DNA from: Lunularia cruciata
Lineage: Eukaryota; Streptophyta; Marchantiopsida; Lunulariales; Lunulariaceae
Direction: 5' to 3'
Assembly: GCA_948567375.1 (NCBI GenBank)
Contig: OX419762.1
Coordinates: 35,445,034-35,509,033, forward strand
Length of the DNA: 64,000 nucleotides
Shown here one piece after another: positions 1 through 64,000 of the stretch (positions within the stretch are counted from its first letter, which is position 1; each line of letters starts with the position of its first letter). The notes beneath the pieces are model-generated. The model saw nothing but the letters and a program-made list of their open reading frames with translations, searched no databases and was not told the origin of the DNA. The translations under genes were made by a program, and so were the position numbers.

Positions 1-2039
1 TATTGCTAGAAGAAGTATAGAATACTTTTGTTAAGCAGATCTTACCTTAGCAAATAAAAACTTATCACTCTTGAAATGTTGGATTCTGATTTAAAGAAAA
101 TATAGTGAATATATATATCTTAAAAAATAAAAAAGTGAAACTGGCTTAAGGTCATTTTGAGTAATAGACAAACAATGTTAAGTTAATCCTTACTAATTCT
201 CCTATTCATAAAATTTAATTATCTGGATATTATATCTACAATTTGTACTAAATTGGGAATCAAAGTTTGACAAGATCTTTCTTGGGAGTTTCTTTTGTTG
301 ATGGCACCTTGGCCTTGTCCATATATTAAAGGTTTTAGTAGGAGAAATACAAGCATATTGTCAAGTAAACTGGACCATCATAAGTAGTCTAATTAAGTTG
401 GGGTTACTTTTTTATCTTCTATTTTAAGTTTATATATTTTTCATTCAGACACTTAAATTTCCAATTAAAAATGAGTAAGAGAAAGGAGCTTGATGAATCT
501 AAAAAAAGAAGAAGAAACCAGCAGAATAAGTTTAGAAGAAGACTAAGACACAAAATAAGATAATTTAGAGACTGAGATGAGCGAAAATGAGTGAAAATAT
601 ATATATATATATAAAGGCAGAGAGGCTATCTATTTCCGAGACATTTTATAGAATGAGATATAATCAAAATGTTTAGGACAGGGGTTTTCTAAACATAGGG
701 TTTATTAAGGGGATCATGTTGCTTATGGACCTTGATTAAGGGAAAAAGACTAAGAAATTTTGTGAAGAAGGAAAGAAATCGCTTAGAAACGTTTAAATTA
801 AAAAATTACAGAAACATCTTATTTTGTATCAGAACAAAAAATAAAATAAAAAATAAAAAATAAATTTTAATATGAAAAAGTTTCACTTCTGAATAGAAAC
901 TCTAATTCCATTTTGACTTATTTTACATGAATGGATTGTCCTCTAAAACTCATACTCCTGAATGGCGTGGACCTGCACCACCGTGAACTAACAGCACCCA
1001 TTAAAGAAAATATTCTCATTAAAGTTCCAACCCTTTCTGGTTTTGTCTCTCCCTTGTAGGGCTTGATGGGGTCTTCCCATCCTTCGTTTTTCCTACGCGG
1101 TCGCCTTTCATCTTTCTGGACTCTTCTAATTTATTCTGAATTGCCTTATTTGTTTATTTATTTATTGAAATTGATACTTGTGTACGAGATGACTTCATAA
1201 TAATTTCGGAAGTCACTTTACTTGATTCTGCATACGAGTTATGAAGTAATCTAAAATCACTCCCGGTATACAAATTCATCTAAAATTTGAGAAAATATCT
1301 TTTTGATTTTTACCTGCATCATATTTAAGATGATATTGAGTGTACTCAATATCTTCATTTTCCTTATTCATGATAGACAGATATTGTTATATCGATACGA
1401 GGCACTCATGTAGAAAGAATCCAAGACAAAAGTAAATATGCAGAGTAAAGTAAAAAGAGCTTCGACGTTGTGAACAAGAATCAAAACTCTTAACCAAATT
1501 CCAATTTTTGACACTTTAGAATATGATAGAAACTGCAAGTCATTGTCCCATCTACGAAGAGCTTGCATTGAATCGAAAGTCACCAAATGTTTCCAAATTG
1601 ATATTCACAACCAGAGTGAAGCTAGAATAGTGAATACTAGAAGACTTAATAATAGTATAAATTATATCTCAAAATAGCACATATACTTTATACATATTAA
1701 ATGCACAAAGTAACAGCTCACACGTTGCAAGAGGCTGTATCGAAGTCCCTATTGCATGCTAGATTGTTGCTTTCTTCTCCTCCATTATGGGGATTTACGA
1801 AGAACAGAGTTATTGAGCAATGGTATTATGTGGGGCATTCGTCGCAGCTTGTTGCAACATTCATCGAGGAAAAGCCAGCACATGGAAAGAATTTGAGGAG
1901 TCGATGGTGTTGCTATCTACTCTATTAGCTAGCAGGCCTCCCTTCTGCAGGTGAGCATGACCATGTGAAAGCCCAAGTGCATGCACGGCGCTTATACCCT
2001 GGTTTTGACTGGAGCGCGAAATTCAGCTCGACTGAAGTC
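1..2039. other. Upstream non-coding region of the PTH2 gene
   Basis: AT-rich sequence with no coding frame I can defend. It holds an (AT)n run at about 597-613, an A/T-rich stretch at 835-865 and one copy of a dispersed repeat at 1052-1109. The part from about 1930 to 2039 should contain the 5' UTR and promoter of the downstream PTH2 gene, but I see no clear TATA box or other element that fixes the transcription start. Confidence 0.5.
1052..1109 (+). repeat. Dispersed ~60-bp repeat, copy 1
   Basis: The stretch begins CCTTGTAGGGCTTGATGGGG and continues through a TCTTCCCATCCTTC core to a CGCGGTCGCC end. The same order of blocks recurs at 6736-6771 (second half only), 28616-28680, 37052-37114 and, inverted, 37571-37630. 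All copies are non-coding. They may be parts of a SINE or another short non-autonomous element; the family is not recognised. Confidence 0.6.
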
Positions 2040-5000
2040 ATGGATCGTCGTCATAAATCCGACGTTAAGAAGAGGGTGAGACCTGCAATGCCTTAAGCTC
2101 TTTTTTGTAGCATGTGCAAATTTGTTTAATGTCTTGAGTTCCTCAGTTTTTTGAAGCGGTGCTTGTGAGTATCTGGTCCTGCGTTTTGTTCTTTACATCT
2201 TGACTGTCATGTAACTTGCGAAGAAAGGAGCTCTGGTATCAGGGTTAGGTTGCTTTTTCGGCTTTCTCTTTCCTGTTTCAGCCCTCATAATAGAGGTACT
2301 CATTGTCCAGAGTTTCATAAATTGTTTTGCTCGACAGTTAAAAATTCTTAAAACATTTCTGAATGCGGTTAAGTTCGCTTCAAAGACTGTTTTGTTGAGT
2401 CGAAGTTCAGTTTTCTATCGTGTCAACTCGTGGATTTCGATTGTGGAGGCAACCAGGCTTTTCTGACCTCTATGTCGTAATTGCCCTCTGCATGTTCAGA
2501 ACAGAGTAATGTAATTTCACTTGGTCTTTTGGTTCCGTGATCTGAATGCGAACCAAGTCTGTTTGTTGCTCCTTTTGAATTCTTTTATCATAATCTTAAT
2601 ATGAATATTACGGAAGGAATTCTGTTACGTTTTTTAGAATTCCAAGAAATAAGGTATGGACTTATCGTCGGCTTGTTAGCGGTTTAAGATACTCTATTAG
2701 GGTTCCCGCTGGTTAACCTTTGAGTTGATTCCGCATCTGTTTTGAAGATCATGTGTTGGTTTCATAGCTCTGTCAGTTAGATACTTGCTCCATTGACGCC
2801 TCAAGTTTAGAGGGCAATGCAAGGCAGCGATTTCAACATTGATCTCTCAATCGTTTCGCAATTTTCCCTGAATTTCGCTCATCCAGTGTTTTGAACCATT
2901 TCCACTACAGGAGACCTGTCGAGAAAGCTCCTCCGCATCTGTGCACATGTGACAAGAAAATTCTATGCTTTAGTAGTCGATTTCTCTTCGATGTCATCCT
3001 CTTTGATTATTTCCCGCAATCAATATGTTAGCAAGCCAAGTGATAGAAGTTTTTTCCATGTCACTCGGTGAGATGCCGCAGAACCTCAGAACCTTTGCGC
3101 CAACTTTGTTTGCTGGGGCGAGAATCAACGCCCCAGAAATCAAAGCTCTTCTTCAACACATCTGGATCCCCCAGGTTTTCTACAAGGATTCTCAGTGCCT
3201 TAGTGTCCACGACATTTATCCCACACATGTACTTATCGATTTGTCTCACCCTAGGTATTGTCTGGTCTCTAGGTATTTTAAGTGGCCATGTTCATCTGCA
3301 AGCTATAGTGCTAAAGTACTGTGGTTGTGAACCGTAGGCAACCCATTGCGCTGCATGAAGCGAATATTGTGTAGAGTTAACGTAAAGTTATGCAGTTCTT
3401 GCAGTTCTTTAATTGTAACACAGTACACAGAACCTTTACCAAGGTGTACGAAAGAACTTACGGATGTGTCATCATCTATCCGTATGGGATCTGTCAGTGA
3501 ACGAAAATCGGTAGTAAACTCAAGCTGTTCTGGTTTTGAACTGTCATTTTGGTGAAAGCAGGGCAGCGAGCAATGGGTTTCGGCAGCTCTCGCGCTTGCG
3601 AACTTTGTTCCTGGGCTCTTTGTGGGATTTTTGGTAGGCGTATTGGTGGAACATAAAAGGGGTGAGAAGTCTTTGCCTTCAGAGACCCCCACAAAAAAGA
3701 AGTTGACTGGAGGTCCGAGACGTGGAGTTCGGAGTAGTACAGCAACAAATCGGACAAGCACCTCCAGCAATACAAGTGAAGGTCAAAACGGGGAATTAAA
3801 GATGGTACGTTCCATCTCCTAGTTCATATTGCTGTTCTTCGTCCCTTCCCAGGGCATGGAGTATAAATGCTGGTCTCATGTATTAATATTACCGTCCCTG
3901 TCAGACGATAACTTTGAGGATGTACTCTTTTCTTATGAAGAAAATTCCGTATTGTATGCTCTGTGTGAATTATCCAGATGCTTACTCGCAGTGATCTGAA
4001 TTCAGGTATTTGTTGTCCGTCAAGACCTGAAGATGGGGGCTGGGAAAATAGCTTCGCAATGTGCACGTAAGCTCTTCGTTCACCAGAAGGTTTGCATTTG
4101 TCCTTTCTTTATCAGCATCACGTCAGGTCTCAGATCGTTTTTCTGTTTTCATTTTCACGTCTGCTGTTTATCAGCCGCTTTTGTTACCACAGGAAGTTGT
4201 ATAGGAATCCAAGTGCTGGTAGAATATCCTTGCCAGTCAACTGCTTCAATTCTGTGATAGTGACACTTCAATATTACTGGTATTGATCCCGGCTGACTGT
4301 TCTCTGCTGTTTAATGGGGGATGCCGTCATGTCATTCTTTGCATATGAGTAACCCACGCGGTTTTATAATATAAAATGCAGATGCAGCTGTTGGCTCTTA
4401 TGAAGAATGCCTTAGCAGGTAACCACCTGTTCATGACAGTTTTTGTCATATTACGTCTATACCATTTTGTTGCGGCAATCTGCTTGGCACATGCAGATTT
4501 CCTTTTTCACACCAGGGCTATGTTCAAACGAGTTACAATAACATTTCTATGTGTAGTATAAATCTTAATTCGTTTAGTATAAATCTTAATTCGTTAAGTC
4601 CGTCAAGACTTCTAAAATCTCAGACTGCCTATTGGTGTAACGGGATTTTATGATTGCGATTCGTCATATGCAGGGGGCAACGTTTATTGCTAAGGAAGTG
4701 GGAGGACTGTGGACAGCCGAAAATTGTTGTCACTTGCAAAAGTCAGCACGAGATGTAGGGCTTTCCACACTGAAGAACAATCACATGCTCGTTAGGATTC
4801 AGATTATTGCCATCCTGAACATTTCTTCCTGATTTCGGTTACATTCATCTTAAAACTTGCGCACGGATTACTTTATTTCTAAGAAGTGTACAAGTTCTCA
4901 TCTAATTTGGACATGTGGATATAATTGTTATGAGCAGGAACGAGCTCAAGGCAAAGGCCGAAAGAGCGGGCTTGCCATGCTTCATTGTGGCGGATGCTGG

Positions 5001-5612
5001 ACGGACACAGGTATGTCTGCTAAAGTTATTCGAGTGAGATCCCTTGCTACTGGTGAAAAGAGGTTTTGATGACCCCAACCCTAACTTTTCACATAGTGAT
5101 CATTTGACAATAGCCAACTCGTTGAGGTAATAGTCATATACTTTAGTTGCTACGTAGCAGACTAGTTGATCAGGGAATTGAGAGGAAATGAGCCGGTTAC
5201 TTTGAGCTCGGGTGAAGAATAGCGGTATTCAAATAATCACGTACTTCATGCGCACTGGCAGGTAGTTGCAGGATCTCACACAGTGCTTGCCATCGGACCA
5301 GGTGCTGTGCAATTTCCGCTTTAACTTCTCGCTCACATTTTATAATAGTTTCCCACTTCAACTTGATGTTACTTGTTACTGACTTGACCTTACGCAAAGG
5401 CTGCTCGTCCGAGCATTTGTGATGATACGCCATGGGACTTCGCGAATTCTTTTCTCCGGTGATTCTTGACAGTCATTTAGCTCTACGATGCGTCTACTTA
5501 CTCCTGATGGTCCATCCAGCGTATCTGTCTCAGGGATTAACCTTTACGACTGCCCTTTGCAGGTGGAAAGACAACTATCGACAACGTTACTCGACACCTG
5601 AAGCTTCTGTAG
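2040..5612 (+). CDS. PTH2: Peptidyl-tRNA hydrolase 2 (PTH2 family), 8 exons, membrane-anchored form
   Basis: Peptidyl-tRNA hydrolase 2 cleaves the ester bond between peptide and tRNA on prematurely released peptidyl-tRNAs and so recycles tRNA. Exons read by eye: 2040-2075, 3562-3804, 4006-4066, 4382-4418, 4674-4754, 4938-5010, 5262-5301, 5563-5612. All introns are GT-AG and phases match, giving 206 residues. Residues 17-41 form one hydrophobic segment followed by a basic, Ser/Thr-rich linker (to about 93), as in membrane-anchored eukaryotic PTH2. The catalytic domain starts at about 94 with VVRQDLKMGAGK, then QCAHAAVGSY (112-120 region), WEDCGQPKIVV (135-145), VADAGRTQ (170-177), VLAIGPG and the terminal TRHLKLL. 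The family's conserved Lys (102), His (114), Asp (172) and Thr (176) are present. The first ATG precedes a 12-residue basic exon; intron 1 is 1486 bp. The start is less certain than the domain. Location (mitochondrial outer membrane or ER) is inferred only from the anchor. Confidence 0.9.
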
Positions 5613-7257
5613 TGAAGCATGGAGTTCTTCCATAGTTGTGTTTTGTTACTCACATTCCCTTTTGGTCATAATTGAAATCACAAGAGTGTACAATACCGAT
5701 ATTGTAAATCTTGTACCGAAGTTTTTGCAGCTTCATTTGTACGGTGCTTTAGAGAGTTTGGAGTCTTTATGTCTTTCTGAATATAATAACGGTGCAGGGA
5801 GACATTTGTGGCAACATCACTACTGTACCTTAGTTGGTCAAATCTGACTGCTGAAGTTATGCATTATATCCAGTTGGAAGATTAACCTTCACCGACTAAA
5901 ATTAGGTCCTAATGGAAGTTGAAGATCTAAAGAAGCGAAATTCTTCTGACGATATGAGGGGAGGACTGTCACCTCCCTGCCGCCTGAAGGAATCTATTTG
6001 GCCGGAGGACGCTCAACGCTTGGCAGTTCACCAGTTCTGTATGTTGGCAATAGATTGAAGCACGTACTGTAGTTCGGCATACTCTGGTGCAAGACTTTCC
6101 AAAGCTTTTCTTATTCAGTCTCATGAAAAATTCCAAAAGTTCTCGACATATGTAAGGCGTTGTGATTTAAGTTTCTTAGCTCAAATGCGACCAAATTACG
6201 TAACTTGGAAAGCATTCAGCACACCAGTTATCAATGCCAGGAGTGAAGTCGACGTACTTGTGAACTGCCCTGAATGGTTGCTCAGAAGTGCCACTCAGTT
6301 CCTTTCTCCCGTCTGCCACTCAACGTAGTGGTCTTCCTACATCCTGCCTTGAATCATCGGTTTGGCAACTGCCCCAAAAAACACTGTTGTTTAGCCGACT
6401 TCTTTCTGTCATCTCATCTCAAAGTAAGACGCCAAGTTTCTGTATATTCGTTGAACATTTGGGAAGCTGGCACCTTTGTACTCAGACCGGGCCTCGAGTG
6501 GAGAGATGGCAACCCAAAGGTCTTCATGGCTTTTCTTGTGGCCGGTAGAACAATCCATTTGGACGAACATGCCTCTCTATCAACCGAGAGGAAACCAAAT
6601 GGATTCAAAGCCCAAGGCAAGCACTTAATCGCACGCAATACGCAGTCTGAAAGAAAATCTGCAAAATTCTCCAGCAGGTGCAGATATGCTGATCATCTTG
6701 AGGGGATATTCCACATTACAAAGTTCGCCTTATTAATCCTTCGTTTTTCCTACGGGGTCGCCTTCTTCCTTATTAATTGCCCACGCTCAATTCTGTACCT
6801 GAGGACATATACGACCATATTAATAGTGCATGTAGTGCACTATTGAGTAATAAGATGAAAGCGAATGAGATTCAACAATTGCATGGCCGTACTGTGGGAG
6901 TCTGGTAGCATTTTATATCTGTATTGTATCTGTCGAAAAGAGTGTCCCAGGTGCTCGTCAAAGGTAGACTTACATCCTGCTAGCGTAAGTTCCATGTGAG
7001 ATTCTCATGGGTTCACTCTCTGCAGGCAGGTGACTTCTTCTGACCCCCTGATACGCTCCGGTGCCCGTGGTGCTGCTTCTTTCCGTTGCTGCTACTGGCC
7101 AATATTTCGTACTCCTAGGCTCTTCCGCGCAGCTTGGTACGAAATTTCCAAACATCACACAGAGATTAAGGAAAGTTCTCTGATACATTGAGAGGATTGC
7201 ACAACAGGTGCTGCCGAATACTGTATTGATAGTGGTGGCCCTGAAACCAGGCCAGCC
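5613..7257. other. Intergenic region between PTH2 and the hydrolase gene
   Basis: It holds the 3' UTR of PTH2 and the 5' region of the downstream gene. A 190-codon open frame at 6274-6846 has no recognisable composition or domain. A possible acceptor AG just before 7207 could join an upstream untranslated exon to the first coding exon, because the frame is open from 7192 to the chosen ATG at 7258. Confidence 0.4.
6736..6771 (+). repeat. Dispersed ~60-bp repeat, partial copy 2
   Basis: It reads ATCCTTCGTTTTTCCTACGG followed by GGTCGCC, matching the second half of the copy at 1052-1109 almost base for base. The first half is absent. Confidence 0.55.
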
Positions 7258-10200
7258 ATGGCGGTGGGTTGGACCTCGGGGCTGGCAACTCAAGTACTGC
7301 CAGCCTCTCAAATTCCGTACGTGGGTAATGTCAGGAACGGAGGTCCAACAATCTCAAGCTCGCTTGCATCGCTCGGTCCTTGCCCGCAATCCCGAGCTAA
7401 ACTTTCTGGCGTTTCAGAATTCCTGTTCAGGGGAAATGTCATATATAAGACGAGAAAATTGGTGATAAGACGCAAATTTAATCAGCTGAAATGCAAATTG
7501 GCAAGGGAGGTTGGTTCGAATCAGAGAACCGGGCGTTTGAGGAGTTCGTTATCTGCGGGCACAGAGACAGAGTCAATTGACTCCAATGCGAAGTCTATCA
7601 ATGTCTGTCGACCTTGCGTTATTCTCCCGGTAAGTGGCCTATCTCAATTTCCAATCGGGTTTATAATCTCGTGGACAATGTCGTTCAAGTCTTCCCTGCT
7701 GTCTAGGCTTGCAATCCATTCTCTTGATAATTTGTAAGAAATGACGCTGTTTATGAATAATTTGTCAGGAATAAGATTCCGTAGTCGACTGCATGTCACA
7801 TGATTACCATGGGATCAAGTTGGGCTTCTGATGTGGCTCCAGGAACTTGTAAACCAACATGTGGGTGAATTCTTAGCTTTCGAGCTTCCAATCCAAAGTA
7901 AGAATTCGCTTGAAATATTAAATAGAAGTGTTGAATCAAAAACAAGTAGATTCTTCAACGAGCCGATTTACTGTTGGTGCGAGTTGGCGACCATTCTTTC
8001 TAGTGTTCCATAGATATACTTGGTCAGAGGACAGAGGAGGAGAGCAGGTTCTCTCGACATTGGGGGCAAACGCTGAATACGAGACATTTTTGCCCACAAG
8101 AAAGATAGGGACGCCATGGGGAAACGATAGAAGTACAGGAATTACCAGTGTGTTCTGCTCAATGCGTTCAACAAGTTATCGCTGCTTTGGTTATCGTGGT
8201 GTCTCTGATCTTCACTATATACGCAAACACACTTAAAAGTCTCACCGTCCAAAATCTTTAGAGGCGGCTTCCCGACGCGCCAAAGGCTGTCAATTGTTCT
8301 GTCTAGATGAACTTTAAACATCAATTCAATTGAGGGCACATCAAGTTCTTCAGAGAAATGCATGGAAGTAACAGGGAGTATTGTTCAATTGCAGAACGCA
8401 ATATTCACTGTTTCTTCGAGGCACTAAAGCTTGGCGTGAACACCTAACCCATTTGACCATGTATAAACCTGTGTCGGTCCTACAAACTGCATGACAAATC
8501 TTGGATACATAGAAACAGGTATCAACAGTGCTGGGATGAGCTTTGTATATGATGAGCTTTTGACAGTTTTTCAAAGTAGACTCAGTAGTCTGAACGCTAC
8601 ATGAGAGGTAGTGAAAGGCTTTAGCAAGGAGCTACACTGGTTAAATAGCAGCTAACTATATCCTGAGAAGTACTTGCAGAAGATCTTGAAGAGCTCTGCC
8701 AATAGATCTAGGTACATGTTCATCAGGAAAGGTGGAAACTTGTCACGAAAGTATTTATGTTGCACAAACGTTCGAACCAATAGAATTTTGTAGTATTTTT
8801 GTAACCTCTTGACAATTTGGCAGGTATTCCCCTTTTTTCCTGAGTAAAATAAACTTTTATTTATGCGTGCAGGGTTTGGGCAACAACACAAGTGACTACG
8901 ATACACTTGTATCTGATCTCGGGGCCCGAAATGTGGCGACTACTGTTGTTCAAGTTGCTCGTATTGATTGGTTACGAAACGCGTCTGGTTTACTAGACGG
9001 GAATTACTGGAGAGGCACGTTATCCCCGAGGCCAGTTTTGAACTGGTAAGTGAAAGGCTTTAGGTCCTCCGGTCTACCTAAAACAAGTATTTCATGTTTA
9101 AGTCACCGGCATCTAAATTGACTCACGAAAGTTTCTCTTGAACCGCTCAGGTACTTGGAAAGATTGAAAACTGCCATTGAAAGTGCTAAAGCTGGGGCTG
9201 CTGGTGAGTAATAACAATCTGAACCTGGATTGTTGGCTGTTGAACTTCTCGTAGACGACATCTATTCCATTTTTAAGATTGAGTCTTGTGGCAGGCGACG
9301 GCAAAGTGTCACTGATCGGACATTCGGCCGGAGGATGGTTGGCTCGAGTATACATGGCGGAATTTGGAACTAAAGATATTGCTCTCCTTCTCACTCTCGG
9401 AACCCCTCACTTGTATGTACTTCCTAAGGCTTGTTAATATTGCCGCATATATGTACCTTAGGTCTTCTGCTTCGTCGGACTATTTTTCACCTTGATACAA
9501 TATTTGAACAGTTGGCCCCCTTGGACTTTTTTTAGCTCTTGAATCTAAATTTGTTTTCCGCTTTGGTAGGCCTCCGCCAAGAGGAGTGCCTGGCGTATTC
9601 GACCAAACGAGAGGACTACTCTACCATGTTGAGGACAACTGTCCGGGGGCATATCATGCACCCGATGTAAAATACGTGTGCATTGCAGGCAGGTAGTGCG
9701 ACCACCCATTCACTAAATTTTGTTATGTTAGCCCTAGGAACCCTGCGTCAGTTTGCCTTATCCTCGTGTTACATCAACGTGGTAAGCAGAATAAAGTGAA
9801 CTGTGCTGCACATTCAGGACTTCGTCAAGGGTTCTCTCTTACTATTTCTTAGACACTACTCTGGTCTATTCAGGGAGCAGATCTCAAGTAGTGTGGAAAG
9901 GTATTTGTCTTGTCGGGGTGTTTTCTCCAAGACAGAGATCTAGATCCCGAAAGGTTTGAAGCAAACCTGAGTTCTTCAATGTCATGAATTTCAAAGTTTC
10001 AGCTAGAAATATAGACTATATAGATCATCTTTAGCACTAGCAGAGCAAGTGACTGCTTTTTGACTGCAGAGTAAGTTATCTAGCAAGTATCCAGCTATTC
10101 TCTTGGACGAATGTGATATTCTATCAACGTATATTGTACGTGATATCCCTTCCCGCTTCTCTTGGGAAGGAAGTGGGCATTAGGAACGTGGTATTCTATC

Positions 10201-10763
10201 AACACATGAATGGACTTGGAACATGCAAATCCTCCTTTTAAACTAGAGAAAGCCACAGTACTGTATTAAACTTGATCAATCATCAGGTACTTGAAGGGAA
10301 GTGCTTTTGGAGCGGAAGAAACCCCGCCAGTTGCGACTACAGGTGTGGGTACATTGGACCTGGAAGAAGTTTCTGCGAGCACGGTTCGTAGCATAGAGAA
10401 CTCACCTGAAGCAGTTGTTGCAGAAGATGCTCCTCCCACTTTCCGACAACGCTTTGTTGGAGCAGGGTACAAGCAGGTACACTTTGATAAGTTTCAGCAT
10501 CACTTTTTGGTCCATAATTTGATTTGATTGATTTTTGGCATGCCGATTACTGAGGTTTTACTTGCTGTGTAAATGGACAGGTATGCGGAAAAGCCGACGT
10601 TTGGGGGGATGGGGTTGTACCAGAAGAATCCGCTTACTTGGAAGGAGCAGTGAATATATGCTTTGATGGTGTTTATCACTCTCCTGTTGGTGCAAATACT
10701 GGCAGACCTTGGTATGGAACACCTGATGTGTTGGACAAGTGGGTACACCATATTCTTGAGTAG
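7258..10763 (+). CDS. PGAP1-like alpha/beta-hydrolase, probably plastid-targeted, 7 exons
   Basis: This is a serine alpha/beta-hydrolase of the plant PGAP1-like (GPI inositol-deacylase-related) lipase group; its substrate is not known from sequence. Exons: 7258-7629, 8873-9045, 9151-9203, 9295-9412, 9570-9692, 10287-10476, 10581-10763. All junctions are GT-AG with matching phases, giving 403 residues. The N-terminal ~110 residues are rich in Ser, Arg and Ala and poor in acidic residues, like a chloroplast transit peptide. Then come VILP/GLGNN (oxyanion-hole region, 121-129), RIDWLRNASGLLDGNYWRGT, the nucleophile elbow GHSAGG (Ser210), LTLGTPHLPPP, DQTRGLLY and KYVCIAGR. Asp353 in WGDGVVP and His376 in GVYHSPVG complete a plausible triad. 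An in-frame stop at 7189 precedes the ATG, so 7258 is the first usable start after any acceptor. The gene lies 1.6 kb behind PTH2 on the same strand. No sign of decay was seen. Confidence 0.9.
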
Positions 10764-11573
10764 ATCCTTAAGAACTGGATCCTTGACACCAAAGCACAAC
10801 TGGTAAATATATTAGTACGGTTCTTCCATTAAAGTACGTACCTGTTGAAAGTGTTGTGATTCATCCTGATTTCCGGTGCAAAAACAGACGTTTGTGCTTA
10901 GTCCACCAAAGTGGTCATAGAAGCTCGATGAACCATGACTCCCTGGATTATCTTGCATGCTTGATTTGCAACGACTATGGAAGTGTAAAGCCTCGTTTTA
11001 GTCATTCCATGGTAAACAAATTTCGATGTACTTGAATTTACAGTATTCAGCAAATAAAGATTCTCTTCGAAGAGTGGACTAGTTGGAGAACTTGCCAAAC
11101 CCAACGACCGGGATATTCTATTCTTGACATCTTACAATCTCTCACCTCTGAAGACAACTCACAATACTCGCTCTGCTTCAGTCTCCCTTGTTTATTTTAG
11201 TATTGAATCGGATCAATGAACAGCATGTTCTAGGGACTTGGAAAATTGCGGCTACCATATTGTGGATACTGGAGGTGATAATGTATGAATGAATAGCGAG
11301 CCTAGTCTAGACCGTTGGTTGCCCTTTTCCCTTTTGAGGGTTTATCTATCTGCACAGAATCTTCTACCAATACCGATGTTCCTTATACCGATTAGTTCAC
11401 TTAGCGGGGTTCATTACGAGGAGACATGCCTTCTCAACATAAATTAGAGTTCAAGTTCACATTGACTGCAATATGCCAATTCTGATGATACGGCACTTTT
11501 ACTACTGTCTCACAGAAGGTGTTTGATTACTTTCAAATTGAATCTTATGTCAAACATATAAGGATGAACAGGA

Positions 11574-11945
11574 TGTCATGCTGAGATACATAGCCCTTGG
11601 GCATATGTATCATTGTGTCCCCAGAATTAATGTGTACTTTTTGGTTTCCCAAATGAGCGTTATTTGGGTAAGTTATGCACATTATAGTGTGGTGTTCTTG
11701 TATAGTATTTTAAGGTTCTTATAGCAAAGTACTTTGATAGGGGCACATACCTAGTAGTGAAGCGGGGCACGACCCTCTCTGGCAATTTTTCTAGAATTTG
11801 CAAAGAGCCATGAAGCTTACCTACATTGCTTTGAGTTGGCAGTGTGATTTCTAGATGCTCCCGACCGGATATTGCAATTCCGACGGTTACCCTCAGTTCA
11901 TTTATTTCATTCAGAGTTTTGAGTTCAGTTTTATCCAGTTTAATT
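11574..11945 (+). repeat. Truncated LTR, family G
   Basis: It begins TGTCATGCTGAGATACATAG and matches 26923-27290 over about 370 bp, including the block TTTCCCAAATGAGCGTTATT (TTCCCAAATGAGTTTTATT there) and CATGAAGCTTACC. The match stops near 11945, so the 3' third of the LTR is missing here. Confidence 0.7.
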
Positions 11946-12419
11946 TAATTCTAGAAATACTGCATGAGTAACTACAGAGCTCAACTTTGCTGCCATGGTA
12001 GATAGTAGCAAAGAAATCACGTACTAGCAATTTTAATTTTCAGAATTACCTGTGCACCGGAAATAGACCATTGTGGGCTTGGAGGACGGGAAGTGGAAGG
12101 TCACTCAACGGGATTGGTGGTAGCTCGTAGGGTTGTCTGGACTTCTTCTGGAACTGCAACGTGAAGTAAGAATATTTCTCCTGGATCAGCAAGATAACGA
12201 GTAAATTGAGGTGTTGCTTTATCTTCCATTACCTTTGGAGTAGAATCCCGAATCATCAAGCTGGGGAGTGGATTGAGACCAACGGGCCTACATTCTCGAT
12301 ACAATTGATCATAGAATATATATTACTCAATATAGCCTGAATTTGTTCTTCAGTATTCCTAACTACAGCCATGATACAATTGTTCACAGGAACTATATTC
12401 TTCGATATAGTTTGAACTT

Positions 12420-12960
12420 GTCTCTCAATATTGCCTAGCACAGTCTAGGTACAATCTCGATATCACCTATAGTCTCGATATATCAAGAAACTCAATATTG
12501 CTTAGCACAGTCTAGATACAATCTCGATATTACCTCTAGTGTCGATATATCAAGAGTCTTACAACTGATATATCAGGCATCCCAATCTATTCTTACAAAT
12601 CTGGATATCACCTACAACCTCGACAAGTCCCGATATAACAAGATTCTTACAATTGATAAATCAAGAGGCTTACAACTGATATCTAAGGAGCCCTACAGTC
12701 GATATATCAGGCATCCCAATATTCTTACAAATCTGAATATCACCTACAATTTCGATAAGTCCCAATAGAGCAAAATTCTTACCGTCGATAAATCAAGAGT
12801 ATTACAGCCCAATATATCAAGAGTACTACGGTCGATATATCAAGGGTCCTACGGTCAATATCAAGAGTACGCAAACACTTTTATATATCAAGGGTCCTAC
12901 CGTCAATATCAAGAGTACTCAAAAACTTTTAGTATACATAGACTATACCAAACCTATGGA
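12420..12960. repeat. Degenerate minisatellite built on CGATATATCAAGAGTCCTAC-like units
   Basis: Blocks such as GATATATCAAG, TCTTACAATTGATA, CCTACGGTCGATATATCAAG and CAATATCAAGAGTAC recur at irregular spacing of roughly 25-60 bp. The last copies (12810-12930) are the most alike. There is no coding frame. The array lies between the hydrolase gene and retroelement A. Confidence 0.6.
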
Positions 12961-13639
12961 TATATCATTTCTCTTGGAAGGTTAAAGTCGAGCTGCTCCT
13001 TTCTTCCTGAAGAAGCTGACTGTCAGCAAGTGATCCTACGGGTCCAACGACAAAGGAAGAAGTGGCCTGTCAAAAATTGAAAAAAAGAAAAGAAAAAGAA
13101 GAAGGAGAGGGTCCACCTCTCCTATCCAGATTGTCATTGTAATAGTGTACATAGTACATGGGATTGTGGTCAGTATACTTGGTACGTGCGAACCAAAGGG
13201 TTGTTTTAGCATATTGTAGGGGCTTGGCAATGTGACGGAATGCTCCACTTGTTACTAATATTAATAAAAGCAAACTTGCATTACATGTTCAAGTGAGATC
13301 AGCTAGAGATTATTATGCTTAGTGCTAGCTCCAAGGCCTATGCATAGATTTCATTGTTGAAATAGCCAATTCTAGGCTAAGATGCTTAGTTGAGAGCAAG
13401 ATTTTTCAGTTAGACTTTGAGAAATAGTAGCAAAAAAGGTCCTGCTATTGGAGTTGTTAGAAAGCTATTGAATTCTACTATCAAACTCTGTAGGTTTCAC
13501 TAGATTTGGTTCAAGTTTTGACTCTTGTATGTCCCAGAAGCTTTGCTCCTCAGCCTCCTTCTACATTTTACCATTTAGTTGTTAGTTGCTGTGAGATTTT
13601 GGTGTTATTACATTGTTAAGTATGTCAAGAGCACAACAT

Positions 13640-15350
13640 GTCCTCCAATGAGGGTAGCACTAGCAGCATTCCTTAACCAACAACCTATAGGCAGTTAAGA
13701 AGGGACCCTCAACCATTCAACCCAATCTCATTAGACTCTGGTTCATTTTGGCAACAACCAACCCCAACAACTACTTCAGTATCTCCTAGGACCACACATA
13801 CCAAAAGTTTAGTTTCAAGTTGAGGGCTAGGATACTCAAGTTCAGGAGCAAACTAGGGTCCTTGGAGAGGAGCAAGAATGTGGTGTACTCCAACTTCAGC
13901 TTGTAGGGTATTGCCTTTCACATCATCTTTCTTTCAAGCTACTCCAACACTACCAACACACAATATGGAGGTTAGTAGTTCATTAAGAAGGATTGAAAAG
14001 TTCAATAAGAGGCCAGGTACTACATCCTTGAGGGAATGCAAGGCTACATTCTCAACGGTGGTTGCTGAGTTGGAGTTGAAGTATGGTGCAAACTTCACTT
14101 AAGCATTTATGCAAGCAATAGGCTAGATATGTGCACGATGAAGCCCTGGATGTTCATGAACAACATGCTCCTCAGATTTTGGGCACCACATCGGTCCATA
14201 ACCCAGCCTATGCTATTGCCATTGCTACTGCCTCCCAAGCAACTTTGCACATTGTCATTCAACTACATAGTGCAGTGGCAAATAATCCAGCCCCGGTCGC
14301 TACTTCAATAGCTCTTACTCCACAAGGACAGTTTGCATCACAAGACCTAGAGGCTGCTCACTAATATCTTTGTGCATTGGAGTATAACCCAACACTTCAT
14401 TTTCAAGTTTTACAAGGGGTTTTCTCTGAGTTTGGTGACTCTTATACCTTGTTGGATATCTATAACATTGAAGAGAAGTTGGAGTTAGCTTATGCTCACT
14501 ATGAAACTAGCACTTTGCCCACATTATGAGCCAAACCTCAGCTCCAACCAACAACACCAACCAGGTCTACACATTCATCTTCTAGAGGCAAAAAAACACA
14601 TTGTGCTAGACCCATTCTCCCTTTTTGCAACTATTGTGGTCACCCTAACCACAAGGCTAATGAGTGCAATATTCATACACAAATCTCTTGTGTGATTATT
14701 GTGGTAAGGAGGGTCATTTAGATTTGGTTTGCTCTGCTAAGTCCTTTGAAAGGAAGCAATTATGAAAATCATACCTACCTCCTCCTACCACTGCTCCTTC
14801 TTCCAAGACTAAACCCTCTCAAGCTTCAAACTTCCAATACTTCATCCAAGGGTAATTCTAGAAAGAATGCAAAGAAGGGCATCAACATGCAAAGAAGGAA
14901 GTGCTTCAAGCCCAAGTCACTAAAGTGAAAACTCTACAAAATGAGGTATAGTCATTGAGAACAAAACTTTCCCTTTTGAAGGGCAAATCCACCCAACTAG
15001 ATGAACATGCTCAACATGTCCTTGCTTCAACTTTAGAGGCAGGTCTTCCAAGGTCATTTTATGGCTTCTTGCATGACACTATGGTGTCAAAATGGGTTCT
15101 GTCCAAGAGCCAACCCTTTGCAAGTCTTTATGTTGAATTTTCCTCTTCTTTTTGTCCATACTTTGCATACCAAGAGCTTAGTGCTGCTCCTAGGGTTTCA
15201 ACCACTAGGAAATCAGTTCATACCAATGGTCTTATGTCTGGTTTAGAGGTTCTATAGCTATCATGCCACAATCATTTTGGCCGCTCATTTGGAAGAGGAG
15301 TGCAACTTGTTGGCAAGGATGAGGAGAGTACATCTAATTCCACATAAGTT
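13640..15350 (+). pseudogene. gag of element A (broken)
   Basis: A capsid-like region with frames at 13878-14102 and 14131-14364 precedes two zinc knuckles, CNYCGHPNHKANEC and CDYCGKEGHLDLVC (both C-X2-C-X4-H-X4-C). After them comes a lysine-rich part and a heptad-like stretch near 14900-15010 that looks like a short coiled coil. Several stops and frame changes interrupt it. Confidence 0.7.
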
Positions 15351-15859
15351 GTTGGTACATCAACTTAACATGCTATTGGGGTTTAAGAATATTAGGAGGA
15401 TGCGGATGGTCCCTCTGATCAGCTTTTGAAATTCCAAATTTCAATTAGTGGAATGTTACACAAGGTTCTCACTACATTGGTATTGAGCTTTCAAGATTTG
15501 AAGCACCAAGGAGATCATTGCAATGCTAGAGAACACATTGGATACCAAATCAAGACCTTTATCAGCTCTAGTTTCACATGTTAGAGAGATTCCAACTCAC
15601 ATCTTGAAGGGACATTCCACAAGTCCATACATAGTGAATGGCATTTGCAACTCAGTCACTTCAAAACTAGACAACTCCACTATCTTGGAACCTATATCTG
15701 CAGATCAAAGGGGATCTAGGACTACCTCAATTGTGGGCATCCTACTAAATTTTTTTTTATGGATAACCATTACCTCCACCAAGTTTCTCATTTGTTGCTT
15801 AGGGTGGTACTTAGTGAGAGGACTTCTATTGCCATAGGAGTTGCCATTTTTTACAACAC

Positions 15860-16504
15860 TCAATTAGTAGTTACAGTGGGAGGACAACACCCTAGGGTTG
15901 TGCTCTTAGACACAAGAGCTCAATAAGATGGGGCTACTAGACACTAAGTGGCAAAGATCTAAGTGGCAGATTTGTATTTAGTGGTAGTGTGAAGGAAGTA
16001 CTAGGGGAAAGCTCTGACCTGATTTCCCTCTCCTTTAATGAAGGTACAGATCAAGAGCTCAAACTTTAGGTCAGATTCTTGGTCACTAATGCCACTAGCT
16101 ATGACATGTTGATTGGGGAAGAGGTATTGTTCCAACCAGGCTTCACCATTGACAATTGGTATGAACATGTATACTATAGAGTGGATTGGGAGACTGATGG
16201 ACATCACTTGGACTTTATTCCCCTTGATATACATGGAGACCATAATCCTATGGCTCACCATTGTATGCTCAAAGAGGTTCACACCATCTCTTACATAAAG
16301 CAAGTTGATTATAAATGGATGGAAGAAGATGAGATGGAGATTTCCAATTCACAAGTGGCTGAAAGCTTGGAGGCTGCTTCCACTGATATTGCTCATGGAC
16401 CAGAGGTGCTCCAAAGACTCAAGGCATCTCATGAGCCCTTGGTCATAGCTCTGCAAATTTTGAAGCAATGGAAAGCAACAACAAACAAATTTAGCCATTC
16501 TTGA
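15860..16504 (+). pseudogene. Protease-like region of element A
   Basis: A degenerate active-site segment (VVLLDTRAQ) near 15895-15925 stands where gypsy proteases have D-[ST]-G-A. It is followed in an open stretch (16079-16504) by VTNATSYDMLIGEEVLFQPG, the usual strand before the protease C-terminus. The corresponding part of element D reads ESYDVLVGGAMLYPMG at 49850-49930. The frame breaks before 16079. Confidence 0.65.
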
Positions 16505-16671
16505 GCAAGGTAATCACGTGGATACCAACCAAGGATGAGCTCACATTACTTGAGCTCTTTGGTGGGATCTCTAAAGGTCTAGAGGCCTTGCTATAGTCAG
16601 GGATGGTAGTGAAGATATATGTTCATAGATCCAATTGCAAGGAGGGTAGCAAAATTACACAAAGGGGTAGA

Positions 16672-17093
16672 TGTAACAATATGGAGTTTAGCAACGAAGT
16701 TAGTAGGGCTAACAAAGTAGCAAATAAGACAAATTAGCCTAGAATATTCTAGAAGTATCTAGGAATCTTGGGAAGCTTCTCAGCTAGCTTAGCTTGCACC
16801 TCAAGTAAGTAGCTTCTAGAAAGAAGCTTCTAGAAGGTTCCAACTAGCTTAGCTTGCACACCAAGTAAGCGACTTATAGAAGGAAACTTCTTGAGAAGCT
16901 TCCTAATTAACTTGGCTTACACTCCAAGAAAGCAGCTCAAGGAAGCTTCTTGAGAAGCTTCTCAAGAGCCTTGTATGATCCTATAAATACAAGAGCAAAA
17001 GCTCATGCTAGGCATTCGGAGTTTTCTCTCATTCAAGTGTCCCAATGTGGGCTTCCATTCTCCTATTTCTCTCCTTGGTCTTGGACTTTTACA
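16672..17093 (+). repeat. 5' LTR of element B
   Basis: It begins TGTAACAATATGGAG and ends CTTTTACA (TG...CA). Inside, blocks such as GAAGCTTCTTGAGAAGCTTC form local palindromes, and a TATA-like TATAAATA stands at 16982-16989, about 110 bp before the LTR end. Confidence 0.9.
16982..16989 (+). promoter_or_regulatory. TATA box of element B 5' LTR
   Basis: TATAAATA lies in the LTR as CCTATAAATACAAGAG. The same block (CTACAAATACAAGAG) in the 3' LTR has lost the TATA, which fits decay. Confidence 0.5.
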
Positions 17094-17094
17094 T

Positions 17095-17106
17095 TGGTAT
17101 TAGAGC
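17095..17106 (+). other. Primer-binding site of element B (initiator Met tRNA)
   Basis: TGGTATTAGAGC starts 1 bp after the LTR end. It differs in one base from TGGTATCAGAGC, the usual complement of the 3' end of plant initiator tRNA-Met. Confidence 0.85.
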
Positions 17107-17354
17107 AGGAATGGGATGGATGGAATTTATGGACCACCAAATCCACTTCCGCTAAACCATTGGGATTTTCATATCTAGATATTACCCAAGCATCATTTCA
17201 TACAATTCATCACCTTGCGCTTTTGGTAGGATTTTCTGCATATGATCACCTTGTTTGAGGATACTTTTGGTTATAACTTATGGAGAATGGTGGACATGCT
17301 GCATCTATGTGTTAATCAATTAGATAAATTGGAAGTAACGGGATAGAGCAGTAG

Positions 17355-18270
17355 CTATGGCGGCAATACCGGACATTATCCTTGCAATGCATCAACAAAT
17401 CAAGCACGTTACTCAATTGTTGGATGAACGAGGCCAGCAACGACAAGAACATATAGAGAGAGCACTAGTTTGAGATGTAGAGGATCCCATCCGATTCCAA
17501 ACCCAAGGTGTTTGAAGGCAAGAATCTTCCGGGCACAGTGGAGAATTTTGTGTTTGATTGCAGATGTTACTTTGAAGGCACTAATCTTCAAGATGAACAA
17601 AAACAGATTCTCTTTGCTTCTTGCCAATTAGATGGCGTGGCAAAACTTTGGTGGCAATTCTGAGTGATTCGAGCTAAACGATAGATTGTTGTACCAATTT
17701 GACATGAACAGAATTCAAGGATGTAATACTTGGTCAATTTCAAACTATAAATGCCACCCAAGCCGCACAAGATAAATTGGCAGAGTTGAAGCAAATTGGC
17801 TCTATAGGGAGCTACATCATACAATTTCAAAATATCATCATGCAACTTCTAGATATACAAGAAGGTGAAGTTCTTGATCAATTTGTGCAAGGATTGAAGT
17901 CACTAACCAAATTAGAGGTGACCATGCGGGAACCACAAAATGTAGAAGAAACCATGCAATTGGTTGAGTGCTTTGATTCCTTGGTTGTGACAACTTGATC
18001 TCGACCTCAATCTACACAAGGCCTACCAGTACACTACGCACAAGTGGAGGAACCAACACCAATGGAGATTGATGCTATCCAACAAAGACCACTTGGTGCA
18101 ACAGATTGAGAAAGATTGCGACAAAATGGAGGTTGTTTTTATTATTGCCAAGTTGGATATTGCATTGCCAAATGTCCACTTAAGAATGGACAACCTTGAC
18201 AAGTTGCCCAAATGGAGTTTGTGGAAAAAATGATCAAGGAAATGAGGAATCCTAGTAGGAGATTTTGAAC
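17355..18270 (+). pseudogene. gag of element B (broken)
   Basis: The frame from 17357 starts MAAIPDIILAMHQQIKHVTQ. After breaks, a capsid stretch at 17777-17998 includes IGSYIIQFQNIIMQLLDIQE and LDQFVQGLKSL, typical of gypsy gag. A zinc-knuckle-like part near 18130-18180 (CYYCQVGYCIAKCP-like, decayed) follows. Stops are frequent. Confidence 0.65.
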
Positions 18271-18284
18271 CACCTATTGGGAGC

Positions 18285-18959
18285 TTGATTAGTTCTAATG
18301 GGATTGAAGGCTTGACCTATGCAAGTTTGCTTCACTTGCAAGGTATAATATCTAATTTGGGTTGTAGGATTTTGGTTGATTTTGGAAGTTCAAAGAATTG
18401 CATGTCTATACAAGTAGCAAAATTATTGGGTATTCCTATCAAGCCAATGATTGGAAGTAGATTGATGATGGAAAATGGTAGAAAAGGTTCTGCATTCCGT
18501 ACCTTGCATCCTGTTACTTATAAGATTGGGAAGGAGTATTTGGAGTGTATGAGGTTTGTAGTGGCACCTCTACACTATGATGTCATTCTAGGACTACCTT
18601 GGCTTGAACATCATAAGGTTCAATTTTATTTGACCCGACGACAAATTCAAGTACAACACCAAGGTAAGAATTTTTTATTAGGTTGTCTAGCACCTCTGAG
18701 TAAGACACCTAAGAATAGTCAGTCCCAAGATGGGAAATTTGTCAAGAAGGTAACCATAGTGCATACCTTGAAGGGAGAAGAGCCCCAAGATGGGAAGTTT
18801 GCCAAGGAGCCAACCATGGAGAAAGCTTTGAAGAGAGATGAGTCCCTAGATGGGAAGTTTGTTAGTGAAGCAGTCATAGAGCAAGCTTTGGAGGAAAATA
18901 AGTGTGTTTTTGCGGTGTGGATCAAGCCGATTGCACAAGGACAATCTGAGGAGAGCTAA
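18285..18959 (+). pseudogene. Protease of element B
   Basis: A 224-codon open stretch. The retropepsin active site reads ILVDFGSSKNCMS where a functional one has D-[ST]-G-[AS]. The later conserved strand is YDVILGLPWLEHH, as in gypsy proteases. After the fold it continues into three repeats of an about 20-residue motif containing DGKF (near 18720-18890), a linker not found in the other elements here. Confidence 0.75.
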
Positions 18960-20340
18960 GAGCTTCATCAAGCAAGGGTTGATCAAAAATTTCAAGAGTT
19001 TGAGGACGTGTTTTTGGATGATCTACCAAAGGGATTACTCTCCGATCGTGGTATGCCCTTCAAGATTGAGTTATTGGCAAGGAGTACTCCAGTGAGTAGA
19101 CCAATCTATAGGCTCTCACCAAAGGAGTTGGAGGAGTTGCAAACAACACTTACGGAGTTGTTGGAGAAGGACTTCATATGACATAGTACCTCTCCTTGGG
19201 GAGCACTAGTACTATTCGTTCTAAAGAAGAATGGAAGACTTCATTTTTGTATTGATTATCTTGGGCTCAATAAGCAAACAATGTAGAATGCATATCACTT
19301 GCCTCAGATTGATGACTAGCTTGATCAATTGAGTGGAGCATGATACTTTTCCAAGCTGGATCTTTGCAGTGGCTATTGGAAAATCCCCATTGATAGGAAG
19401 GATGTGCAAAAGATTACCTTTCACACAAGGTATGGGCATTTTGAGTGGAGAGTTCTACCTTTTGGGCTCACTAATGCTCATGCAGTCTTCATAGATCAGA
19501 TGCATCAAGTGTTGGATGGACTATTGGATCGGTACGTGGTAGTGCTCTTGGATGATATCTTAATCTATGGCAATATAAATGTAGAACATGTAAATCATGT
19601 GCAAGAAGTCCTAAGACTACTACGACAATGGAAATTTTACTGTGAGAAATTGAAGTGTGCCTTTTGGCAAAAGGAAGTTACTTTCTTGGGTCACAAGATC
19701 TCATCAGAGAGGATAAAGATGAAAGAGGAGAAAATCAAGGCTATTATTGATTGGCCTACTCCAAAGGATACTATAGAAGTATGGGCATTTAATGGATTAG
19801 CCAGTTTTTACCAACAGTTCATTCATTTTTTTATGCTCATGTGGCTGCACCATTGACTGACCTCTTGGGGAAAAACTCAAGCTTCAAATCGACCACCAAG
19901 CACAAAGAATCATTCCAAAAGTTGAAACATATGGTGTCTTCAAGACCCATCCTTCAACCGTATGATACTCATCTACCCTTTGTGGTTGATTTTTATTCTT
20001 CTAACTTTGCATTGGAGCCGTGTTGCAATAGGAATTTTGAGATGGACTACATCCCATTGCCTTTGAATTTTGCCGACTAAATATGGTTGAAATAAAATAC
20101 TTTGCTCAAGACTCAAAACAACTTGCAATGGTATATGCCACCAAGGTATAGAGGCATTACCTCTTGGAGAAACAAGTCATCATACAAACTGATCACAAAC
20201 CATTGTTGTAGACCTTACACTTGGAACACATGAAGAGTTGACATCATCGATGGGAAGAACAACTCTAATTTTTTGACATCAAACTTGAGTACAAACCAGG
20301 TCGGTTCCATGTCATCCTTGGTACTTTATCACAGCGACTT
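18960..20340 (+). pseudogene. Reverse transcriptase and RNase H of element B (broken)
   Basis: RT motifs are clear: [20 protein letters not shown] (19198 region), YFSKLDLCSGYWKIPI, LPFGLTNAHAVF and the catalytic YVVVLLDDILIYG at about 19531-19570. The YxDD box is present as LLDD. RNase H-like pieces follow (19841-20340), including IQTDHKPLL. In-frame stops occur, for example near 19180, 19284 and 20080. Confidence 0.8.
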
Positions 20341-20343
20341 GAT

Positions 20344-21640
20344 TTGAAATCTCTTCCTCTCATCACAATGACAATTATGACGGTGTCAATTGACTCTAAG
20401 GTCCAAAACAAGTTTTGGTCAGCTCTACAACAAGATCCTTTCTTCCATATGGTACATGGTTGTCTTACAACATGCGACAAGGAGTACAACACCTTCTCCT
20501 TCAAGGAAGGCCTTCTATTCCATGAGGACCGGATCTATGTTCTAGCCAAAGGTGATCTCCGACTTGTACACATTCAAGAAGCTCATGATTTACCAATAGC
20601 TAGGCACATGGGTGTGGACAAGACCTTGGGTACCCTCCAACGCCAATGGTGGAGGCCCAACATGACACAAGATGTTGGAGAGTTTGTCTAATCATGTGAG
20701 AGTAACAAGGCCAGCAACCAGAAGCCAAGCGGATTCCTTCAACCACTCCCCATTCCATCCACTCGATGAGAACACGTGAGCTTGGATCTCATCACATCCT
20801 TGCCCCAAAAAAAGCAAGGACACACAACAATCGTGGTGTTTGTGGATAAGCTCAGTAAGCAAATCCACTTGGCACCAACCTTTGATACTGTGAATGCTTC
20901 CACCTTAGTGCAAATCTACTTCAACAATGTCTTCAAGCATCATGGGATGCCATGTGTACTCATCTCTAACCGTGATCCTTGATTCACCGAGAAGTTTTGG
21001 CAAGCACTCTTCCAAATACTCGGCACCAAGCTTGCTTTGTCCACGGCCTATCATCCTCAAACTGATGGACAAACCAAACGTGCAAATTGTACATTGTAGG
21101 ATATGTTGCATGCCTTTGTCAATGTCTCCCATACCAATTGGGATGAATGTCTTGCAGTTGCAAAAATTTACCTACAATAATTCCAAATAGGAAAGCACAA
21201 AATTTTCTCCTTTCTTTCACAATTTTGGCCAAGATCCGCTTGTTCCAGATTCTCTTCTTACTCCTCCTCCATCTTAGGTCCCTCATACTTCAACCTTCTT
21301 GACCACCATATCCCAATCTCTCCAACAAGCCTAATCTCACCTCCTTGTTGCTCAGAATTGTTAAAAACAATATGCGGACCACCATTGTTGTGATCTCACC
21401 TTTGAAGTTGGTAATAAAGTCATGCTATCTTCTAGTAACCTACCCCTCCCACTTGATATCCAAGTTTGTAAACTTGCCTTTAATTGGATAGGACTCTTTG
21501 AGGTCACCCAAATCCTCTCTCTTGTTGCTTATCGACTTGCCTTACCTTGTCATATGCGCATCCACCTTGTCTTTCACATTTCCAAATTGAAACCCTTTGT
21601 TCCTAACCCATATTATTTTTCCTCTCATGTCCAACCTCCT
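20344..21640 (+). pseudogene. Integrase of element B (broken)
   Basis: The HHCC zinc region (ARHMGVDKTLGTLQRQWWRP, then CESNKAS) precedes the core with VSLDLITSLP (first Asp), CVLISNRDP (second Asp) and [16 protein letters not shown], where the catalytic Glu of QTERAN has become Lys. Stops lie at about 20691, 20983 and 21099. Confidence 0.8.
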
Positions 21641-21659
21641 CCTCCTCCCATCCCTATCA

Positions 21660-21835
21660 ATGATCATGAGGAGTACAAAGTTGATCATATCTGTGCACGT
21701 TGCTACATTCAACAAGGACGCCAATCACGTACGGAGTACAAGGTCCTTTGAAAAGGGTATCTACTTCATGATGCCACATGGAACCTCTTTCTCACCTCCA
21801 GAATGCATAGATGGCAATCTAGAGTTTGAAGCTTC
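21660..21835 (+). pseudogene. C-terminal chromodomain of element B (broken)
   Basis: EEYKVDHICARCYIQQGRQ, then TEYKVL, a stop in place of the conserved Trp, KGYLLHDATW and, after a one-base shift, EPLSHLQNA match the chromodomain block seen at the integrase C-terminus of chromoviruses. Chromodomains bind methylated histone tails and target integration to heterochromatin. This places B in the chromovirus clade, unlike C, D and E. Confidence 0.8.
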
Positions 21836-21875
21836 AATGGCAACGAGGACGTCACCAACTAGCGGTGGGGGAATA

Positions 21876-22289
21876 TGTAACAATATGGAGTTTAGCGACA
21901 AAGTTAGTAGGGCTTACAAAGTAGCAAATAAGAAAAATTAGCCTAGAATATTCTAGAAGTATCTAGGAAGCTTCTCGGCTAGCTTAGCTTGTACCTCAAG
22001 TAAGTAGCTTCTATAAAGAAGCTTCTAGAAGGTTCTAACTAGCTTAGCTTGCACACCAAGTAAGCGACTTCTAGAAGGAAGCTTCTTGAGAAGCTTCCCA
22101 ATTAACTTGGCTTGCACTCCACAAAAGTAGCTCAAGGAAGCTTCTTGAGAAGCTTCTCAAGAGTCTTGTATAATCCCTACAAATACAAGAGCCAAAGCTC
22201 ATACTAGGCATTCGGAGTTTTCTCTCATTCAAGTGTCCCAATGTGAGCTTCCATTCTCTTATTTCTCTCCTCGGTCTTGGACTTTTACA
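21876..22289 (+). repeat. 3' LTR of element B
   Basis: TGTAACAATATGGAG...CTTTTACA, closely matching 16672-17093. The purine tract GCGGTGGGGGAATA lies immediately before it (21862-21875), and the target-site copy TAGA follows at 22290-22293. Confidence 0.9.
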
Positions 22290-23031
22290 TAGAGCTGATT
22301 GCTAAATTTCATAACAATTCCCAACTAGTGCATGGAATGCAAGCTTCACATTCTTTCCCGCTGATATTAAGCTCATAAAACAAGGGCATTCTTGGATCTT
22401 TTTGGATCCTTGAATTTATTTATTGTAGGTTGGGAATGTCAAGGATTCTCAAAAATTGGTTTGGGAGAAGGTTTAAGTGATCTGAAATCCTATCTCTTCA
22501 TCGACATGGTACAAGTGATCACGTAGGCACAAGCACTCTACCCTTCTCTTGGATATGTGATTGATAATACCCCTTCTCAATATGATTAGAGAGAGAACGT
22601 CCAAGAAAACTTCATGTTGGTGTAACACTACCTTGTGAAACCAATTTTACTTGATGTAGTGCAATGTGGATCCCATGTAAATCAATTGTGGAACTTATGG
22701 ACTAACCTTGCACCTCTTGTTATTCTAGAATTATCCTTGAGAAACATCATTAGAGACCCTAATTTACAAGTTTCTAAAGTATTGGATGTTGATAGCTCTT
22801 GCTAACTAGTTACAACGCAAGAGAAAGCTCCATGGTTTTTGGCAAATATCATTGGGCAACCTAAAGGTGCTTGGCCTACCTTTGTGTCATTTCCAAGTGC
22901 ACATGCTTTCCAAGGATATGGAAAAGGTTTGGTGTATTGTCATGCAACAAGTATACAGGATGAACCAAGTTTTGAAGAGAGAGAAAGGGTTATGGGGTTC
23001 CAAACTAGCACTACTAGTCACACAAAGGTGA

Positions 23032-23601
23032 TGTAATGTTCTTAGGACAAGAGAACCCTCAAGAGAAACACAAGGCTTCAGCCCTCAATACTTTGATGCC
23101 CCCAAAAGAGCACCTTGTCTTTATTATATAGCAAGGAGGATCCCCTCAAAGGGAGCTCCACCTTTGAATCAGATACATGGATTGCTGACCTTTTAGCGAG
23201 CTCCACCCTAGATTAATTGCATGGATGGGTGACCTGTTGATCCTTGTCCTATTTAGTTGGTCAAACAAGTTTGACTGGAAGGAATCTTCATGTAAGAAGC
23301 TCAAAATCGCATGTGTGAGGTACCATTGGAACGTTCTCAATGAGGAAAACATGGAGGAGAAGGAAATACATTTCTCCTCTATATGAGAGAGAAAATTTCC
23401 ATTTTGAGGTCTAAATCATCTTTTTAGGCCTCCAAAATTGACTCTAAAGTTTTCAGGGTGTTCTTGATATCTGCCATATTAGTGGAAGTACTCTTTTGGT
23501 GATAACCCTATCTGATCTACTTAGATCATACATAACATCCTTCCAGATATTACCAAGCCAATTTCCACCTCTAGATAATATGTCTAGTTAATGGTATTAT
23601 A
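23032..23601 (-). mobile_element. Solo LTR of the element E family
   Basis: About 570 bp. It is the reverse complement of the LTR at 54242-55210: the + strand starts TGTAATGTTCTTAGG and ends GGTATTATA (TG...CA with the last CA decayed). The 5-bp duplication GGTGA stands on both sides (23027-23031, 23602-23606). Removing the insert restores the reading of the methyltransferase domain across the junction (SHTKV then TRLECNALLG). Confidence 0.88.
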
Positions 23602-23933
23602 GGTGACTAGATTGGAATGCAATGCTCTATTGGGAAGAGTAATGGACCTGAATGCTCTGACATGGCTTATACATGACACATGTATACTCTTTCAGATGTA
23701 TATCAGTCCCACATTTGGTACTCAATCATTCAATTATGCCAGTTTGTGCACATGGCATCCAGATGAAGTTCATTTGCCAATCTTCAACACTTCATGCCAA
23801 GTGTTGGAGGGAGGAGTTAGCATGTAATCTGATTGAATTTTCTTCTAATATCTCTGAATCCCCTCTAGGAACTCCACACATGAATCAGATCAGACTTGAA
23901 ACTACATCAAGTTTTGGTGAAGCAAGTACGTTA

Positions 23934-24198
23934 GTTCACAACATTACTAGCTTGGACCATGGAGAAGCTAAAAAACCAGGCTTTTCAAGCACTTTTTTGA
24001 GCACTATCCTTTATGTAGCTAGTTCACAACAATACTAGCTTGGACCATGGAGCAGCTAAAAAAACCAGGCTTTTCAAGCACTTTTTTGAGCTCTATCCTT
24101 TATGGAGCTAGTTCACAACAATACTAGCTTGGACCATGGAGAAGCTAAAAAACCAGGCTTTTCAAGCACTTTTTTGAGCTCTATCCTTTATGTAGTTA
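23934..24198 (+). repeat. Three tandem copies of an ~88-bp unit
   Basis: Units start at 23934, 24022 and 24111, each beginning GTTCACAACA and containing CTTGGACCATGGAG and AACCAGGCTTTTCAAGCAC. They are nearly identical, differing by a few bases and one A insertion. They lie between the methyltransferase end and the RT of element A, so this is a local amplification in a dead element. Confidence 0.9.
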
Positions 24199-24289
24199 TC
24201 TATTATTTCATCATAGGCAATCATCTAAGAAAGGAGTAAAAGGATCAGGTTTCCAACTTTCTACTCAAGTATGAGAATGTGTTTGCTTT

Positions 24290-26620
24290 CTCAATGAAGA
24301 CCTAAGCAAGTGTTAGGTGATGCAATTCTCCATTGGTCCAATTGATGAGACACCAATCTATTAGAGGAGGTATTTTTTGAGCAAGAATGAGTGGGAGCAT
24401 GTGGACAAAAGGTGCAAAGAGCTCCAAGAAGCTGGTCTTATTCAGCCATCTAGTTCTGATTTTGCAACAACTATAGTCATGCCGGAAAAGAATACTCCAT
24501 TGGACTATGGACTAAAAAGAAGATGTGTGGAGATTATAGACCTTTGAATATAGTTACACCTCAAGATAAGTATCCCATGCCCATCCAAGAGGAGTTATTT
24601 GATACCATTGAAGACTTTGACATCTTTACCATTTTAGATCTATGACAAGGCTTCAACCAAATTTTACTTTGTGCAAAAGACTGCAAGAAAACAACATCCT
24701 TGGAAGCAATAAACTATGGGAGTGATTGGTGATGCCCTTTGGCTTGAAGAATGCTCCAATATTCTTTCAACAAATCATGAAGGTACTTGAAGGTGAAGAT
24801 TTCTTGAAGTGCTATATAGATGATGTTCAAGTCCATAGCAAGCATTGCTATGATGATTTTAGAGCAACACTTGACTCATCTAGAAGAGCTATTGAAGAGG
24901 TTGATGGCTATGGACCTGAAAATACATCCCAAGAAATTGTGAGTTTGTTGTTAAGTCAGTAGTTTACCTTGGGCATCACATTCTTCTTGATGGTGTTATG
25001 GTTCATTTGGTCAAAGTGGTTTCTATCTTAGAGATGCACAACCCCAAAATGTGAGCACACTAAGAAGCTTCATTGGGTTGTGTAACTACTACCGGATTTA
25101 TGTCAAGGATTTTAGTACGATTGCACATCCTCTTTATCCATTACCAAAGAAAGATGCCACTTGGACATGGGGCCAATATGCTCATCTTGCTTTCCAAGCA
25201 CTCAGGGAGAAGCTCTTGGAATACCCAATACTTAGAATACTTCATTTCAGCAAGGTCTTCATACTACATAAAAATTCGAGTGCTCTTGGTATTGGTGCAA
25301 TTCTGACTCAATGAGGAAAGCAAGGAGTTTGTCATTGCTTTTGTATCTCAAACTAACAACAAGGCAGAAAGAAATTACTCTTCCTATGAGGGGGAGTGTC
25401 TTGCTGTTATGTGGGCTATTGTAAATTTTAGACCTTACCTCTATGGCACCAAGTTCACCTTGTACACTAATCACCAACCATTGAAGTGGCTGATGACCAA
25501 CGACAAGCTTACCAGCAACCTAGCTCATTGTGCACTAACACTTCAAGAGTATGAGTTTGAGGTAATCCATAGACCTAGTAGCACCTATAAAAATTCTGAT
25601 ACTATGTCTACAAGACCTCTTCCTACCTCTGAAGATTTTTGGATCCGAGACAAGATTTTGACCAGGTGTTTGAGGTAGCCATTTTACATTCATCTAGCTA
25701 CATCGCATTATTGCATTATCACCTAGCTCAACAGACACTGGAGACATATGGGAGGATTTTGATACTCTAAAATTTCTTCAGTATGGGCAGTACCCTTCTA
25801 GTTTTGTGTCAAGCCATTGGGATTGAGTACAATAGCAGCTAAAGTACTACTCATGAAGATGTAATCACCTAGTTAGATGCTTGCCGCAAGGTTGTTCTTC
25901 CATCCAATGAGAGAGCTGGTCTCATTGCAAAGGTACACTCTAAGCTTGTGCACTTTGGTATCAAGTATAAATATAGTCTCATGACTCCTCATTATCATTG
26001 GAGAGGGATGTATGCTTAAGTGTGAGAGCTGATTGCTATATGTGAAGAATGTGAGAACTTCCTTTTCTCATAGGCAGCCCACACTTCACCCACTTCCAAT
26101 TCAAGGTTTATTCTATCATTGGTCATGTGACCTAGCTAGAGAGTTACCTCAGACATCTAGAGGTAATGTTTACATTGTGATCATGATAGAATATTTCTCC
26201 AAGTGGATAAAATTAGTTGCATTGCCCAATAAGCACTCACATAGTACTAGCCAAGGTTTTCTCAAGCAAGTTCTGAGTAGATTTGGAGCTTGTGCTGAGT
26301 GTTTCACTGACCAAGGATCAGAATTTAGAGGAGAATTTCAAGAGCTACTTGACCATGCACTTATTGACTATCAAAGGACTTCACGAGATCATCCCCAAGC
26401 TGATGGCTTTGCAGAGAAAATGGTTCAAACATAGTAGGGATCGCAGAAGATATGTCCCACCAACAACAAGGAGGATTGGGGTTTGGTGCTGTACTACATT
26501 GCCATGGGATATAGAATTTCCAAGCATGTATCATTATTGCATTTTACTCCTTATTTTCTATTTTTGGAAGGCATCTGGTTCCATCTTCTTCTATTTCATC
26601 TTAAATGGATTAGGTAGTGG
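24290..26620 (+). pseudogene. RT, RNase H and integrase of element A (broken)
   Basis: RT: MPFGLKNAPIFFQQIM and FLKCYIDDVQVHS (YIDD, about 24800-24835). RT-RNase H connection: LRSFIGLCNYYRIYVKDFS (25057 on). RNase H: YLYGTKFTLYTNHQPLKWLM and FEVIHRPSS. Integrase: FYHWSCDLARELP (first Asp), CFTDQGSEF (second Asp), DHPQADGFAEKMV (Glu). The residues are closest to element D (LKWLMESDKLSRKLARWALI; YHWSLDFAGPLP). The integrase end near 26450-26600 lacks any PHD or chromodomain because the sequence runs into LTR G. Confidence 0.8.
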
Positions 26621-26664
26621 ACTTGGACTCTCCATCAACCTGGGCCAGAGTAATATCAACGAGG

Positions 26665-27547
26665 GCTACTCTAAGAATCTGATCTCGGTATGCTCTCATG
26701 TGTTATGTGCTCTCTCTAGTTTACTAGCTGCTACCTAGTTTGCTAGCATTGTGCATGATTTCAGTCGGTTGATTGTTCTGATTACCTGGTCCAATATCAG
26801 ATTAGTGAAATAATATATAGAGAGCAAGTTGAGTCAGTTTTGTAAATCAATAGTCTTGCTATTGCCTTGATTGTTGGTACCTTCCAATACTATATGTTTC
26901 TAATACTACACATCATGACAACTGTCATGTTGAGATACATAGCCCTCATTGCATGTGGTGCATATATCTCACATATGTATTGTGTCTCCTAGATTAGTGT
27001 GTGGTTTTTGCTTCCCAAATGAGTTTTATTTGGGTATGTTATGCACATTATAGCATGGTGTTCTTGTGTGGTATTCTCAAGTTCTTATAGTAAAGTCCTT
27101 TGATGGGGACACGACCTTCTATGGCAGTTTTTCTAGAATATGCATAGAGCCATGAAGCTTACCCACATTGCTTTGAGTTTGCTGTGTGACTTCTAGATGC
27201 TCATGGCCGGATATTGCAATCCTTTAGTTACCTTTAGTTCTTTCATTTCATTCAGAGCTTTGGGTTCAGTTTTATTCAGTTTGATTGAAGTACGTGAGAA
27301 TCTGATCTCAGTATGTTCTCATGTGTTATGTGGTCTTTTTTGCTCTCTCCTACTACCTAGTTTGCTAGAGTTAGCATGATTTCAATTGGCTGATTGGTCT
27401 TATGACCTGGGCCAAGATCAGATCAGTGAATGTGAATGCATATAAAGAGAGCATATTCAGCTAGTTCAATATAGCACTAGTCTTGCCATTGCCTTGACTG
27501 TTGGTACTCTCTGATACTACATGTTCTTGCTACTACACGTCACAACA
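26665..27547 (+). repeat. LTR family G: truncated copy joined head-to-tail to a full copy
   Basis: A full LTR of about 625 bp runs from TGTCATGTTGAGATACATAG (26923) to CACGTCACAACA (27547). Its last ~255 bp (from GAATCTGATCTCAGTATG, about 27297) are repeated directly before it at about 26668-26922, ending CATGACAAC. The first ~370 bp recur at 11574-11945. No coding region of family G is in the window. Confidence 0.7.
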
Positions 27548-29156
27548 TCTACTACATGAATCTATAAATTTACCATCTAGAAATGCTGATGACATCTTTT
27601 TTGATTTATAGCATGAAACTATTATCTACTAACAGGACTGCATGACATTTAAGTTCACATATCTAAGTCTGAAAAATTTGAGCAAAACGTCAATCACGTT
27701 AATATGGAATTTCCGCTAACTAGCACGTGTTCCACTCCCCAGAAATCTATCTAAATCATGCCATTGACGGACGTCTTCACTTCGCAATCCATTCAGACAG
27801 TAAAAGATATTACTGAAAACAAGATACAGATAAAATATTAATTGGATGGAAGACTTGGAAAAAGGAACATGACTCAAGTCTGCGTAAAGAATAGGAAAGG
27901 GAAGTGAAGTGTGTGAAAGGCAATCAACTCTACTTCCTCATTTTTCTATCATTTTGCAGAATATTTTGCATCAATCTCAAAACTTTATGAGGAAAATGAG
28001 CCTTTGTAGAAGATTGAATATAATGAGCTCTTTAGATCATTATTGAGCTTGAAAGAGATCATTATTCGCGAGCTCAACAATTCTCACACATGATATATGA
28101 AATATTGAAATTGCATTTCAGATGATAGAATACGTATTATTCGCGAGTTCAACAATTCACACACATGATGCATGAAATGTTGAAATTGCATTTCAGATGG
28201 TAAGGGCATGTGATAGTTGAGGTTAGTAAAGCTAAAACCGAATATTATAGAAACAAGAGTTTGCACAGAGTTTCGAGGGCTCCTAGTTAGTGTTAGAACA
28301 CCCCGTGCATATCTATATCTATATACATCCTCCCTTTCAGTGAGAAAAGCACAGTCAAGGGAGCTTGAGTAGCAAGGAGAGGAGAGCAGCAATAGAGATA
28401 TAATGCCAAGCAGCACGACTAAGGGTTCTATTAATTTAAAATCTTCAGACTAACACGTGGGTAATCCATTCTCATCTTATGTGACTAGATCTGCACTAAG
28501 AAAAAGTACACAAAAATGCTTTGCTTATCTTTTAGAACTCCTTGTATTTTGGTAATTGATGTGCAGATCTACGTCGGTTTCAACCGTTTCACTAGTTTCA
28601 TCAATTAGCTCCGTTCCTTGTACGGGATTGATGGGTCTTCCCATCCTTCTTGTTATCACCTGCGGTTGCCTTCTTTTTCTGTTTCATCACAATTTTCAAT
28701 ATTGAACATCTAGAATAATCTGATTTGCAAGTTTTCGGGAGCTCTTCCGCCATGAAGATCCTAAGAAATACATATGAATGGACCATATAGACGTTACATC
28801 AGGATAACGCTAATAACGTGAAGATTGATTCGATTCAACTCATTGCTTGACACTCTCAATTGGGTATAAGTCTTCCATATAAGTACTACAAATCTTTTGA
28901 TATTGTGTGTATTGTCGGCTATGATAAACACCCATGATAAACATCCAACACAAAGGAATACTCTACAGTTCTACGATTTCTATTTCTATCTCTATTTACG
29001 ATCTCGGAATAAAGTAGAAAGGAATGTTTTTAATTTGCTCTTTCACACTCACTCTTCTTTCCAGTTTGTAAGTCTATGAGAGATCAATACAACCAAACAT
29101 TCGAATCCTGCTTATCGTAGAAATTCATATAATCCAGTGCCCATTCTGCATAGACC
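27548..29156. other. Intergenic region
   Basis: Non-coding. It holds a 75-bp direct duplication (28062-28201; units begin TTATTCGCGAG and contain TTGAAATTGCATTTCAGATG) and one dispersed repeat copy (28616-28680). I see no gene. Additional 3' exons of the minus-strand NB-ARC/ARM locus could lie here but I could not recognise any. Confidence 0.4.
28616..28680 (+). repeat. Dispersed ~60-bp repeat, copy 3
   Basis: It starts CCTTGTACGGGATTGATGGG, followed by TCTTCCCATCCTTCTTG and a CTGCGGTTGCCTTC end, with the same block order as the copy at 1052-1109. Confidence 0.6.
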
Positions 29157-30047
29157 TTAGGTACCTGCAAGACTCTCTAACTTGGCTAGAGCTCCAGGAA
29201 CCCTCCGAATCCCCCTGCTCCAATTGATATCCCTGGATATGGAAAACAATGCGGCTGCACTGTAGACTCGAAGGTTAGCCCCCTCATGACCAGTTGCATC
29301 CAAAAGCGGAACCAACCCGTCCACAACTCCTGTCCAGGTAATTTTCATTCTAAACATGATTCTCCAGGGATCCTTCGAGAATAGGCCCCACTCCTGAAGA
29401 CCGGATAACCAAGCTAGTGAATATGCTCTAACCTCTTTTGGTTTCTGATTTTCCCTGCTATTCATGTAGCAAGGAGCTGGAATGTTCCATCTCTCTAGAA
29501 TTGCTCCATTTCTCCTGTATTTCTCAGTAACGACATAGGTAGGCAAATGTCCATGCTGTCCGGTGTTGCAGTTGACTCTACTCAGAGTCTTCTAAAAGGT
29601 TTATTAGCAATGGCCAGACGTCTGGATTTCGTGCAAGTCTCGCGGAATCCCTCGATTCGAGACAATTTCCATAATGTTATGATTGCCCACGTTTGCATTT
29701 GACTGCTACTTTCTTTGCCCAAACAGTCAGCAACTGCTGTCAATTGGAATTGGGTCCTTAAGCTTCTTATGGTATCCCTCAAGGAGTTGCTCCGCTCTCA
29801 TGATATGACAAAGACAAGCCAACGTAACTAGAGCGCTCATCCTGTCCTCTTGACCTGTAGTAGCAACAAGTTCCAACAGGCGTGCTAAAACTTCTGGCAA
29901 ATTTTGGATCTTCATCGGTAATTTCGAAGATACACCATGATGTGGAATAGTTCCAAGCCGTACAACAATCGGTATATGTCAGATGGCCGATGCCATTCTC
30001 GAAAAGAAGTTGAAATTGCATCTCCGTCTAGCTCAGCTCATAGACAT

Positions 30048-30078
30048 ATCTCACGATAACCTGCAGTTATCGTGAGAT
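30048..30078. repeat. Perfect 13-bp inverted repeat (hairpin)
   Basis: ATCTCACGATAAC, loop CTGCA, GTTATCGTGAGAT. It lies in the intron-like gap between the third exon and the ARM-like part of the NB-ARC pseudogene. Function unknown; it could be a template-switch scar. Confidence 0.8.
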
Positions 30079-31762
30079 AACTGCAGACACATAGGAAAAG
30101 AACTGCTTCAGTCAAACATCTCATGTTTCTAATCAAGTACAGTAGATCTAGTTGCATGATGTTGTTTTCCAACATGGCAATACTACTGCGTTCAATATAT
30201 ATCAACGAAAAGGAGCACCTACTTTAGGGCATCCACTGCGGATTTCCCTTCCATGTCGCGAATGAGAGCTATGAAGGGACTCACGACCTGCCTTAAATCC
30301 CTTTGAAGATTATAAGTCGGCTCTGTAGAAGTGGAGTGTGCAAAGAATTCCTGCACCTTTATCCGAGCTATACCCTTCAGAGTAGTGGCTGCGAAGGTTT
30401 TTGACTTTGAGTTCCGTAGATCCAGAGTGGAAACTCTACGTAGAAAGCGTCTTGCTTTCTCTGAAGTTGGGCTTACTCCTTGCAATTCTCTTTCGCTGCT
30501 TTCGATCAAGGTCTGTAGTTCATGGCCTATTTCAGCTGCTGCCAGTTGAGCAACTTTACCATATCCGAACGTTGCGCATAGAGCAATGCTTAACATCCGA
30601 TTATCTTGCCCTGCATCCTGTCTAAGCAAAGCTTCACAGTACGAATCGACTGTATATTCACAAGCGAGTCGAAAGTAGCGTTGCCTGTGACTATGAATGG
30701 CCCACTCAACCTGGACTTCATTGCTTGGTGTAGATTCATTGTCCGATGAAGCCCACATTTTCTTTTCCGACGAAGATAATTGCTGCAACTCTGGAGAGAT
30801 TCTGCTGCTATCGGCGAGGGAACATTTCAACAGAGATAACTTTTCCAGATGGCTTCTACCATCACGGAAACTCCTTCCGGGCCAGCTGAGTGTTTCTCGA
30901 TAGAAATTGTGCAGCAAATTAACACATCCCTCCTGTATCTTATCCTCGTCAAACATGCTCAACAAAGCTGCCAAATTGCGTGCATCCTCAGAAAGGGAGT
31001 TGAAAATGTTGCTCATGATGAGTCCGAGATTCGGTATATCAGGGCTAAGTATGAAGTCATGACCAATCTCGAGCTTCTCAGGGTTTAAGAAGGTTTGGAG
31101 AGCATCGTTCAACGCCGACAGTTCATCAACTAGCGTTGGTCTGTGCTCTGTTCCCCTGACTCTTAGCCTCACAGATAAGGCCATGGTCGATAGAGCAAGC
31201 GGATTGCCGTGAGTTTCATCAACAATTTTCTCAGCAACACCCTGAAAGAAAGATATTCCTGTCATGTCACGATCACAAAATCGAGGACAAGAGAATGTTT
31301 TAAATGAGCACCTGTGCACTTACGTTTCATAAGACTGAACTTCGCTTGCCAATCTTGAGACTTAGAATCGACATTCTTCTTTCAGCGGGAGCTTCATCCA
31401 TGAAAATTAACACGAAAGATGACGAGTATGTTCAACTTTTCAGCAAACACTCATCAATCATACCTGTAGATGGTCCGGAATTGGACTACCAAAGCGGCCG
31501 CTCTTCTCCAGTATCTTGGCCGTCTCCACTAAATCCTTTAGTCTGATGTATCTCGCAAGGATACGCTGTGCCGACTCACGTGGTATGGCTTCCATAGAAA
31601 TCTTTCGTCCTCCCGACCAGTTGTCCGAATAATTAGATGTGACAAGATACCTCACACTTTAAAAATATTTCGAAGGTCGATCACCGGCAATGAGTTTTCC
31701 AAAAAATCATCTTCCCAGCAAACATCATCCAAGACAAGCAAGATTGACTGGTTTACTAGGAG

Positions 31763-31822
31763 TTCTCTCAAATGTTTCCGAAGTGGTTCCAGAAGGAACC
31801 ATTTCGGAAACATTTGAGAGAA
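31763..31822. repeat. 28-bp inverted duplication with 4-bp loop inside the NB-ARC exon
   Basis: Arm 31763-31790 and arm 31795-31822 are reverse complements except for one base (G opposite T in the centre), with loop AGAA. On the coding strand the second-read arm encodes the expected LRKHLRE segment before Walker B. The first-read arm is its inverted copy and coincides with the loss of frame. Confidence 0.9.
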
Positions 31823-32645
31823 TACTGGTGCTTGTCCCGGTTCATTCAAAGCAGGATTTAATCACTCTCGCTCTATAAGGGAAGGATTTGGGCTCGGGAT
31901 CCAGTTTCCTGACATTGGATGGATTGTGCATTTCGAGCCTACTCGCACCAGCTTCTGGTGCAGCTCCTCCCAATTCTTGCAGTAGTTCTAGCTCTTTGTC
32001 CAGAACGTATCTATCAACCTCTGTAGGACCTAGGGGTCCACACTGCAGAAAAATAATTCTTTCTGGGACCCATGAATTTGAAGCTGCATCATACGCATCA
32101 TAATATTTCCATGCAATATTCTTTGCAACACTTGTCGTCCCTATTCCAGGTGAGCCCTGAAGTACAACGATGGAATTATCACTGGCCTCTAGTGCTTTCT
32201 CAACGGAATCTTCAATTGCTCCCAGAGGAACGTAATTCTTGTTACGAGGAAAAGAGGGCGGCTTGGGAACTCGGCTTTTGACACCGACCTTTACCTGCAA
32301 AACACACACTTACATAAGAATACCAAGTTACATCACCACGCGACGGAAAAGGGATAAAAATCTGTCATTCTTTGCTCTACTAGTTCTGATAGTTTCATAA
32401 ATCGCTGCCACTTTAGCTGCTCTTGTTGGTGATCTCCCAATTACTTCGCCCAACGGTTGTAAAACTACTTACTGAACTCTAGATATCTTTGAGATAAGTA
32501 GCTAACAAGAGGAACTCCACGAAGGGAAACCTGTCGGAGGATAGAGAAAGGATTTCACCATTTTGAGCTTAGGATCTGCGCGGGCTGTGGATTGCGAAGA
32601 AGGTGAAGTTCTACCATAGTGGGCCTCCATCGACCAAGAATCCAT

Positions 32646-35600
32646 TTGAAGGTCTGCGAGATGGACGAGAAAAATTCCTCTGGTTGTAGTTCGGGCATGA
32701 ATAAGTTTGTCTTTTAATCTCGAAAAAAATCGTCGAAATTGTTACGTAGGTGGCCAGTAGTTCCTAGTTTAGTGTCCGGGAAAGGAGAGTGACAGATTAG
32801 ATGCATCCAACACAAGCTTGCTCATCTAAATTCCGATTGCTAGTTGATACACGCATGATCAGGAAGGTACAGATTCCTTGATGAACAGAGAAATTGAACT
32901 TGAACTGCAAACAGAAATATCATTCATTGTTACTACGCTTGAATGACGAATAGGATAGAGGCCTATTGGACGGCTATGAAAACAGACGTTCGAGAGAAAG
33001 AGAGTAATTAGACGAATGTCCAAAAGGTTGTACACAAATTAACCAGCTATCAGACGGAAGCTAGCCAGTGTAGGACTGCGTAGCGGTGAGAGACGGGCAG
33101 AACACGAGAAGTAGAATACCCGATGAAGGGTTTATGCGAGATTTGGCAGATTAAAAGATCTCCATACGCCTGGTTCACGTGCACTGCTAGATTTCCTACT
33201 TGCCAATCTCCGACATCTGAGGAACGAAGTCGAGAACTCTCTTGAGTTATCCATGCTACAACTTGTGGAAGTTTGTTAATTTAGAGCATCACCTCTTGAC
33301 AGTTCAAAGTTCCCGGTGGAGTAGCGTGGTTCCACGAAACAATCATTGCTTGACCAGGAATTGTTACAGTGCGCAAAGCTACAAAGAATGAATGTCACTG
33401 AAGTTTTCGCATAGCGGAAGCTACGGAACTTCCATTTAACTCCATAAATTCACTGACTGGATGGAGAAATTTGATCGAGTCATACTGCAATTTTGAAGAT
33501 CATCACATATCTAACACCCACAATGCATTCTCAAAGAGGTTCAGCTCGCAAAAACTTCAAGGCTCATGCCACTCTAAGACACGTTCGATCAATTCCACCA
33601 TAACGCGTACAAGATCGATCGATGATCTTCGTAATAGTCAATGTCAGTACGGTGATGTGAGATGCACTCAGCAAATCCGCGTGCGAGTCAACGGGTTCGT
33701 AAGATGTCAACATTATCCGACTTAGCACCTAGTGGTCTCTCTCGTCCCGTCTCCCTCCCAACTTTCCACAGACTTTGGACTTCAATGCGCACAATTGGGG
33801 TTCTTTCCCCGTGCTATCCCTGTTTTCTCCTTTTACGCATCGTACTGCAATCCAGGGTAGGGATTATTCTTATCCTGTTTCTTTATTTCCTCTTCCACCT
33901 TCCATGGCTTCTTCCATTCAACTTAGTGAAACTGGCTTTCATCAGTCACTTTCAACAATTTGTGTATGCAGAGCTGAATGCGATTGTGAAGATATTTAAT
34001 GTTAGATCGAGTAAGATCTATCGGAACATTTGTCTGTGATGCCCACTCTTTGTCTGGGGAACCCACTCTTTATCAGGTGGTTTTGAAAATGAAACCAGAA
34101 TTCTTTAGTTTTGCAGAAATTCGAGTGGCACTGTCTGCAGTAGGAATCCAGAGTTCACCAGAAAACTCGGTACACTGCTCGAAAATTGGGAAGAACTAAC
34201 GGAGGCGAAGTGCAGGTATCTTGGTCGTCTTTTAGAGTTTTTCACTTGACGCATTGTGCTTTCCTGTCAAGAAATTAACAAGAATCTGAGCCTTTCCGAG
34301 AGTGTACAATTTGCCCTAAAGCGTAAAGAGTACAACTTACTTAGTCGTTTCTTCTCCTCTAGTCTAAGGCTTGGACGGTCGAATGGCTACGCTTTTCACT
34401 GATTTTCATCTCAGAACAGTCTGTTTTGTGGACTTTAAATTCATGTTTCTTCTTGGTTCTAACTCAGCCCGTTGCCAATCAATGTCAAGGATCACCTGTA
34501 ACCAAATGTATGAGACAACTGGAACTCACTTTCCTGTAACCTTACAAGCTTCACTCCTATTGCAGTAGCGAAAACCCTCAAACGTTCTTCACCCATTATC
34601 ACATGGAATTTGAGCAATCATCCCTTGGGTTAAATTCACCACATATCCTAGTTGTAAATAAAATAAGTGTTCGCAGACAAAGGTGTCCAGCGACCGCTCT
34701 GAATATTTTGGGTTGTCATGTCTATTCGGACGTCGTGCTTACGCTTAACAGACGTGAAGCGAGGCAATTACAGCGTGTTGGACGAGACATGTCAGCATGT
34801 ACACGCTACACTTTGTCGAGGGTATCTAGTGAAATCTGTTGAAACTGTTGATTCCATGCCAATCTCCTCCGTCTAAAGTCTCACCAAAAGTGGCGTACAA
34901 TAAAACTACACTAGAATAGTAATCCGCATTTGGATGACATCGGGTCCTCTGCAAACTGGACTCCATGTTGTTGTATTAACAGCTGTGTACCATTCTTGTG
35001 TATTCGACACTGAACTGATATATTGTAGCAGACTGTTGTCGCACCATCATATCCAGTATACATCGAAGCTTCGAGTTGATTGCTTTGAAGATAATTAGAA
35101 CTGTTAAGATGCAGCTGAAGAGCCCTAAAAGCCCAAGAGCTTAAGAGTCTCGCCAGGGAAATTGCATGTGTTTTAACTGCTGTACATTTATCACAAACCA
35201 AAAGCTAGATGTCGATAGCTTATTAAATCTGCCTTAAATTCGACTGATTTTATGAGGTTATCTCAGCCTAGGATGGGGTAGCAGACCCTAACAATGCCAG
35301 ATGAGAACTTAAAGGCTATGGTGTTCTGTTACCAGTTTCAATATCTGTGATCCATCCAATCCGTCCAAGCCACCCATCCATCTTATTCCGCTTAGGACGG
35401 GTGAGTACTCATTCTGAACCTAATCAGGCTTCTCAGTTTGAAGCAGCAGTTACCCTTAAAAACCGGCCCTAACAAGTTTTGCAGCAAAAGCAATCCATCT
35501 AAAGCCTTAAACATAAAAAGTAAGAATTTGAGATGTTCAGACCCAAAAGAAACAGTCGACTTACAACTCCTTCAGCGAGAATTCCTCCAACATGAAATGT

Positions 35601-37050
35601 GAATGAGTCGAACCAAACCCCAGCATCTAGAGAACTTGATGACAGAATCCAGAGTGCAATCAAACAGAATTAACCAAAACTTGACACGCGGGAATTTGGC
35701 AGAATATCACGACAGGAGATCCCCGTCTAACACTGGAAATTCGGACTTCTATCACAGCCAAAGGCGTGAGGAACTACGCCTGGACTGCAGAGGATAAAGC
35801 GCGGGCTAGGAGTGCCTGGACGTGGCACCTTCAGTCTCCTCGGGGAGTGGAGAAGTGATGGACGGTACTGATCCAGTTTTACACCGGGCAAGGTTATTCG
35901 TGAAATACTCGTCATGAAAAGATAAAACTGTTAATCCTGTTGGTCTAGATCTCTTGTTGTCTTGAGTACGTGAATTCTGCGAAGACTCGGTAAGATTCTA
36001 AATGCACAGATCTTTTTCTAGTTGGGTTTGCGATTCTCACGCATCCTCTTCTGCAGGAAATATAGGAATCTAGTTGCATCTGGCCCTCTTACCGGATAGG
36101 TTGGAGACTTGCGCTGACGCGGCATCTTGTAAACACTTATACTCATCTGTCGACTCTATCGATTTTTCAAGTATAAATTGTGCGGAGGAAGAGGACGCCA
36201 GGGGTGCACAACACCTCAACAAGAAAGCGCTTACAACAGAAACAATAGAACACCAAGGATACACAGATCAACACGAGTAGTTATCCCCAGATTCGTAGTC
36301 CATTACGGGTTTCACACCGTGGTTACAGCCAGATTCTAACACTAATCCTAAATCTCGTAGACTACGATCTTCCTAGTCCAATGGTAACTGGTGAACATCA
36401 TAGCAAAGAGACAAGAAGAAGGTTGCATATAACAGAACAATCAAGTACATGACATGATCCTGTCTTCCAGTTGATGGCAAAGTGAACATAAAGGAAGACA
36501 AAGACAAGTAAGAAAAGGAAGGCAAACGCACATCATCGTCGTCCCCAAAGTAGAAGCAAAGTTCTTTCCAAACTCATGAGAAACTGAAGTGACGTAAAAT
36601 TTACTTCTGGAATTAAATTAGCAGATTTTGAAGTGTAGATGGCAACAATAAGAATGATCTGGTTGAAAAGTTTACTCTAGGGGATGAGAAGATTGACAAA
36701 CTTGCAATAAACTCACATGACGCTAGTTCTTGATGCGTTTGTGAGTTTGGCCGAACTCGCGGAATAATGTTCACCCTCGTGTGTAATAATTACCCCTAAC
36801 TACAAGTTTAATGTCCGTTTCTCGACTTTGCGGACAGCGTTATTATATACATGTGGACCATCATAGAGAAAATTCATCCAGGAAATATTCGATGCAAATC
36901 CGGTTTATACAGAAAAACAGGATCTGTCCCCAAGTTCCATACAATGTCTTTGGACCTGCAGCTCTAATGGCTTGAACATTTTGGTTCAACATAAGATTTT
37001 TCATAAGATGTTGCAACGTATATACTAGCCCATTTTATCCCTATGTATTT
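32646..37050. other. Intergenic region without recognised genes
   Basis: About 4.4 kb of unremarkable composition. Open stretches (for example 33662-34039, 34911-35201, 35603-35797, 36074-36280) are short, occur on both strands and show no family motifs or convincing splice joins. The promoter of the minus-strand NB-ARC locus should be just above 32645, but no box is clear. Confidence 0.4.
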
Positions 37051-37051
37051 T

Positions 37052-37114
37052 CCTTGTACGGCTTGATGGTCGTCCCATCCTTCTTGTTTACACACGCGAT
37101 CGCCTTCTTCTTCT
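37052..37114 (+). repeat. Dispersed ~60-bp repeat, copy 4
   Basis: CCTTGTACGGCTTGATGGTC, then GTCCCATCCTTCTTG and CGCGATCGCCTTC. It pairs with an inverted copy at 37571-37630 across about 456 bp, so the two could be the ends of one element. Confidence 0.6.
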
Positions 37115-37570
37115 ATATTAGCTTCACTTTGGGGAGCTCATCTCATTCCCTCACCTCTGTGAACGTGCCAACTAGACACTCTTTTACTTGATGATTAAAC
37201 CTTCAACAAAGCAGCGATGAATAACGATTTTATAAACGGGTCCCATCAATAAAATCGTGATATTTGCGACTCTTTTCAGCTACAAGTCTTGCTAAACTTA
37301 TAATGAAGTTATTGGACATGAGATGCGTTTCAGTGGCACTCCCTTCAACACTGAGTTCATACGGTCAGCGTAATATTTCGAAGAGTTCTCGAATCGAAGT
37401 TCTCGAAAAAGAGCTATATAAATACATACTATGGTACAATCTGGTTATGTGCACGAGAATCGGACAACATGACATGAACGCAGTAGCATGACGCCATAGA
37501 TGACTGGTAGTTGCGGGCTTTGAAATCCATCATACCATGGAATACAACCGCATACTTAACACATCTATCG

Positions 37571-37630
37571 GGAAAGGCGACCGCGTAGGATAAGAAGAAG
37601 GATGGGAAGACCCCATCAAGCCGGACAAGG
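37571..37630 (-). repeat. Dispersed ~60-bp repeat, copy 5 (inverted)
   Basis: GGAAAGGCGACCGCGTAGGA, then AGAAGGATGGGAAGACCCC and CAAGCCGGACAAGG: the reverse complement of copy 1 with few changes. It is closer to copy 1 (CCTACGCGGTCGCC) than to its neighbour copy 4. Confidence 0.6.
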
Positions 37631-39850
37631 ATGAAACATAACAGGTGAAATGGTGCTAAGCCCCCTAGTATCAATACGAGAATGTCCTACTGCACCCAAG
37701 ACACATCTATCTACGATAGAAGGACAATCTATCCTTTATGTCTTGATTCGGGGTTGATAAAGTCTACTCCGGTTTTCGCGGGTTTCGTGTTCACGTTGAG
37801 AGTGATTCCTCTGGTTGGAGAGGTTGTCTTGTCTGATGAGGTTGCCTGGTTCAGCTGCCGTTTATACCTTTGATTTCATCCAGTTTACGGGACGCGATTG
37901 AAAGGATTTGATGATAAAAGGTCCCACTGTTCGTTTTGACCAATCCTTCTGGACGATGTTGAATAGACAACGCACAGAAAGTTGAATCTTATCATCCACC
38001 GCTCCTCCTAATCATGCTTTACAGTGATTCTGTATAACTATGTGAGAGTTGCAAATTAAACAAGCGATCGAACGAGAATATTAATGAGGAGGAAAGAGAG
38101 CGATACTTGCCAACAAGTATTTTGATATGAACGTAGGGATCCAATCGCAAAGAAGATTCTTGTTAGCAGAGATGTGATCTTGAACAAACTTTCTATGTTG
38201 GAGTCTGATTGATTCTGACTTGCCAGATTCTATATCCAGATGTGCTCTCTGATGCCAACGATGATTTGCACCGTTACAGTCTTAGTTAATATAAGTTGAC
38301 GTGGTCCTAAAAATTCGGTATAAAACTTTCCAGTTGAACGATAATGCAGTTACTATATGTAAAACGAGGATATTGAAGGCGGCTGGGCCTGTGCCCACTG
38401 ATCCAGTATCAGTGAAAGAACGTGATACGAGGTTTCGTATGCAATCAACAGTCCAGCTTGATCCTGTTTGAATATTCCCACGAGAAGACAGGTCGGTCGT
38501 CATCACAGCACCGTAGGAGGTAGCGGTGCTCTCTCGTAGGAGGTTTGCCGACGAGGAGTTTAATTATCAGTCGATTCGGATGTTGTGTTCAGCCATTGGG
38601 GAAATTCAAGGGTGAGGGTAGTCAAATACTTTGCATATGTACATTGTACAACACAAAAATGTTCTCACAGCTCCATACGGAGGCATTTGAACCCCTTCGT
38701 GCGTGCTTACTTGTTCACCTATGATGCAAGAAGAGAAACACAAGAATTTTATTTGACTTAGATGCAGCATTGTGGCGGGAAGATTGTGCTCTGCATACTG
38801 TCTAAACCTCATCATCCCGTCTTGAATTTGCCGCTACCATTGAGTGTTATCACGACTTTTACTTTCCCCTCCCCGAAAGAAGAGAGTCAAACATGTATGA
38901 TTCATGTCATGTCCAGCATAGCATAGCATACTCTTTCTGAGATTATGATTATAAAGTAACGAATTGTTGGACCGCACAAGCCCACGATACGTAGTGGCAC
39001 TAACCTAGTATGTGTTATGCTAGAACCCATACAGATCCTTACCTGCTTCGTGTACAGGGATGTGGCAACGCATACAGCATCGATATATTCTGAAGTGAAA
39101 TTACTGTGACTGACGTATTCGTAGCTGAATTTTCCAAAGGGATCCGACTTCTGACAAATGGAGAAGTGAAGTCCAGTACTACTGGAAGCAAGATCCTCTC
39201 TTTATGGAGAGGATCAACGTGTTTGTGCACAGTCACTTCGTCACGAACAATTTCATTGAGGGCGAGCCTTTGCTCCAGTTAAGACCAACAAGACGGGCGC
39301 CTAAACTGACGGAGCGTTCACAAAATGGCTTAGAGTATGATTTGATACTCCAACGCCGGTGTGACGAGATTAACGTGTTCATTATTATTATATCTTATGT
39401 TATTGACATGGTTATTGTAGTATGTTACATGTTACACACTTCTGTTGCGTTATCTTGAATATGTTTTCAGGAGTTCAAGTTTTTTTTAAATTATTGGTTG
39501 GGCTTTCTATGCCACTCCTTTAAACGACAATTGTGTACCCATATGAAACATGTTTATGATATTATTTCCATCACCATGTACATGGTCATCATAGTTTGTG
39601 CGATTAAAGAATTGTATAACTAAAGGAAGACCTAATTGCATTTGTTGGTTTAAGTTCTTTTTTGTTTTTGGTGTGTCTTTAATCTTCACAGAATCAATTT
39701 AATTACACATATATGGTGCGTTAGGCAACTTCCGCTCATTGTTAAGCATTGTGCGTCTTGTAGTGAGATAAAGATACTTTTACACTTGATAGTAATGGTT
39801 TGAAATGTCCTTGAATTTTACCATGATCTAATGCATTGCTAGGCAATTGT
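37631..39850. other. Intergenic region without recognised genes
   Basis: No coding frame with recognisable content. Short direct motifs such as GATAAAAGGTCCC and repeated ACATGTTA-type words near 39400-39430 are not long enough to call. Confidence 0.35.
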
Positions 39851-41210
39851 TCTTGCTTATATTAATGTTGCCCTTGCATAAGATGTTCTCCATGTGGATG
39901 ACCTTCTGTTACTAGGAGATCTGCATGTGGCATTTGGTATATTCTCCTCTAGTATTGCTTGTCAACCGACTTACCTCATTTGTACAGTTCCCCCCTCCTT
40001 GTCCTTCCTATCATGTCCGAGAGCCTTTGATAGGAGGATTATGGGAGTCTTTGGTGATATTCTTGGACTAGGGACCTTTGAGTGTGTGATAGGGGATATG
40101 CCACATAGACAGACGGCTTTGCCGATCTCGTGTGGAGGGGTTTGCTTGCTTTCTATGGAGGAGACAACACCTATAGCATTTTTGGGTAGTTGGGCTCTCT
40201 TGGCACCCCTACTTTCCTCTTGTTTTGTGGTTGTTGATAGGACGGTTTTGGAGACTTATGTGACAAAGGTGGAGGAGGGATCATTTTCTCTCGAGATGTT
40301 ATTGCGGCAGATGAGAGATACTCTATCCCCATGGGCACAAGAGGACTTTCCATCTTTTGCTTCACTATTGTTAGATTGAACTAGAGGTTTACAATCTTCC
40401 TTGATGGAGTGACATTGTGAGCATACGCTACATTCTCTCTTAGGTGACTTGTCCATTCCTCAAGCTACTAGAGCACATCTTCACTCTTGCTCCAGCAAGG
40501 GTGCAGGCTCTTGGATCCTAGCTTGACCATGCATTAGGGCATTTTGACTCGCACTAGCTACTTTCTCTACAATGATGAGGTTTTGCCTAGGTTTGGTCCA
40601 CCCATCTGCATCTTGATTACTCACTTGTGAGTGTGGTTCTACACTAGATGCACTAGTGGTCCACATGACATGATGTCCTTTTAGAGGATAGAGGATAGCT
40701 ACCCATGATGCTATTAGGGACATAGTGTTTGATATGGCACAAGAGAGTGGACACTTGGCTTGGAGGGAGCATTCGCATGCTTTGTAGATGACACACTTAT
40801 ACTTGGTCTGAGATGATCAAGTGATAATAGCAGATATCATGGTTACGGACCCTGCATGTGATACAATTTTGGAAGGAGTGATTACCCATATCCCTGGATG
40901 GGCAGAAAATGCAGCACTAGGTCGCAAGGTCTCCAAGTATAGAGGCATGTAGTGAGGTCACCTCTTTGTTCCTCTAGCCTTGGAGTTATATGGAGCGATG
41001 GACACAACATTCAACATAGTTGTCAAGGAGTGTGTGAGAGCTTATCATGTTAGGCGCCAAGGGGTACCACTCTCACTCTCATGCTTTGTAGCATATTTTA
41101 GATAATGTGTGTCCATTTCTCTATAGAATGCAGTGGTTGGTGCAATCTATATGAGAGCAATCACACTAGGTGATGCTTCTTTGGATGCTCTATTTGTTTG
41201 TAGACTGTAC
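39850..41210 (+). mobile_element. LINE-type retrotransposon, 3' part only (broken)
   Basis: Frames on the + strand resemble the region behind the RT of plant LINE-like elements: LPISCGGVCLLSMEETTPIA followed by FLGSWALLAPLLSS (about 40118-40225). Further on come RFCLGLVHPSA, a Cys/His cluster LTCECGSTLDALVVHMT with CPFRG (about 40570-40690), TTHDAI-like and AQESGHLAWREH (40732 on), and VPLALELYGAMDT with FNIVVKECVRAYHVRRQG (40971-41065). The Cys/His cluster followed by a nuclease-like tail is a LINE C-terminal feature. No RT catalytic core is left. The 486-bp frame 39894-40379 is the longest remnant. The element ends where a family-C LTR begins (41211). Confidence 0.6.
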
Positions 41211-41460
41211 TGTGAGCCGGCTTGTCTCTCACTCAGGATGAACCTCTGATGGCTATTATGGTAGTGCACCATGGACAAAAAAGGCAAAGAACCCCAACTC
41301 CATCATACGCCTCCAAGGCTAACACTCCAATACTCAAGACATTGCTCACTAAAGAACTCAATGAGAGAGAGATAGTTGCAAATAAAGGATGATGAGTACT
41401 TCCTCACCCCTTGTTTATATACTTGTGAAATAGTTACGCACCAAAGTTACTAATTATTGG
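41211..41460 (-). repeat. Truncated LTR of family C
   Basis: It begins TGTGAGCCGGCTTGTCTCTC and matches 56608-56860 with about ten changes, more diverged than the other copies. It stops near TAATTATTGG, where a family-D LTR fragment starts. Confidence 0.85.
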
Positions 41461-41567
41461 AGTTGTCGTGCGTATATACATTGCTACACAATATACATCG
41501 CTACAACATCATACACTATAGAAGCACAACTCACACATAAGTCATACATAGACTCTAAAGTGCCACA
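41461..41567 (-). repeat. LTR fragment of family D
   Basis: From CGTGCGTATATACATTG to AAAGTGCCACA it matches 44104-44211 (ATGCGTATATACATCG ... AAAGTGACACA). The fragment abuts the truncated family-C LTR. Confidence 0.75.
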
Positions 41568-41588
41568 ATAATCAGATTGTTTACCATT

Positions 41589-41617
41589 CTCAACTCAACT
41601 CAACTCAACTCAACTCA
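41589..41617 (+). repeat. Pentanucleotide microsatellite (CTCAA)n
   Basis: CAACTCAACTCAACTCAACT pattern, about six units of 5 bp, in non-coding DNA. Confidence 0.9.
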
Positions 41618-41989
41618 GTACTTGATTTGCCACTCTATAAACTGCCAACAACAGGGCATTGATTACAGTCAAGCCACACCCACTCCAACATAGAGAATCC
41701 AGGTGACGCTCACCGGTGTCATTGGGAAAATAATCTACACGTAGTATTGGTGCCATTTGGTGTGATTTTTCATGTTAGTGAACTCAAGGTTTATGTTATG
41801 GTGAAACCGGTAGTTGTTTTGTGTTCCTGTAAGCTCAAGGATTTTCTCTTGTGTTAAGGAAGGGAGGAAATTGAGTGGTGGATTTTCTTTAATGTAACAT
41901 AAGCTCGGGGTATTTTTCTTGTCACTTAACCGTTGGAGTATTACTATGTTATTGGGGGTCTCAAGAATTTTTGGGGAAGAGCAGTAGGG

Positions 41990-42960
41990 CTGAGTAAGAA
42001 TTTTTCGAGAAGAGGAGAATTTTGGAGAGAAGAATTGACAGTGAGAAGTTTTGGGAGTTGAGAAAAATGTCTTTCAGGAGTTCACAATGAGAAGTTTTGG
42101 GAGATGAGAGAGTTGGCAGTGAGGGTTTTTGGGAAGTGGCAGAAGGGTTTGAGAAGACATGGAATTTGAAAACAGAAAAGGTTTTTTAGGAGAAATGCTA
42201 TTCAGGAGTGGAATCTTCGGACAGTGAGAAGTTTCTGGAGATAAGAGGGCTGGTAGTGAGGGTTTTTGGGAAGTGGCAGAAGGGTTTGAGAAGACAGTGA
42301 ATTTGAAAAGAGAAAAGGTTTTCAGGAGAAATGTTATCCATGAGTGGAATTTTTGGACAGTTGGAAGTTTTGGGAGATGAGAGGGTTGGTAGGAAGCTCT
42401 TCAAGAATTGACATGGGGTTTCAAGAAGGAGAAATGCCTCTTCTAGGAGTTGACAGTGAGAAGTTTTGGGAGTTGAGAAAAATGTCTTCCAGGAGTTCAC
42501 AGTGAGAAGTTTTGGGAGATGAGAGGGCTGGCAGTGAGGGTTTTTGGGAAGTGGTAGAAGGGTTTGAGAAGACATGGAATTTGAAAACAGAAAAGGTTTT
42601 CAGGAGAAATGCTATCCAAGAGTGAAATTTTTGGACAGTGAGAAGTTTTGTGAGATGAGAGGGCTGGCAGTGAGGGTTTTTGGGAATTGGAAAAAGGGTT
42701 TGAGAAGACAGTGAATTTGAAAAGAGAAAAGGTTTTCAGGAGAAATGCTATCTAGGAGTGGAATTTTCGGACAGGTGGAAGTTTTGGGAGATGAGAGGGC
42801 TGGCAGGAAGCTCTTCAAGAATTGAAATGGGGTTTTGAGAAGGAGAAATGCCTCTTCCAGGAGTTGACAGTGAGAAGTTTTGGGAGTTGAGAAAAATCTC
42901 TTCCAGGAGTTGAGTTTACAGTGAGTGTTTCAAGAGAATGACATAACAAAGAGTTTCGGG
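41990..42960. repeat. Tandem repeat array with ~417-bp higher-order period
   Basis: Sub-units of about 130 bp contain GTGAGAAGTTTTGGGAGATG, GTGAGGGTTTTTGGGAAGTG, GAAAAGGTTTTCAGGAGAAA and GGAATTTTCGGACAG. The marker GGGAGTTGAGAAAAAT occurs near 42056, 42470 and 42887, that is every 416-417 bp. The array has about two and a half higher-order units. Long frames on the minus strand (42198-42575 and 42612-42818) exist because the period is close to a multiple of three; they encode Leu/Pro/Ser repeats and are not thought to be a gene. Confidence 0.85.
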
Positions 42961-43890
42961 GAATGCCAAAGAAGGGAGTGAAAGAGAAGGAAGCGACTTG
43001 TTTTCAAGAAAGGTGTGAGCTATGTTTCAGGAGAATGACATAACAAAGATTCCGGGTGAATGATAGAGAAGGAAGTGATTAGTTTCGGGACAAGAATAAA
43101 GAAGAAATGGAACAAGAACCTGTCGACCAGAGAACAGACTTGGAGAAGATCTCAGACGGAGTCATGACAAAATGGAGGGCTAAGAATTGTAAGGATTAGG
43201 ATGTAGAACTTGCTCAGTTCTCCTCCTTTGTGTACATGCTTTGCCGTTGAAGATTTTAGTCGGTCATTTTATTGTTTGAAGCTGCTTGGGTTTCCCTTGA
43301 AAAATTTATAACTCCAAGGCTTGGGATTACGATAAATATATACTTCCTTGATGAATGTGAATCTTTAGTCCATGAATAGTATAAATGAGAGGACTCTAGT
43401 CTCGGAGCTCTCAGTCTTAGTCGAGCCGCATTTCCAAGACCTGTCACTGACCTGATCATGATTATCTGAACCTGGCCATAGGACTGTGATTCGTTAGAGG
43501 AATTACATCACAACCCACTGAACGCAACTTAATATGGACAGAACTTTAACATTGGCAATGAAGCTTGAAGAATAAGATTGCGCCAATGAGTCCAATCCAA
43601 GAAGCCATTTACCATGAGCCTACATTCAGAGAGATCATTAGCAAGCTGCTCTAGCAAGAAGGACTGCTAGCCGGGCAAGTAGAGAGAGCGCATCTGATTA
43701 CAAAAAGGCTTTGAAAGTTGACAAGCCAAGCAGTCCAAGCGCAAGCAGCCAGGTGCCTGGCGCACTCTTGAGACCAACCAATCCCCATTACACCAACCTC
43801 TGTCCACCATAGCCAGGAACTCGAAGGCTCAACATCAGAGAAGTGAGCTCTCTGGAGCTGCACTTCAAAAGTATACCCCCTGGACTTGAG
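42961..43890. other. Non-coding stretch beyond the tandem array
   Basis: It carries on with a few diverged array-like words (TCAGGAGAATGACATAACAAAGA twice, near 42935 and 43030) and then single-copy sequence. No gene recognised. It may be part of the family-D LTR or of the site into which D inserted. Confidence 0.35.
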
Positions 43891-43899
43891 CTAGGTCTG

Positions 43900-44211
43900 A
43901 AACCCTAACAGTCCCGCTGATGGCACACTTGATGGTACGAATGGTGCAAAGTGATGGTGGGCCCCACCATGAAGTCAGTACCCCAAACACAAAATCTGAC
44001 CGTCAGAAAGTAGTCTTTAAGATACTGCTAAAATAACTCTAACTACTATCACTGGAACTCCAGTGTCCAAGCAATCTAGATGCGACACTACAAATGGCAT
44101 GATAGTTATCATGCGTATATACATCGTCACACAACATACATCACTATCAACATCATACACTATAGAAGCACAACTCACACATAAGTCATACATAGACTCT
44201 AAAGTGACACA
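43900..44211 (-). repeat. 3' LTR (start) of element D
   Basis: On the minus strand the LTR begins TGTGTCACTTTAGAGTC at 44211, directly after the purine tract (44212-44225). The first 108 bp recur at 41461-41567. The other end is not defined; 43900 is a guess. Confidence 0.5.
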
Positions 44212-44225
44212 ATTGCCCCCCTAGT
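44212..44225 (-). other. Polypurine tract of element D
   Basis: Minus strand CTAGGGGGGCAAT immediately before the LTR start TGTGTCAC; this is the plus-strand primer position expected in an LTR retrotransposon. Confidence 0.7.
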
Positions 44226-44379
44226 TGGCGGTTAGGTCCCTCTAACTCTAGATAGCCATCTACTCTAAGTATATGGTATACCCTATAATGGGCAAAGATC
44301 AAGAGGCCGGGTGCTATGGAGCCCCATCGTTAGTCACCTGTCTGCAATCTATACCATATAAAGAATGAACTAGCTATAG

Positions 44380-44605
44380 GTCAAGTACATCTAGGACATA
44401 ACCACTATCCCTGAGGAACCACCGTGAGGGGAGGAGTCATACATAGCATATGCCATCCTCTCAAACAGCTATCACACACTAATATAGTAGCAGCTCCACC
44501 AGAAGAGTCACATAACATACACCTCAAGCCTACATGTACAAGTGCAAAGCTTACGTCCATAGTACCATCAATGTTTGGGAGGTGGCATGGCGCACAATTG
44601 TGCAC
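44380..44605 (-). pseudogene. PHD finger behind the integrase of element D
   Basis: The frame reads CMLCDSSGGAATILVCDSC, then LRGWHMLCMTPPLTVVPQG, a stop, and WLCPRC. This is the complete C4HC3 pattern of a PHD finger: CxxC, CxxC, HxxC, the PPL and VPxG words and W-x-CPxC. PHD fingers read histone H3 tails. Here it stands where chromoviruses have a chromodomain, so a targeting role is inferred. The single stop between VPQG and WLCPRC breaks this copy. Confidence 0.8.
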
Positions 44606-44819
44606 ATGATCCTTTCAAACAACACCATCATGTCCTTCTAACACAAGGACTCTAGATGGCAAAACCTCATGCACTCTCAAGTTAGTACGGCCTATCAAAA
44701 CATCAAGTGTTGTCGGTGCTGTCTGTTGTAGATATACATAATCGCTTGGATGAAATTGACGGATTGAGGGTCTATAACCTCCTCCTTGAATGGTAGCATA
44801 GCGTTAGGTATCTCTATGC

Positions 44820-45700
44820 TAAGCAATCTCCACATTCTCAAAGGCCATCAGCATCATCCTCCGAGAGATCTCTACCCGTTGAGAACATGCGCTCATCCAT
44901 ACATCGGGATCATCTAAGTCCAAAACTACTGTAGCATCTTGATAAATGGCTACATGTAAATCTGGATCTTGTCCATAGAGTAGAGATGCTAAGGAGGCTT
45001 GCCGGCTGAACCGATAGCCCATGGTGAACCAAGGTAATTGGAGATCCCAATCTCCCAAGTGCTCTCTTTGCAAACCATACTTTGCAATCCTTTCTTCACT
45101 TTCTGAACCACTCTCTCTACTAAGCTATCTGCCTCAGGGGTGATCTTGAGAGGTAGTACGGTGATCAATCAAAGCCTTGTCACATAAGACCTAAAACTTC
45201 CCCAACAACTTTGTACCCTGATCAGTCAAAACCTCAACTGGTGCACCAAAATGACTAAGAACTCAATCCAAGAACAAGTAAGTTGTCCCTTCACTAGACT
45301 TGTCAGGAAGTGCCACCAACTCAATCCACTTGGAGAAGTGCTCTACTATCACCAAAACATACCAATGATGTCTCACAGTCAGCGGTAAAGGTCCGGCAAA
45401 GTCCAAACTCCAATGGTAACCCAATCCCATGATAGGTAATGGGTGTAACTGTGGCAAAGGAGCATTGAATGATGCTCTAATTCGGTCACAAACCACACAT
45501 CTGGCAGCAAACTGTTGTTCCATGGCCTGCCTACCACACCACCAATAATGACTCAGGAGTAAGCTATATGTATGCTTTACTCCAAAATGTCCTAGCTCCT
45601 CATGAGCATGATGGACCAACTGTGGTCTTTGAGATGGAAGTGGCACTACTCGCACTCTACCATCCTCCCATACATGCAAAAGGTGTATGCCCTCTAATCT
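44820..45700 (-). pseudogene. Integrase of element D
   Basis: HHCC zinc region: HHAHEELGHFGVKHTYSLLL and CVVCDRI (45640-45480). Core: YHWSLDFAGPLPL (first Asp), VLTDQGTKL (second Asp, after a stop near 45260) and a decayed DHP...VERVVQ (Glu). The open part 45263-45679 is 138 codons. It resembles the integrase of element A and ends in the stretch leading to the PHD finger. Confidence 0.8.
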
Positions 45701-45985
45701 GAATTTTTTGGCTCATTGAAGGACATGGTCTCTCTCCTTGGCCCCAATTGTGCCACCCACAACACCAATGCAAAGATAGTCCATCACTAAGATATCATCA
45801 TGAATGTCTTGCTAAACTATACCAATATCTTCACTCATTGGATCTGTGACCTCAATAACTCCTCCTGTATGTGCTGAGAGAGATACCACCAAAGCCTCAA
45901 AAGATATACACAAAAAGGCATATGCATACCAACCTGGCACCATCTCCTCATCTGTCTCACAATGCCAATGTGCTCCGGTCTGATC

Positions 45986-46480
45986 CTATTGGCTGGGACA
46001 TGGGTTTCTACTCAACCCAACTACATCACGGTTCACCACTCCAGGTCTGTGAAAAATTGTGAAATCGTACTCCTGTAAAATCAAAGCCCATCGTGCAAGC
46101 TTCCTTGAAAGCTTGTCGGACTCCATCAACCACTTTAGTGGCTGATGATCAGTGATGAGAGTGAAAGGGTACCAAATAGGTAACATCAAAAATGTACTAC
46201 TGCCCAAACTGCTGCCAAGCACTCTCCCTCATATGAACTATACTTCACCTCCGCTCAATTGTTGGAGTGACTAGCATAGGCCACCACAAACTCCTTCCCC
46301 TCATCATCATGTTGGGTGAGCATCGCTCCAAGCCCCAACATACTCCAATCAGTATGAACCTGAAATGGTCATCCTCTGATCCGTCTCCTCAAAATAGGAG
46401 CAGATGTCAACCTCTCCTTGAGCTCTACAAAAACTCTCTCCTACTCATCTCCCCAACACCACTCTTGTGTAAGCTTGGTC
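45986..46480 (-). pseudogene. RNase H of element D
   Basis: LTQEWCWGDEQERVFVELKE, then FQVHTD, FVVAYASHS, YSSYEGECLAAVWAV, LITDHQPLKWLMESDKLS and FTIFHRPGVVNRD follow the order of a gypsy RNase H. Its start is separated from the RT by the solo LTR at 46481-47171; removing the LTR and one TSD copy makes the reading continuous (ALTKLT then KLTQEW). Confidence 0.8.
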
Positions 46481-47171
46481 TGTAACACCCATTTGTGCAT
46501 GTGTGTGGTATTGTGATATTTAGCTTGGTATTACAAGTACTTAAGAGATATTATTTTTATAGAGATAAAGGATGGTTCTATATTAGTCATGGTTAGCTAA
46601 AGTTAGTCATAGCTAAGATAGAGGGGACCTTACTTTAGAGGAAGTAGAATTGATGAGCACCACAATTTTGGATTTTAGTGTGTTGACTTGGTATTATTCC
46701 TAGATGTTTGGTTTTGAGGAAAGAGTTGAGAACTCTTGGGCCCGTAAGCCTTTTTTTTTGGATTCTTCTTTAGTCCAAGGATAGCCCATGTGAAGGAATC
46801 CTTGACTTAGTGGTTGGGTCAAGATAAGACCACATGCTTAGGGGAATATGCCCATGTGAATGGATATTCCTTTCTACTTTGTGACTTTACTTGACTTTTA
46901 GTCTAGTAACTTGAGTTACTACGGTAATTAGTAACTTTGGTATGTAACTATTTCACAAGTATATAAACAAGGGGTGAGGAGGTATTCATCATCTTTTCAT
47001 TTGCAACTATCTCTCTCTCATTGAGTTCTCTAGTGAGCAATGTCTTGAGTCTTGGAGTGTTAGCCTTGGAGGAGTATGATGGAGTTGGAGTTCCTTGCCT
47101 TCTTAGTCCATGGTGCGCTACCATAATAGCCATTAGAGGTTCCATCTGAGTGAGAGCCAGGCCGGCTCACA
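46481..47171 (+). mobile_element. Solo LTR of family C inside element D
   Basis: 691 bp, TGTAACACCCATTTGTGC...CCGGCTCACA. The target-site duplication is 4 bp, GGTC (46477-46480 and 47172-47175). A TATA box (TATATAAA) is at 46960-46967. It separates the RT from the RNase H of D. Confidence 0.92.
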
Positions 47172-47179
47172 GGTCAGCT

Positions 47180-48160
47180 TTGTCAAGGCCTTGGCAATGG
47201 CACTAAATCCTCTAACATAGTGGCAATAGAAGTTTGCCAACCCAAGGAATGCTCACACTCTACTCACATTCGTAGGCTAAGGAATATGTGCAATGGCCTC
47301 CACCTTGGTCTGTTGAACACCAAGTCCTCCGGGGTAGATAGTGTAACCCAAATACTCAACCTGCTCGTGGAAGATTCTACACTTCCCAAGATGTAATTTG
47401 AGTCCATGAGATCTCAACCTCTCAAACACCTCCAACAATTGTCTCTCATGCTCCTCCACACTAGTGCTATAGACCAAAATGTCATCAATATAGCACCAAA
47501 CAAAATCCAATCTAGCTAGGATCCTATCCATGACCCTCTTGAACTCAGTAGGGGTGTTCTTTAACCCAAAATGTAAGAACCTCCACTAATATAACACATC
47601 CTTGCCGTGAGGATCAATAGCCCAAAATGTTATCTTGGACTTATCCTCCTCTCTGATCAGCAACTGATGATATCCCGCTCAAAGATCCAAAGTACTGAAG
47701 ACCTTTGCATGCCCAATCACATCAAAAATCTCCTCTGGTGTAGGCATGGCATACCGATCAGCCCTGGTCTATCGGTTGATAGGACGGTAATCTCCACACA
47801 TCCACCTATTTGTGTAGTTGCCATGCATATCCTTCTTGGCTGACATCACTATGATTTATGCATACTCTCCATGTGAAATCTCCACCAAACCAGCCTCACA
47901 AAGGTCACTACTCCAATTTTGAATCAATGTCCTCTCCATCTCACTATATCAATAAGGACTTCGTAAAATTGGTGTATCGCTAGTCAGCTCAATCCGTATA
48001 CTAGGTCCCTTTAGAGCACCCAAATCCTTCATACTAAAGGCAAAACAACTCGTGTGGCTCCTCAAGAACCTCCAAACCCTCTGTCCTTCCTCTCCAATAA
48101 GCTTGGGTCCAAGATCTGGCTCCCATGTATCCTCTATAACTATAGGAGTGGAAGACATAC
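47180..48160 (-). pseudogene. Reverse transcriptase of element D
   Basis: Upstream part with FLRSHTSCFAFSMKDLGALK; RT blocks MCGDYRPINR, KVFSTLDL then AGYHQLLI, FLHFGLKNTPTEFKRVM and VWCYIDDILVYS (YIDD at about 47470-47495), then VEYLGYTIYPGG and FLGLANFY. Stops occur near 47590, 47670 and 47770. The 257 bp at 47172-47428 have been copied into element F. Confidence 0.8.
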
Positions 48161-48489
48161 TGACTGGCTGCTACATTGGGCCCTTGGGAGCAATAGTGTC
48201 ATGCCCCCGACTACTAGAGGTCCCAACCTTTGTGTGAAAAACTCCCTCCACTCTGGTTGCAAGCTCCACATGTCCACTAGCTACATCTCAAGTGGATCAA
48301 GGGTGTACTCCAAGTAGACCACTCTCCCTAGTAGCTACTAGTTGTGTCTCAAGAATACCATGTCCATTCGGTCCATCGCCCCCGGCATGTGCTTGAATCG
48401 TCTCAATAGGCATAGGGCTCACAAGTGTCCGAGTGGTGATGCCTAGCAAATGCATCCTACACTGCTCTACCAAGCCAAGCCTCACAATC

Positions 48490-49440
48490 CAATTCACAAG
48501 GCTCACAAGGCAAACAGTTCAAGTCCATAGCCTGACCTAACACTTGACGCCTGGATGCCTCCGACATTGTTGGAATAGGGGTAATATTGGTGCAAAAAAC
48601 CTATCGCCTACTCTCTCTCATCAGCGTTGGGCTCCACCAACTACTATAACTATGAGTCCCAAACAAGTCCAGGTCCTCCCTCTCAAAAAGCATGAGAGCT
48701 TGGGAAACTCATGAGTGTGGGAAATGCGACTCTAGGCTGTCCAACTAGCTTCACCATTGCCATAGGTGACCTATCAGCCACTACCACTATTTGAGACTGA
48801 CGCCTAACATCCAAGATATCATCAACAAGGATGTAGTCAAGTTGTTGAATTCTATCATAAGCACACTGTAGAACCTCTTTGGATAAGAGGTTTGTCCACC
48901 AAAGACAAAGATGATAAGCCTGTGATCCCCCTCTGGCTGCATCTAAAAATATAGCATGTCTCATCCAAGAATGGACCTGATGTGTACTTGCCACCACTCT
49001 AGTGCAAGAATCACCCATCAAAGGAACATTCTCCAAAAGGTAAGCTGGAGAAATGGACTGATGAACCTGGAGATGTTGTAGTATCCATAACATCTCCCAA
49101 AACACACCAAAACGAGGATCTTGAAGACCCAAACCTCTACCAGCACATGTGTATCCCTGACATGGCCATCTTAAAATCACCTCCAGATCATGGGCCCCTA
49201 GTAAGGAAATGTATGATGGTAGGGATTTCTCATAACCTCTGACTGCTGACTTCGGTAATAACTCCGGATACCAATAGGCCAAGTGTGCCACATGATGTAG
49301 AAAGACTTGCCTAGCAATCTCATCTCCCTCTACATACAAGTTCCTCTGTACTCATATACCTGCCTATAATATCACCGCTAATCCGATGTTAATCCCACCA
49401 AACAACTCCAATAGACATATCCTCTCTACTAGATATTGCC
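48490..49440 (-). pseudogene. C5-cytosine DNA methyltransferase domain of element D
   Basis: Canonical motif order. I (SAM binding): LLELFGGINIGLAVIL, about 49415-49370. II: YVEGDEIARQV. IV with the catalytic Cys: RWPCQGYTCAGRGLGLQDPR; the PCQG codons are at 49154-49165. VI: YLLENVPLMGDS. VIII: SQAYHLCLWWTNLLSKEVL, like the RYFWGN block of DNMT3-type enzymes. IX/X region: GQPRVAFPTLMSFPSSHAF, then after breaks SEASRRQVLGQAMDLN near 48545. The 218 residues 49339-48683 are open; two stops lie between motifs I and II and more after the SHAF word. Order and catalytic residues indicate a bona fide enzyme domain that decayed recently. The reaction is SAM-dependent 5-methylation of cytosine. Position between protease and RT means it was made as part of Pol. 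Confidence 0.88.
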
Positions 49441-49476
49441 AAGCAATGAGTGTGGTATCTAGAGGTGTCAAAGCAA

Positions 49477-50339
49477 TCAACTCTGGAGGCTCATCCTCAC
49501 ACTCATCCCCTGATGGTACGAAGGCTCCACTCCAAGCCTACTGTACCAACTGATTTGCATGATGTTGCAATGCCTCCTTTGAATTCCATAATGGAACATC
49601 CAAGGTGGATAGAACAATCCTGCTCGTAATCCAAATCCAAGTGATCTCCTCTGGTACTGGAGTATTCTTTGCATAGGCTTTCCACTCCAACAAATCACGA
49701 GGCCAAGTACCGGTACCACTAAAAGCTAAAATTGATGTTGTCATGGTCCCAGACTATAGTGAGCCAAGACGACCACTACTAAAGCGTATTGGTAGGCAAC
49801 ATACCTGTCCCTCACCAGACTGTCAACTTGGTCTATAGGAGGTTGTCTCCTCCCAATAGTCAATGCTGAAACCCATGGGGTATAACATTGCTCCCCCAAC
49901 TAGCACATCATATGACTCAACTATTGTCGCAATAGCCTGAGCTCTCACCACTAAGCTATCAGTTGGATGACCAGACTGAACCTGGACAACAAGCTCCCCA
50001 CGTGTGATGTATTGTGTCAAACCACCACCTAGAGATGTCTAGATTTGAAATGGACACCTCTTCACATCGGTCTTCCATAACTCCAGACCGACAATTGTAG
50101 CCTTCTCCAACATAAGGGATTACGCACCAAAGTCTAACAAGTCTCTGTGGTGTATAGACCTTCCCTAAAGGTCCCACCAAACGGGAAATCCTCCTCTGGT
50201 TATCCAATAGGACAACACCAGGTGTGAACCGTGCTCTTTCAAAGGCCGGTCTAGCTGGCAACTCCTCTAGTCTAGCTGCCGCTGCCTGCCATAAACCACT
50301 GGTTGTTGAATGGATCCCATGCTCTACAAACAAGCTCAC
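49477..50339 (-). pseudogene. Protease remnant and linker of element D
   Basis: FVEHGIHSTTSGLWQAAAAR (50325-50265) matches VEENGIRSVTSGIWQATAAR of element F (53832-53891). It is followed by GVVLLDNQRR at the expected active-site place (D-[ST]-G-A lost) and ESYDVLVGGAMLYPMGFSID before the linker. The linker at 49744-49540 includes WPRDLLEWKAYAKN and PVPEEITWIW, of unknown function. Confidence 0.6.
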
Positions 50340-50599
50340 TTCTTTGATGGATTATTGGACCTCCTCCATTCTCTACTTCCTATTTGTGCACCATGTTTGT
50401 GTGAGGTGCCTTGACTTTTAAGCGTTGGTGCTCTGGTGTGCTCTTGGTAGTGAGGATGGAGTGATGACCAGTCAGACTACCTTTCTTTCTCTCCGGTGAG
50501 GCAATAAGTGATGATCTGCAGACCGTGAGAGTGCATGTTGTGATGGCAGGTTACAAGTTGCCCTTTCTCCTAGTGTAGTTATCTCAATTAGAATTACAT

Positions 50600-53500
50600 T
50601 AGTGGGTGGTGCTTAGTTGGTGGGGTGCTTGCAGTTATGACTTGCGGTTGCCGTTTGTGGTTTTGGTTTGCTATTGTAGTTTGCGGTTGTAGTTACTTTG
50701 TCACTACAGAGTTCTTTGGGGATTCTGGAGGAAATAGCTCTGTAGTACACTGTGGGTTTACTCGGAGTGGTACTCGGTATCAGCCTATATCTCAGGTCCC
50801 AGTGAGGGAGGAGATTGACTCTGAGTTGGAGTTTGACACAAGAACTGATTTAGTTGAGAGTGCACTTGGTGTGTTCACACCATTGTTGTGGGACATGGAC
50901 AAGATTTATGGGGCCTCTAAAGGCCCTAGGTGTTACTCTAGTACAGTGGGTACCATTGAGTTGGATGATTTCATCTAGGTGTTTGATAGTTGGTGTGATC
51001 TGTAGCAAATGCGGAACCCAAATTTATTTACACCTTTCATGGCGTGGAAGGGGTTGTCTTAACATCTAGAGGGCCTGCCGATGGATGACTACCATGAGTT
51101 TAGGAGAGCTCATTTGGAGGAGATCAAGTTATGGAGACAGTATTGGTCTCCAAACTATGTCTGTATCACTTCAAGTTTGGTGGCCAGTAGTAGATTGGTT
51201 GTACCTATGAGTTCTAGCTTGAGTAGTGTTAGTGGAGCTAGTGGAGGTGCACTAGTTAGAGATAGTGCTACTACAAGTGGAGGTACCGTTGCAAGAGGTG
51301 GTGTGGTACTAGGGTTTAACCCTATGGTGGAGTTCTTCTTGTGTTTGAGGCAGAACTACCAGGGAGTGCGGACTGTAACACCCATTTGTGCATGTGTGTG
51401 GTATTGTGATATTTAGCTTGGTATTACAAGTACTTAAGAGATATTATTTTTATAGAGATAAAGGATGGTTCTATATTAGTCATGGTTAGCCAAAGTTAGT
51501 CATAGCTAAGATAGAGAGGACCTTACTTTAGAGGAAGTAGAATTGATGAGCACCACAATTTTGGATTTTAGTGTGTTGACTTGGTATTATTCCTAGATGT
51601 TTGGTTTTGAGGAAAGAGTTGAGAACTCTTGGGCCCGCAAGCCTTTTTTTTTGGATTCTTCTTTAGTCCAAGGATAGCCCATGTGAAGGAATCCTTGACT
51701 TAGTGGTTGGGTCAAGATAAGACCACATGCTTAGGGGAATATGCCCATGTGAATGGATATTCCTTTCTACTTTGTGACTTTACTTGACTTTTAGTCTAGT
51801 AACTTGAGTTACTACGGTAATTAGTAACTTTGGTATGTAACTATTTCACAAGTATATAAACAAGGGGTGAGGAGGTACTCATCATCTTTTCATTTGCAAC
51901 TATCTCTCTCTCATTGAGTTCTCTAGTGAGCAATGTCTTGAGTCTTGGAGTGTTAGCCTTGGAGGAGTATGATGGAGTTGGAGTTCCTTGCCTTCTTAGT
52001 CCATGATGCGCTACCATAATAGCCATCAGAGGTTCCATCTGAGTGAGAGCCAGGCCGGCTCACAGATCAGCTTTGTCAGGGCCTTGGCAATGGCACTAAA
52101 TCCTCTAACATAGTGGCAATAGAAGTTTGCCAACCCAAGGAATGCTCGCACTCTACTCACATTCGTAGGCTAAGGAATATGTGCAATGGCCTCCACCTTG
52201 GTCTGTTGAACACCAAGTCCTCCGGGGTAGATAGTGTAACCCAAATACTCAACCTGCTTGTGGAAGATTCTACACTTCCCAAGATGTAATTTGAGTCCAT
52301 GAGATCTCAACCTCTCAAACACTCATCATCTTTTCATTTGCAACTATCTCTCTCTCATTGAGTTCTCTAGTGAGTAATGTCTTGAGTCTTGGAGTGTTAG
52401 CCTTGGAGGAGTATGATGGAGTTGGGGTTCCTTGCCTTCTTAGTCCATGGTGCGCTACCATAATAGCCATCAGAGGTTCATCCTAAGTGAGAGACAGGCC
52501 GGCTGACAGGACTGACAAGCTGAGGAGCTTCTAGGAGTTCCAACGGAAGGCTGGAAAGAGCCTATGCAAGGCATATACTCGCATGAGGCGGCTGATCAGT
52601 TTCACTCAGGGAGTTACTGAGGCCCAAGCAGTCCAGTTTTGGTATGGGATACCAGATAGGGAGTTGTGATGTAGAGTTTGTGATGCTACATTGTTGTAGG
52701 CTACTTCACCCACTTTGGCAGTAGTCTTTGGTTTGGTTGAGCATATTGAGCTCAACATGGTGGAGGAGAGAGTGGTGACATTTGGATTTGGTAAGGAGAC
52801 CTCATCCAGAGTTGTGACTTCTTCTAGAGTGCAGTAGAGTACACCACGCCCAGTTGGTTTTTGAGGACAAGGTGGACAGCCTAGATCCTATAGAGCAAGT
52901 GGAGGGCTAGTGGAGTTAGACCCTTACCTTCATTTTTGGGTCAGCAACAACTAGTGAGTGGTGGTGTTGCTTGTTGGACTTGTGGTGGACCTCACCATCA
53001 AAGAGAGTGTACTTAGGGCAGTGGACCTGATACATCGGGTGCATCATAGTCAACACAGAGGCAATGTGAACATTGCCACAGATTTGGTCACACACGTGAC
53101 CGGTGTTTTGACCTACACCTGGAGTTACGGAGTGGTAGGGCTATTATGGCAGGTAGTAGAGGAGCTCCAGTTCATGGAGGACGAGGTGGTAGAAGCGGCG
53201 GTATAGGATCTACACCTAGTAGGGATGCAGTACCTGCCCTTACTTTTTGATACAGCAATGGCTACTCGGATTGAGCAATTGGAGCAGAGATTGGCTAGTA
53301 TGGTTATTGCTCAGAGGAGATCAGATTTGGGTGCTGAGGCTTCCACCTCATATGATGGTAATAGAAATGCTTTGGACTTCATGTGCGGAGCAGCACAGGT
53401 GGATGCATCTGCAGGAGTGACTAGGAGTGAACTACATGCTCCAGAGCCTAGAGGAGCATCAGTGGAGTTGGACCCACATAGAGGAGAGGTAGGGAGACAG

Positions 53501-53942
53501 GTCAGACTTCACTAGTCTTTCACGCTATTTGAGGCATTGCAGACAACATCCATGGATCCTAGACGTCCTAGTGCAGGTGTGGTAGGTGGTGATGGAGTAC
53601 ATGATGAACTACCTACTAGTCAACCACCTACTACTACATAGACTGAGTCTAGCATGATGTTGGGGGCGGCTCAGCTGATTATGCAGCATCCTTTGTTTTC
53701 AGCCATGTTTACATTGGGAGTTGACCAACCCAACCCTAGTGTTCCGATTGGCTGCCATACTGTGTGAGAGTATGGATGATGCGGTTCCTACTACTAGAGC
53801 AGAGGTGGTTGATAGTAGAGTTGACTTGGTTGAGGAGAATGGGATCCGTTCAGTGACCAGTGGTATATGGCAGGCAACGGCGGCTAGAGAGATGCAAGAC
53901 GAGTCTTCAAATCAGGTTGTTGTGACAAGGCATCAAGCATGA
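50600..53942 (+). mobile_element. Element F: gag region of a methyltransferase-lineage gypsy element
   Basis: Opposite in orientation to element D. The + strand encodes an N-terminal region (DDYHEFRRAHLEEIKLWRQY, 51081 on), a capsid part (LISFTQGVTEAQAVQFWYGI, 52588-52650; VEHIELNMVEERVV) and two zinc knuckles, CWTCGGPHHQREC (52972-53010) and CEHCHRFGHTRDRC (53065-53106). An Arg/Gly-rich stretch and a helical segment (MATRIEQLEQRLASMVIAQR, 53260 on) follow. It ends in the same SGIWQATAAR word with which the visible part of D starts, so F ends where D begins in the element. Stops are present. A family-C LTR insert (51374-52508) splits it. Confidence 0.75.
51374..52508 (+). mobile_element. Composite family-C LTR insert in element F
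   Basis: Three parts: a full LTR (51374-52064), 257 bp of element D RT sequence (52065-52321), then the last ~187 bp of an LTR (52322-52508, ending CCGGCTGACA). The outer target-site duplication is GGAC (51370-51373 and 52509-52512). The first 948 bp match 46481-47428 with ten differences. Confidence 0.9.
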
Positions 53943-54235
53943 CATGAAACTTTCTTGGTTTGTATTCAAGCTTGATGTCAAAAACTTATAGTTGCTCTTC
54001 CCATCAACTCTTCATGTACTCCAAATATAAGGTTTGAAACAAGTGTTTGTGATCAATCTGCCTAATCACCTATTTCCCCAAAACATAATGGCACCAAAAA
54101 AAAATTGAATAAACCATTGCCAATTGTTCTTCATCTCAAGTAAAATATTTCCTCTCTATTGCATTTAGTTGTCAAGATACAAAGGCTATGTGATGCAATC
54201 CATCTAAGAATGCTTGTTGCAACATAACTTCAATT
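53943..54235 (-). pseudogene. RNase H fragment of another gypsy element
   Basis: The minus strand reads QLAMVYSIFFWCHYVLGK, DHKHLFQTLYLEYM and FDIKLEYKPRKFHV, matching the RNase H of element B (QLAMVYATKV; DHKPLL; FDIKLEYKPGRFHV at 20120-20310). It is a short chromovirus-like fragment with no other part nearby. Confidence 0.65.
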
Positions 54236-54425
54236 GCAAATTGTAATACCAATAGCTAGACATATCATCTAGAGTTGAAAATTAGCTTGGTAACATCTAG
54301 AAGAATATTATGTCTGATGGGCTAGGTAGATCAGATAGAGGTATCACCAAAATAGTAATTATACTAATAGAGCAAGAGCTAAAACTAGCTTGAATTTGTA
54401 ATACAAAAAGCTAGATATATTATCT

Positions 54426-54471
54426 AAAGGTGGAAATTGGCTTGGTTGTTACCAAGCCAATTTCCACCTTT
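54426..54471. repeat. Perfect 20-bp inverted repeat in the LTR of element E
   Basis: AAAGGTGGAAATTGGCTTGG (54426-54445), loop TTGTTA, and its exact reverse complement at 54452-54471. It lies at the junction between the second and third LTR-start copies. Confidence 0.9.
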
Positions 54472-55118
54472 TGTAACACCAAGAGCTAGCCATATGATCT
54501 AGATGTGAAATTTGGTTTGGTGACATCTTGAATGATGTTATACATGATGGTCAAAATAGATAAGATAGAAGTATCATCAAAAGATTATTTCTACTAATAG
54601 GGCAAAAACCAAAATAGACTTGAGAACCTTAGAACCAATAGCTAGACATATGATTTAAAGGTGAGAATTGGTTTGGTAACATGTGGAAGCATGTTATACA
54701 TGATGGACTAAACACATCAAAAGGAGGTATCACCAAAAGGGGACTTCTACTAATAGAGTAGGAATCAAAATATGCCTGGAATCTTTGAAGGCGATTTTGG
54801 AGGCCTAAATGAATGAATTAGGCCTCAAAAATGTGTAGATTCCCGCTCACCCAATAGAGGAAAGGTTGGCCTTCCCTCCCCTGCTTTGTCTCATCGAGAG
54901 CTTTCCAATGGTACCTTACTCACTTGATTCTGAGATTCCTATAGGAGATTCCCTAAAAGATTCCCTCCAATCAAAGCTTGTTTGACCAACCAGATAGGAC
55001 CTAGACCAGACATGTCACCCATCCAAGTAAGTAATCCAAGGGTGGAGCTTGCTGACATGTCACCTATCTGTGTCCCTAATCCTATGGTGGAGCTTCCTTG
55101 GAGGAGATCCTCTTTGTC

Positions 55119-55129
55119 TATATAATAAA
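55119..55129 (+). promoter_or_regulatory. TATA box of element E LTR
   Basis: TATATAATAAA in the context TTGTCTATATAATAAAGAG, about 90 bp before the LTR end. The solo copy has the matching TTATTATATAGCAAGG on the reverse strand. Confidence 0.55.
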
Positions 55130-55211
55130 GAGAAGGTGCTCCTTTGGGGCATCAAATGTTTGAGTGTGCAATCTGTGTTTTCTCTCTTCTCTTCTCCTCA
55201 GAGTATTACAA

Positions 55212-55226
55212 TGATATCAGAGTGAG
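55212..55226 (+). other. Primer-binding site of element E
   Basis: TGATATCAGAGTGAG one base after the LTR end resembles TGGTATCAGAGC, the complement of initiator tRNA-Met, with two differences. Confidence 0.65.
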
Positions 55227-55350
55227 TGTTTTAGTCCAAGAGAGTGGATCACCCCTCTTGGAATAGCACAAACTACTGAAACTAAGTAATTTGAGGTGGA
55301 GAATATAGAGTAATTGCTAGACTTAGGAAGGACTTTAGAGAGCGGATGGG

Positions 55351-55780
55351 ATGGATGCACCGGGAGGAAAATTTCCCGCACCTAGCTTTCCATTCTCAAA
55401 CCCATTCCACATCAAGGTTATGTACATCCAGCATGAGCAGATGAGGGTATCGCTAGTTTATCACTTTGGTGCAGAATTCATGGACAGAGTGATGAACTCA
55501 CCAAACTCGGTGATTCTACCTGTGATGATATATGACAAAGAGTGGGATTTGACAATCTACATTCTATTATGATAAAATGGATATGAAGGTCCCAAATCCT
55601 CTCCCTTTCAACACTCAAGTAGAAATTTGTTATGTAGTGAGACCAAAAGTGATGTTTAGAGATTTTGTGGTCAGGAATTTTGGTGAGGAGTATTATCAAC
55701 AAGTGATAGCTTCTAAGGTCTCAATGGTAGTTCCGATAGTTTGTGCACCTTCCAGAGTGATTATATTGACTTTGTATTGA
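55351..55780 (+). pseudogene. Two tandem copies of a ~60-residue pre-gag domain (element E)
   Basis: Copy 1 (55351-55572) has FHIKVMYIQHEQMRVSLVYH, FGAEFMDRV and VMIYDKEWDLTIYIL. Copy 2 (55577-55780) has VEICYVVRPKVMFRDFVVRN, FGEEYYQQV and a hydrophobic IILTLY end. Both match the reading at 63686-63516 in element C (FRVQFYIRQKEAMRAHLERT; LGEERAELM; HYDVFEVILYIL). The shared pattern is a beta-type start, an F/LG-E word in the middle and a hydrophobic end. The family is not recognised. The two copies are in different frames separated by a stop, so they may be separate small proteins or a broken fusion. Confidence 0.55.
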
Positions 55781-55813
55781 AGTAGACATTAGCAATTGAG
55801 TGTTGCAGGAACC

Positions 55814-56607
55814 ATGGATCCGCAATTGCAATAGCTAGTGCAAGGAATGCAAGGGATGTTGAATGATTTTGAGAGATTAAGATGACCATGGAGACATTAC
55901 AAAGTCAAGTGTAGATTCTCAGGAATGATCAAGCCATGCAAGAAGAAGAGCCATCTCAAAACCCAATATCTATGATTGAAGTACTAGAGAGGCACCCGTG
56001 CCTACAAACCCTATCAATGATGAAGCCACATTGCTACTCCGGATGAAGAAGACCTGCAACATTGAGCCTTACAAGGAGCAGCATATGATGGGAGTAGTGG
56101 AAAATTGGATCTCGAGAATGAATCGATATTTCCGATTGTTCTCAACAGAGATCACAAAGCATGTTGTAGGCGTGTTTGCATGTGGGTACTTGACCAATAA
56201 AGCCCTCACATGGTATGATGTTTGGGAATGATCCATGTTGGCAAAGAGAAGGGAGGTCACATGGACAACAATGCAAGAAGGATTGTTGAAGAATTTCCAA
56301 TTGGTGGATTTTGTGCAGATGGCTCGAACCCGACTATGGGGATTGAGATAGAAGAATAGCATACACAAGTATGTGGAGGCATTTGTAGATCTATAAGCTG
56401 CAATTACCAACATGAGTCCAGTAGAGGCTCTTGACAATTTCAAACGAGGGTTGAAAGAGCGGATTTGCCAAGAAGTCATTGTGCAAAATCCTCACACGGT
56501 ATTTGAGGCTATTGCTTGTACGCAAAGAATAGTAGGAGCATTTGGTGGAGGTGAAGGAGTAGTTCCACCTCAACATTATCGGGCAGAAATGCCACACATG
56601 GGTGGAC
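55814..56607 (+). pseudogene. gag of element E (broken, 3' truncated)
   Basis: Gag words: VENWISRMNRYFRLFSTEIT (56098 on), ALTWYDVWE and, in another frame, VEALDNFKRGLKERICQEVI (56418 on), typical of gypsy capsid. Stops and frame changes are present. The region ends at the insertion of element C. Confidence 0.7.
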
Positions 56608-57286
56608 TGTGAGCCGGCATGTCTCTCACTCAGGATGAACCTCTGATGGCTATTATGGTAGCGCACCATGGACTAAGAAGGCAAGGAACCCCAACTCCAT
56701 CATACTCCTCCAAGGCTAACACTCCAAGACTCAAGACATTGCTCACTAGAGAACTCAATGAGAGAGAGATAGTTGCAAATGAAAGGATGATGAGTACCTC
56801 CTCACTCCTTGTTTATATACTTGTGAAATAGTTACGTACCAAAGTTACTAATTACCGTAGTAACTCAAGTTACTAGACTAAAAGTCAAGTAAAGTCAAAA
56901 AGTAGAAAGGAATATCCATTCACATGGGCATATTCCCCTTATCTTGACCCAACCACTAAAGCAAGGATTCCTTCACATGGGCTATCCTTGGACTAAAGAA
57001 GAATCCAAAACAAAAAGGCTTGCGGGCCCAAGAGTTCTCAACTCTTTCCCCAAAGCCAAACACCTAGGAATAATACCAAGTCAACACACTAAAATCCAAA
57101 ATAGTGGTGCTCATCTTTTCTACTTTCTCTAAAGTAAGGTCCCATCTATCTTAGCTATGACTAACTTTAGCTAACCATGACTAATATAGAACCATCCTTT
57201 ATCTCTATATAAATAATATCTCTTAAGTACTTGTAATACCAAGCTAAATATCACAATACCACACACATGCACAAATGGGTGTTACA
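56608..57286 (-). repeat. 3' LTR of element C
   Basis: Minus strand TGTAACACCCATTTGTGC...CCGGCTCACA, 679 bp, slightly shorter than the 691-bp solo copy at 46481-47171. A 65-codon frame on the opposite strand (about 56637-56831) is kept in all copies but is antisense to the element. Confidence 0.93.
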
Positions 57287-57297
57287 TTTACCCCCGG
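57287..57297 (-). other. Polypurine tract of element C
   Basis: The minus strand reads CCGGGGGTAAA directly before the LTR start TGTAACACCC. Confidence 0.75.
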
Positions 57298-57334
57298 ACT
57301 AAGTTTTCACTTTGTCCTCAAAGTGAAGGTCTCT

Positions 57335-58588
57335 CTACCTTCTATGGTACATCTTCAACTTATCATGGTTAATCCTATCAAAGTGTCTTCCTCCCAACTC
57401 CTTGAGATCATAAGTGTAATTTCCCCACACCTTCTCTACTATGAAAGGTCCAAAGTACTTAGGCAAAAACTTCTTTTGTACTCTCTTGAATCGAATGGAA
57501 TCAAACAACATTACCCAATCACCTTCTTTGAAAGGCTCCACCTTCTTCTTGCCTTGCCTCTTGTCATAGCTCTCCTTTTGTTTCCTTTGGGCTTGCTCCA
57601 CTCGAACCATAGCAACTGCTCTTGCCTCTTCCAACTCCATGAGTTGATCCTTCCTTGACTTCCCTGCATCACTTCCTTGTGCTTTCTTCAATCTTCTATG
57701 AATGCTTTGGAAGGTAGGAAGATCAAAGTGAATAGGTAAGGTAGACTCAATACCATACACCAATTGGAATGGAGAATATCCAGTGGAAGTCTTCATGGTT
57801 GTCCTATACTCCCACAAAACTGCATGAATCCTCTTGTCCCAATGATGTTTAGCCCCCTCCATTTCTGCATCTTTGGCCAACATCATGCACAAGGTCTGAT
57901 TGGTTCTCTCTGCCAAGCCATTGGAATTTGGCTTATAGGATGTAGTTACTCTATGTGTGATAGAGAAATGTCGTAGCATGGCTGTAGTAATGCTTCCTGT
58001 AAACTCTCCTCCTCTATCAGAAACCAACTCCAAAGGGCATCCAAACCTAGTGATAATGCGTTCATAAAGAAATCTACCCACTTCATCTTCATTCTTGTCC
58101 CTCAATGGTCTAGCCTCAACCCACTTGGTAAGGTAATCAGTAACTACCACAATGTACCAATTGTTCCTTGGGGTTCTATTGAGAGGTCCTACAAAATCAA
58201 TTCCCCACTTCTCAAAGGGTCCTAGCAATGGAATTGATCTAAGTGGTGGAGTGGATGTAGACTTTCTAGCAAAAGCTTGACAAACATGACAAGTTTTGCA
58301 ATAATCAAGACAATCCTTGAAAATCCCTCTCCAATGGTAACCTGCATCTAGAATCTTGAAAGCAGTCACCTTTCCTGCAAAGTGTCCTCCACATACTAAA
58401 CCTTCATGAAACTCCTTTATGAGTAGGATAGACTCTTCCTTACCCACTGCTCTTCGAAGTAGACCATCTGCTCCTTGGTGAAAAAGAATATCATCCACCA
58501 TTGTGTAAGGTCTAGATCTTGCTGCAAGGGCCTTCCTCTCCCTAGCATGCATCCCTTCTGGATAGTTACCTCTTGTCACAAAATCCAC
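57335..58588 (-). CDS. Integrase of element C
   Basis: 417 codons. The integrase inserts the cDNA copy into the genome. HHCC zinc region: H61 or H69 with CKTCHVCQ (C100, C103). Catalytic core: WGIDFVGPL (D131), LVSDRGGEF (D191) and SNGLAERTNQTL (E227); D191 and E227 are 35 residues apart as in active retroviral-type integrases. The C-terminal part includes FKEGDWVMLFD and KYFGPFIVEKVW (GPY/F-like) and ends in KLKMYHRR without a chromodomain. The frame starts without its own good ATG and overlaps the gag-pol frame by 13 bp in the -1 frame, so it was probably part of one polyprotein before a single-base loss. Confidence 0.92.
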   Translation of the reverse strand: MDFVTRGNYPEGMHARERKALAARSRPYTMVDDILFHQGADGLLRRAVGKEESILLIKEFHEGLVCGGHFAGKVTAFKILDAGYHWRGIFKDCLDYCKTCHVCQAFARKSTSTPPLRSIPLLGPFEKWGIDFVGPLNRTPRNNWYIVVVTDYLTKWVEARPLRDKNEDEVGRFLYERIITRFGCPLELVSDRGGEFTGSITTAMLRHFSITHRVTTSYKPNSNGLAERTNQTLCMMLAKDAEMEGAKHHWDKRIHAVLWEYRTTMKTSTGYSPFQLVYGIESTLPIHFDLPTFQSIHRRLKKAQGSDAGKSRKDQLMELEEARAVAMVRVEQAQRKQKESYDKRQGKKKVEPFKEGDWVMLFDSIRFKRVQKKFLPKYFGPFIVEKVWGNYTYDLKELGGRHFDRINHDKLKMYHRR

Positions 58589-61500
58589 ATCTCCTTGTAC
58601 TCCATTGGAACCTCTTGAGTGACTGAGATTGTCATGAGCTCCTCATCCGGGAAGGAATCATCTACTGGCTCATCTCCATCATGATCATAGGCTCTAGATA
58701 ACAAATCAGCATTTGCATGTTTCTTTCCTGGCCTATCCTCAATTGTGTAGTCATACTCAGACAAGAGAATCATCCACCTTGCTAGTCTCCCTTCAACATT
58801 AGGCTTGTTGAAGATGTACTTCAAAGCCTTGTGATCCGTGACAATTGTGGCTTTCCCTCCAATCAAGTAGTGTCTAAACTTCTTGAGACCAAAGATCACT
58901 GCCAACCCTTCTCTCTCTGTGACAGAGTAGTTCTTCTCTGCTGAAACCATCTGCCTACTAGCATAAGCTATTGGATGATCATGCCCATCTTGGTCTAATT
59001 GACTAAGAGTGCATCCTATAGCTACATTAGAAGCATCAGTGTAGAGGATGAAAGGCTTACTCCAATCAGGTTTAGCAAGAATTGGAGCTACAACAAGGGA
59101 TTGCTTGAGCTCCTCAAAAGCTTTGAGAGCCTCCTTGTCTTCCAAAATCACCATGTAATCTACACCCTTCTTCATGTAGATGGTCAATGCATAAGCCTTG
59201 TTGGAAAATGAGAAGATGAACCTCCTATAGTACCCAACCATTCCCAAGAATTGGCGTAACTTTGTCAAGCTTGAAGGGAATGGAAGGTCTGAGATTTTCC
59301 TCACCTTCTCAGGATCAACTGCTATTCCATCCTTGGAGATGATGTGCCCCAAAAGTAGACCTTCTTCACATCCAAAAATGCACTTCTCTGGGTTGAGTGA
59401 TGCATTTGCCTCATCCAAGCGTTGCAAGACTTTGATTAGGTGCTCAAAGTGCTCCTCCTTGCTCCCATAGACACAAAAGTCATCAATGAAATCTCTCACA
59501 AATTTCCCAATGAAAGGTTCAAATACCTTGTTCATGAACCGTTGGAATGTGGCTGGAGCATTGCAAAGCCCAAAAGGCATGACCTTGAAAGCGTAAGTTC
59601 CCCAAGGTGTGGTGAATGTGGTGAGTTGTTGATGCTCTGGTGCAATCTTGATTTGGTTATATCCACTATAACCATCTCCAAAACTGTACCTCTCATGACC
59701 TGCAACCTCCTCCAAGATCTCATCAATGAATGGCAATGGGTAGTAGTCCTTCTTGGTAACAGCATTGAGCTTCTTGTAATCCACACATACCCGAAGCTTG
59801 CCATTCTTTTTCTTCACAATGACAATTGGAAACACCCATTCTGAATTCTCCACCTCAAAGATAAATCCAGCCTCCTTGAGCTTATCAATCTCCTCCTTCA
59901 CAACCAAAGATATTGGTGGGCTAATGCGACGTTGCTTTTGGCGGATTGGTCTTGCATGTGACTCCACCTCTATCTTGTGCTCCTCCAAGGTGACTTCCTT
60001 CAAATCCTTGTAACTAAAAGCAAACACATGGATGAACTTGCGGAAAATCTCCTCAAATCTCACCTTCTCCTCCTTGGTAACATTTGGGCCATACTTGAGG
60101 GTAGATAACCTTCTCTCTACCTCCTCAAGTGTCAATGGTGATTTATCTGGGTCCTTCAAAACCTCTGGCTTAGGTGCAAAATCCATAGCACACAAAGGAT
60201 ACACATCTGAATCAGATTCAGATTCATCCTCCTCCGTGGAAGTCTCCTCTTCCATGCTTGTGTCCACACCTGAAGCTCCTCCTTCAGAATCAGATTCCCA
60301 ATAATCAGAAGATGGGGTATCTGAATGTGAGGTGTTGGTGGTGTTAGTCACAAGAACAGTGACTCTATGGTTTGATGGCCCAATCCTTAAGTACCCTTTG
60401 TGCCATCGATCAGTTGTGCGTGCTGCTCTCAACCATGGCCTCCCAAGAAGTAAGTCATAGCTTGAATCCTTCAAGACTTGGAAAGTCATGAGATTTTGAA
60501 CTCCCATAACTGAAACTACCACCTTATCCATCACTCCTACTGGTCGAACTTGTTGCTTGTTTGCCATGCTCACCACAAATGTTGAAGCTCTTGAGGGTAT
60601 CATACCCAACTTCTTCATCAACCTTTCTGACATGGCATTCACTGCTGATCCTCCATCAACCAATGCATCCTTGATGTTGTGACCATTGACTCTCACATCA
60701 ATCTTGGAGGCATATTCACAAGCTTCCCATGGTGCTGGCTTGGCATCCACCACCCCCATTGATATTGGAACTTTTGCCTTCTTCTTCTTCTTGCTCCTTG
60801 TAGAACTCAAACCACCTCTAAGCTCCTTTCTCAAGGTAGGGTTCAAAGCAATTAATTGGCCCACTGTGATGTTAGCCTTGTGACTACCAACATCCTCCAA
60901 CACATTGTAGTTCCATTGTTGCTTGGAGATCAAGAAGTCCTCCATCCCCAACTTCTTCCTTGGAGTCTTTGTTGTTGATGGTGTTGAGGTGCGAGTGCTC
61001 CTAGTAGACATAGGAGTATCCTTGCTTGAAGTAAATCCTTGAGAAGAGTGAACATCCTCTGCAAAACGAGCTCTCTTCTTCTCTTGTGCCAAAAGCTCCA
61101 AATTAGGACCCTTGGAGTTTGAGCACTCTCCCTTCTCATACTTGCTCTCAACCACATCTATGGATGCTATCCCCTTACCTTTGTTGGGATTAGGAGCCAC
61201 TTGGGTTTCACTACCTCCCTCTTTCCCTCTATTGGCTCCCTCATAACCCCTTCCTCCATGGTAAGTGGAATTTGGGCAATTCCTTTGGATATGGCCTCTT
61301 CCCCCACAACCAAAACAATTTCTATCATTGAAATTGTTGGCTGGTTGGCCTCCTCTATATGGATGGTTTCCATAACTCCTAGGCCCTCTCCCTACATTCT
61401 GATCCACCTCTCTCTTCTCCCATAATTGCACCACATTGATCTTGAGATCCGCAAGTTGTTCTGTGATGGTTTGGAGTGGATCTTTTGGTGGAGGTGCAAG

Positions 61501-62160
61501 AACTGGAGCAACTACTACTTGTGGTGCAACCCTTGTCACCAAAGTATCAGAAGTTCCACCATACTTGTAGCCTTGAGGAGGATGCACAACCTCCTTCACC
61601 ACCAAATCACTTTCATCCCCTTCCAAACTCTCCTCCATACGAATTGCGATCTTGATAGCTTCAACCTTGGAAGAAGGTTTCTCATATCTCACCTTGCTTC
61701 TAATTTGTGGTCTCAATCCTCCCACAAAATTCTTGGTGAGCATGGCCCCTATGCCAATCATTGTAGTCTCCACATCATCCCCACCCTTCCTCAACACTAT
61801 GCGAAATCTGGACTCCAACTTTTCCACTCTTTCCACATAGACCCTCACTTTCTCTCCATCTCCTTGCTTGAGAAATGTAACCTCACTCATCAATCTCTCA
61901 TAACTCTCATCAGGAAGAAAGTTCTCAATGAGTGCTGAAGTCAAAGTCTCCCAAGACTCCTCTTCCCCCTCTCTCCTCTCTCTCTTTTGGTATTCTGACT
62001 CATACCATGTAAGTGCTGCATCCTCAAAGAAATCTGGTAATAATGAGGCCCACTCATTCTTCCTCCTCTCATTGTTTCCTATGCAAGCTCTCTTGAAGTC
62101 TCTCACAAAGGCCTCCACATCTTCTCCATCCTTGCCAAAGAAAACCGGAAGTTTCCCCAT
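58576..62160 (-). CDS. Gag-protease-RT-RNase H polyprotein of element C
   Basis: 1194 codons with no stop. Gag: residues 1-180 with LPDFFEDAALTWYESEYQ and FLPDESYERLMSEVTFLKQG. Zinc knuckle CFGCGGRGHIQRNC at 282-295. A Ser/Thr-rich linker is followed by a protease with DALVDGGSAVNAM (D502; DGGS replaces D-[ST]-G-A) and SYDLLLGRPWL. RT spans about 755-935, with WVFPIVIVKKKNGKLRVCVD, FGDGYSGYNQI, MPFGLCNAPATFQRFM and the catalytic FIDDFCVYG (891-899). RNase H spans about 1036-1160, with FILYTDASNVAIG, IAYASRQMV and VTDHKALKYIF. An acidic spacer of 40 residues (622-660) precedes the RT. The end EMWIL is followed by a stop, and the integrase continues in the -1 frame. All core residues are present except the variant protease motif. 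Confidence 0.93.
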   Translation of the reverse strand: MGKLPVFFGKDGEDVEAFVRDFKRACIGNNERRKNEWASLLPDFFEDAALTWYESEYQKRERREGEEESWETLTSALIENFLPDESYERLMSEVTFLKQGDGEKVRVYVERVEKLESRFRIVLRKGGDDVETTMIGIGAMLTKNFVGGLRPQIRSKVRYEKPSSKVEAIKIAIRMEESLEGDESDLVVKEVVHPPQGYKYGGTSDTLVTRVAPQVVVAPVLAPPPKDPLQTITEQLADLKINVVQLWEKREVDQNVGRGPRSYGNHPYRGGQPANNFNDRNCFGCGGRGHIQRNCPNSTYHGGRGYEGANRGKEGGSETQVAPNPNKGKGIASIDVVESKYEKGECSNSKGPNLELLAQEKKRARFAEDVHSSQGFTSSKDTPMSTRSTRTSTPSTTKTPRKKLGMEDFLISKQQWNYNVLEDVGSHKANITVGQLIALNPTLRKELRGGLSSTRSKKKKKAKVPISMGVVDAKPAPWEACEYASKIDVRVNGHNIKDALVDGGSAVNAMSERLMKKLGMIPSRASTFVVSMANKQQVRPVGVMDKVVVSVMGVQNLMTFQVLKDSSYDLLLGRPWLRAARTTDRWHKGYLRIGPSNHRVTVLVTNTTNTSHSDTPSSDYWESDSEGGASGVDTSMEEETSTEEDESESDSDVYPLCAMDFAPKPEVLKDPDKSPLTLEEVERRLSTLKYGPNVTKEEKVRFEEIFRKFIHVFAFSYKDLKEVTLEEHKIEVESHARPIRQKQRRISPPISLVVKEEIDKLKEAGFIFEVENSEWVFPIVIVKKKNGKLRVCVDYKKLNAVTKKDYYPLPFIDEILEEVAGHERYSFGDGYSGYNQIKIAPEHQQLTTFTTPWGTYAFKVMPFGLCNAPATFQRFMNKVFEPFIGKFVRDFIDDFCVYGSKEEHFEHLIKVLQRLDEANASLNPEKCIFGCEEGLLLGHIISKDGIAVDPEKVRKISDLPFPSSLTKLRQFLGMVGYYRRFIFSFSNKAYALTIYMKKGVDYMVILEDKEALKAFEELKQSLVVAPILAKPDWSKPFILYTDASNVAIGCTLSQLDQDGHDHPIAYASRQMVSAEKNYSVTEREGLAVIFGLKKFRHYLIGGKATIVTDHKALKYIFNKPNVEGRLARWMILLSEYDYTIEDRPGKKHANADLLSRAYDHDGDEPVDDSFPDEELMTISVTQEVPMEYKEMWIL

Positions 62161-62393
62161 CTTAACCCCTCACTATCTTTCTTTTCTCTTAATTTTTTTT
62201 CTCTTTTCTTTTCTCTCACTCTATTACTAATAGAGTATATACATGACTAACACCATCTGAGAATAATCCACTCTAGGGAACACAAAAGGTTCAGGTTACT
62301 CCAAGATTTCTATAGCAACATCAAATCCTAGAGTGCATATTAATCTAACTCTCATGGATAGTTTATCCATAAGTTGAAAGATTATCTCCATCA

Positions 62394-62891
62394 CTAATCT
62401 TGAGAACTAGCTGATGAAGGTGGTAGTATTTCTGTAGCTGTACTAAGACTCTCTCCAAGATCCTTCACCAAAGTTTCCAAAAGTGCTTTTACTCCACTAC
62501 ACTCATGTCCTTTTGGAAGTCCTTCAACTCCACAAACCTCACACAACTCCTTGGTCTTAGATCTTCTCCCTCCCAATCTTGGTGAAGAAGGTCCAACATG
62601 CATACCCAAGTCAAGTAAGCCTCTCCTTTCCCTCAATCTCTTGCTCTCAAAGGTCAATGGACATGAACTTGCCTTATGTCCCTTCTCTCCACATAGAAAG
62701 CACTTAGACTCACTCTTTCCTCCAAGTGGTGTAGGTTTTTGGATCCTCTCAACACTCTCTTCAAATTCTATTGTAAACTCTCTTTTCCTCAAATCCACCC
62801 CTACAATCACCTCAAACCCTTGGGGAACCTTGCATAATCTCAATTTCCACTCTTGATGACTCTCCATGTTCCCCAAAATGAATCTAAACAC
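62394..62891 (-). CDS. Zinc-knuckle protein encoded upstream of gag in element C
   Basis: 165 codons between the leader and gag, in its own frame 234 bp before the gag ATG. It has CFLCGEKGHKASSC, a C-X2-C-X4-H-X4-C knuckle, and a second Cys/His group CEVCGVEGLPKGHEC. The N-terminal ~60 residues (WKLRLCKVPQGFEVIVGVDL) look like a small alpha/beta domain, and the C-terminus is a helix followed by Ser/Pro. The knuckle suggests nucleic-acid binding. A separate zinc-knuckle frame in front of a gag that has its own knuckle is unusual in gypsy elements; it could also be a captured gag fragment. No internal stop is present. Confidence 0.6.
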   Translation of the reverse strand: MFRFILGNMESHQEWKLRLCKVPQGFEVIVGVDLRKREFTIEFEESVERIQKPTPLGGKSESKCFLCGEKGHKASSCPLTFESKRLRERRGLLDLGMHVGPSSPRLGGRRSKTKELCEVCGVEGLPKGHECSGVKALLETLVKDLGESLSTATEILPPSSASSQD

Positions 62892-63515
62892 TCAAACATG
62901 CTTTTTGTTGATCTCAAACTTCTCATGCATGAGATCTCCACTCTGCAGAATTGACCCTTCCTCACAATGTCACTCAAATCTCCCAACTAATATGTCACAG
63001 TCCTCTGAAATTTTCCACACTTAATCACAACTCTAGGGCGTCCCTCCCTGCAAAATTTTAGATCTTTTCATCGAGCCATTTGGCCTAGACACCTTTCTAT
63101 TCAGCACCCATATTTCAGATTTGGTCTGAAAACCACCCCCCTCACTTCAAAAACTCATAACGCACTGCGCAAAAATGATCTGTCTCTAATTTTTGTGGCA
63201 CCAGGTAGGATCCAATGCTCTGAATTTTCTTGGAAATTTTCAGGACAATTCACTAAAAATTGAAGAAATGGCAGACTCTGTACAATTTTCCAGAGAGCAT
63301 GCAGTTGCGGGAGCACTTTACCCTATCAATTTTCAAAAATTCTAGCCCAGTGCGCATAGAAGCTCTCTCAATAATTTCAAGTGTGCTAACTGAAAGATAA
63401 CCCAAGCTATCATGTGTAAAAATCTCAAGTCCAGATCTCAAACTTGAGATTTTGCCCAAAATCACCTTAATCCCCAAAATCTGCAATCCACCTCACACAA
63501 TCTCTCCAATTCCTC
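62892..63515 (-). other. Leader of element C between the pre-gag frames
   Basis: About 620 bp without a convincing frame. The 77-codon frame at 63253-63486 has no similarity I can see. The stretch may hold packaging or dimerisation signals, but nothing is recognisable. Confidence 0.35.
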
Positions 63516-63686
63516 TCATGTGTACAAGATGTACAAAATCACCTCAAAGACATCATAATGAACTACAGGGTATATAAATGGATCTTGGTTCTCTAACATA
63601 AGTTCAGCCCTCTCCTCTCCTAATGTTCTCTCCAAGTGAGCTCTCATAGCCTCCTTCTGCCTAATGTAGAATTGGACGCGGAACAT
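63516..63686 (-). CDS. 56-residue pre-gag protein of element C
   Basis: The ATG at 63686 lies 42 bp downstream of the 5' LTR. The frame encodes FRVQFYIRQKEAMRAHLERT, LGEERAELMLENQ and YPVVHYDVFEVILYILYT, then stops. The open frame extends upstream into the LTR, but the ATG at 63686 is the first within the internal part that keeps the conserved region. It is similar in pattern and position to two tandem domains in element E (55351-55780). Function unknown. Confidence 0.5.
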   Translation of the reverse strand: MFRVQFYIRQKEAMRAHLERTLGEERAELMLENQDPFIYPVVHYDVFEVILYILYT

Positions 63687-63706
63687 TATCTTGCCTTCTA
63701 GAGAGG

Positions 63707-63723
63707 TCCCGGCAACGGAACCA
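63707..63723 (-). other. Primer-binding site of element C
   Basis: Minus strand TGGTTCCGTTGCCGGGA, 4 bp after the LTR end. The TGG start is complementary to the CCA of a tRNA 3' end. It is not the initiator-Met type used by B and E; the exact tRNA is not assigned. Confidence 0.7.
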
Positions 63724-63727
63724 AAAA

Positions 63728-64000
63728 TGTGAGCCGGCCTGTCTCTCACTCAGGATGAACCTCTGATGGCTATTATGGTAGCGCACCATGGACTAAGAAG
63801 GCAAGGAACCCCAACTCCATCATACTCCTCCAAGGCTAACACTCCAAGACTCAAGACATTGCTCACTAGAGAACTCAATGAGAGAGAGATAGTTGCAAAT
63901 GAAAGGATGATGAGTACCTCCTCACTCCTTGTTTATATACTTGTGAAATAGTTACGTACCAAAGTTACTAATTACCGTAGTAACTCAAGTTACTAGACTA
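63728..64000 (-). repeat. 5' LTR of element C (truncated by the window end)
   Basis: From TGTGAGCCGGCCTGTCTCTC (plus-strand view) to the window end. It is identical to 56608-56880 except for one base. Confidence 0.93.
63932..63939 (-). promoter_or_regulatory. TATA box of element C 5' LTR
   Basis: The minus strand reads TATATAAA in the context AAGTATATAAACAAGG, about 210 bp before the LTR end. It is preserved in the 3' LTR and in the solo copies. Confidence 0.6.

What the first reader, a model, noticed from the sequence alone, without database searches (positions are those of the whole stretch)
48490..49440. Gypsy retrotransposon with a C5-cytosine DNA methyltransferase inside pol (element D)
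Seen: motif I (LFGGINIG), the catalytic PCQG loop, LLENVP, the LWWTNL block and VLGQAMDLN in canonical order, placed between protease and RT on the same strand. Known: retrotransposons carrying DNMTs have been reported in charophyte algae and dinoflagellates, where self-methylation was proposed. Inferred: this window shows the same idea in a probable land plant, with a domain closer in order and motif VIII to DNMT3 than to the permuted plant DRM. A selfish element that writes its own methylation could hide from, or exploit, host silencing.
Basis: partly seen in the sequence, partly recalled or inferred. Interest (0 to 1): 0.92.

Follow-up and report, generated by a model that had tools for sequence, protein, structure and literature searches.

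The report
Jumping gene carrying DNA methyltransferase
This plant genome, likely that of a liverwort or moss, has 2,756 matches to a short signature of a DNA-methylating enzyme built into one jumping-gene family; the family also encodes a finger predicted to read chromatin and likely marks its own new copies with methyl groups before inserting them.

Summary
Confirmed and enlarged. Window 49429-48505 (minus) is a decayed DNMT3-type methyltransferase (MTase) domain between protease and RT of a Ty3/Gypsy pol. A second MTase-Gypsy lineage lies at 16-26 kb.

The window's own genome (566 Mb) holds a young expansion of the same family: a 33-base MTase signature matches 2,756 places (reversed control 0); 29 of the 30 best copies are 97.0-99.5% identical; MTase pN/pS 0.37, RT 0.23.

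Young copies read A-gag-PR-MTase-TAG-RT-RH-IN-PHD-B-A-B. The TAG stands in 47 of 49 loci, mostly before CAG-CCA, a recalled plant read-through context, so the MTase is probably made with Gag. Such split repeats are reported for KnitGypsy-Dnmt3 of the alga Klebsormidium; yet 8 of 12 copies have 4-bp target-site duplications, as an integrase makes.

Relatives occur in Marchantia, Calypogeia and Sphagnum; a clade with the MTase between RNase H and integrase is in Haematococcus and many unnamed contigs.

Known kind, new variant: likely bryophyte hosts, PHD reader, leaky-stop layout, moved domain, thousands of signatures. Self-methylation is inferred, not shown.

The parts
48505..49429 (-). DNMT3-type C5-methyltransferase domain of element D (decayed: stops, one frameshift)
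   Evidence: profile E 1.8e-95; motifs placed; 222-aa open piece 49351-48683
49862..50158 (-). aspartic protease of element D
   Evidence: profile E 2e-25
48163..48173 (-). TAG CAG CCA GT: stop between MTase and RT, same place and context as in young copies
   Evidence: pattern search; 47 of 49 own-genome loci have TAG there
47322..47825 (-). reverse transcriptase of element D (Ty3-like)
   Evidence: profile E 4.7e-56; PF00078 E 1.9e-20; Ty3 RT 4ol8 E 1.2e-14
46058..46455 (-). RNase H of element D, cut off from RT by a later insertion at 46477-47172
   Evidence: profile E 2.8e-34; self-match
45134..45643 (-). integrase of element D (zinc-binding part and core)
   Evidence: profile E 2.1e-63; PF17921 E 2.5e-11
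44384..44524 (-). PHD finger after integrase of element D
   Evidence: profile E 1.9e-17; PF00628 E 9.7e-7, above cut-off
44112..44213 (-). repeat B, first copy
   Evidence: 94% to B of a young copy
43797..44102 (-). repeat A, first part (A is split here by an insertion)
   Evidence: 90% to A of a young copy
41591..41716 (-). repeat A, rest
   Evidence: 90%
41464..41569 (-). repeat B, second copy
   Evidence: 95%
50354..51375 (+). gag of element D, first part, inverted relative to pol
   Evidence: 87% to a young copy
52509..53888 (+). gag of element D, rest, inverted; separated from the first part by inserted repeats
   Evidence: 91% to a young copy
15977..16150 (+). protease of a second MTase-Gypsy element (element B here)
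   Evidence: profile E 8.4e-9
16531..16716 (+). N-terminal part of the MTase of element B
   Evidence: profiles E 4e-7 and 1.2e-6
22368..23060 (+). rest of the MTase of element B, split from its start by a nested LTR element without MTase (LTR matches 16664-17094 and 21868-22290, 91.9%)
   Evidence: profile E 3.9e-59; LTRs
24499..26398 (+). RT, RNase H and integrase of element B
   Evidence: profiles

Best explanation
The window holds a decayed copy of a Ty3/Gypsy retrotransposon family that encodes, in order, gag, protease, a DNMT3-type cytosine methyltransferase, reverse transcriptase, RNase H, integrase and a PHD finger, and that likely methylates its own new DNA before inserting it. Shown: the gene order, the split repeats A-coding-B-A-B, the 4-bp target-site duplications, a conserved in-frame TAG after the methyltransferase, catalytic residues kept across the family, pN/pS well below 1 in the copies compared, and thousands of signature matches in this genome. 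Inferred: (1) the TAG is a leaky stop, so that the methyltransferase is made with Gag and protease at high level and RT-integrase-PHD only by read-through; (2) the methyltransferase is therefore carried in the particle and methylates the fresh double-stranded cDNA de novo; (3) the PHD finger reads the histone H3 tail, most likely with unmethylated lysine 4, and steers insertion to silent chromatin; (4) new copies thus arrive already marked, which would lower harm to the host and avoid a response to naked foreign DNA.
Against: No methylation, expression, read-through or binding was measured here. The window copy is dead. MTase-free Gypsy elements also do well in the same window (an open frame of 1,197 aa at 62169-58576), so the MTase is not needed for success. 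In young copies C>T/G>A singletons per site are highest at CHG (29 of 140), then CG (10 of 70), then CHH (27 of 361); 6 of 8 MTase stops are CAG to TAG. So the host probably methylates them in contexts that a CG enzyme does not explain, and silencing by the host would account for the marks without self-methylation. pN/pS comes from the best-scoring copies and so leans low; the MTase is under looser constraint than RT. CG-binding residues were not compared. The P of PCQ is E in 89 of 176 domains.
Confidence: 0.6

Rival explanations
1. The methyltransferase acts mainly on other DNA (host genome or invading DNA viruses) and is kept because it helps the host or dampens the element itself.
For: Proposed in print: defence against DNA viruses (PMC6338049, passage); benefit to the host or slower transposition (PMC5890265 discussion). 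Thousands of signature matches could mean much enzyme.
Against: In each of the 185 proteins in which a further domain was found, that domain is gag, PR, RT, RNase H, integrase or PHD, which ties the MTase to the particle; MTase and RT are inherited together.
Confidence: 0.15
2. The domain no longer needs catalysis: it serves as a DNA- or RNA-binding part of the particle, or methylates RNA.
For: MTase constraint is weaker than RT (0.371 against 0.234); PCQ varies to ECQ in 89 of 176 domains; a SymbioLINE DNMT did not methylate DNA in yeast (PMC5890265 discussion).
Confidence: 0.15
3. A host DNMT or DRM fragment was inserted once beside a retroelement by chance.
For: The window copy is a broken fragment with stops.
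Against: 2,756 signature matches; PR, MTase and RT stand in one frame in 10 of the 11 loci printed; two separate MTase-Gypsy lineages in one window; relatives in liverworts, mosses and green algae. The one non-element match found is a permuted, DRM-like host gene (L056).
Confidence: 0.01

Closest known systems
KnitGypsy-Dnmt3 of the charophyte Klebsormidium nitens (de Mendoza et al. 2018, PMC5890265; abstract, sections 9 and 11 and passages seen)
   Same: Unpermuted Dnmt3-type domain in the Pol of an LTR Gypsy element; repeats arranged as in DIRS elements; purifying selection on the MTase (Ka/Ks < 0.2 there, pN/pS 0.37 here).
   Different: Here the likely host is a bryophyte with 2,756 signature matches; a PHD finger follows integrase (the word PHD does not occur in that main text; its Fig. 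4c was not seen); the MTase lies before a conserved in-frame TAG; another clade has it between RNase H and integrase. K. nitens sequences could not be compared.
SymbioDIRS-Dnmt3 and SymbioLINE-Dnmt of dinoflagellates (same paper)
   Same: DNMT encoded by the retrotransposon; two domain orders coexist in SymbioDIRS; CG methylation de novo shown for retrotransposon DNMTs.
   Different: Other element classes, with tyrosine recombinase or LINE endonuclease; here Ty3-like RT, DDE-type integrase and 4-bp target-site duplications.
Chromoviruses (chromodomain-bearing Ty3/Gypsy; recalled)
   Same: Ty3/Gypsy pol with a histone-reading domain at the integrase C-terminus.
   Different: Predicted reader is a PHD finger, and the element also carries a DNA-methylating writer.
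Host DNMT3 and DRM enzymes
   Same: C5-methyltransferase fold, catalytic residues.
   Different: No PWWP or ADD match in the Pfam scans of 16 relatives; motif order is unpermuted, unlike the DRM-like host gene seen in this genome.

Membership tests
DNMT3-type C5-methyltransferase domain | Motifs I, IV, VI, VIII, X in canonical, unpermuted order with catalytic Cys | tested here: met
   Window motifs in order; Cys 174 of 176 relatives, 2 gaps
DNMT3-type C5-methyltransferase domain | Nearer DNMT3 than other classes by sequence and fold | tested here: met
   DNMT3A E 6e-12, 4onj (recalled as DRM) 1.2e-8, named DRM2 1.6e-4, HhaI about 4e-3; the 50 Foldseek rows shown and VIA ranks 1-34 are DNMT3. 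Done with relative P0001, not with the window fragment; no plant host DNMT3 was in the set
DNMT3-type C5-methyltransferase domain | De novo methylation of CG | not testable with these tools
   Needs an assay; shown in print for other retrotransposon DNMTs (abstract)
DRM | Rearranged motif order (VI-X before I-V) | tested here: not met
   Order is I to X; a host gene with the rearranged order was seen at L056
Ty3/Gypsy retrotransposon | pol order PR-RT-RNase H-integrase and Ty3-like RT | tested here: met
   Ty3 RT best PDB match E 1.2e-14
Ty3/Gypsy retrotransposon | Direct terminal repeats and short target-site duplication made by integrase | tested here: met
   A repeats of 448-458 bp in direct order, ends TGTC/GACA, 4-bp duplication in 8 of 12 copies. 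Departure: the 5' repeat lacks B, which stands before and after the 3' A
KnitGypsy-Dnmt3 type | Dnmt3 domain in Gypsy Pol | tested here: met
KnitGypsy-Dnmt3 type | Repeats arranged as in DIRS: A-coding-B-A-B | tested here: met
   3' B-A-B seen in 10 of 12 copies and in the window; 5' A without B. Feature taken from the Fig. 4 legend and the SymbioDIRS legend
KnitGypsy-Dnmt3 type | Sequence kinship with K. nitens copies | not tested
   No listed hit is named K. nitens (most rows carry no organism; one search lists 120 of 216)
DIRS element | Tyrosine recombinase and no target-site duplication | tested here: not met
   DDE-type integrase in window and young copies; no tyrosine recombinase among Pfam hits of relatives P0069, P0087, P0129; 4-bp duplications. 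That DIRS make none is recalled
PHD finger | C4HC3 zinc ligands | tested here: met
   PF00628 E 9.7e-7 in the window; pattern in 106 of 107

The most novel reading that the evidence does not exclude
An old green-lineage family of writer-reader retrotransposons, spread from chlorophytes to liverworts and mosses, packages a DNMT3 writer with Gag by way of a leaky stop, methylates its cDNA inside the particle, reads H3 with a PHD-tailed integrase to land in silent chromatin, and replicates through a DIRS-like repeat scheme that ends in integrase-type insertion; in this genome its thousands of methyltransferase copies would far outnumber the host's own genes and may shape the host methylome.
Probability: 0.3. 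Interest if true: 0.9.

Novelty: new variant of a known kind. Interest (0 to 1): 0.77.

Why it matters
Plants silence transposons by cytosine methylation; here an element carries an enzyme of the kind that writes that mark, plus a predicted reader of chromatin, and its signature stands in thousands of places. [quoted passage not shown] proteins of Marchantia, Calypogeia and Sphagnum say otherwise for bryophytes. A genome with many young copies makes the open question of self-methylation directly testable by methylome and cDNA sequencing. The mix of DIRS-like repeats with integrase-type insertion is also a puzzle in retroelement replication.

Tried and rejected
Host gene fragment, DRM origin and single chance insertion were considered and rejected (see rivals). 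Scans of viral contigs and genome contigs found no relatives. No tRNA in the window. CpG depletion is no mark of MTase elements: CpG o/e is 0.25 in element D, but 0.12 in the MTase-free element at 58 kb and 0.42 in the whole window. A plain LTR pair for element D was sought by self-match and not found; the reason came later: split repeats and a missing 5' end. Whether the MTase entered Gypsy once is open: relatives form one group against three animal-type DNMT3 rows, one of them named (Neodiprion) (100/100), but plant host DNMT3 rows are missing. Placement B (between RNase H and integrase) is one clade by RT (98/91, 45 rows); by MTase it is 99/94, with P0094 of unclear layout inside, and only 91/82. 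Placement A is not one clade, and the root is unsure. The search of the own genome for a host DNMT3 scored 41 of 1,951 candidates; of the 20 loci looked at, 19 are the element and one is DRM-like.

Literature: ten searches, all used; in the titles and abstract starts listed, none reports MTase-Gypsy in bryophytes or chlorophytes or a PHD finger in such elements. PMC12344493 (passages) calls the known cases 'LTR Copia and DIRS'. PMC6673714 is not held.

Full report
OBSERVATION. The copy is decayed: 7 stops in the 278 codons from 49429 to 48596, plus a frameshift; 222 codons are open. Pfam alone is weak (PF00145 E 0.0013, under its cut-off), but a profile of relatives gives E 1.8e-95.

RELATIVES AND ARCHITECTURES. 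Searches gave 28, 76 (a few of them animal DNMT3) and 216 (120 listed) proteins. P0145 carries a bacterial MAG label, most likely contamination. Of the 220 proteins held, 55 have the MTase next to protease or RT (placement A, as in the window), 130 next to RNase H or integrase (placement B), 35 show the MTase alone, among them the animal enzymes. 79 of the 220 show RT-RH-MTase-IN-PHD in that order. Many rows are partial, and the B count reflects the third query, itself of type B. B is one clade by RT (98/91, 45 rows); by MTase 99/94, with P0094 of unclear layout inside, and 91/82. MTase and RT distances go together (Mantel r 0.554; 0 of 999; 96 proteins, only 5 of them A; within B 0.475, 0 of 999, 91 proteins). 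So the MTase travels with its RT, and the domain has changed place in pol at least once, unless one group captured a second MTase.

THE OWN GENOME. The window is C12:35445034-35509033 of a 566-Mb assembly. P0001 has 111 full-length or nearly full-length matches there (those scored of 13,360 first-look candidates). A 33-base motif-VI signature has 2,756 matches with up to 3 mismatches; the reversed control has 0. This counts signatures, not intact elements. Of the 30 best matches fetched, the 29 of equal length are 97.0-99.5% identical over 1,092 bases, and 8 of these 29 hold a stop there. pN/pS is 0.371 for MTase (29 copies), 0.275 PR (28), 0.234 RT (27), 0.152 for part of RNase H (25); copies with gaps or under 90% identity in a stretch were left out of it. 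These are best-scoring copies, so values lean low, for the MTase most of all.

ANATOMY OF YOUNG COPIES. Two copies were fetched in halves. Both read: A repeat (about 449 bp), gag with CCHC knuckle, PR, MTase, stop, RT, RNase H, integrase, PHD, B (107 bp), A, B, about 9.96 kb in the C2 copy. Each also has further stops in the RT part. Pieces of ten more copies show B-A-B in 8 more, so 10 of 12; one piece starts too late to show the first B (L043/44), and one copy ends after a single B (L035/36). Four-base target-site duplications stand in 8 of 12; one has none (L049/50), one carries a further A beyond the piece (L039/40), and for two the 5' A was not in the piece. A/A identity is 95.3-99.1% in the 9 copies where it could be read, in three over part of A only. 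The window element fits: B 44213-44112, A 44102-43797 and 41716-41591 (split by an insertion), B 41569-41464; its gag is inverted in place (50354-51375 and 52509-53888, plus strand) and no 5' A was found. It is mostly 87-92% identical to a young copy, so it is an old member of the same family.

THE STOP. 105 codons after the end of the MTase match the frame meets TAG in 28 of 30 loci (one at 104, one broken). RT follows in the same frame. Counting further loci, 47 of the 49 in which the place could be read have TAG (one place is counted twice), followed by CAGCCA (44), CAGCTA (2) or CAGCCT (1). The window copy has TAG CAG CCA too. TAG-CAR-YYA is the tobamovirus-type read-through context (recalled, not from a call). 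In 23 of 220 relatives gag, PR and MTase also form one protein that shows no RT; 19 of these end 75-144 residues after the MTase and 4 end 0-14 after it; some are partial gene models. I infer that the MTase is made at Gag level and the polymerase and integrase by read-through.

THE PHD FINGER. 107 PHD fingers (103 in B proteins, 3 in A proteins, 1 in the window) keep the C4HC3 pattern in 106. The nearest solved ones are KMT2C, KMT2D, DPF3, CHD4, KAT6A, KDM5, ATXR5, AIRE and UHRF1, families that mostly bind the H3 tail with lysine 4 unmethylated (recalled). The nested element and the 58-kb element in this window, which lack the MTase, gave no PHD match, but neither did element B, which has the MTase; so these few elements do not show that PHD and MTase go together.

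MARKS OF HOST METHYLATION. Of 99 singletons in the MTase stretch, 66 are C>T or G>A: CHG 29 of 140 sites, CG 10 of 70, CHH 27 of 361; 6 of 8 in-frame stops are CAG>TAG. The copies are thus probably methylated at CHG and CG, which speaks for silencing by the host after insertion and does not show self-methylation.

MECHANISM. Best reading: MTase packaged with Gag, methylation of the fresh cDNA, and PHD-guided insertion into silent chromatin. The layout, conservation and low pN/pS are shown; packaging, methylation, read-through and reading are inferred. Published work supports the enzyme step for other retrotransposon DNMTs: they methylated CG de novo (PMC5890265, abstract).

KNOWN OR NEW. Gypsy-Dnmt3 with DIRS-like repeats is known from K. 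nitens (PMC5890265 section 9), so this is a variant of a known kind. New against what I could read: bryophyte hosts, thousands of signature matches, the PHD reader, the TAG layout, placement B, integrase-type target-site duplications beside split repeats. [quoted passage not shown] Ten literature searches listed no report of these points, but subscription papers, figures and supplements were not seen. Host: unnamed; eight large contigs hold all but one of the 111 matches (C1, C2, C6, C7, C8, C10, C11, C12; seven have printed lengths of 60-77 Mb, C1 reaches beyond 83 Mb), which would suit a liverwort (recalled), and window plus own-genome copies group with liverwort and moss rows.

Noticed in passing
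15977-26398 (+): A second MTase-Gypsy element of another deep lineage (67% to P0073), its MTase split by a nested LTR element; catalytic motif reads WECQG; no PHD match found after its integrase.
   Followed up: partly
46477-47172, 51370-52065, 56607-57286, 41210-41456, 63728-64000: A repeat of about 690 bp (or parts of it) in these places, inserted among others in RT and gag of element D; a 953-bp piece (RT fragment plus repeat) stands both at 46477-47429 and 51370-52322, 98.8% identical, next to a further 189-bp piece.
   Followed up: partly
57335-62169 (-): A Gypsy element without MTase match and with long open frames of 1,197 and 435 aa, so probably a much younger insertion than element D.
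   Followed up: partly
29157-32309 (-): Open frames with weak, sub-cut-off matches to a STAND NTPase (PF20720) and DUF7779 (PF25000), perhaps an NLR-like host gene.
   Followed up: partly
42032-42911: Repeats spaced about 136 and 278 bp inside the insertion that splits repeat A.
   Followed up: no
L039/L040 and L035/L036: Variant ends: one copy has B-A-B-A, another ends after a single B yet keeps its 4-bp duplication; recombination between repeats or a replication variant.
   Followed up: no
P0072: A B-type polyprotein with a Tudor-like domain (PF21743) after the PHD finger: a second predicted reader.
   Followed up: no
P0151: A B-type polyprotein whose EukProt name looks like a transcript record, a hint that such elements are transcribed.
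   Followed up: no
176 MTase domains: The Pro before the catalytic Cys is Glu in 89 of 176 domains, 86 of them placement B, an unusual motif IV for a C5-methyltransferase.
   Followed up: partly
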